Shown here piece by piece: positions 1-32,666 of a stretch of 32,666 nt of DNA (position 1 is the first letter of the stretch; each line of letters starts with the position of its first letter). Below the pieces are notes generated by a model. That model did no database searches. It saw only the letters and a program-made list of their open reading frames with translations, and was not told the origin of the DNA. The stretch covers positions 1 to 32,666 of the forward strand of contig JAKVBA010000046.1 of assembly GCA_022447525.1 (NCBI GenBank). Direction: 5' to 3'. Origin of the DNA: Gammaproteobacteria bacterium (GTDB taxonomy: Bacteria; Pseudomonadota; Gammaproteobacteria; Arenicellales; Arenicellaceae). A program made the translations under genes and the position numbers.

Positions 1-1
1 T

Positions 2-547
2 GTTGGTCGAGAAACGAACACGCTTACTGAAAATGAGGTTAAAGCGGCGACTCTGGAAACCGTTTCGGAAAATTTAAGCGATGGTGTTATCGCACCTTTG
101 TTTTACTTTGTGTTGTTTGGTGTGCCAGGGGCCATGGCATACAAAATGATTAATACATTGGATTCGATGATTGGGTATCGCAGCGAACGACACGAACAAT
201 TTGGGAAGTTTGCCGCTCGTCTTGATGACATTGCTAACTTTATTCCGGCGAGACTAACTGCAATATTGATGCTTGCTAGCCAATCTAAGATCGACGGTTT
301 AACCTTCGTTCTCAGAGAAGCGGTAAAACATAAAAGTCCAAACGCAGGATATCCAGAAGCTGCCCTCGCTTATATACTCAATTGTCGCTTCGGCGGCCCC
401 AGTTACTACAATGGTGAGTTAGTGGAAAAAGCTTATATTGGAACTTCTGCAAGAGCCTTTGAGCATCAAGACATACACATAGCCACAAGAATTAATCTAA
501 TATCTTCCATTCTGTTTATCTTTATCGGGAGCCTGATGCTTTTATAA
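2..547 (+). CDS. cbiB: Adenosylcobinamide-phosphate synthase CbiB/CobD, 3' end only
   Basis: The reading frame is open from base 2, so the gene begins outside the window and only about 181 C-terminal residues are visible. CbiB is an inner-membrane enzyme that attaches (R)-1-amino-2-propanol phosphate to adenosylcobyric acid, giving adenosylcobinamide phosphate late in cobalamin synthesis. Visible family hallmarks are the stretch ETVSENLSDGVIAPLFY, then NTLDSMIGY, then the FAARLDDIANFIPARL block, followed by two hydrophobic segments; the last ends the protein at GSLMLL. These blocks are diagnostic of CbiB. It fits functionally with cobC (8429-9469), which supplies the aminopropanol phosphate. 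The stop lies about 80 bases before the riboswitch, so it probably belongs to an upstream cob unit separate from the next operon. Confidence 0.93.
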   Translation, partial: VGRETNTLTENEVKAATLETVSENLSDGVIAPLFYFVLFGVPGAMAYKMINTLDSMIGYRSERHEQFGKFAARLDDIANFIPARLTAILMLASQSKIDGLTFVLREAVKHKSPNAGYPEAALAYILNCRFGGPSYYNGELVEKAYIGTSARAFEHQDIHIATRINLISSILFIFIGSLMLL

Positions 548-628
548 GTGTTAATTGTCGCGCGATCTTCACAGTTTTTTTATGTCATAGCTCAATTAGC
601 CCTAACTTCGAATTTCATATGAGCTAAA

Positions 629-775
629 CTTAACCTGCGCATGTTTAAACCAAATCATGGGCACTTTTTTCAGGGGAAGCAGGTGAAATTCCTGCACTGA
701 CGCGCAACGGTGATGTGTGTGTAGGCACACTTAGTCCGATTACCTGATAGAAGCTTTAGAATCTCGCGAATAGAT
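629..775 (+). promoter_or_regulatory. Cobalamin (B12) riboswitch
   Basis: The 404-base gap between cbiB and the CobN-like gene contains the conserved core of the cobalamin aptamer. A GGGGAAGCAGGTGAAATTCC block starts at 673, followed by GCACTGACGCGCAACGGTGA and then, after a variable arm, a degenerate B12 box AGTCCGATTACCTGATAG at 733-750. Outer boundaries are approximate because I could not fold the RNA. The known ligand class is adenosylcobalamin or related corrinoids, and binding normally switches the downstream genes off. Position and orientation place the whole 952-9469 operon under its control. A candidate expression-platform terminator follows at 791-827. Confidence 0.92.
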
Positions 776-790
776 GACTTTTCAAAATAC

Positions 791-827
791 CTCTGTCTTC
801 ACTTTTTAGAATACGGTAGAGTTTTTT
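791..827 (+). terminator. Candidate riboswitch-controlled intrinsic terminator
   Basis: CTCTGTC (791-797) can pair with GGTAGAG (815-821), a 7-bp stem with two G.U pairs, and GTTTTTT follows directly. It lies about 40 bases after the B12 box, where an expression-platform terminator is expected. The stem is weak, so this is a candidate only. Confidence 0.5.
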
Positions 828-831
828 AACA

Positions 832-868
832 GGCTCTCGGTAATTAAAGATGACCGAAACCTCGAGCC
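832..868 (+). repeat. Second leader hairpin between the riboswitch and the CobN-like gene
   Basis: GGCTCTCGGT (832-841) pairs with ACCGA (853-857) and GAGCC (864-868), with a six-base bulge on the 3' side. No T-run follows. It may be part of the expression platform (for example an alternative fold) or have no role. The rest of the leader, to 951, shows no further structure that I recognise. Confidence 0.35.
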
Positions 869-951
869 GTCGTTACTTCGTTGAGAAAATACACATAGTC
901 CCTGTTTATTCGTTATAGGAATGAATGGCTAACTTGAAAGTATAAAACTCA

Positions 952-3900
952 ATGTTCCAGATAAAAAATTTTCTCTTAAAGGCCAGTTTCTTTTTTGTCT
1001 TACTAGCCTCTGTTAGCAATATCGTTAATGCGGCCTCATTACTACTGGTAGTCTCACCAAGAAACGCGGCCGACGTCTTGAGCGGCACGCATCAATTTTT
1101 AGATTCGGCTAAAGGTCATAAGGTCTACCTTAGAACGACTGATCAATTTTTAGACTTGAACGAGGCTGAGCGAACAAAACTTATTCAGGAAGTTGATCTT
1201 GTTTTTATCGGTGGTGTCTATGGTGACTCGGCTAGATATTTTAAACAGTTTTTAAAGGACTCAAAAGACATCGATAATTTCGTGGCTGTCCACAGCGATC
1301 GTGACCTAGTCAAAGCTTCAAAAATTGGTAGAAGGTCCATATTAGTTAATGCGGACTTGGATGCCATGATGAAAGATCCCCCTGCAGAAGCTTCCGCAGA
1401 TATGAGTTCATGGTTAGATTCAAGACTTGAGCTATTTAATCAGTCTAATGCTTGGTATTTAGCTAAATCCTTTTGGGCTGATAGAGAAACAAGCAATATA
1501 GATGGTCTACTGCGTCACTTAGTAAGTTTAACCGGTGAAAAAATTTCGGTGCCTAAGCCAATAATGCGCTCTCCTCTGCGTATGATACGAAATGGCTTGG
1601 TTACTTCAGTTGATGAGTCGAAGTTGCCCAAGGACAAAAAATGGATTGCGATAATCGACTATGAGACCGGCAGTCGTCCTGGGGAAGCAGAGTTAATCAA
1701 TAAACTTTGCGATCAAATCGAGTCTGATTCCACGTTGTTCTGCTTTGCTCTTCTGTCTAAATGGGGAGATGCTTCGGTCAGTGCCTCTAAGTTTTTAACC
1801 GAGCACAAGAAAAACCTATCGAGCATAATTTCATTGCAAAATTTCGTGTTGGGTGGTGGCGATGGTCGCGCTGAAGTGAATGCTCACCTAGCCGAACTCA
1901 ATGTGCCGATCCATAAAGCTATTAGATTAGCTGATAGCACGGAACGAGAATATTCGGTTTCTGAAGAAGGACTTCGATGGAATACCGTTCATTATCGAGT
2001 AGCGATGCCTGAACTACAGGGTGTGAGTCAGCCTTTGGTATTGGCCGCAATGACCTCTCCAAGTATAGATGCGCGCACTGGAGTAAAGCTGGCTTTGTCC
2101 AAACCAATATCGGCGCAGGTCGATCTTATGGCCGCTAGAGCAAAACGTTGGCATCAGCTACAAGTAAAGAAAAATCAGGATAAAAAGATTGGCGTTATTT
2201 ATTACAATCATCCACCAGGGCGTCACAATATTGGGGCCGATAATCTTAATGTTCCCAAATCCCTCTATCAAATTCTACTAAGTTTAAAAGCACAAGGTTA
2301 CAACACTGGCATACTGCCAGAATCCCCGGAAGCTTTGTTGGATATTCTGCAAGCTCGTGGAGTGAATTTGCCTGAGAATCGCACTGAACTGGCTAAAATG
2401 TCTAAGCTTGTTCAGCTGGTTTCTAGCGAAACCTATAAGAAGTGGTTTGATGAGCTCCCTGAGCTTATCCAAGATGAAATGACTAATGGGCCTTTGGGGT
2501 ATTTGCATCAAGTTCTGCAACAAGCAGTGGAGCTAGAAGATCCGGAAATAGCAACAAGGCTGACCAACAGAGTAATCCTTGATTTGAAACATGCTATGGA
2601 GGGCACAGAGCACCCGTCACGAGACAGGGTGATGGACCTTTTGAAGCAATTAAAGGCGGTTTACACTTCTTCAAGTCCAAAGAGCATTGATTGGAATCGC
2701 GCTAGATCACTGGTGGATGCTATCGCGCAAAGCCGTATCGAGGGTGTACGAGGATGGGGAACACCGCCAGGTAAAGTTATGGTCCATGATGGGAATATTT
2801 TGCTCCCAGGCATTCAATTCGGGAATGTGTTTGTTGGCCCACAACCCCCCAGAGGTTGGGAGCTAAGCGAAGAAGTTTTGCACGCCAACCTTTCTTTTCC
2901 GCCGACACATCAATACATTGCTTTCTATCAATGGCTAAGGAGAGATTTCAAAGCGGATGCTTTGGTGCATCTTGGTAGACACTCGACCTATGAATTTCTC
3001 CCGCGTCACCGAGTGGGTATGAACGATACTGATTATCCCACTGCTTTAATCGGAGATCTTCCGAGCGTTTACCCATACATAGTTGATGGTGTTGGTGAGG
3101 GAATACAAGCCAAAAGGAGGGGTTTAGCTGTGATGGTGGATCATCTTACCCCTCCTCTAGAAAGCACTGAACTCTATGATAAGTTGTTGGAGCTCAGGCA
3201 ACTGGTTGAAAGTTACGAGGCCGCGCCTGAAGCAGCCGGTGTGATGAGATCAAGAGCCATCATTCAGATCAAAAATTTAGTGGATGAATTAAAACTTAAA
3301 GATGAACTCACTGAGAGTATGCGGGGTGAGCTTGAGATACGTGGTGTGGAAGCTTATGACGATGTAGATGATGAGTTTTTAGTACATGAGGTTGGACATT
3401 ACTTAACCAAACTACAAGAAGACTTTATGCCTCTCGGCTTACACAGTTTTGGTACTGAATGGTCCGAGCAAGCCGTTAAGACAATGGTAGATTCAATTGC
3501 GAAAGGCGAACATGAGTCCTCGGAAGCAAGCAAAGCTGAGTGGAAGTCTTTGCTCGAGATATCTCCCTCGGCTGAGATGAATGGGCTCTTAAATGGTTTA
3601 TCCGGTGGATATGTCCAACCAGCAAAAGGTAATGATCCTATTAGAACGCCAGATGTCTTGCCAACTGGGCGTAACTTCTATGCTTTAGACGGTGGGCTTA
3701 TACCTTCTCGTATCGGTCACCAAGTTGGTGTTGAACTAGCTCGAAAAGCCAGAATGCAAACCGAAAGCGATGAGGCCGACGCTGTCGTTTTATGGGCCTC
3801 TGATGTGGTACGCGATGAAGGCGCAATGATCGCCTTTGGCTTTGATATGCTGGGGGTTAAGCCAGTCTGGAGTAGTCGAGGTATCGTGCAAAAGCTTGAG

Positions 3901-5310
3901 CGGTTGGACATCCAAAATATGAGTGAGAATGGTCATCCCAGAGTTCGTAGAGATACGGTCTATACTACTTCGGGTCTGTTCCGAGATTTATACGGGGCAC
4001 ATATAATTTGGTTAGAAAAAGCGGTTCTAATGGCCTTGGATGCGTCCGCCGACACGATTCGGTCTGACTACCCTGCTCTTTCACTAGCCCTTAATCAAGC
4101 TCTATCGCCACTTGAAAGCTCCGCTACTGGTGGTAATGAGCCATTGGCAATCAATCGAGTGGCTAGTCAATGGGTAAAAGATACAACAGCGGCTATGAAT
4201 CGAGGTTTAAGTGCCCAGATAGTTGGTAAACAAGCAACCTATCGGATATTCGGAGATGCTCCTGGGAGTTATGGCGCTGGAGTAAATCGCATGGTTGAAA
4301 GATCAGGTGCATGGAAACAACGTTCTGAGATAGCGGACGTATACATCAGTCGTATCGGACACGCTTATGGATTACAGGTACAGGGGCAACCTGTGCAAAA
4401 ATTGTTTATGGAGCGATTGGACACAGTTGGAAATACGTACTTAGGCCGTTCTAGTAATCTCTATGGCCTGTTAGACAATAATGATACGTTTGACTATTTG
4501 GGTGGATTGAGTCTCGCTGTTGAAACCGTGAAAGGAAGTGTGCCCAATAGTTTTATTCTCGCTCACGAAAACAGCTCAAAGATTAGCGTCGAGCCCTTAA
4601 GTACCGCATTATTGTCCGAATTGAGAGGAAGATTTCTTAATCCTCAGTGGCTTGAACCACTTATGCAGGAAGGTTATGCCGGAGCTCGAACAATGGGAAG
4701 TGAGTTCTTTGAGTATTTGTGGGGTTGGCAGGTCACCAATCCAGATATCGTCAAAAGTTGGGTTTGGGATGATGTTAAGTCTGTTTACATAGATGACAAA
4801 CACGATTTAGGTTTGGATACTTTCTTGGAAGAAAATCATAACGTACACGTTAAGTCTAATATGTTGGCCGTTATGCTGGTTGCGTCATATAAAGGCTTTT
4901 GGGAATCAGGAGATGAAACAATAAGTGCCGTATCAAATCAATTTGCGGATTTGGTGATAGAACACGGTCTTCCTGGAAGTGGGCACACAAGTCCTGATAA
5001 TCCAGTTTTCGAGTATGTGAAAGAAAGATTGAATGCTGACAAACAAGGCAAGCTTGCTGCCGTACTAAATGCAGCTCAGGTCACCAAGGAAACTAATAGA
5101 TCTCTCACTACAATCTCGGAGATTAGCGAAGAATCATCGAATGAGAAAAATTCAAATAGCGATTCAGCACAGTCTGAGAAATCAGATAGCCAAGATTACG
5201 ATGACACCTATATGATGGCCTGGATCATCGTATTACTGGCAATACTACTGCTTGTGGGAGCTTTTTTAGGAATGCGAACACCCATTTCAAAGTCTGATTC
5301 AAGCGAATAA
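952..5310 (+). CDS. cobN: CobN-like chelatase, exported and membrane-anchored
   Basis: This 1452-residue protein belongs to the CobN/BchH large-chelatase family; its central part (about residues 600-1250) carries typical CobN blocks such as GRHSTYEFLPRH, GIQAKRRG and LPTGRNFYALD. Classical CobN is cytoplasmic and inserts cobalt into hydrogenobyrinic diamide with the AAA+ proteins CobS and CobT. This one differs. Residues 1-27 form a clear signal peptide ending VNA, a Ser/Asn/Glu-rich linker covers about 1385-1420, and a single membrane helix (WIIVLLAILLLVGAFLG) ends the protein. It should therefore be a periplasmic domain tethered to the inner membrane. No CobS or CobT is nearby; an ExbB-like channel and a DUF2149 protein follow instead, the arrangement of HmuS with HmuU and HmuV. 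The reaction, cobalt insertion, removal or another corrinoid remodelling step, cannot be read from sequence. The riboswitch argues for a corrinoid rather than heme. Confidence 0.85.
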   Translation: MFQIKNFLLKASFFFVLLASVSNIVNAASLLLVVSPRNAADVLSGTHQFLDSAKGHKVYLRTTDQFLDLNEAERTKLIQEVDLVFIGGVYGDSARYFKQFLKDSKDIDNFVAVHSDRDLVKASKIGRRSILVNADLDAMMKDPPAEASADMSSWLDSRLELFNQSNAWYLAKSFWADRETSNIDGLLRHLVSLTGEKISVPKPIMRSPLRMIRNGLVTSVDESKLPKDKKWIAIIDYETGSRPGEAELINKLCDQIESDSTLFCFALLSKWGDASVSASKFLTEHKKNLSSIISLQNFVLGGGDGRAEVNAHLAELNVPIHKAIRLADSTEREYSVSEEGLRWNTVHYRVAMPELQGVSQPLVLAAMTSPSIDARTGVKLALSKPISAQVDLMAARAKRWHQLQVKKNQDKKIGVIYYNHPPGRHNIGADNLNVPKSLYQILLSLKAQGYNTGILPESPEALLDILQARGVNLPENRTELAKMSKLVQLVSSETYKKWFDELPELIQDEMTNGPLGYLHQVLQQAVELEDPEIATRLTNRVILDLKHAMEGTEHPSRDRVMDLLKQLKAVYTSSSPKSIDWNRARSLVDAIAQSRIEGVRGWGTPPGKVMVHDGNILLPGIQFGNVFVGPQPPRGWELSEEVLHANLSFPPTHQYIAFYQWLRRDFKADALVHLGRHSTYEFLPRHRVGMNDTDYPTALIGDLPSVYPYIVDGVGEGIQAKRRGLAVMVDHLTPPLESTELYDKLLELRQLVESYEAAPEAAGVMRSRAIIQIKNLVDELKLKDELTESMRGELEIRGVEAYDDVDDEFLVHEVGHYLTKLQEDFMPLGLHSFGTEWSEQAVKTMVDSIAKGEHESSEASKAEWKSLLEISPSAEMNGLLNGLSGGYVQPAKGNDPIRTPDVLPTGRNFYALDGGLIPSRIGHQVGVELARKARMQTESDEADAVVLWASDVVRDEGAMIAFGFDMLGVKPVWSSRGIVQKLERLDIQNMSENGHPRVRRDTVYTTSGLFRDLYGAHIIWLEKAVLMALDASADTIRSDYPALSLALNQALSPLESSATGGNEPLAINRVASQWVKDTTAAMNRGLSAQIVGKQATYRIFGDAPGSYGAGVNRMVERSGAWKQRSEIADVYISRIGHAYGLQVQGQPVQKLFMERLDTVGNTYLGRSSNLYGLLDNNDTFDYLGGLSLAVETVKGSVPNSFILAHENSSKISVEPLSTALLSELRGRFLNPQWLEPLMQEGYAGARTMGSEFFEYLWGWQVTNPDIVKSWVWDDVKSVYIDDKHDLGLDTFLEENHNVHVKSNMLAVMLVASYKGFWESGDETISAVSNQFADLVIEHGLPGSGHTSPDNPVFEYVKERLNADKQGKLAAVLNAAQVTKETNRSLTTISEISEESSNEKNSNSDSAQSEKSDSQDYDDTYMMAWIIVLLAILLLVGAFLGMRTPISKSDSSE

Positions 5311-5351
5311 AGAAAACACAAATACTAATAGCGGATAAAGGTAATTTAGCA

Positions 5352-5810
5352 ATGGGTCTATTCGACGGTTCAATTTTTGGCGTAATGCATATTTTGGTGA
5401 GTTTTCTATTGCAGCCTGTAATTTGGGCCCTTTTATTACTCACTGGTATTGCCATTATCGAATTAGGCATATGTGTGGCTGAACGGACGTTTGCATTGAA
5501 AAGGTGGTCGGAGACCGAGAACATCATCGGATTTGAAGAGCTCGCAATGCGCAGAATTGAACGAACCGATTTTCTGACTAGGATAGCTCCAATGCTGGGT
5601 CTAATGGGAACCTTAATTCCTTTGGGGCCGGGTCTTTCCGCTCTAGGGGATGGAAACTTAAGCGTTTTGACTACCGCCATGAGCGTCGCCTTCGACACCA
5701 CTGTTTTGGGGCTATTGGTTGGGATCATTGGTTTTGTAATCGGTCGTTTTAGACGCCGTTGGTATGAATCCACCATGCGAAGTATAGAAGTCAACGAAGG
5801 AAAAAACTAA
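5352..5810 (+). CDS. MotA/TolQ/ExbB-type proton channel protein
   Basis: A 152-residue inner-membrane protein with three predicted helices (about residues 10-40, 75-98 and 105-130). The second and third helices carry the ExbB/TolQ core: APMLGLMGTLIPLGPGLSAL followed by AMSVAFDTTVLGLLVGIIGF. ExbB and TolQ form pentameric channels that use proton motive force to drive an ExbD/TolR dimer. It is much shorter than ExbB (about 240 aa) and lacks a large cytoplasmic loop, as in the HmuU-type members next to CobN-like genes. A good ribosome site (AAAGG) precedes the ATG. The stop overlaps the next start as TAATG, so the two are translationally coupled. Inferred role: energising the CobN-like protein. 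Confidence 0.85.
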   Translation: MGLFDGSIFGVMHILVSFLLQPVIWALLLLTGIAIIELGICVAERTFALKRWSETENIIGFEELAMRRIERTDFLTRIAPMLGLMGTLIPLGPGLSALGDGNLSVLTTAMSVAFDTTVLGLLVGIIGFVIGRFRRRWYESTMRSIEVNEGKN

Positions 5811-6151
5811 TGCACGCTAGAAATGGGCAAAGAAGGTGGAATACCAGTCGGTTTGAGCAACAAGAATCGGAACCCCTTGGTCCGTTGGCAAATCTTTTAG
5901 ATTTGATGTTGGTATTTGCTTGCGGATTGATCGCGGCACTTATTGCCATGAGTAAAAATGTGGACGAACACTTTTCTAAAAATCAAAATGCAGCAACGAG
6001 CCAATACTCCGCCAGTGAAAAAGTCGTGACCAAGGGTAGAGAATTGCCGTCTCTACCCAATCAAGGACAAAATGCTGGCGAGGGGTATGAGCCAGTTGGT
6101 CAGGTTTACCGAGATCCTAAAACTGGGAAGCTCATACTAATTGGGGAGTAA
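5810..6151 (+). CDS. DUF2149 protein, probable ExbD-like channel partner
   Basis: A 113-residue protein with one helix near the N terminus (LANLLDLMLVFACGLIAALI, about residues 27-46) and a short exported tail ending GYEPVGQVYRDPKTGKLILI, which is the DUF2149 signature. The helix begins with an Asp in LLDLMLVF, in the position and context of the essential Asp of ExbD/TolR (compare PLIDVMLVLL). This suggests a stripped-down ExbD. DUF2149 proteins neighbour CobN-like and ExbB-like genes in other loci (HmuV type). Translation is coupled to the preceding gene through TAATG. The ExbD analogy is my inference from sequence pattern and gene order. Confidence 0.82.
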   Translation: MHARNGQRRWNTSRFEQQESEPLGPLANLLDLMLVFACGLIAALIAMSKNVDEHFSKNQNAATSQYSASEKVVTKGRELPSLPNQGQNAGEGYEPVGQVYRDPKTGKLILIGE

Positions 6152-6157
6152 TTCAAA

Positions 6158-7492
6158 GTGCTTTCAACTTTCAATTTGATGTTCAATCAGCCAACAAAGT
6201 CTCTTTCAGCCCTTATAATTCATCTGGCTTTCAGCATGGCCCTAGTTGGCTTTCAAACTGTTCAGGCAAAAGACACTCCATACATGACAAGCAAACAGAA
6301 AGCTGAGATTGTGAAAAAATCACAGACCACACTAAAAGACACCAATCTCTACCACGTAAAACGCGAAGGCAGGCAACTTGTTGTGCACCTAAAGCAAAAG
6401 CACAGGGTGCTCTCCACTTCAGATATAAATGGAGGTGAAAGAGAAAACATTAAACACATTGTCAACTTCCAAAGTATGGAAGCTAACAATCATCACCAGC
6501 GCTTCAAAGAAATTGTTAAGTTAAGTAACGAGAAATATCACGCTAGTCTCGCAGAGAGGCTGAATATTCCGGAGACTTCAATGGTAAGCATGGGCACCGC
6601 CGCGAACATAGCAAATACGGCCTATGTGATTAAAAGCTTCCACGATCTTACCGTTGAAGCTTACGTAACCGCTGGTGTCTCAGGTAATGCTTTAAGGGCC
6701 GGAGATCATGCGTCTTGGTATCAGTCTGATTCTGGCAATGTCTACGTTGGTGACGATTCTGACCACAGTGGTAATAAGATTGGAGTCGACGAGGCTAAAG
6801 AGAAACATAAAGATTCGGGAACGATTAATATTATCGTGTTGATAAATCGCCCAGTCACTCCCGGCGCACTGGCGAAAGCCGCTTCTTTAGTGACTGAGGC
6901 AAAATCAGCGGCTCTTTCTACACTTGCGATTAGCAGTACTGTTTCGCCTTCTTTTGCTACAGGCACTGGCACAGATCAATATGCAATTGCGGCGCCCTTG
7001 GTGCCCAAAGAAAAAGTGTTGGGCAGCGCAAGTGGTCACTTAAAGATTGGCGAGTTGATTGGAGTGTGCGTCTATGAAGCGGTGCTTAAAGCATTGGAAC
7101 TACAGGAAGGGTTAACGCCCTTGGCTTCTCGTCAAGTGAGTCATGTATTTAAACGGTTTAAAGTGACTAATGAGACCCTGTTAAATGATTTGGAAAAAAG
7201 GTTGAGTGACGAAGAGTTTGCCCTTTTACGAGATAATGCTTCGGCAATATTCAGCGATCCAAAGCTTGTAGCTGCGGCTTACGCCTATTCTGCGGTGCTA
7301 GATAGGATTCAGAATGAAACCTTCGACAACACGATTCGCGGCGATGTTTTGCTTGATCAAGCTGTGAATGTTGCAGTTGCAATCGCTGGTCCCGGAAGAA
7401 ACTATCGCGAGTCTCTACAAAAAGTTGGCGATGAAGAACTAGACGCTTTCTTGCAAGCATTCGTACTAGGTTGGAAAGCGAAGTGGCAATAA
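6158..7492 (+). CDS. cbiZ: Adenosylcobinamide amidohydrolase CbiZ, predicted periplasmic
   Basis: CbiZ removes the aminopropanol arm from (adenosyl)cobinamide and related corrinoids to give cobyric acid, the first step of remodelling foreign corrinoids. Family blocks are VLSTSDINGGERENIKHIVN near residue 85, TAANIANTAYV near 148, VEAYVTAGVSGNALRAGD near 167, and ATGTGTDQYAIAAPL near 267, followed by KIGELIGVCVYEAV. The surprise is the N terminus: residues 1-38 form a signal peptide ending VQAKD, while known CbiZ enzymes act in the cytoplasm. About 135 extra residues after the CbiZ core have no function that I recognise. The start is GTG at 6158, supported by GGGGAG nine bases upstream and by the intact signal peptide. 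The gene is 6 bases from the DUF2149 gene. Confidence 0.86.
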   Translation: MLSTFNLMFNQPTKSLSALIIHLAFSMALVGFQTVQAKDTPYMTSKQKAEIVKKSQTTLKDTNLYHVKREGRQLVVHLKQKHRVLSTSDINGGERENIKHIVNFQSMEANNHHQRFKEIVKLSNEKYHASLAERLNIPETSMVSMGTAANIANTAYVIKSFHDLTVEAYVTAGVSGNALRAGDHASWYQSDSGNVYVGDDSDHSGNKIGVDEAKEKHKDSGTINIIVLINRPVTPGALAKAASLVTEAKSAALSTLAISSTVSPSFATGTGTDQYAIAAPLVPKEKVLGSASGHLKIGELIGVCVYEAVLKALELQEGLTPLASRQVSHVFKRFKVTNETLLNDLEKRLSDEEFALLRDNASAIFSDPKLVAAAYAYSAVLDRIQNETFDNTIRGDVLLDQAVNVAVAIAGPGRNYRESLQKVGDEELDAFLQAFVLGWKAKWQ

Positions 7493-8448
7493 AACTGAAT
7501 AACTTAATAAAGACTTCACTGCTCTCTATCTTTTTTACTTATGTTTGCTGCTGTCCCGGACTGAGCAAAGCGCAAGAAGAAAGCATTGAAAGCTTGTCCG
7601 TTGACTCCCAATTGCGCGTTGCAATGCTGCATTTAGATTTGAAATACGCTGACATAGATCACAATTTAGGCTTAATTGAATCAGGGGTTCAACAAGCGGC
7701 TGCGTTAGGTGCCAATTGGGTATTGACCCCAGAACTAGCATTAACGGGCTACCGCTTTGACCTAAAATTAGGAACGGATTGGATTCAACTAGGCCCAGAT
7801 GAATCCGTCAAAGGAATACAAAAGCTCGCTAAAGAGAACGGTGTTACCGTGTTTTTAAGCCACCTTGAGCGTGCCCATCTTGAAGGTGCCGCCCCTGAGG
7901 GAAACTATGAGACAAAAAAGTCAGCAAAAAAGGCGCTGTTTAATACTCTGTTTGTAATAGGCAAGAATGGTGAGATATTGGGTCGACACAGAAAAATTAA
8001 TACGATTCCCATTGCTGAAAGTTGGTCCACACCTGGAAAGAAAGCTCTATCTTTGGATATTGATGGGATCAATGTAGGTTTACTAATCTGTGCAGATGCT
8101 TGGCCAGAGGAACACACGCAATATTTGAAAGAACAGGGGGTTGATTTAATCGTGTCCAGTGCGAGTTGGGCACCCGGAGAGTATGGTCCCAAAGATACTT
8201 GGGAAAAGAGATCAATTGAGACTGGTATTCCGTTTTTTGTTAATAACCGCACTGGTTTTGAACGTGGGCTTGACTTAACTGAGTCTAAAAGTGTGGTTTC
8301 AATCGATGGGAGCAGAGTAATGTCGCACTCATCAATAACATCCAAAATTGTCGTATTTGACTGGCATCAAGGAAGTAAAAAGCTTTCGAATCAAGCAACG
8401 TTCGACTTGATTCACCAAAACTACTTTGATGGTGCTAGCAGTGATTGA
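7483..8448 (+). CDS. Exported nitrilase-family amidohydrolase
   Basis: A carbon-nitrogen hydrolase with the complete Glu-Lys-Cys triad: E84 in TPELALTGY, K171 in GRHRKIN and C203 in LLICADAWPEEH, numbered from the GTG at 7483. This start has a GGAA ribosome site seven bases upstream and leaves a 10-base overlap with cbiZ; a TTG at 7471 is the alternative. Residues 1-31 look like a signal peptide (hydrophobic IKTSLLSIFFTYVCCC, then GLSKAQ), unusual for a family that is mostly cytoplasmic. The family hydrolyses amides or nitriles. In this operon the obvious candidates are corrin side-chain amides or an aminopropanol amide, but no substrate can be read from the sequence. The adjacent Cys residues also leave lipidation possible. 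Confidence 0.83.
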   Translation: MAIKLNNLIKTSLLSIFFTYVCCCPGLSKAQEESIESLSVDSQLRVAMLHLDLKYADIDHNLGLIESGVQQAAALGANWVLTPELALTGYRFDLKLGTDWIQLGPDESVKGIQKLAKENGVTVFLSHLERAHLEGAAPEGNYETKKSAKKALFNTLFVIGKNGEILGRHRKINTIPIAESWSTPGKKALSLDIDGINVGLLICADAWPEEHTQYLKEQGVDLIVSSASWAPGEYGPKDTWEKRSIETGIPFFVNNRTGFERGLDLTESKSVVSIDGSRVMSHSSITSKIVVFDWHQGSKKLSNQATFDLIHQNYFDGASSD

Positions 8449-9469
8449 TCAGGTTCGGCACGGTGGTAATTTGCAGGAAGCCATCAAACAATACGGTGGT
8501 GAAATACATGAATGGTTAGATCTCTCAACCGGGATTAGCCCTTGGCCATACCCTATTCCAAATATACCAAGTGATATTTGGCGTGATCTGCCTAATTTGA
8601 GCCCAGATTTACTTAGTGCTGCTTCGCAGTACTATCGATGCTCGATTGATCAGATAACAGTAACACCAGGCTCTCAATTGGCAATTCGCTTATTGCCTAC
8701 CCTCGTACACGGTAAGCAGTCGGTTGCCATACCTGAAATGGGTTATAAAGAGCACCTACATGCATGGAAAGTCGCGGGCCATAAGCTTGTTTTTTACGAG
8801 AGCATCAATGAGTTGATTCGACTTTGTGAAAATCAACTTGTCACGAATGTCGTGATCATTAACCCCAACAACCCATCAGGTGAAGCGATGTCGCCCGCGG
8901 TACTTGAACGTCTTAGCCCAACGATACCAGGGGTCATGATCGTGGATGAAGCATTTATGGATTTAAACGAGGAATATTCGTTACTGAATCGCGCTTTAAG
9001 CGGAAATATAGTCGTGCTTAGATCGGTTGGAAAATTCTTTGGTTTGGCGGGCGCGAGAGTTGGATTTGCTATTGGTAAACATCCACTAAATCGACAACTA
9101 AGGGAGCTATTCAACCCTTGGTCGATTACTGGACCCAGCCAGTATGTAGTCAAACAGGCTTTGGAAAACAAACAGTGGCAACACAATCAAAGAGAGCGCG
9201 TAAAAACTCAAAGCAAAATGTTTGAGGCATCTTTGAAAATCTTTGTTTCCGCTCATACTCATAAATCGTTTGAGATTGTAGCAACGGGGTTGTTCAATAC
9301 CATTCGTGGAGATGCTCTGGCGATCGCAAACATGCACAACCTCTTGGCCCAACATAAAGTTTGGACTCGTATAGGGGATGCCACAGATGAGCGAAATTGG
9401 CTTAGAATTTCGCTCCCCGATAACCATGTATTTGAACGAGTCGTTGGTGTGTTAGAGCTTTACTCTTAG
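8429..9469 (+). CDS. cobC: CobC/CobD, threonine-phosphate decarboxylase-type aminotransferase
   Basis: A fold-type I PLP enzyme of the histidinol-phosphate aminotransferase family. It shows the N-terminal HGGN and DLSTGISPWPYP blocks of CobC/CobD, the cofactor motifs NPNNPSG and VDEAFMDL, and the Schiff-base lysine K202 in SVGKFFGLAGARVGF. CobD makes (R)-1-amino-2-propanol phosphate from threonine phosphate, the substrate of CbiB at the left edge of the window. It has no signal peptide, so unlike the three preceding products it acts in the cytoplasm. The ATG at 8429 overlaps the nitrilase gene by 20 bases; there is no clear ribosome site, and a TTG one codon upstream or a GTG at 8441 are alternatives. 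It is the last gene of the operon. Confidence 0.88.
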   Translation: MVLAVIDQVRHGGNLQEAIKQYGGEIHEWLDLSTGISPWPYPIPNIPSDIWRDLPNLSPDLLSAASQYYRCSIDQITVTPGSQLAIRLLPTLVHGKQSVAIPEMGYKEHLHAWKVAGHKLVFYESINELIRLCENQLVTNVVIINPNNPSGEAMSPAVLERLSPTIPGVMIVDEAFMDLNEEYSLLNRALSGNIVVLRSVGKFFGLAGARVGFAIGKHPLNRQLRELFNPWSITGPSQYVVKQALENKQWQHNQRERVKTQSKMFEASLKIFVSAHTHKSFEIVATGLFNTIRGDALAIANMHNLLAQHKVWTRIGDATDERNWLRISLPDNHVFERVVGVLELYS

Positions 9470-9525
9470 AACTTTACAGGTAGAACTATTAGCTTTAAAT
9501 CTGGATAAAGTTTCGATTTGTCTTG

Positions 9526-9927
9526 TTAAGGTAAGAGCTCAGTTTCAAATTCTGAGGCTAAAGAAAAATAGTTAACTAGGTTTGCTTCTGTTTCATCCTT
9601 TCGGTTGTTTTCCGACGCAATGTGTACTAGTTCGACTAATTCGGCCATTTTCTCTGCATCATCTCTCTGATCTCCGGAAGAATTTTCCACAAAATAAGCC
9701 ACGGCCTTTTCCAATGAGTACGTGATCATATGCACGTCGTTTAACTCATCTTGGTCTAATTTTGTTTTAGTCTTGAGTTGGGCCGTTGTTTCGTTAAAAA
9801 CCTGTATTGCCTTTTCAGAAGTAACTATATCTTCGACGACTTTATGCTTGATTGACTTCTCTGCATAAGATGTAAATGAGAATACGAAAAGAAAGGAAAT
9901 TATCAAAGCAATAGTTTTGTTTTTCAT
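9526..9927 (-). CDS. Small exported helical protein, function unknown
   Basis: A 133-residue protein with a clear signal peptide (residues 1-22, cleavage after SYA). The mature part is acidic, almost cysteine-free and strongly helical, with blocks such as LDQDELNDVHMITYSLEKAV. It resembles small periplasmic helical families (DUF6746-like by eye), but I cannot confirm the family. It is convergent with cobC and preceded by a strong -10 and a palindromic, Fur-like site about 100 bases upstream, so metal-responsive expression is plausible. No enzymatic motif is visible. Confidence 0.7.
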   Translation of the reverse strand: MKNKTIALIISFLFVFSFTSYAEKSIKHKVVEDIVTSEKAIQVFNETTAQLKTKTKLDQDELNDVHMITYSLEKAVAYFVENSSGDQRDDAEKMAELVELVHIASENNRKDETEANLVNYFSLASEFETELLP

Positions 9928-9997
9928 AAGGCTCTTAGTTCATTTTGTATGGTGTAAGAAGTAGGTCTTCTAATAAGGTGCGTCAGCTGCGGTTGTG

Positions 9998-10048
9998 ATT
10001 ATAATACCAGATTTTGTCTAAATGAAAATGATTAGCATTTAGACAAAA
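9998..10048 (-). promoter_or_regulatory. Promoter with nested palindrome and Fur-like operator
   Basis: On the minus strand a perfect -10 (TATAAT, 9998-10003) lies 70 bases before the start at 9927. A perfect 13-bp inverted repeat, TTTTGTCTAAATG (10012-10024) and CATTTAGACAAAA (10036-10048), spans the -35 position. The centre, GAAAATGATTAGCATTTAG from 10024, matches 13 of 19 bases of the classical Fur box. A repressor bound here would cover the -35 region. A terminator of the upstream gene is a less likely reading, since the spacing suits an operator and no G/C-rich stem is present. Confidence 0.5.
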
Positions 10049-10125
10049 GAACAAACATGAAATCGATCGCAACAAAGAATCTAATGACGCGGTTGCTACC
10101 GAATCCAAAAGATTACTGTGATCAC

Positions 10126-10494
10126 CTACTCTGGCATGGCCGACGAATGATGCTCTAATATTTTCCATTCATCGCCGTTGTGTTTGTATACGTAGGTAAA
10201 ACGGGCCTGTACTTCGGAGCCGTCTTTAAAGGAGAAGGTGTAGATGCCTGAATTTATGGCAATTGAATCGAAAATACGGATGTTTGATTCGTTGATCACG
10301 CCCTCTGGACCTTTAGTAAGAAAGTGTACGAAATAGTCTTCAATCTCTGCATGATTGTGGCGAACTTGGTTTGAAACCGTAGGTAACAAAATACCATCTT
10401 TTTCGTCATAGAGAGCAGCAACCTGCTTTGGGTCACCCGTTTGCAATGCAGCGTTCCACTTATCGAACAACGAGCTAATTTCTAGATTATTCAT
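10126..10494 (-). CDS. SgcJ/EcaC-type NTF2-like (SnoaL-like) protein
   Basis: A 122-residue single-domain protein with the SgcJ/EcaC pattern: SLFDKWNAALQTGDPKQVAA, then LYDEKDGILLPTVSN, IEDYFVHFL and a C-terminal strand block ARFTYVYKHNGDEWKILEHH ending HSSAMPE. These proteins adopt the cone-shaped NTF2 fold and bind small molecules; the function is rarely known. There is no signal peptide, so it should be cytoplasmic. It lies 94 bases downstream of thrS on the same strand and could be read through from the Zur-type operon, but no link to zinc is evident. Confidence 0.8.
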   Translation of the reverse strand: MNNLEISSLFDKWNAALQTGDPKQVAALYDEKDGILLPTVSNQVRHNHAEIEDYFVHFLTKGPEGVINESNIRIFDSIAINSGIYTFSFKDGSEVQARFTYVYKHNGDEWKILEHHSSAMPE

Positions 10495-10588
10495 CTTATT
10501 TCTTTACCTAAACACATCAGTAAGTTGAGGGTTGAATTGGGAGCTGACAAACGTGGTTACAACACGCAGTAGAGTCCGCCGCAAAGGT

Positions 10589-12523
10589 CTAAACTATATC
10601 AGGTGCTTTACATTTGTCGGACACGTAATCTATCGCATCTTGGATATTAGTAAAAGTAGTTTGTTCACCAGTGATGTGTCTCAAAGTAACCTGAGATTTT
10701 TCTGCTTCCTGTGCTCCTATAACAATCATAAAAGGTACTTTTTGCAGCGTTTGACATCGTATTTTATAGCCAATTTTTTCTCTGCCAATATCGTATTCCA
10801 GTCGAATATTTGCTCTATCAAAAGACTTGCCAACCTCGAGTGCATACTCATTGAAGGGTTCAGAGATCGTCATGATTGCTACCTGAACTGGTGCCAACCA
10901 TGCCGGAAATTTACCGGCATGGTGCTCTATCAAAATTCCGATAAACCTCTCAAGTGAACCAAATAGTGCTCGATGTAGCATAACCGGCGTTTTCTTATTG
11001 CCATCTTCATCTACGTAATCCAGTTCGAAGCGTTTTGGCAGATTCATGTCTACCTGAAGAGTCCCACATTGCCAATCTCGCCCAATCGCATCGCGTAATA
11101 CAAACTCAAGTTTTGGCCCATAGAACGCGCCTTCACCAGGGTTAAGTTTGTAGTCCAATTCTAGAGCTTCAAGCGAATCGATTAGAGCCGCTTCAAGAAT
11201 GTCCCAGATACCATCAGAGCCCATGCGCTTTTCTGGACGCGTGGACAATTTTATTGCAATGTCATCGAACCCAAGTTGCTTGTAAATATCCAACACTAAA
11301 TGAATGATCTTAGTGCACTCTTCCAACATTTGCTCTTCTTTGCAGTAAATATGAGCATCGTCCTGAGTAAAATGACGCACTCGCATTAGCCCATGTAATG
11401 CACCAGAGAGTTCGTAGCGGTGAACTTTGCCGAACTCAGCCATTCGAATCGGCAGGTCACGATAGCTCTTTAGTCCATGATCGTACATCATCACGCTACC
11501 AGGGCAATTCATTGGCTTTAATGCCAGTGTTTTGTCGTCGGCCGTTTCCGAGGTGTACATATTCTCGCCATAGTTTTCCCAGTGACCTGACTTTTCCCAC
11601 AAACCGAGGTCCATAATATCCGGTGTATTGACTTCGATGTAACCGGCATTGTGTTGTCGCCGCCGCATATAGCTAATCAGCTCTTGGAATACTTTCCAAC
11701 CTTTGTGATGCCAAAAAACAGCCCCGATTGCTTCTTCACGAAAATGAAATAAGTCGAGCTCTTTGCCTAACTTCCGATGATCTCGTTTTGCGGCTTCTTC
11801 CAGCATTCGTAAATGACTGCGAAGTTCCTTTTTAGTTGCCCAAGCGGTGCCGTATATCCGCTGTAATTGTTCGTTTTTAGAATCACCTCGCCAATATGCA
11901 CCAGAGACTTTGGTTAGAGTCATATGTTCTAAAAAGCGAGTATTCGGCACGTGAGGGCCTCGACACATATCGATATATTCTTCGTGATAATACAGTCCCA
12001 TGTGTGTCTCATTTGGCATGTCCTCGATCAACTTCAATTTGTAATTTTCGTTGCGAGAACCGAATATGCTGACGACTTCATCGCGCGGTGTTCTTCGTTT
12101 GATTACATCGTAATGAGTAGCGATCAATTCTTTCATTCGAGCTTCGATTAGCTCTAAATCTTCGGGAGTAAAAGAACGTTCATACGCTATATCGTAGTAA
12201 AAGCCGTTTTCAATAACCGGACCTATGACCATCTGAGCGGTTGGATAGAGCTGCTTTACAGCATGCCCGAGCAAATGGGCGCAAGAGTGCCGAATGATCT
12301 CCACACCATCGGCATCTCGCGGTGTAATAATTTTAATGGAAGCATCCGTTTGTATAGGATCACAGGCGTCAACCAATTTTTCATTGACTCTTGCCGCCAC
12401 TGTACTCTTAGCAAGACCTGCCCCTATCTCGGTGGCTATTTCCATCGGAGTTACTCCGACTGGATAGGTCTTGATCACACCATCAGGCAAGGTGATGTTT
12501 ACTTGCTCATTCATTTTTGACAT
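10589..12523 (-). CDS. thrS: Threonyl-tRNA synthetase, probable zinc-starvation paralogue
   Basis: Full-length ThrRS (644 aa) with a TGS domain (1-65), an editing domain with HSCAH (H79, H83) and CRGPH (C187, H191), the class II catalytic core and the C-terminal anticodon domain. The catalytic zinc ligands are all present: C340 in MNCPG, H391 in DDAH and H517 in MLHRA. The gene is not followed by infC-rpmI-rplT, the usual arrangement in gammaproteobacteria. Instead it is third in a pyrC-folE2-thrS operon, 21 bases after folE2, behind a Zur-type palindrome. That context matches duplicated ThrS enzymes expressed under zinc limitation. Because the ligands are conserved, a better zinc affinity rather than zinc independence would be the expected difference. 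Whether a second thrS exists cannot be seen here. Confidence 0.95.
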
Positions 12524-12544
12524 TGTTACTACTCTATTTCTTTT

Positions 12545-13459
12545 TTATGCGGAATTCTGTGATTCCTTAAAATCGATAACTACTGCGTTATGGCCATGCA
12601 GACTTTCTTGATGATCAACCTTAAACCAATAATCCGTAAGCTCTGGTAATTGTTGTAAAAATGCCTTGATCCTGCGTGCCGCGTCCTCACAAAACATTAA
12701 ATTTTCAGCATTCAAGCGAGCGAACTCTTGCTCATCAATACGTTTTACGGCGGTTTGCACAGGTGTGCCAATCGCCTTTTCCAGGTTGAAGATAAATGAA
12801 TCCAAACTTTGCCAATCACCCTCAGTAAATGAATACCTCACTGTTGCGTAAGAACGTTGACTATGCGGAGTTGCAATCGAACCGGCATCAGATTGAATCC
12901 AAGCCAAGAGCTCTTTCTTGTCAATCTGATTACCCTTAAAAAGCCCATCGACAGCATTCGCATATAGCTGCCTCGATAATGAGGCGGAACAAGGGCAAGT
13001 ACTGGAATAAGGGATAACTACCTCTATTTGGTAGTTAAATCTGTTAGCTTTTTTCTCAGCAGCAATTTTTACTGGATAAGCTTGAAAACCTGATTCGTCA
13101 CTCAGTAATGCGCTTTTTTTAAGTATCAAATCAAAATCCAGCTCTAATCTCGCGCTATTGCTGATATCACCTTGAGATTCTATGAGTACATCAAGTACTT
13201 TATCGATATTAGATTTGGAGCATTCCAACTCATTAAGAGTGTTTACGGCATGATGAAGCCTGGACATATGAATGCCCTTTGCGGCCAGCGAATCCAAGCT
13301 CACATAGACATTGACACTGGCAGCTAACGACAGCGTACCTTGAGTGGATAGATTTAAAAACGTCGGAACTGCAATTTGTTCCATGCCAACCCATTGCAAT
13401 CTTGCGGGCGCGTCTGGCTGTCCGTCGGCGGCAACGTCAGGTAAAGTTTTGACTAGCAA
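12545..13459 (-). CDS. folE2: GTP cyclohydrolase FolE2 (type IB)
   Basis: FolE2 converts GTP to dihydroneopterin triphosphate, the first step of folate and queuosine-precursor synthesis. Unlike zinc-dependent FolE it works with several divalent metals, and many bacteria keep it as a Zur-regulated backup. The 304-aa protein has the family length, the conserved CPCS motif (C155, C157) and the final HGHNAVV block. It starts at TTG (13459), well supported by AGGAG seven bases upstream. It sits between pyrC (24-base gap) and thrS (21-base gap), clearly one operon. The combination is a well-known signature of the zinc-sparing response. Confidence 0.95.
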   Translation of the reverse strand: MLVKTLPDVAADGQPDAPARLQWVGMEQIAVPTFLNLSTQGTLSLAASVNVYVSLDSLAAKGIHMSRLHHAVNTLNELECSKSNIDKVLDVLIESQGDISNSARLELDFDLILKKSALLSDESGFQAYPVKIAAEKKANRFNYQIEVVIPYSSTCPCSASLSRQLYANAVDGLFKGNQIDKKELLAWIQSDAGSIATPHSQRSYATVRYSFTEGDWQSLDSFIFNLEKAIGTPVQTAVKRIDEQEFARLNAENLMFCEDAARRIKAFLQQLPELTDYWFKVDHQESLHGHNAVVIDFKESQNSA

Positions 13460-13483
13460 GTTATTTCTCCTAATATTTAGCTT

Positions 13484-14821
13484 TTATCGAGCGAAGCTAA
13501 GTCGCTCAGCAACACCGGGTATCATAACGACTGATTTGCCGTCATACACCTGCTCTCCGTTGACCCAAGTGCCGGTGATTGTTGATGAAAACTTGACTCC
13601 TTTAAAAGGGCTCCAACCGCAGTGATACAGGATATTCTCATCGGTCACTTCATATGAATCGGCTGTATCTACCAACACGAGATCGGCAAAATACCCCTCT
13701 CTTATGTACCCTCTTTCTTGGATTCCATACCGCTTACTAGGATTGTGCATTGCTTTTTCTACAAGCTGCTCAAAAGTTAAACGACCCTTATCGACATGCT
13801 CTAGTAACGTCAGGAGTGCATGCTGAACAAGTGGAAGTCCAGCAGGAGCTTTCTCATAGGCTTGTTGTTTTTCCTCAAACGTATGAGGAGCGTGATCGGT
13901 AGCAATAATATCAATTTGGCCAGACTGTAAAGCATGCAAAATAGCGTCGCGATCGTTTTTCGATTTTATCGCTGGATTACATTTAATTAAGTTCCCCAGT
14001 GACGGATAGTCTTCATCGCAAAACCAAAGATGATGAACGCATGCCTCAGCAGTAATTTTCTTACCTTCTATGTCTCCCGGTTCAAACAGATCTAACTCTT
14101 TCGCAGTTGTTATATGCAAGACATGCAACTGTGAACCGTATTTTTTAGCCAGATCGACCGCATAAGACGAAGATGCATAACAAGCGTTATGATCTCTGAG
14201 CTTGGGGTGATCTAAAATTGTCGGAATCTTTTCTGCGTCCCTGTAGGCGGCTACATTAGAGAGAATCATCGGAGTATTCTCGCAATGAGTGACAATCAGT
14301 GTCGGACTATCCCGAAAAATAGCATCTAACGCTTCAGGAGCCTCTACTAAAAGATCACCCGTGGACGCCCCCATGAATACTTTAACGCCACAATGTTTAG
14401 TTGGATCAAGCGATTTAATCTGTTCTAGATTATCCTCTGTGGCTCCTAAGTAAAAAGAAAAATTCGCTGCTGAAGTCTGCTTAGCGATATTGAACTTGCT
14501 CTCCAGAGCTTCAATGGTAGTAGTAGCCGGGTTGACGTTTGGCATTTCCATATAACTGGTGATGCCGCCAGCAACTGCGGCAAGTGACTCACTTCGAATA
14601 GTACCTTTTTGTGTCAAGCCAGGTTCACGAAAATGAACCTGATCATCAATCATGCCAGGTAGTAAATACTGCCCGTTAGCTTCTATTACGCGATCGTTTG
14701 CTTTGGCGGCTATTTCACTAGAAATTTGCTCGATGCGTTTACCTACAATTTTTAGATCGGCAGTAAAAATGGTGCCATCGTTAACGATTTTTGCACCTTT
14801 GATAAGGATGTTATTTGGCAT
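13484..14821 (-). CDS. pyrC: Dihydroorotase, PyrC2-like, with a changed metal motif
   Basis: An amidohydrolase-superfamily dihydroorotase of 445 aa that would cyclise carbamoyl-aspartate to dihydroorotate in pyrimidine synthesis. Visible elements are MIDDQVHFREPG (59-68), EMPNVNP, GVKVFMGASTGD with K147, THCEN with H179, HVLHIT with H236 and ATDHAPHT with D309. The classical HxH ligand pair reads QxH here (Q61, H63), so one metal ligand is replaced, as far as I recall also in Bacteroidetes-like and PyrC2-type enzymes. First gene of the operon with folE2 and thrS, 160 bases after a Zur-type site. A role as a zinc-sparing copy of pyrC is the natural inference. Allantoinase or a related cyclic amidase is less likely. 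Confidence 0.88.
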   Translation of the reverse strand: MPNNILIKGAKIVNDGTIFTADLKIVGKRIEQISSEIAAKANDRVIEANGQYLLPGMIDDQVHFREPGLTQKGTIRSESLAAVAGGITSYMEMPNVNPATTTIEALESKFNIAKQTSAANFSFYLGATEDNLEQIKSLDPTKHCGVKVFMGASTGDLLVEAPEALDAIFRDSPTLIVTHCENTPMILSNVAAYRDAEKIPTILDHPKLRDHNACYASSSYAVDLAKKYGSQLHVLHITTAKELDLFEPGDIEGKKITAEACVHHLWFCDEDYPSLGNLIKCNPAIKSKNDRDAILHALQSGQIDIIATDHAPHTFEEKQQAYEKAPAGLPLVQHALLTLLEHVDKGRLTFEQLVEKAMHNPSKRYGIQERGYIREGYFADLVLVDTADSYEVTDENILYHCGWSPFKGVKFSSTITGTWVNGEQVYDGKSVVMIPGVAERLSFAR

Positions 14822-14976
14822 TATTTATGAGAAATCGTAATCAATTTTTAGGTGTCTGAGGTTGAATAGCGTTTGATCAATATACTGATGCTTTGATTAA
14901 ATTAAATAACCATCTAAAGTTGCGCTACCGAACTATCGAGAACCAGAGAGGAATTTTGGAGGAATTAAGGGTCAGC

Positions 14977-15001
14977 AGTATACGTTATGTTATAACATAT
15001 A
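14977..15001 (-). promoter_or_regulatory. Zur-type operator and -10 for pyrC-folE2-thrS
   Basis: A perfect 14-bp palindrome TATGTTATAACATA (14986-14999) lies in GTTATGTTATAACATATA, which agrees at 16 of 18 positions with the Agrobacterium-group Zur consensus as I remember it (GATATGTTATAACATATC). On the minus strand a -10 like TATACT (14977-14982) follows at once, so a bound repressor would block the promoter. The rest of the 309-base gap (14822-15130) is the long leader of pyrC and the 3' flank of copB, with nothing else that I recognise. The identical 17-mer occurs at 28421. Confidence 0.8.
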
Positions 15002-15130
15002 CCGCTGTTGGTCTATCAGTGGTGTTGTAACTAGCAATACCTTCTTTTTCCAAAAACCTTATTTATCTACAGAAACATCAATTTCAAAAAAAGTAATTCC
15101 ATTTATCTGATAAGTATTGCGTGACATACT

Positions 15131-15853
15131 TTAAAACCATGAGTGAATACCTAAAATAAACTCCACTTCACTAGTAGATTCGCCCTTGCTACGCCTGATA
15201 TTTTTTGTGGCGCCGAAGCTTTGCGACATCGATACACCAATAAACGGTTGGAATTTTTTATTCCCATTATGTTCATAACCCAGCCTGAGGCTGAATTCGA
15301 TATCAGCTAAACCGGAACCCTCGTCATACTGTGGATTAGTATTGCCATTTGCTACGATATCGAGCTCGGGTGTTATGACCCAGCTCTGAGTCAACATCAG
15401 CTCTTTCTCAAGCTCAATTAACAGCTGAGAACTTGACTCCTCACCAACAAAAAACCTGGCATCTACCTCGATAAAATAAGGCGCAGTTCCCAGATAACCA
15501 ACCGAGAGCCATGATCTTGGTTCTGAGTTTGAACCTGAATCGAAATCTCGCCTAAAGCCAAACTGTTGATCCCAATAGGCGCTTACAGCTCTACTATAAA
15601 CAAGTTCAATATCAGCGTGTTCTACCTTTCCACCGATGAACTCACCAGAAGTTTTTAACCAGTATTTGGCGAGGTCTTTACCGCGCCAAGCATCAACATC
15701 CCACTCTAAAACACCCTTTCCATCTTCCCTGAGGTATTCGAACTCAGACATGACTTTAGTCAATACCGGGTCATCAGAAAACATGGCATTGGTAACTTTA
15801 GGCTGGAGTACAAGGATTAAACCTAAAACGCCTAGGGCGATCTTCAATCTCAT
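15131..15853 (-). CDS. copB: Copper resistance protein CopB, outer membrane
   Basis: A 240-residue exported protein with a signal peptide (residues 1-23, ending TNA). The mature part follows the CopB family (PF05275): a WDVDAWRGKDLAKYWLKTSG block, then alternating amphipathic strands (ELVYSRAVSAYWDQQFGFR, WLSVGYLGTAPYFIEVDAR), and a terminal aromatic Phe, typical of an outer-membrane barrel. CopB partners CopA in periplasmic copper sequestration or export. It lacks the Met/His-rich N-terminal region found in many longer CopB proteins, so it may be a barrel-only form. AGGAG lies six bases before ATG, and the gap to copA is only 9 bases. Confidence 0.9.
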   Translation of the reverse strand: MRLKIALGVLGLILVLQPKVTNAMFSDDPVLTKVMSEFEYLREDGKGVLEWDVDAWRGKDLAKYWLKTSGEFIGGKVEHADIELVYSRAVSAYWDQQFGFRRDFDSGSNSEPRSWLSVGYLGTAPYFIEVDARFFVGEESSSQLLIELEKELMLTQSWVITPELDIVANGNTNPQYDEGSGLADIEFSLRLGYEHNGNKKFQPFIGVSMSQSFGATKNIRRSKGESTSEVEFILGIHSWF

Positions 15854-15862
15854 CTTAAGCTC

Positions 15863-17704
15863 CTATGAAATATGTACTTCTCTAAACATGCTCGGCATGT
15901 GGTAGAGAAGATGACAGTGATAGGCCCATTTACCAATCGCATCGGCCGTTACCAAATAACTAATTTTTGATCCGGGCTGGACAATTACCGTATGTTTTCT
16001 GGGTATAAATTGACTGTCGCCCGTTTCTAAATCGCTCCAAACGCCATGCAAATGCATCGGGTGATTCATCATCGTATTGTTGACTAGAGTAATCCGCACG
16101 CGCTCGCCATATTTCATCAGTATTGGATCAGCATCTGCGTACTTAATACCATTGATAGACCACATATATCTGCTCATATTGCCGGTCAAATGCAGCTCGA
16201 TCTCTCGTTCTGGCTCTCGTGGATCAGGCGTTCGATTTAAGTTAAATAAATCGGCGTAGGTCAAAACATTTCTACCGTTATTTCTCAGCCCCACTCCAGG
16301 GTCATCCAGACGGTAGTCTGCACCGTCTGCAAGCATATCTATGTGTGGACCCATTTTAATCAAATCGAAAGACGGTTTTTTTGAAGTACCCATGCCGGCC
16401 TTGCCTGTTGCAAATTCTTGGACAATTTTTGTCGGCATTTCGCAGTGTCCCATGGCGGCATGCTCAGGAGTGCACTCCATTGCAGGGGCTGTCGTGACTT
16501 CGCAATGTCCCATTGCAGCGTGTTCTGGCGTACAACCACTACTGTGCTCTGGGGCGTGTGAAGAACCGTGTGACATACCCATATCCGCGTGAGTTAGAAT
16601 CGGCGATTCATCCATTTCTGGTATAACGGGTACCATATTCATGTCTGGAGTCAAGGTGCCTCTTGCATAACCCGAGCGGTCTATGGCCTGACAAAAGAGC
16701 GTATAAGCTTGTTCCGAACTTGGTTCAACAATGACATCATAGGTTTCCGCCACGCCGAGACGAAACTCGTCAACGCTGACTGGCTGAACGTATTGGCCAT
16801 CAGCAGCGACGACCGTCATCTTCAATCCGGGTATCCTGACATCAAAAAATGTCATTGCCGCTGCATTAATAAAACGAAGCAGGATTTTCTCACCACGATT
16901 AAACCCTCCTACCCAGCCAGAAGCTGGTGTTTCGCCGTTCATGAGAAACGTGTAGGTGCGGCCAGTAACGTCTGAAAGGTCAGTATCAGACATTCGCATA
17001 TGATTCCACATCTCACGATGCTTCAGTGCCTTGACAAGCCCCTTTGCTTGAACGTCATTCGCTAAATCTTCAAGTGTGCGTTCATCAATATTATAGATAT
17101 GTGGACTCTTTTTTAAATTGGCATAAACGTCGAGCGGATGCTCATCACTCCAATCAGATAAAACAATAATATGTTCTCGATCGTAACTGTAAGGCGCAGG
17201 TTCTTTAGGCTCGATAATTATCGCACCATACATTCCTTGCTGCTCTTGAAAGCCTGAGTGGCTGTGATACCAGTATGTGCCGTTTTGATTAACGTCAAAC
17301 CGATAACGAAATGTTTCCCCAGGCTTAATCCCTGAGAAGCTAAGACCGGGCACTCCATCCATTCCAGCGGGCAGAATAATACCGTGCCAGTGAATAGAGC
17401 TGTCGTGTGCGAGTTTATTGGTGACGTCTATAGTTACGGTGTCGCCCTCTTTCCATCGCAAAATAGGTGAAGGAACTGAACCGTTTACAGCAAATGCTTG
17501 CTTTGTTTGACCAGTAAAATTGACTGGTTTATAACCTACGTCTAATTTAAACCTAGATCCTTGAAGCACTGGTTGAGATTTAAAAAAACGCGTTTGTTGA
17601 TTTAGATCGTTTGAGCCCTTTGCTGAACCGATTAAACCCCCAGCAGATGTTGCTGCTAGCCCCGTTACAAAACGACGCCTAGTTTGAGAAAATGGTCGAG
17701 CCAT
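15863..17704 (-). CDS. copA: Multicopper oxidase CopA, Tat-exported
   Basis: Copper-resistance multicopper oxidase of 613 aa, a periplasmic enzyme that oxidises Cu(I). The N terminus has a twin-arginine motif (TRRRFVTGLA, residues 8-17). The four copper-binding blocks are in order: SIHWHG, YWYHSHSGFQEQQG, then near the C terminus NHPMHLHG and WAYHCHLLYHMPSMF, giving one type 1 and one trinuclear site. A Met/His/Cys-rich insert at about 365-425 contains a twofold tandem copy of CTPEHAAMGHCE (391-402 and 411-422), likely extra copper-binding segments. GGAGG precedes ATG. It is the middle gene of the small-protein/copA/copB operon. Confidence 0.95.
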   Translation of the reverse strand: MARPFSQTRRRFVTGLAATSAGGLIGSAKGSNDLNQQTRFFKSQPVLQGSRFKLDVGYKPVNFTGQTKQAFAVNGSVPSPILRWKEGDTVTIDVTNKLAHDSSIHWHGIILPAGMDGVPGLSFSGIKPGETFRYRFDVNQNGTYWYHSHSGFQEQQGMYGAIIIEPKEPAPYSYDREHIIVLSDWSDEHPLDVYANLKKSPHIYNIDERTLEDLANDVQAKGLVKALKHREMWNHMRMSDTDLSDVTGRTYTFLMNGETPASGWVGGFNRGEKILLRFINAAAMTFFDVRIPGLKMTVVAADGQYVQPVSVDEFRLGVAETYDVIVEPSSEQAYTLFCQAIDRSGYARGTLTPDMNMVPVIPEMDESPILTHADMGMSHGSSHAPEHSSGCTPEHAAMGHCEVTTAPAMECTPEHAAMGHCEMPTKIVQEFATGKAGMGTSKKPSFDLIKMGPHIDMLADGADYRLDDPGVGLRNNGRNVLTYADLFNLNRTPDPREPEREIELHLTGNMSRYMWSINGIKYADADPILMKYGERVRITLVNNTMMNHPMHLHGVWSDLETGDSQFIPRKHTVIVQPGSKISYLVTADAIGKWAYHCHLLYHMPSMFREVHIS

Positions 17705-17747
17705 TTTGCTACCTCCGAAATAGTTAATTAGTAAAAATGATCACTAA

Positions 17748-18089
17748 TCAGATTTTCTTTGGAGGCCGGGGTTGAATGGCTGTTAATATTGAGGGGAAAG
17801 AACTCTGAGACCATCCAGATTTAGCATGGGCACTCGCTTGCAGGTCGCCAAGGTCGCTATCCATTGAAATCGCTTGAGCCATGACAGTACAAAACATTTC
17901 GCAGGCCAATGAGTTGACAGATTGATCTGCGCTAATGTCTTTGGCTCCGTGGCAGGATGCACTGACCTCTATCTTATGATCCGGATTATTTTTGAGAGAC
18001 GTGGAGGCATGCACTGTCGCAACCGAACTCGCCGCTAAATAAATTAGCAAGAATGCAAAAGAAAAGGTTTTTTTCAGGACAACGTACAT
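17748..18089 (-). CDS. Small exported Cys-containing protein of the cop operon
   Basis: A 113-residue protein from the ATG at 18089; the frame can start five codons earlier at a GTG (18104), but that overlaps a -10-like sequence. A signal peptide covers about residues 1-28 (KKTFSFAFLLIYLAAS, then VHAS). The mature part has SCHGAK and ACEMFC, so three closely spaced cysteines, a histidine and methionines that could bind copper, and ends QPRPPKKI. I do not recognise the family. Its place 43 bases before copA suggests a copper-linked periplasmic role. Confidence 0.65.
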   Translation of the reverse strand: MYVVLKKTFSFAFLLIYLAASSVATVHASTSLKNNPDHKIEVSASCHGAKDISADQSVNSLACEMFCTVMAQAISMDSDLGDLQASAHAKSGWSQSSFPSILTAIQPRPPKKI

Positions 18090-18095
18090 AGCTTC

Positions 18096-18126
18096 ATTAT
18101 ACACCTTGATTCAGTCTTCATGTGAA
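18096..18126 (-). promoter_or_regulatory. Candidate cop operon promoter with 19-bp spacer
   Basis: On the minus strand TTCACA (18121-18126) and an extended -10 TGTATAAT (18096-18103) are separated by 19 bases. That spacing is typical of promoters activated by MerR-family regulators such as CueR, which would suit a copper operon, but I see no convincing dyad in the spacer. If it is real, transcription would start almost at the ATG (18089), giving a leaderless message. Confidence 0.4.
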
Positions 18127-18297
18127 TACAGAGTTTGTAAAAGCAAGTCGACCGTTTGCACGAGTCCTCACATTGCTCGAAAAATGCTTATCAAAAGCCA
18201 CTTTATCTGATTGGACTCTCTTGTGTGTCGCATGTTATTGCAGAAATAACAAATCGAATATCAGTATATTGTAACGTGTGTTAATCTCCCGTTGCTA

Positions 18298-18340
18298 AAG
18301 TTATCGTGGGTTAAAACTTCTTTACCTCTGACGATAACTT
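18298..18340. repeat. Perfect 10-bp inverted repeat before the MerC-domain gene
   Basis: AAGTTATCGT (18298-18307) and ACGATAACTT (18331-18340) are exact reverse complements with a 23-base spacer, 28 bases before the ATG at 18368. It could form a leader hairpin or be a double operator. No T-run follows, so it is not a terminator. The wider gap (18105-18367) also holds TGTTATT-GCAGA-AATAACA at 18233-18251, a Zur-like half-site pair with abnormal spacing. Confidence 0.45.
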
Positions 18341-18367
18341 AAACTGATTAAATACAATCTATCTTTC

Positions 18368-18790
18368 ATGAAATACGATATAAATAATCTGCCTCTAGCT
18401 ACTTCAATCGCAAATATAGATCGTTTTGCTGTAAGTCTGTCTTTGTTGTGCGTGGTTCATTGTCTGTTAACGCCGATATTGCTTGTTGCAATGCCTTCAC
18501 TTACATCAACTGTTCTGGGTGGAGAAAAATTACATTTACTTTTGGTTTTCTTGATCTTACCTACAAGCCTATTTTCCTTAACCTTAGGTTGTAAACGACA
18601 CAGTCGGTGGATATTTTGGATCGCGGGGCTAGTCGGACTCGCGCTATTGATTACCGGGGTCTTCGTAGAACCGCTAGGGCTCGATCACCATTGGGAAACT
18701 CGTCTTACTTTAATTGGATCTGCCTTTGTAGCCAGCGCTCATATACTCAATTTTATCGAGTGCAGGAAGCGAGCAGAGCATGGCTGCTGA
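18368..18790 (+). CDS. MerC-domain membrane protein
   Basis: A 140-residue protein with four predicted membrane helices and the MerC pattern (PF03203): SLLCVVHCLLTPILLVAMP in the first helix and a final NFIECRKRAEHGC tail. MerC in mer operons carries Hg(II) through paired cysteines; here the first-helix motif is CVVHC, the version usual in MerC-domain proteins away from mer genes. No other mer gene is present. It is 24 bases from the next gene and lies between copper and zinc genes, so a role with a thiophilic metal or zinc is plausible, but the substrate is unknown. Confidence 0.82.
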   Translation: MKYDINNLPLATSIANIDRFAVSLSLLCVVHCLLTPILLVAMPSLTSTVLGGEKLHLLLVFLILPTSLFSLTLGCKRHSRWIFWIAGLVGLALLITGVFVEPLGLDHHWETRLTLIGSAFVASAHILNFIECRKRAEHGC

Positions 18791-18814
18791 GTCAAAAAAA
18801 TAAGTATTAGCAAA

Positions 18815-19561
18815 ATGATTTTTCAGGCTATATTTTATTTATTTATCGTTGGCATGTTTATGCCATCCTCAGCGTTTGCACATCCTGCAGACGAGCTCTG
18901 CTTTGAGGATGCGATGGATATTAGCCTCTGTAGTCAACTAGCGGAGCTTGATCGAATCAACGCTGCTCCCTCAGCCCTTCCGAGCATCGAACTAGATCGT
19001 TCTGCGTTTGAAACATTTTCTCTTTATACACAGTTTGGTATCGAGCACATACTACCCTTTGGGATAGATCATTTGGCTTTCTTATTAGCCTTAGTGCTTG
19101 CCGCGAAGGGTTTAAGATCTTTAATCATACAAATATCTGTTTTTACTCTCGCTCACAGTCTCACCTTGATTCTTGGTGTCTTGGGGCTGGTGACGCTAAA
19201 TGCCTCGCTAGTTGAAGCAATCATTGCACTATCAATTGCCTTCGTAGCCGTTGAGAACCTATTTTTTAAATACAAACTGGGTTGGCGCTCGCTGATAATT
19301 TTTGGATTTGGTTTGCTACATGGATTGGGCTTCGCAGGAGCACTAGGTGATCTAGGTATACCGACTAATCATTACGTTAGCGCCTTGCTCGGCTTTAATT
19401 TGGGCGTTGAGATAGCTCAGATTTTATTTGGTTTAATTTGTTTTCTGATACTGCACAAAGCAATTAAGCCATTTATTTTTAGACGTTTTGTTTATCTTCC
19501 GCTAAATTGTTTTGTCGCTGCGTTGGGAATTTACTGGCTAGCTGAGAGAACGCTGCTCTGA
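18815..19561 (+). CDS. HupE/UreJ-family membrane protein
   Basis: A 248-residue protein with a signal-like N terminus ending FAHPA, a short exported segment, and six predicted membrane helices carrying the HupE/UreJ pattern: GIEHILPFGIDHLAFLLALV, FTLAHSLTLIL, ALSIAFVAVENL, FGLLHGLGFAGAL and FNLGVEIAQ. Conserved His and Asp in helices (GIDHLAF, LLHGLGF) fit a divalent-metal permease; family members are known or predicted to carry nickel or cobalt. The conserved His of the mature N terminus (AHPADE) is present. It is paired with the MerC-domain gene as a two-gene operon. Cobalt uptake for the B12 locus and zinc uptake are both possible. Confidence 0.85.
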   Translation: MIFQAIFYLFIVGMFMPSSAFAHPADELCFEDAMDISLCSQLAELDRINAAPSALPSIELDRSAFETFSLYTQFGIEHILPFGIDHLAFLLALVLAAKGLRSLIIQISVFTLAHSLTLILGVLGLVTLNASLVEAIIALSIAFVAVENLFFKYKLGWRSLIIFGFGLLHGLGFAGALGDLGIPTNHYVSALLGFNLGVEIAQILFGLICFLILHKAIKPFIFRRFVYLPLNCFVAALGIYWLAERTLL

Positions 19562-19666
19562 GATATATTTAGCTTAGAGTCTTGATCTACATTTGGACAT
19601 CTCGACCTACAACTTGAATCATAAAAAAGCGTATATTGAGGTTCTGGCGGGACACATATTTCTATT

Positions 19667-19701
19667 TAAAAACTAGGGAAAAGCGCATAACAATCCCTAG
19701 T
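19667..19701 (-). terminator. Intrinsic terminator of the peptide-transporter operon
   Basis: On the minus strand ACTAGGGA and TCCCTAGT (19694-19701 and 19672-19679) form a perfect 8-bp stem followed directly by TTTT. It lies 70 bases after the stop of the fused ATPase gene. The rest of the 209-base convergent gap (19562-19770) contains nothing else that I recognise. Confidence 0.8.
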
Positions 19702-19770
19702 ATCATTCAGTAAATTTGCGTTTTAGATGACTTTTTACTGCCGGGTGAGCAAAAGATAACAACGCAGGTG

Positions 19771-21345
19771 TCAGGCTATCGCGTCTGGAGTAGCATTCAA
19801 TAGCGACTGAGTGTACTGATGTTGCGGTGACGACCAGACCTCATTTACATGCCCTCGCTCAACTAAAACACCGTGTTTCAACACAATTACTCGATCACAA
19901 ATTCTCCGAACAACCGCTAAATCGTGAGAGATAAACAACATACTCAAGTTGTGTTTTTTAACTAGGCTCTCGATTAATTCCAATATTTGCTTCTGTATTG
20001 TCACATCTAATGCTGAAACAGGTTCATCAGCAACGATAAAATCAGGTTTGGTAGCAATTGCTCGACCGATAGCGATGCGTTGACGTTGTCCGCCAGAAAA
20101 TTCATGTGGGTATTTTCGAGCAAACTTGCGATCTAGGCCAACATCATCCATGAGGGCAAAAACAGCTTCAACTAATCCCTCACCACTAGCTATACCATGC
20201 ACTTTCAAGGGCTCAGCTAGCGTATCAAACACATTCATTCTTGGATTCAAAGAGGCATATGGGTCCTGAAATATCATTTGCATTCGGCGCCTCAAAGGTA
20301 AGAATTCTTTTGCGGATTTGTCTAATAACGAAATACCGTCAAAGGTCGCCTTTCCACTCGCGCTTACAAGCTGCAAAAGGCTTCGTCCAATGGTCGATTT
20401 CCCAGAACCTGACTCGCCTACTAAACCAAGAATTTCGCCTTTCTTAACGTCAAAACTGACTTCATCGATGGCCCTGAATCTACCTTGATCAGTTGTAAAC
20501 TCGACAACTAAATTATCGACTTGAACAAGCGATTTATCGACAACTTGCGATGCTTTCTTGGCTCCAGTCGGAATCGCAGCGATTAATTTTTTAGTGTACT
20601 CGTGCTGGGGATTGTTAAAAACCGTATTCGTTTCACCCTCCTCAACGATTTCGCCTGACTTCATTACCATGATTCGGTCGGCTAAACCTTTGACAACAGC
20701 CAGATCGTGACTAATAAAAATTACCGCGATATTTCGCCTTTTTTGGATATCAGCAACCAACTCTAGGATTTGCTTTTGTATTGTCACATCCAGTGCGGTC
20801 GTCGGCTCGTCGGCAATGAGTAATTCGGGTTCTGCTATTAGGGCCATGGCAATCATTACTCGTTGGCGCATACCACCTGAAAACTCATGTGGCCATGCAT
20901 CGAAGTTTGCCTCTGGGTCCCGTATACCGACTTCTTTGAGTAACTCGATCGCCCTTTGTTTGGCTACAATACGCGATACATTTTTATGATAGGTTAGAGG
21001 CTCAATTAGCTGCTCACCTACCCTTATGTAGGGATTAAGACAGGTCATTGGATCCTGAAATATCATGGCGACTTTATTGCCTCTGATATCTAATTGGGTT
21101 TTCTCATTACATTTCAATAAGTCGATATTGTCTAGCATCGCTTGGCCAGATTCGATGCGACCAGGAGGTTGGGGTATCAGCCCCATTATTGAGTAGCAAC
21201 TTACGGATTTGCCAGAGCCAGATTCGCCCACAATTCCAAGAGTTTCTCCCTTTGACAAAGAAAAACTAACGTCTTTAACGGCTTCAGTAACGCCATTGCG
21301 TGTATGAAAACTAACGGACAAGTTATTTACAGATAATAGAGGCAT
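19771..21345 (-). CDS. Peptide ABC transporter, fused double ATPase (OppD-OppF type)
   Basis: A 524-residue protein with two complete ABC ATPase domains. The first (about 1-260) has GESGSGKSVSC, the signature EFSGGMRQRVMIA and LLIADEPTTALD. The second (about 272-520) has GESGSGKSTIG, EFSGGQRQRIAIG and FIVADEPVSALD. Each carries the oligopeptide/nickel-type C-terminal extension. Such fusions, like YejF, serve as the single ATPase subunit of Opp/Dpp-type importers instead of separate D and F proteins. It is the last gene of the transporter operon and lies 3 bases from the permease gene. Both halves look active. Confidence 0.93.
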   Translation of the reverse strand: MPLLSVNNLSVSFHTRNGVTEAVKDVSFSLSKGETLGIVGESGSGKSVSCYSIMGLIPQPPGRIESGQAMLDNIDLLKCNEKTQLDIRGNKVAMIFQDPMTCLNPYIRVGEQLIEPLTYHKNVSRIVAKQRAIELLKEVGIRDPEANFDAWPHEFSGGMRQRVMIAMALIAEPELLIADEPTTALDVTIQKQILELVADIQKRRNIAVIFISHDLAVVKGLADRIMVMKSGEIVEEGETNTVFNNPQHEYTKKLIAAIPTGAKKASQVVDKSLVQVDNLVVEFTTDQGRFRAIDEVSFDVKKGEILGLVGESGSGKSTIGRSLLQLVSASGKATFDGISLLDKSAKEFLPLRRRMQMIFQDPYASLNPRMNVFDTLAEPLKVHGIASGEGLVEAVFALMDDVGLDRKFARKYPHEFSGGQRQRIAIGRAIATKPDFIVADEPVSALDVTIQKQILELIESLVKKHNLSMLFISHDLAVVRRICDRVIVLKHGVLVERGHVNEVWSSPQHQYTQSLLNATPDAIA

Positions 21346-21348
21346 AAT

Positions 21349-22227
21349 TTAATCCTTAGAGGCACGTACATCTAGGGCATCACGTAGCCCGTCACCGAGG
21401 AAATTCAACGAAAATAGCACCAAAGATAGGGTGACTCCCGGGAAAATAAGTAACCATGGGTATTCCTCCATAGTCTCTACCCCAGCCGAAATTAGCAGCC
21501 CCCAAGACGATTGAGGTGCTTGTATACCCAGGCCTAGAAAGCTCAGAAACGCTTCCAATAGCATGACATTTGGGATCGTTAGCGTGGTATACACAATTAC
21601 TGGACCAATCGCATTTGGAATAATGTGACGTCTAATAATTGTCCACTGAGAGAGCCCCATTGACCGCGCAGCCTCGACAAATTCTAATTGCTTTAAACTT
21701 TGTACTTGGCCTCGTACGATTCGTGCCATAGTAAGCCATTCGACTAGCCCAATTGCGAGAAATAAAAGCAGTAATGATCGACCAAAAATCACCATCAATA
21801 GCACGATAAAGATCATAAAAGGTAAGGCATAAATAATATCTACAATACGCATCATAATCGCATCAGTACGACCACCAATGTAGCCAGCGATGGCTCCCCA
21901 GGTGACACCGACTAAAAGTGCAACACCCGTCGCAATTAGGCCAACGGTTATTGATACTCTGCCGCCGTACAGTACGCGGGTAAGTAAGTCTCTACCAAGA
22001 TTGTCGGTACCCATCCAATGTTGCCAAGATGGCGCAGTTGCACCCAGACCTAAGTTTTGTTCTTCGTAACCATATGGAGTTATCCATGGCGCAAGTAAAC
22101 ACGCCAAACCAATAACTAGCAGCACAGTGAGGCCAAAAATCGCCAGTTTATTCTTCCTCAACCTCTGTTTTGCGTCTTGCCATAAAGATTGGCCAACTTC
22201 TGTCTCGTCAAAATTCGAAATAGCCAT
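21349..22227 (-). CDS. Peptide ABC transporter permease (OppC type)
   Basis: A 292-residue inner-membrane permease. It has the OppC N-terminal helix after a cytoplasmic tail (LAIFGLTVLLVIGLACLLAP), the exported GTDNLGRDLLTRVLYGGRVS block, and the BPD_transp_1 core with the EAA loop EAARSMGLSQWTIIRRHIIP that docks to the ATPase. It pairs with the OppB-type protein and starts at the last base of that gene's stop, so translation is coupled. Confidence 0.94.
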   Translation of the reverse strand: MAISNFDETEVGQSLWQDAKQRLRKNKLAIFGLTVLLVIGLACLLAPWITPYGYEEQNLGLGATAPSWQHWMGTDNLGRDLLTRVLYGGRVSITVGLIATGVALLVGVTWGAIAGYIGGRTDAIMMRIVDIIYALPFMIFIVLLMVIFGRSLLLLFLAIGLVEWLTMARIVRGQVQSLKQLEFVEAARSMGLSQWTIIRRHIIPNAIGPVIVYTTLTIPNVMLLEAFLSFLGLGIQAPQSSWGLLISAGVETMEEYPWLLIFPGVTLSLVLFSLNFLGDGLRDALDVRASKD

Positions 22228-23159
22228 TATTTACTCCCTACTTCACTACGTAATCGAGGATTGAGATAAGCTGCAACCACGTCTGATAAAAGATTAAATA
22301 AGATAATCAGGCCAGCGAGAAAGACTGTACAACCAAGAATTAGGGTATAGTCCCGATTAAACGCTGCTTGTACATAAAATCGCCCTAAGCCATGTATTTG
22401 AAATACGGTCTCAATAACGAAAGAGCCAGATAAAATGCCAGCGAATGCAGGCCCCAAATATGAGACCACAGGCAAGATGCCGCCGCGTAAACCATGTTTT
22501 AAGACGACCATGTAGTTCGGTAAGCCTTTTGCTCTAGCGGTACGAATATAGTCTTGCGACATCACTTCCATCATCCCTCCACGACTTAATCTAGCTACGT
22601 AGGCTGCGTACATAGCTCCGAGAGTGATGCTTGGTAGTATTTTGTCTCCCGGTAAATCTCCCCAGCCAGAAACCGGCAACCATTCAAGCCATATTCCAAA
22701 GACCAAAACGAGTAAAGGACCAAGTAGGAATGTGGGCATACAAATACCTATCATCGCGATGGACATAGAGACATAGTCTTGGGTGCTATTGGGCTTCAAA
22801 GCAGCAACGATGCCTGCTATGCCGCCTATAACGAGCGCCACCAGAATTGCATACAAGCCAAGTTCAGCAGTAACTGGAAAACCCGTGGCAATTAGTTCGT
22901 TCACACTCCTTCCAGGATACTTAAAAGTTGGGCCTAAATCACCTTGCAACAAGTCTCCCATATAGGAAAAATATTGACTGATCAGCGGTTGATCCAGATT
23001 GTATTGAGCCTCTAAAGCGGCTTTCACCACCGGAGGAACACTTTTCTCCGCATCAAAAGGTCCACCTGGTGCGAACCTAACCAAGAAGAAAGTAATGGTT
23101 ACAACTATCCACAGTACTGGAATGGCTTGTAACACACGATAAAAAATAAACTTTCCCAT
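22227..23159 (-). CDS. Peptide ABC transporter permease (OppB type)
   Basis: A 310-residue inner-membrane permease with the OppB N terminus (FIFYRVLQAIPVLWIVVTIT, then FFLVRFAPGGPFD) and the ATPase-docking loop RTARAKGLPNYMVVLKHGLR. It forms the heterodimeric channel with the OppC-type protein. GAGGG stands seven bases before the ATG, which directly abuts the stop of the binding-protein gene. Gene order A-B-C-DF is standard for the family. Confidence 0.94.
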   Translation of the reverse strand: MGKFIFYRVLQAIPVLWIVVTITFFLVRFAPGGPFDAEKSVPPVVKAALEAQYNLDQPLISQYFSYMGDLLQGDLGPTFKYPGRSVNELIATGFPVTAELGLYAILVALVIGGIAGIVAALKPNSTQDYVSMSIAMIGICMPTFLLGPLLVLVFGIWLEWLPVSGWGDLPGDKILPSITLGAMYAAYVARLSRGGMMEVMSQDYIRTARAKGLPNYMVVLKHGLRGGILPVVSYLGPAFAGILSGSFVIETVFQIHGLGRFYVQAAFNRDYTLILGCTVFLAGLIILFNLLSDVVAAYLNPRLRSEVGSK

Positions 23160-24872
23160 TTAATTACCCTCCTTCTCGAGTGATACGTATTTAAAATAGT
23201 AATAGTCGAGGTAATTTGGGTGCAATCCTTTTACTGAGGGGTGAACCAGATATTTAGTTTTGTAGTTATAAATTGGCACGAACGGTAGATCAGTCATAAA
23301 TCGTGTTTCAGCTTTGTAAAATTCCTCCAGTCGCTGCTCCGGTGAACTCGCCTCTGGGATGGTTTTTAATATCATCTGGTCATATTCCGGAACGTTATAT
23401 CCGGAGCGATTATTACCATTGCTTGATAGGCCAAGATCCAAAAAGTTCATTGGATCTACATAGTCTCCAATCCACCCTGCTCTCGCAATGTCGTAATCTA
23501 GCCTATTTCTTGAGTCGATATATACTTTCCACTCTTGGTTTGTTAGGCCGACACTCACATTTAAAATATTTTTCCACATCTGCTGAACAGCAACCGCAAT
23601 TTTGCGATGGGACTCATTAGTATTGTAAAGAAGATCGACCTCAGGAAACCCCTTGCCTTCGGGGTAACCTGCCTCAGCCAGTAAACGTTTCGCCTCTTTT
23701 GGATCAAAAGAAACTAACTTTGGCGGGTTATAACCCGACAGCCCGGGAGGAGTAATGGAGTAGCTTGGATCCACTACGCCATACATAATATCTTTTGCTA
23801 TAGTTTTCCGATCAATTGCCAAAGCAAATGCGCGTCTAACTCTGACATCGTTGAAAGGCGGTCTTGTCACATTAAATTGATAATAATAGGTGCCGAGATA
23901 AGGATTGTTTCGAAATTTTTCTGGCTCATTGGCCCGATAATAAGGAATTTTATCTAGCGGGATATCTTCGGTCTTGTGAATTTGGCCAGCACGAAACATT
24001 CTCTCTTCGGTTGAATAGTTTTCAACCGGATAAAACGTTATTTCGTTCAACTTGACAGTATCGGCATCCCAGTAATTAGGATTTTTTTCAACAGTGAGTT
24101 GATGGTATATCTTCCAATCCTTGAGCATGAATGGGCCGTTACTGACTATATTTCCTGGCCGCACCCATTGTGTGTATTGATCAGTCATCTTTCCATGAGC
24201 CAAAACGACATGACGTGGAACCGCATAAAAAGAGTGATGGTTAAGCAGATTTAAAAAATACGGAGCCGGATTTTCTAATTCTACTTCTAATGTATGTTCA
24301 TCAATTACTCTTACCCCAACTTGATCAAAATCTTTGAGGGTTCCGTTACCCCAAGCTTCGACATTTTTGATGATGTAAAGCATATAGGCATACTGGTTTC
24401 CCATCATAGGTGAAGAGGCTCGCTCCCAAGACCATCGGTAGTCTTCGGCTGTGATCGAAACGCCGTCGGACCATTTTGCATTTTTACGGATATAGAATCT
24501 ATAAGTCTTGCCATCCTCACTGACCTCCCACCTTTCAGCCATCCCAGGAATTGGTTGCAGAGTTTTAGGATGTGCGCTTACTAATCCCTCGAAAAGGGCC
24601 ATGGATATATGATTTTCAGGGACGCCAGTGTGAATGTGAGGGTCTAAAGTTTGTGGCTCAGCAAAATTGCCAATATGCAAGACACCATCCCTGTTTCCGG
24701 ATTCAACTCGACTCTCTCCCGAACCACATGATGATAATAAGAGTGTAGCGCAAAGAATGAGCACACCTTTAGCGTGCCATGATAAAAACGAAAAATGCAT
24801 AGTCATATATCTATGTTGAATAAATGCAAAAACAGAACAGGCGCTGGATGATAGCGAGCAACTTTTAGACAT
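23160..24872 (-). CDS. Oligopeptide-binding lipoprotein (OppA type)
   Basis: A periplasmic solute-binding protein of the SBP_bac_5 family (570 aa from the first ATG). It shows NFAEPQTLDPHIHTG at the start of the mature part, FYIRKNAKWSDGVSITAEDY, and RRAFALAIDRKTIAKDIMYG. A lipobox LLLSSCG has Cys49, so the protein should be membrane-tethered. The start is uncertain: ATG 24872 has a good AGGA site but gives a long 30-residue n-region, while ATG 24806 or 24800 would give an ordinary lipoprotein signal. The closest family is OppA/MppA, so peptides are the likely cargo. First gene of the operon. Confidence 0.9.
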   Translation of the reverse strand: MSKSCSLSSSACSVFAFIQHRYMTMHFSFLSWHAKGVLILCATLLLSSCGSGESRVESGNRDGVLHIGNFAEPQTLDPHIHTGVPENHISMALFEGLVSAHPKTLQPIPGMAERWEVSEDGKTYRFYIRKNAKWSDGVSITAEDYRWSWERASSPMMGNQYAYMLYIIKNVEAWGNGTLKDFDQVGVRVIDEHTLEVELENPAPYFLNLLNHHSFYAVPRHVVLAHGKMTDQYTQWVRPGNIVSNGPFMLKDWKIYHQLTVEKNPNYWDADTVKLNEITFYPVENYSTEERMFRAGQIHKTEDIPLDKIPYYRANEPEKFRNNPYLGTYYYQFNVTRPPFNDVRVRRAFALAIDRKTIAKDIMYGVVDPSYSITPPGLSGYNPPKLVSFDPKEAKRLLAEAGYPEGKGFPEVDLLYNTNESHRKIAVAVQQMWKNILNVSVGLTNQEWKVYIDSRNRLDYDIARAGWIGDYVDPMNFLDLGLSSNGNNRSGYNVPEYDQMILKTIPEASSPEQRLEEFYKAETRFMTDLPFVPIYNYKTKYLVHPSVKGLHPNYLDYYYFKYVSLEKEGN

Positions 24873-24944
24873 TTTTGAATCCTAACTTAGTGGATACCTA
24901 AAAGTATCTGCGCCGCGGAATTACAGGATCACGACAGCAGAAGT

Positions 24945-24977
24945 AAAAAAATAGACCCAATCATTGAAGATTGGGCC
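24945..24977 (-). terminator. Intrinsic terminator of the M3 peptidase gene
   Basis: On the minus strand GGCCCAATC pairs with GATTGGGTC around a six-base loop (24954-24977), a 9-bp stem with one G.U pair, followed by TATTTTTTTAC. It lies about 40 bases after the peptidase stop, upstream of the OppA-type gene, separating the two transcription units. Confidence 0.88.
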
Positions 24978-25018
24978 TAAGGTTTTAGGTCGTGACAACT
25001 CTAATCCGAATTTGAATC

Positions 25019-27205
25019 CTAATCTAAGCCTCTGATTCTAAGCAAAGGCTCGATCGTAGGATCTTTTAATCTGAATTTTCGATAAAGTTCGTCAGCAGGT
25101 TCTCGTCCACCAGCTTGATAGACATTTTCAGCTAATCGTTTAGCAAGTGTTTTATCAAAAATATCGCCTGCTTCTTTGAAAGCGGTGAACCCATCGGCAT
25201 CTAATATTTCAGACCATAGATAAGCGTAGTAGCCAGCCGAATATCCATTTGGAGACGAGAAAATATGAGCAAAATAAGTACTACGATATCTTGGACCTAT
25301 CTCTTCCAAAAGACCATAGTCTTTTAAAACCTTGGTCTCGAATGCAACCATATCATCTATGTCCTCCAACTCTTTCTCGTTTAGGTTGTGCCAAGCAAGA
25401 TCGAGTAAAGAAGCCGCGATAAATTCGGTGGTTCTGAAACCTTCATTATGTGTTCCCGCGGCCTGTAACTTGTCTAGTAGCTCGCTCGGAATAACTTCGC
25501 CAGTTTTGAAATGTTTTGCATAAACATTCAAGACCTCTGGAGACGATGCATAGTGTTCAAGAAACTGAGCCGGGAACTCAGTAAAATCTCTCGGACTTCC
25601 TGAGGTACCAGCGTATTGCTCGTATCTTGCTAGCGTCATGAGACCATGTAGGCCATGACCAAATTCATGGAACAAAGTATTAACTTGATCGAAACTCAGC
25701 AGTGTGGCGTCGCCCTCTGCAGCTGGAGTGATGTTCAGATTATTAGTGATGATCGGACGTACTTTGTTACCCGCAATATCTGATGCTTGCCTAAATGCAC
25801 TCATCCATGCGCCGCCACGTTTTGAATCTCGACTGTAAAAATCGATCATAAAAACGCCAAGGTGTTCGCCGTTCGCGCCCTTTACATCAAACACCCTGAC
25901 TTCTGGATGCCATTTAGGCGTATCTTTTAATTCAGTGACTGACAAGCCAAATAATTTTTCAGACACATAAAAGGCGCCGTTCAAAACATTCGACAGCTCA
26001 AAGTAAGGTTTAACTTGAGATTCATCAAAGGCAAACTTCTTGGCTCTGAGCTTTTCTGCGTAGTGCCACCAATCTTGGCCAGCGAGAGTAAAGTCGCCAC
26101 CTTCCTCTTCGATAATAAGCTGCATCTCAGCTTTATCTTGCATGGCTCGCTTTAAACCAGGTTTCCAAACCTTCAGCAGGAACTCCTCAGTGTTCTCTGG
26201 GGTTTTGGCCATCCGGGTTTCTAATTGGTAATGCGCATGAGTTTTGTAACCAAGGAGCCTAGCACGCTCAGCTCTTAGCTTAGCAATATTCAGAACAAGC
26301 TCACTGTTGTCCGCATCGTTACCATTTAATCCACGAGCCCGATAGCCATCAAACATGACTTTTCTTAGCTCACGATTTTCTGAAAAAGTCATGAAGCCTT
26401 CGAATGTGGCCCTGTCTAAACCAAACAACCAAGCATCAGTTCGGTCTTTTTTCTCGGCCTTTAGCTTAGCCGCGTTGATCATATTCTGAGGCAGTCCAGC
26501 TAGTTCAGCCTCGTTGGTAACGAACATCTCAAAACTCTTTGTTTCTGAGAGTAAGTTTTGTGAGAACTTAGTGGTTAACTCTGAAATTTTTGCATTCACT
26601 TCTTTTAACCGAGCTTTAGACTCGGCATCCATAGAAGCACCTTGCCGAACGAAGCCTAAATGAGTCAATTCAAGTAAACGAGCATCATGCATGTCCAATT
26701 CTAAGGTATCTCGATTCTTATAAACCTGATCAACCCTGGCAAACAATGCCTCGTTAAGTGAAATAGCATCTTGTTCACGAGTCAGCATCGGATAAATTTC
26801 CACCTGCAGCTCTTTTAACTTGTCGTTGGTGTCGGTGCCTGTGATATTAGAAAACAAGCGAATAATTCTAGTTAAATCCCCACCGGCTTGCTCTAGCGCA
26901 ACGATTGTATTTTCAAACGTTGGCTCTTCGGCATTATCAGTAATAGCTTTAATCTCAGCCCTCATTGATTCAACCGCTTTTTGGACGGCTGGCATATAAT
27001 CTTCATCATTAACTTTGTCAAATGGGGGAATACCAAAGGGCGTATCCCAGTCCGCAAGAAGGATATTGGTCTCTTGCGTAACTTGTGCTTCAGTAGTCTC
27101 GGCCTCTTTGGCGATTACTGTTTTAGCTTGCTCGGCCGTTTTCTCCTCAGCGCATGCTGAAACAGCCAGCATTATCACTAAGCTTGAGATTAGTTTGAGT
27201 TTCAT
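25019..27205 (-). CDS. M3-family zinc peptidase, Dcp/OpdA-like lipoprotein
   Basis: A 728-residue metallopeptidase with the HEFGH zinc motif (H513, E514, H517) in TLFHEFGHGLHGLM and the Dcp-like blocks NITGTDTNDKL, YYAYLWSEI and GGREPADELYRKF at the C terminus. It trims dipeptides or cleaves oligopeptides. The N terminus is a lipoprotein signal (MKLKLISSLVIMLAVSAC), so unlike cytoplasmic OpdA/Dcp it should be anchored in an envelope membrane and act outside the cytoplasm. AGAGG stands five bases before ATG. It lies upstream of the peptide importer on the same strand but with its own terminator, consistent with breaking peptides before uptake. Confidence 0.92.
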   Translation of the reverse strand: MKLKLISSLVIMLAVSACAEEKTAEQAKTVIAKEAETTEAQVTQETNILLADWDTPFGIPPFDKVNDEDYMPAVQKAVESMRAEIKAITDNAEEPTFENTIVALEQAGGDLTRIIRLFSNITGTDTNDKLKELQVEIYPMLTREQDAISLNEALFARVDQVYKNRDTLELDMHDARLLELTHLGFVRQGASMDAESKARLKEVNAKISELTTKFSQNLLSETKSFEMFVTNEAELAGLPQNMINAAKLKAEKKDRTDAWLFGLDRATFEGFMTFSENRELRKVMFDGYRARGLNGNDADNSELVLNIAKLRAERARLLGYKTHAHYQLETRMAKTPENTEEFLLKVWKPGLKRAMQDKAEMQLIIEEEGGDFTLAGQDWWHYAEKLRAKKFAFDESQVKPYFELSNVLNGAFYVSEKLFGLSVTELKDTPKWHPEVRVFDVKGANGEHLGVFMIDFYSRDSKRGGAWMSAFRQASDIAGNKVRPIITNNLNITPAAEGDATLLSFDQVNTLFHEFGHGLHGLMTLARYEQYAGTSGSPRDFTEFPAQFLEHYASSPEVLNVYAKHFKTGEVIPSELLDKLQAAGTHNEGFRTTEFIAASLLDLAWHNLNEKELEDIDDMVAFETKVLKDYGLLEEIGPRYRSTYFAHIFSSPNGYSAGYYAYLWSEILDADGFTAFKEAGDIFDKTLAKRLAENVYQAGGREPADELYRKFRLKDPTIEPLLRIRGLD

Positions 27206-27625
27206 TATTGCCTCTTAATTTAATTAAACAGACCCAACGGTGATCCAATCACTCGGAAAACCAATTTTAGGGAATTTGTGAATTAGGTAAAAAGCAGTGA
27301 AAGTGGCGATAAGACTTCAAGAGAAGATACGCTGCCAACCTGCTTCTTTATTATTGTTTTTTTGCTTTTACTGCTTCGTATGGTGAGAACAATAAAAGCT
27401 GAATTAGCGACAGTGCCGTATAGTTACAGAATATACATGTTTTAATGCCTAAACAAAAACTCAGAGACATCATAATGCGAACAATGCTACTTACAAGTGA
27501 GCGTAAACGCGCTTTCTCTCTCCCGCTTAGCCTAAGATGCCTGTAGTGGTGTTTTCGTTGCAGTTTTTTTAATGTATATTTTTTGCAGAGTCACCCTGGC
27601 GATATTTGCTGGGATTAAAAGGTAA
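27206..27625. other. 420-base intergenic region, no gene recognised
   Basis: Upstream region of the peptidase and 3' flank of dksA. I see no open frame of coding character, no Zur-type palindrome and no strong terminator. T-rich tracts occur near 27350 and 27570. The peptidase promoter must lie in the left part, but I cannot place it with confidence. Confidence 0.4.
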
Positions 27626-28057
27626 CTAATCAAAATAATTGTGTTCTTTTATTTCTCTAAGTGTCTTAATTTCCGCGCTGTATTCTGCTGTGGGCCTGGC
27701 AAGCAATCTTGGAATGCCTATCGGCTCACCAGACTCCTCACAGTAGCCATAGTCTTTTTGTCGGATTCGAATCAAAGATTTATCGATCTTTGATATCAAC
27801 TTTTGTTCTCGGTCGACTATACGAAGAGCAATATTTGATTGCTCTTCTGTAGTTGCCCTATCGTTTTCATCACTCAATCCCATGGGTTTTGCCATGTTAC
27901 GTCGAGCTTGTTCGATTCGCTCTAAGGTCTCTAGACGATACACTGCTAGCTTATTTTTAAAGAACTCTAGTTGCTCGTCGTTCATGTAGGCCGACTTGGG
28001 TTGTCTCAGTAATTGCTCCTCAGTGAGCGGCTTTTTGTTCTGTTTACTTTGTTTCAT
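27626..28057 (-). CDS. dksA: DksA2-like transcription factor lacking the zinc finger
   Basis: A 143-residue DksA paralogue. The coiled-coil tip needed to act in the RNA polymerase secondary channel is kept as DENDRA (D63, D66). The zinc finger is not: the four Cys of DksA correspond to C106, S109, S127 and I130 in GYCEESGEPIG and AEYSAEIK, so only one remains and zinc cannot be held in the usual way. The surrounding fold sequence (IGIPRLLARPTAE) is preserved, as in P. aeruginosa DksA2, which replaces DksA when zinc is scarce. It is 111 bases downstream of the 72-aa gene that follows a Zur-type site, and probably shares that promoter. It likely modulates the stringent response with ppGpp. Confidence 0.9.
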   Translation of the reverse strand: MKQSKQNKKPLTEEQLLRQPKSAYMNDEQLEFFKNKLAVYRLETLERIEQARRNMAKPMGLSDENDRATTEEQSNIALRIVDREQKLISKIDKSLIRIRQKDYGYCEESGEPIGIPRLLARPTAEYSAEIKTLREIKEHNYFD

Positions 28058-28168
28058 AAAGACTTAGTGGAATTTAAGTTAATACCCGTAAACCAGCAAA
28101 CTCCACTATTAAAGCAGTGGGGTTCCCGATGATTTTAATCAATAAATTGGCTACTTAAATAAATTTGA

Positions 28169-28387
28169 TTATACGAGTTGAGAATGGGCGGTTCTAAACC
28201 AACCAAGAACCTGAAGGTGGTATTGGTTTCCGTACCTTTTTATAAACTGTTGAGTGTAATGTTCAGTCGAATCTTCCATCGACTTGATCCTCATCTCAAT
28301 AAATTGTTTGGATAGCTTGAGGCCACACTCGACCTCGATACAGTGTTTCCATTCTTCAAAGTTGGTTGGAATAATGGGTGACTTCAT
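28169..28387 (-). CDS. 72-aa protein directly behind a Zur-type site, function unknown
   Basis: A short basic protein with pattern NFEEWKHCIEVECGLKLS, then FIEMRIKSMED, then TQQFIKRYGNQYHLQVLGWF. It has two cysteines (C16, C21) and four histidines, no signal peptide and no membrane helix. The spacing of its aromatic and charged residues looks like a conserved small family rather than a random frame, but I cannot name it. It begins 33 bases from a Zur-type palindrome and precedes dksA2 on the same strand, so zinc-limited expression is likely. A zinc chaperone, a ribosome- or polymerase-associated factor, or an unrelated cargo gene are all open. Confidence 0.7.
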   Translation of the reverse strand: MKSPIIPTNFEEWKHCIEVECGLKLSKQFIEMRIKSMEDSTEHYTQQFIKRYGNQYHLQVLGWFRTAHSQLV

Positions 28388-28420
28388 AACAGAATCATCT
28401 AGGGGAAAAAACTTCTTATT

Positions 28421-28438
28421 GTTATGTTATAACATATT
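28421..28438 (-). promoter_or_regulatory. Second Zur-type operator
   Basis: GTTATGTTATAACATATT contains the perfect palindrome TATGTTATAACATA (28423-28436) and shares 17 consecutive bases with the site at 14984. It matches 16 of 18 positions of the remembered Agrobacterium-type Zur consensus. It sits 34-51 bases before the 72-aa gene on the minus strand; a weak -35 (TTGTTT) and -10 (TATGTT) overlap it. The remainder of the gap to hisI (28439-28586) holds only a short palindrome, GCTTTGCAAAGC at 28515. Confidence 0.78.
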
Positions 28439-28586
28439 ATTACCGAATTTAAAAAACAAACGCAGTTACGGTCTGACCTCAGACATTTCCTACGGTATTC
28501 TTAATGTAAACTAAGCTTTGCAAAGCCGAAAATGCGCTAATCTCAACCCTTTTCAACTCGTGAATTACTTTGAGTGCGATATCAGT

Positions 28587-29018
28587 TTAATCAACCGCTG
28601 AAAACTCATCCCCTATAACGATGACAACTGACTCCTTCTGGTCAACCTCCAAATAGAAACAATTACGCCTACCAGTGTGACATGCCGCCCCTTTTTGCTC
28701 TACTAAGCATAATATTGTGTCCCCGTCACAGTCTACAAACAATTTTTTTAGTGACTGTGTATGCCCACTTGTTTTTCCTTTGACCCAAAATTCGTTTCGG
28801 CTTCTGGACCAGTATGTTACCTCGCCCGTCTCTAAAGTCTGCTCCAAGGACTTCTGGTTCATCCAAGCCATCATCAATACCTCTTTAGTATTGATGTCTT
28901 GTGCGATGGCCGGAATAAGACCTTGACTATTATAAGCGAGATTCTCTACGACAGATTTCAGTTCTAGCTTAGTAGAGTCTTTTTGGGACTCGATTTTTTG
29001 GAAAAATTCTCTTTTCAT
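28587..29018 (-). CDS. hisI: Phosphoribosyl-AMP cyclohydrolase, HisI
   Basis: A 143-residue stand-alone HisI, which opens the adenine ring of phosphoribosyl-AMP in histidine synthesis. The zinc and magnesium motifs are intact: VDCDGD (D96, C97, D98, D100) and ACHTGRRNC (C113, H114, C120), with [17 protein letters not shown] before them. There is no HisE domain and no other his gene nearby. HisI duplicates are among the known zinc-starvation paralogues, and the position beside a Zur-type site and dksA2 supports this. However, it lies upstream of that site, so direct Zur control is not shown. It may also be the only HisI of the genome. Confidence 0.93.
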
Positions 29019-29140
29019 AACTACTTAATAATGGTCCACACAACGCCTTATCTTAAAGACGAAGTGATGAAACTATCTACACAAAGAAAACAATGTTGGT
29101 AACAAAAAAATTTTGTGTGGCAAGAATACTTTTTGTAAAA

Positions 29141-29890
29141 CTATTTATCGAGAGCTACGTTTGACATTGGGCTCGTTATCACATCAGCACCCTGATTTCT
29201 AGCTGATATCCAACTGACGTCAATTTTGTCGATGCCCGGGAACGCCTCGATCAAATTTACGGTTACCTCGGTAACTTCTTTGCCTTGTGAACATGTAAAC
29301 ACATACCGAGCCGTAAACTCGCTATGACCTTCATGACCTTCATGACCTTCATGACCTTCATGACCTTCATGATCTTTGTGACCCTCATGTTCTTCATGAT
29401 CTTTGTGATCTTTGTGATCTTTGTGATCTTCATGATCTTTGTGACCCTCATGATCTTTGTGACCCTCATGTTCTTTGTGACCCTCATGTTCTTCATGATC
29501 GTGCTCACCATCAACGATGGCAACGGCACCGTCCATAGCAACATCTACCTTCTGCACCGTGCAACTTTGACCATCAAACGCAAATAACCTGTCTGTATCA
29601 TTGAGTTTTGCTTGCGCATCCTCGATCGTTGCCCGTTGCTCAGATGTTGTTGGTTGATGTTCGAAACCAATCAAATTAACCGCTGGGGACTCAAATTCAA
29701 TTTCAACTTTCTCCTGTTCGGCAACAATAGTGAGTTTAGCTTGGCCGTGCACGTGAGCATCATATTGAGTTCTAGCATCTACTGCTTGAATTGGTGTCAA
29801 GAGCGGGAGAAGGCTGAAACTCAAAACCGAAAACCGTATTTTTTTTACACGCCAAGAGGCAAAAGTATCGCAATTATTTTTTAAAATCAT
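29141..29890 (-). CDS. zrgA: ZrgA-type (DUF2796) His-rich zinc-uptake protein
   Basis: A 249-residue periplasmic protein. After a signal peptide (roughly residues 18-40), the DUF2796 pattern appears as YDAHVHGQAKLTIVAEQEKV, EFESPAVNLIGFEHQP and FDGQSC. Between residues 130 and 189 there is a His-rich stretch with a His at every third position from 132 to 189 (20 in a row, plus H130), separated by Asp, Glu, Gly and Lys, then TARYVFTCSQGKEVTEV and a C-terminal domain. In Vibrio cholerae the related ZrgA belongs to the Zur-regulated ZrgABCDE zinc uptake system. It is divergent from an ABC ATPase and permease of the same system type. The His stretch should buffer or capture zinc. Confidence 0.88.
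   Translation of the reverse strand: MILKNNCDTFASWRVKKIRFSVLSFSLLPLLTPIQAVDARTQYDAHVHGQAKLTIVAEQEKVEIEFESPAVNLIGFEHQPTTSEQRATIEDAQAKLNDTDRLFAFDGQSCTVQKVDVAMDGAVAIVDGEHDHEEHEGHKEHEGHKDHEGHKDHEDHKDHKDHKDHEEHEGHKDHEGHEGHEGHEGHEGHSEFTARYVFTCSQGKEVTEVTVNLIEAFPGIDKIDVSWISARNQGADVITSPMSNVALDK
29321..29503. repeat. Nine-base tandem repeat encoding the His-rich segment
   Basis: About twenty imperfect 9-base units (plus-strand types CATGACCTT and CATGATCTTTGTGACCCT) lie inside zrgA and encode the period-3 His pattern. Copies at the 29325-29370 end are identical (CATGACCTT about five times), indicating recent expansion. The frame is preserved by any unit gain or loss, so the length of the zinc-binding stretch can vary between strains. 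Confidence 0.93.
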
Positions 29891-30015
29891 CTAATCAAAT
29901 TTTTCAGTAAATCTATTTTAATAAAATTCCTTGAAGAGGGTAAATCTTTTTATGACGTTCAAATAACCCGTGTTATCTTATGCCACATTGATCGCAAGCA
30001 CCAGAGACACTTGAT

Positions 30016-30735
30016 TTGAACACACGCATTCTTCCCGTCACTGCACCTGCCCATAGCCCAGCCATAAGGTTGAAAGATGTCGCATTTAACTACACTGAAC
30101 AGGCATCTACGCCAATTTTAAACATACCGTCATGGCAAGTTGATGAAGGTGAGCATGTTTTTGTGGTCGGCAAATCTGGCAGCGGCAAATCCACTCTACT
30201 CGGATTACTGTGTGGTTTGTTAAAGACTGATAGCGGTATTACCGAAGTGCTGGGTCAAAATCTTCACAAGCTTTCTGGCCGAAAAAGGGATCAATTTCGT
30301 GCCTGTAACATTGGTTATGTAGCACAGAGCTTTAACCTAATTCCTTACTTATCCGTAGTCGACAACATCAAACTAGCCATCTCATTCGCTACTAAAACCT
30401 CTAGCTCCACATTCAATAATGACATTGAAGCCTTACTGAGAGCAGTAAAATTACCAAACTCTCACTGGTTTAAACCGGTAAATAGATTGAGTATTGGACA
30501 GCAACAAAGGGTTGCTATCGCCCGGTCTATCGTCAACAAACCCAAATTAATCATCGCAGACGAGCCTACATCATCTTTAGATCAATCCAATCGTGACGCC
30601 TTCATAGAAATGTTAATGGAGACATCTGACCAGCACAAAATAACGCTGGTCTTCGTCAGTCATGATCTGTCACTGCGTCAACATTTCACCAGGATAGATG
30701 AAATGGCTGCAATTAATCTCGTTGGAGGTCTGTGA
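30016..30735 (+). CDS. ABC transporter ATPase, LolD/MacB-like, Zrg type
   Basis: A 239-residue single ABC ATPase with Walker A GKSGSGKST (52-60), Q-loop VAQSFNLIPYLS, signature LSIGQQQRVAIARS, Walker B LIIADEPTSSLD and switch His in VFVSHD. It is of the LolD/MacB group, whose partners are FtsX-like permeases, and such a permease follows directly. It starts at TTG 30016; no ATG exists in the N-terminal part. Divergent from zrgA across 125 bases, which hold TAACCCGTGTTA (29964-29975) but no Zur-type palindrome of the kind above. Inferred role: driving zinc-related transport or envelope mechanotransmission with ZrgA. Confidence 0.9.
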   Translation: MNTRILPVTAPAHSPAIRLKDVAFNYTEQASTPILNIPSWQVDEGEHVFVVGKSGSGKSTLLGLLCGLLKTDSGITEVLGQNLHKLSGRKRDQFRACNIGYVAQSFNLIPYLSVVDNIKLAISFATKTSSSTFNNDIEALLRAVKLPNSHWFKPVNRLSIGQQQRVAIARSIVNKPKLIIADEPTSSLDQSNRDAFIEMLMETSDQHKITLVFVSHDLSLRQHFTRIDEMAAINLVGGL

Positions 30736-30736
30736 C

Positions 30737-31936
30737 ATGTTGATCAAACTAGCTATTGAAAGTTTAAAGTACAGAAAAGGCTCGGTTGTTTTAACCTGTG
30801 TGGCAATGATGATAAGTGTTTTTGTGTTGCTGGGCGTAGAACATACAAGAAAACAAGCCAAGGATAGTTTTGCAAGTACGGTGTCTGGAGTCGATTTAAT
30901 AATTGGGGCGCGAAGTGGCAGCCTAAACCTACTTCTCTACTCTGTGTTTCGAATCGGCTCTCCGGTAAATAATATCAGTTGGGAGTCTTACCAAAAGTTC
31001 AAAGCTAAAGATGAAGTAGCTTGGACAATCCCAATCTCACTCGGTGATTCTCATCTTGGATATCGAGTCTTGGGCTCAACAGAAGCCTATTTTGATCATT
31101 ATCAATATGGCAGAAAGCAAAGGCTTGTTTTTGAAAGTGGTTCTCCATTCACATCAACTTACGATGTTGTACTTGGTGCTGCCGTAGCCGATAAGCTAGA
31201 CTACAAAATCGGAGATTCGCTTGTTTTGTCTCATGGTATTGCTGCTACTAGTTTCGAACAACATACTGATAGCCCCTTCGTCGTCAAGGGTATTTTATCA
31301 CCTACGGGAACACCGGTTGATCAAACTTTACACGTAAAACTCGAAGGTATAGAAGCGATACACCAACCGCCGAATGGGAAAAAAGATGACCTACAACCGA
31401 GCAGCATTACCGCTTTCATTGTAGGTTTAAAATCAAGAATGGATACTTTTCGTCTCCAACGGGAAGTTAATGAATTTCAACCAGAAGCATTATCGGCAAT
31501 ATTGCCAGGGGTTGCTTTAACGGAACTTTGGAGCACGATGTCCATGCTTGAGGGGATACTTAGGCTGATATCAGCGTTAGTATTTATTGCCGCTCTACTG
31601 GGAATGATAGCGATGATGGCGGCTAGTTTGAGAGAACGTAGTAAAGAAATCCAATTATTAAGGATAATAGGAGCAACAGCCACTTCGCTATTTTTGTTGG
31701 TTCAGCTCGAAGCTGTTTTGATAAGCGTCCTTAGTATACTTGGTGGTGCAGGTATTCTTGCACTTATCTTGTTGGTTTCTAGAGAAACAATATCGACCAC
31801 CTTTGGAGTTCACTTGGATATCAACATTGTTAATGAAAACACTGGCTTGATTGCTCTTGCGATTTTAATCACCACTTTAGTCGTCGCAGCGTTTCCAGCA
31901 TTTTTAGCTTATCGTCAAGGTAAAACACAAATCTAA
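30737..31936 (+). CDS. FtsX-like ABC permease, Zrg type
   Basis: A 399-residue inner-membrane protein. One helix follows the short N-terminal tail (SVVLTCVAMMISVFVLLG), a large exported domain covers about 40-260, and three helices at the C terminus carry the FtsX pattern (LISALVFIAALLGMIAMMAA, SLRERSKEIQLLRIIGA). This is the MacB/FtsX layout. The start is ATG 30737, with a perfect GGAGG eight bases upstream and one base after the ATPase stop; upstream in-frame codons lie inside the ATPase gene. It is convergent with the next gene. Confidence 0.9.
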   Translation: MLIKLAIESLKYRKGSVVLTCVAMMISVFVLLGVEHTRKQAKDSFASTVSGVDLIIGARSGSLNLLLYSVFRIGSPVNNISWESYQKFKAKDEVAWTIPISLGDSHLGYRVLGSTEAYFDHYQYGRKQRLVFESGSPFTSTYDVVLGAAVADKLDYKIGDSLVLSHGIAATSFEQHTDSPFVVKGILSPTGTPVDQTLHVKLEGIEAIHQPPNGKKDDLQPSSITAFIVGLKSRMDTFRLQREVNEFQPEALSAILPGVALTELWSTMSMLEGILRLISALVFIAALLGMIAMMAASLRERSKEIQLLRIIGATATSLFLLVQLEAVLISVLSILGGAGILALILLVSRETISTTFGVHLDINIVNENTGLIALAILITTLVVAAFPAFLAYRQGKTQI

Positions 31937-31984
31937 CTACTCGTAAAAACTATTAGTAGTACCACGGCAGGCAGTTTTTTAGGC

Positions 31985-32461
31985 TCAAGACGTCTTCTTC
32001 GCTTTAATATAGAGCTCACTGGTGTAGCTAAGACGCTCGCCTTCATGTTCTCCAGCGATAGTTACCGTAATCGCGTTTATGCCTTTTTTTCTAGCTAGAA
32101 ATCTGGCAATAATCTTTCCACTTTTTTGTTTTAAATCAAACACTTGATCTATCATTGTGATGTTGTTTGTAGCGCTTAATGTTAATCGTACGTTCTCAGA
32201 TTCAAGTGGTAGTTCGTAGTCTAATTCTAGCATTTCTTCCTTTTGCACCTCGGCAATCGCGGCCGATGGATGATTGACTTTGAATACCTTTACGTCTTTT
32301 GCTAATTCATTTATGTCAGCGATATTACTTGAGTAATTAAAAAAACCACCATGATTACCTCCAAAGCCGTAGCCGTAGTGCTCCATGCAAGACTGCGCTG
32401 GATAACTACTAAGAGAGGAGACCAGAAAAATGGCTGTCATGCGTCTTGAATTCTTCATCAT
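31985..32461 (-). CDS. Exported protein of unknown function in the Zrg cluster
   Basis: A 158-residue protein if started at the ATG 32461, which has a strong AGGG eight bases upstream and gives a clean signal peptide (KNSRRMTAIFLVSSLSS, then PAQSCMEHYG; Cys could be a lipobox-like site). An upstream ATG (32500) overlaps the stop of the next gene as ATGA and would add 13 residues. After a Gly/His/Tyr-rich stretch (YGYGFGGNHGGFF) come beta-strand-like blocks (LTLSATNNITM, NAITVTIAGEHEGE), suggesting an immunoglobulin-like domain. I do not recognise the family. It is in an operon with the DUF3299 protein and near zrgA, so a zinc-uptake accessory is plausible. Confidence 0.68.
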   Translation of the reverse strand: MMKNSRRMTAIFLVSSLSSYPAQSCMEHYGYGFGGNHGGFFNYSSNIADINELAKDVKVFKVNHPSAAIAEVQKEEMLELDYELPLESENVRLTLSATNNITMIDQVFDLKQKSGKIIARFLARKKGINAITVTIAGEHEGERLSYTSELYIKAKKTS

Positions 32462-32496
32462 GTTCGTGACCCTCGTTGATATTGCTGAATATTCTC

Positions 32497-32666
32497 TCAT
32501 AGATAGGGAGTAACAGATCGCGCGCTTATGCTATAGGCCGATCTGGCTATGTCATTCTCATTATCTTCGGTTACCAACAAACCAGACACCCAAAAAGGCT
32601 GCTGCAGAGACTCTAACTTGAAACCATCTTTTAATTTTACGTAAACGATTTGATTTGGTGGCGGTG
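32497..32666 (-). CDS. DUF3299 protein, C-terminal part, cut by the window edge
   Basis: A frame open to the window end on the minus strand and stopping at TGA 32497-32499. The visible 56 residues read PPPNQIVYVKLKDG, then PFWVSGLLVTEDNEN, then SAYSISARSVTPYL, which fits the C-terminal half of exported DUF3299 proteins found next to ZrgA-type genes. The stop overlaps the upstream candidate start of the next gene (ATGA), so the two genes are one operon. The N terminus lies beyond the window. Confidence 0.72.
   Translation of the reverse strand, partial: PPPNQIVYVKLKDGFKLESLQQPFWVSGLLVTEDNENDIARSAYSISARSVTPYL

Follow-up and report, generated by a model that had tools for sequence, protein, structure and literature searches.

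An ExbB-like channel subunit, a DUF2149 protein and a membrane-anchored relative of CobN form a triad that genome comparison shows to be a conserved system and, judged from sequence, the heart of the operon described here. The three genes lie together at all 17 places examined, out of 18 DUF2149 places. The conserved riboswitch placement, the gene set, the missing de novo synthesis, the export and anchor features and the intact chelatase histidine, all seen by sequence, make it probable that this salvage-only marine gammaproteobacterium, which belongs to one genus with an 'uncultured Arenicella sp.', alters corrinoids in the periplasm, takes up cobyric acid via BtuFCD and rebuilds cobalamin.

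Operon and riboswitch

Six packed genes occupy positions 952-9469 of the window, i.e., the whole stretch of 32,666 nucleotides analyzed here, in the order CobN-like, ExbB-like, DUF2149, CbiZ, nitrilase and CobD/CobC, with intergenic gaps of 41, -1, 6, -22 and -23 nt. The cbiB gene upstream is incomplete because the window is a whole contig (G000:C164), the start of which cuts the gene. The features, all on the + strand, are as follows.

98..547, + strand: 3' half of cbiB (cobinamide-phosphate synthase), upstream of the riboswitch; PF03186, E 8e-53, profile positions 154-281
647-780, + strand: divergent AdoCbl riboswitch aptamer; RF01482, 42 bits vs gathering score of 50
952..5310, + strand: CobN/ChlH-superfamily protein, 1452 aa, HmuS/'BtuS'-like, putatively exported and membrane-anchored; PF02514, E 3e-246
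952..1032, + strand: signal peptide predicted at residues 1-27 of the CobN-like protein (...VNA-A); translation, hydropathy maximum near the N-terminus
2968..2994, + strand: active-site motif HLGRHSTYE (H673, H677, E681) of the CobN-like protein; alignment to 9d26
5224..5274, + strand: C-terminal membrane helix of the CobN-like protein, then Lys/Arg; 17-residue mean hydropathy 3.07
5352..5810, + strand: ExbB/TolQ/MotA-like proton channel subunit, HmuU-like; PF01618, E 6e-11
5810..6151, + strand: DUF2149 protein, HmuV-like; PF09919, E 3e-13
6158..7492, + strand: CbiZ (adenosylcobinamide amidohydrolase), predicted exported; PF01955, E 2e-49
6158..6268, + strand: putative signal peptide of CbiZ (...VQA-KD); hydropathy and inspection by eye
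7471..8448, + strand: nitrilase-superfamily amidase (CN_hydrolase), predicted exported; PF00795, E 1e-24; by eye, GTG 7483 is the likelier start
8426..9469, + strand: L-threonine-phosphate decarboxylase (CobD/CobC); TIGR01140, 271 bits, under the cut-off of 290.6

The last enzyme is called CobD in Salmonella and CobC in the aerobic naming. An earlier note on this DNA had described a riboswitch followed by six packed genes, among them an ExbB-like channel and a DUF2149 protein. This layout holds, with an aptamer scoring below cut-off in a place that is conserved in relatives, and both gene calls are confirmed by their families (PF01618, the MotA/ExbB domain, at 42.6 bits with a cut-off of 22.9; PF09919).

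The aptamer reached E 2e-6 with RF01482 in a 501-base scan and 26.2 bits with RF00174 (cut-off 31.5, E 1.4e-4) in a genome scan. No match in the window attains its Rfam gathering score, hence our designation as divergent; we still read the element as a cobalamin riboswitch because above-cut-off copies occupy the same place in relatives. The earlier note had proposed searching for the gene set behind B12 riboswitches in other genomes, and in our survey, with six loci re-scanned, 21 of the 25 genomes that carry a triad of the window type have a cobalamin riboswitch in front of its operon. Sixteen of these riboswitches score above the Rfam cut-off, while that of the window and four others fall below; two 22-bit matches (G016 and G006) come in addition to the 21. 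Before other triads, those adjoining TonB receptors, none was found (0/8). The operon would be expected to be on when adenosylcobalamin is scarce.

The triad and its chelatase-like protein

At 16/16 fetched places, as in the window, the DUF2149 gene lies at most 74 nt from ExbB with a CobN-like gene nearby, and B12 genes adjoin the triad in relatives. CbiZ and the nitrilase were each recognized at only 4 of 40 triad loci and thus represent local additions. A close parallel in gene content is a run in another genome (G362, L078), receptor-DUF2162-ExbB-DUF2149-CbiZ-CobN-CbiK behind a 121-bit cobalamin riboswitch, which shares a TonB receptor, ExbB, DUF2149, CbiZ and a CobN-like protein under such a riboswitch. 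It differs in the fusion of its CbiZ to Peripla_BP_2, in the extra DUF2162 and CbiK-like chelatase, and in a CobN-like protein that is just 33% identical; its receptor has 23% identity with the BtuB of the window genome.

The kinship with HmuS-HmuU-HmuV suggested previously is borne out, as the nearest solved structure to the CobN-like protein is HmuS (PDB 9d26, 719 bits), the heme de-chelatase of the Bacteroidota hmu operon (PMC12583661). In both systems, ExbB-like and DUF2149 proteins adjoin a member of the CobN/ChlH superfamily that has a membrane segment at each end (PMC10434189, PMC12583661), and the HxGxH site of HmuS with catalytic His-538, together with Glu-577 (PMC12583661), is kept as H677 and E716 in the alignment to 9d26. 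Since H673, H677, E681 and E716 are invariant (25/25), the site looks catalytic. Other features of HmuS, as given in the same report (PMC12583661), are different: its LSLDHxxEFMGG with His-1209 reads LDNNDTFDYLGG in the CobN-like protein, where the residue is Asp-1178, as in CobN; its neck heme ligand His-254 is without counterpart in the window clade (the 18 window-clade rows of the alignment are free of His from residue 296 to 306, in a register made uncertain by gaps); and its methionine-rich insertion is missing, the corresponding residues 832-893 being 62 residues with two Met. The head region holding the HmuS heme ligand Met-79 (PMC12583661) does not align by sequence. Furthermore, hmuSUV is under iron/heme control, whereas the window triad follows a B12 riboswitch and sits among B12 genes with an extra CbiZ and nitrilase. 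BtuS is likewise CobN-related, distinct from CobN and ChlH and predicted to act in salvage, and B. fragilis BtuS1/2 are predicted to be exported and membrane-attached (PMC6460266), all of which resembles the window protein; the B. fragilis proteins, however, concern heme iron.

The window subfamily forms a separate clade of 24 rows, apart from cytosolic CobN, with the signatures HLGRHSTYEFLP and LDNNDxFDYLGG. All 32 triad-linked CobN-like proteins carry a C-terminal membrane helix with one to four Lys/Arg within the next ten residues, and none of eight cytosolic-type rows does (one row being cut by a contig end); N-terminal hydropathy alone does not tell the two groups apart. The CobNST cobaltochelatase, which carries out late cobalt insertion, shares the CobN fold and the HxGxH site. 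It is soluble and cytoplasmic, whereas the window protein has a predicted signal-like N-terminus and C-terminal membrane helix and is encoded in a genome lacking CobS/CobT and corrin synthesis.

Export features and salvage context

The CobN-like protein, CbiZ and the nitrilase each begin with an N-terminal hydrophobic stretch and a small-residue cleavage site, called by hydropathy and eye, without SignalP. Their export, as proposed in the earlier note, is a prediction that features common to relatives support. All four triad-adjoining CbiZs, one of them the Peripla_BP_2-CbiZ fusion, have a hydrophobic export-like start, and by hydropathy none of 16 other CbiZs of the phylum does, although the L084 start, at 1.51, lies barely over the non-exported ones (up to 1.46). 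The window CbiZ matches PF01955 at 169 bits (cut-off 27), keeps 22 of 28 family-conserved columns, including G-T-I-N, TGTGTD and a His, and carries a helical C-terminal domain, which gives it the two-domain layout of the remodeling protein CbiS by fold (NF038002, 68 bits, under the cut-off of 250). It departs from known CbiZ/CbiS remodeling in its export-like stretch; to our knowledge, CbiZ as a cobamide-remodeling enzyme is known so far only from the cytoplasm. The Glu/Lys/Cys motifs of the nitrilase (PEL, GRHxKxN, LICADAWP) are kept in 4/4, and this enzyme may hydrolyze corrin amides.

CbiC, taken as the indicator of corrin-ring synthesis, is absent from all 35 triad-bearing genomes, including that of the window. 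Behind another riboswitch, the window genome encodes a TonB receptor, CobA, CobQ, BtuC, BtuD, CobU, CobT(DMB), BtuF and CobS(synthase). This salvage and uptake run, the riboswitches and the B12 genes beside the triad support the corrinoid context. The earlier note had set its reading against a CobS/CobT pair forming a normal cobaltochelatase with this CobN; neither subunit was found in the window genome (96.5% complete; no TIGR01651 or TIGR01650 match) in a search for the CobS and CobT families. CobT-family matches occur in 5 of the 35 genomes, over cut-off in G328 and G517 and below it in G016, G018 and G363; G016 and G018 are two of the three Arenicellaceae genomes with the CbiZ-containing operon, and their sub-cut-off CobT-like protein lies elsewhere. 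Overall, the earlier interpretation is partly supported, namely as to corrinoid context, HmuSUV kinship, export and the absence of CobS/CobT; the rarity of CbiZ and the nitrilase, and the CobT-like proteins of G016 and G018, speak against a general reading.

Proposed function and alternatives

In the reading we favor, foreign corrinoids would enter via BtuB, and exported CbiZ would cut off the aminopropanol-nucleotide arm in the periplasm, yielding cobyric acid. After import by BtuFCD, the arm would be rebuilt by CobD and CbiB and the preferred lower ligand added by CobU/CobT/CobS. The anchored chelatase relative would bind corrinoids at its His-677 site on the periplasmic side, and may be powered by proton motive force through ExbB/DUF2149, a pair that would stand in for the CobS/CobT ATPase and link ion flow, through the C-terminal membrane helix, to a conformational cycle of the protein. 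Ion flow may, however, not concern the chemistry, as conversion of heme with NADH is reported for recombinant HmuS, ExbB/DUF2149 being unnamed in the available part of that account (PMC12583661). The reaction itself is the weakest step: the protein may handle metal, its most likely target being the metal itself or the axial ligands, and our first choice would be that it inserts cobalt into corrinoids that lack a metal or carry the wrong one, favored because B12 shortage should induce the system. Only tentatively do we suggest a class I corrinoid chelatase that works in the periplasm on proton flow, with ExbB/DUF2149 in place of the CobS/CobT ATPase, by which salvage-only bacteria would (re-)metalate scavenged corrinoids outside the cytoplasm, and to which Arenicellaceae would add complete extracytoplasmic remodeling by exported CbiZ.

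ExbB and DUF2149 might instead be a private ExbB/ExbD pair energizing corrinoid uptake by BtuB across the outer membrane, with the CobN-like protein as a periplasmic catcher or hand-off factor and no enzyme. In the HmuS report, HmuU/HmuV are indeed drawn as powering HmuR import and the HmuS head and neck domains are likened to periplasmic binding proteins (PMC12583661), and one run (G047, L044) has a 693-aa TonB protein, a BtuB-like receptor and three riboswitches. A TonB-like protein was recognized nowhere else in the part of the neighbors scanned, however, and blastp found no BtuB-similar neighbor in the fetched flanks of L042, L082, L083 and L094. No receptor is present among the window's genes, the genome already has five ExbD-family genes, and invariant chelatase residues speak against a mere catcher; we regard this explanation as rather unlikely. 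A heme de-chelatase of HmuS type brought under B12 control, to which the structural match, the shared triad and the retained His-538/Glu-577 pair would point, is improbable: the HmuS-defining Met-rich insertion, His-254 and His-1209 all fail, riboswitches head 21/25 of these operons vs 0/8 of the receptor loci, and no heme receptor adjoins in the window.

Very improbable, in our view, is removal rather than insertion, in which the CobN-like protein would strip cobalt from unusable corrinoids to feed the cell or take off upper axial ligands before import. HmuS does work in the removing direction (PMC12583661), but cobalt removal would destroy the very molecule that a B12-repressed system should supply, and at the second motif the protein carries the Asp of CobN in place of the His of HmuS. 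There is hardly any case for an ordinary cobaltochelatase of B12 synthesis partnered by CobS/CobT or ChlI/ChlD, which the family name and the five genomes with CobT-family matches would suggest; the window genome lacks CobT/CobS matches, CbiC is missing throughout, and the protein is predicted to be anchored and exported, in a clade apart from cytosolic CobN.

CobN homologs without CobS/CobT are easily annotated as 'cobaltochelatase' and taken to indicate B12 synthesis; in the present case, riboswitches tie a whole CobN-like clade to salvage-only genomes. This offers a direct test of whether ion flow can power class I chelatases, and the cobamide-remodeling enzyme CbiZ is placed, by prediction, in the periplasm. 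An enzyme set that widens the range of usable corrinoids would matter ecologically, since the usable forms decide an auxotroph's cross-feeding partners in the sea.

The DUF2149 protein is modeled with a C-terminal hairpin and a single membrane helix containing Asp D31 (mean pLDDT 66). PF09919 is its sole family match, the ExbD profile being unmatched, and hhalign against 11 ExbD sequences gave no significant profile similarity (probability 0.1%). Its likeness to ExbD is limited to the membrane Asp motif, in which D31 is invariant (25/25).

The operon and its counterparts in other genomes

The earlier note proposed, from sequence, that the riboswitch operon of the window encodes a periplasmic, proton-driven corrinoid-processing system. 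Comparison across genomes confirms the operon as a real, conserved system, and this guess at its character appears largely correct; the comparison adds riboswitch control that separates corrinoid triads (CobN-like, ExbB-like and DUF2149 genes) from the others. The six genes are tightly spaced, with intergenic gaps of 41, -1, 6, -22 and -23 nt, and folding of the leader RNA was no stronger than that of shuffled sequences (z -0.81). The threonine-phosphate decarboxylase goes by the names CobC and CobD.

Features of the operon and its leader
upstream of the riboswitch: 3' half of cbiB, truncated at the contig end
647-780: divergent AdoCbl riboswitch (42 bits vs a cut-off of 50; E 2e-6)
952-9469, forward strand: CobN-like, ExbB-like, DUF2149, CbiZ, nitrilase and threonine-phosphate decarboxylase genes, in that order

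DUF2149 occurs in 17 of 398 genomes of the phylum, at 18 places. At all 16 places fetched, an ExbB-like gene lies within 74 nt of DUF2149 with a CobN-like gene nearby; the window is the 17th place, and that of genome G183 is the one outside the fetched set. The distance from DUF2149 to the CobN-like gene reaches 2.1 kb in locus L078, where CbiZ lies in between. In a tree of 40 CobN-like proteins, built by a quick method with long inter-group branches flagged and a root that serves drawing only, the window protein falls inside a 24-member clade with Colwellia, Cellvibrionaceae, Methylophaga and one alphaproteobacterium, separate from cytosolic CobN and from eight other triad proteins. The tree left out duplicates and broken or partial genes (L022, L027, L039, L040, L043, L079, L080, L092, L099) as well as loci missed by the motif and length filter (L044, L073, L074, L078, L095), of which L078 is included in the protein alignment (A3). 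The clade carries the specific motifs HLGRHSTYEFLP, WASDxVRDEG and LDNNDxFDYLGG, while H673, H677, E681 and E716 (window numbering) are invariant in 25 proteins spanning the triad groups.

The triad type is already known, as hmu and as 'BtuS', the latter since 2003 according to the citation in PMC6460266. No publication describing CbiZ, CobN and ExbB together was found in the open-licence literature, from which absence from print does not follow. Among 40 triad loci, counted with duplicates excluded and with L092 and some others running into contig ends, CbiZ was recognised in four (L078 included) and a nitrilase in four. Both genes follow the triad in the window, in G016 of the same genus (L084) and in G018 (L079); L089 has a downstream nitrilase and no CbiZ. 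Within the phylum, CbiZ is found in 17 of 398 genomes and together with DUF2149 in two, the window's among them, each time in one operon. Genome G362, from another class of the same phylum, carries behind a 121-bit riboswitch a run of TonB receptor, DUF2162, ExbB, DUF2149, a Peripla_BP_2-CbiZ fusion, CobN-like and CbiK genes (L078). Operons of the Colwellia type are ordered as a membrane protein of about 200 aa lacking a Pfam match, CobB, CobN-like, ExbB, DUF2149 and CobA. The first of these proteins (L087:7744-8367), which matched neither Pfam nor NCBIfam, stands at the head of Colwellia-type B12-riboswitch operons, has counterparts in L063, L086, L088, L091, L093 and L096, and is a candidate corrinoid or cobalt transporter.

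Riboswitch control and B12 capacity

A cobalamin riboswitch heads the triad operon in 21 of 25 genomes with the window's kind of triad, and 16 of these 21 hits exceed the Rfam cut-off; G018 and G047, whose genes are broken and stand outside the tree, were counted among the 25 by identity and motif. Riboswitches were matched to named loci by contig coordinates, and six loci, as well as L089, L042 and L041, were scanned directly. The four genomes not counted comprise G016 and G006, with 22-bit hits only, the genome of L085, where the riboswitch lies only on the strand of a divergent receptor, and that of L098, where the contig stops 33 nt upstream of the gene. No riboswitch hit lies near eight other triads that adjoin TonB receptors (in G131, G230, G444, G426, G363, G301 and G328, plus the second one in G476), though every one of these genomes has a hit elsewhere, and three other triads in B12 loci (G487, G315, G362) do have a riboswitch. 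Judged from these matches, control divides the triad kinds, corrinoid triads versus the others. To call the eight 'heme triads' would be too strong: six of their receptors were tested (all but L071 and L073), two passed the heme-receptor cut-off (L069, L070) and four fell below it.

Two loci showed further riboswitch arrangements. A TPP riboswitch (L041:10347-10477) precedes the TonB-dependent receptor adjoining the triad of L041, which removes this receptor as evidence of a BtuB relative and makes it a candidate thiamin receptor. In L044 (G047), about 8 kb contain three cobalamin riboswitches, placed before genes for a TonB protein of 693 aa, a CobN-like protein (split over three frames) and a receptor resembling BtuB.

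The source genome assembly (G000; 3.62 Mb, 96.5% complete), of which the window is the entire contig C164, contains two further cobalamin riboswitches and no CobN-family gene besides the window copy. One riboswitch (L008) is followed by genes for a TonB receptor, taken as BtuB, and for CobA/BtuR, CobQ, BtuC, BtuD, CobU, the DMB phosphoribosyltransferase CobT, a BtuF-like protein and the cobalamin synthase CobS. CbiC, which is required in both corrin-ring routes, is absent from the genome, as is CobB, and the chelatase subunits CobT (TIGR01651) and CobS (TIGR01650) have no match there. Because these genes are missing and the L008 salvage genes are present, the organism looks like a salvage-only one that can use cobyric acid to rebuild cobalamin and whose CobN-like protein appears to lack a CobS/CobT partner. 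The other riboswitch (L007, contig C169), a strong one of 75.9 bits, lies upstream of genes named NrdA/NrdB-like by eye from their translations; they probably encode a ribonucleotide reductase that needs no B12 but is controlled by it.

All 35 triad-bearing genomes lack CbiC, which half of the control genomes (7 of 14) possess. A CobB match was obtained for 21 of the 35 (15 above cut-off), but for none of the six Arenicellaceae, which therefore could not redo a,c-amidation. CobT-family matches are present in five of the 35, two of them above cut-off.

Active site, location and possible mechanism of the triad

The nearest solved relative of the window CobN-like protein is HmuS (PDB 9d26), whose catalytic pair His-538/Glu-577 is retained as H677/E716. 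Membership in heme-type HmuS is rejected on three defining features, as the methionine-rich insertion, His-254 (at an uncertain register) and His-1209 are absent; the last position holds Asp-1178, and Asp occurs there in cytosolic CobN as well. A CobNST cobaltochelatase is rejected too, given a genome with neither CbiC nor chelatase CobT/CobS. Set among B12 genes, these residues suggest a chelatase-type active site adapted to something other than heme, a corrinoid being the most likely candidate.

All 32 triad CobN-like proteins end in a membrane helix followed by one to four Lys/Arg within ten residues, and none of eight cytosolic-type CobN rows (one truncated) has such a helix; by the positive-inside rule, this arrangement puts the predicted body in the periplasm. 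N-terminal hydropathy by itself overlaps with that of cytosolic CobN. Export of the other products was read from hydropathy, not SignalP: triad-linked CbiZs have hydrophobic starts in 4/4 cases (mean 1.5-2.4 over 14 residues, L084's weakest), as do the nitrilases (4/4), which retain the Glu/Lys/Cys residues. Hydrolysis of corrin amides, part of the earlier note's scheme, would be a conjectural role for the nitrilase. The other CbiZs, nine compared initially and then 16 (the frame of L121 starts within the domain), do not exceed 1.46.

The single membrane helix of DUF2149 carries an Asp that is invariant in 25/25 and recalls the membrane Asp of ExbD; the structure model of DUF2149 comprises helices and a C-terminal hairpin. 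True ExbD homology is not supported, as profile comparison, with sequences from 11 of 30 loci passing the filter, showed none. CobN depends on an ATPase pair (PMC7689651). The periplasm is unable to fuel such a pair, and ion flow, which ExbB-like proteins carry, could couple through ExbB/DUF2149 to the CobN-like membrane helix, a plausible but hypothetical arrangement. Since recombinant HmuS is reportedly active with NADH (PMC12583661), the pair may by analogy serve substrate transfer instead. Destruction of corrinoids by the triad is unlikely because expression should increase at low B12; metal insertion or exchange, axial-ligand processing, and capture and release remain as candidate roles of the CobN-like protein. 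The role of CbiZ is clearer: it would convert cobamides to cobyric acid, which would then pass to BtuFCD, CbiB/CobD and the nucleotide-loop enzymes.

CbiZ fold and metal-related genes of the window

Searched by sequence, the PDB yielded no relative of the window's CbiZ. Its structure model, built from four sequences (mean pLDDT 68), matches the DmpA/BapA/NylC/ornithine acetyltransferase fold with Z 12.7-15.0 over about 190 residues, the next group scoring below 8; Foldseek returned the DmpA/NylC-type fold at E 6e-5, TM 0.3 and rmsd 8.7. A G-T-I/V-N motif is invariant in 20/20 CbiZs (loci including L078, L079, L084 and L108-L125). DmpA-family proteins share a self-cleavage motif, and on the model this could be the corresponding site, as in DmpA-type self-processing Ntn hydrolases, with Thr-222 as candidate nucleophile; the catalytic mechanism of CbiZ may thus follow from an Ntn-hydrolase-type fold. 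The C-terminal helical domain (7109-7489), which matched no family directly, resembles YpjQ/LtrC structures at a borderline Z of 7.6-7.8. CobZ and PgpA are kin, and the likeness fits a CbiS-like layout, in which the domain would possibly be a CobZ-like phosphatase domain.

Elsewhere in the window, 10589-14821 and 27626-31936 resemble a zinc-starvation set (FolE2, DksA, HisI, ZrgA and an FtsX-type ABC pair, with ThrS and dihydroorotase named by eye). Zur-box-like palindromes lie at 14982 and 28419 (four matches, two overlapping, vs 0.59 expected). A copper/metal cluster at 15131-19561 holds CopB, MerC, a HupE/UreJ-like permease and, named by eye, a multicopper oxidase with a Met/His-rich insert.
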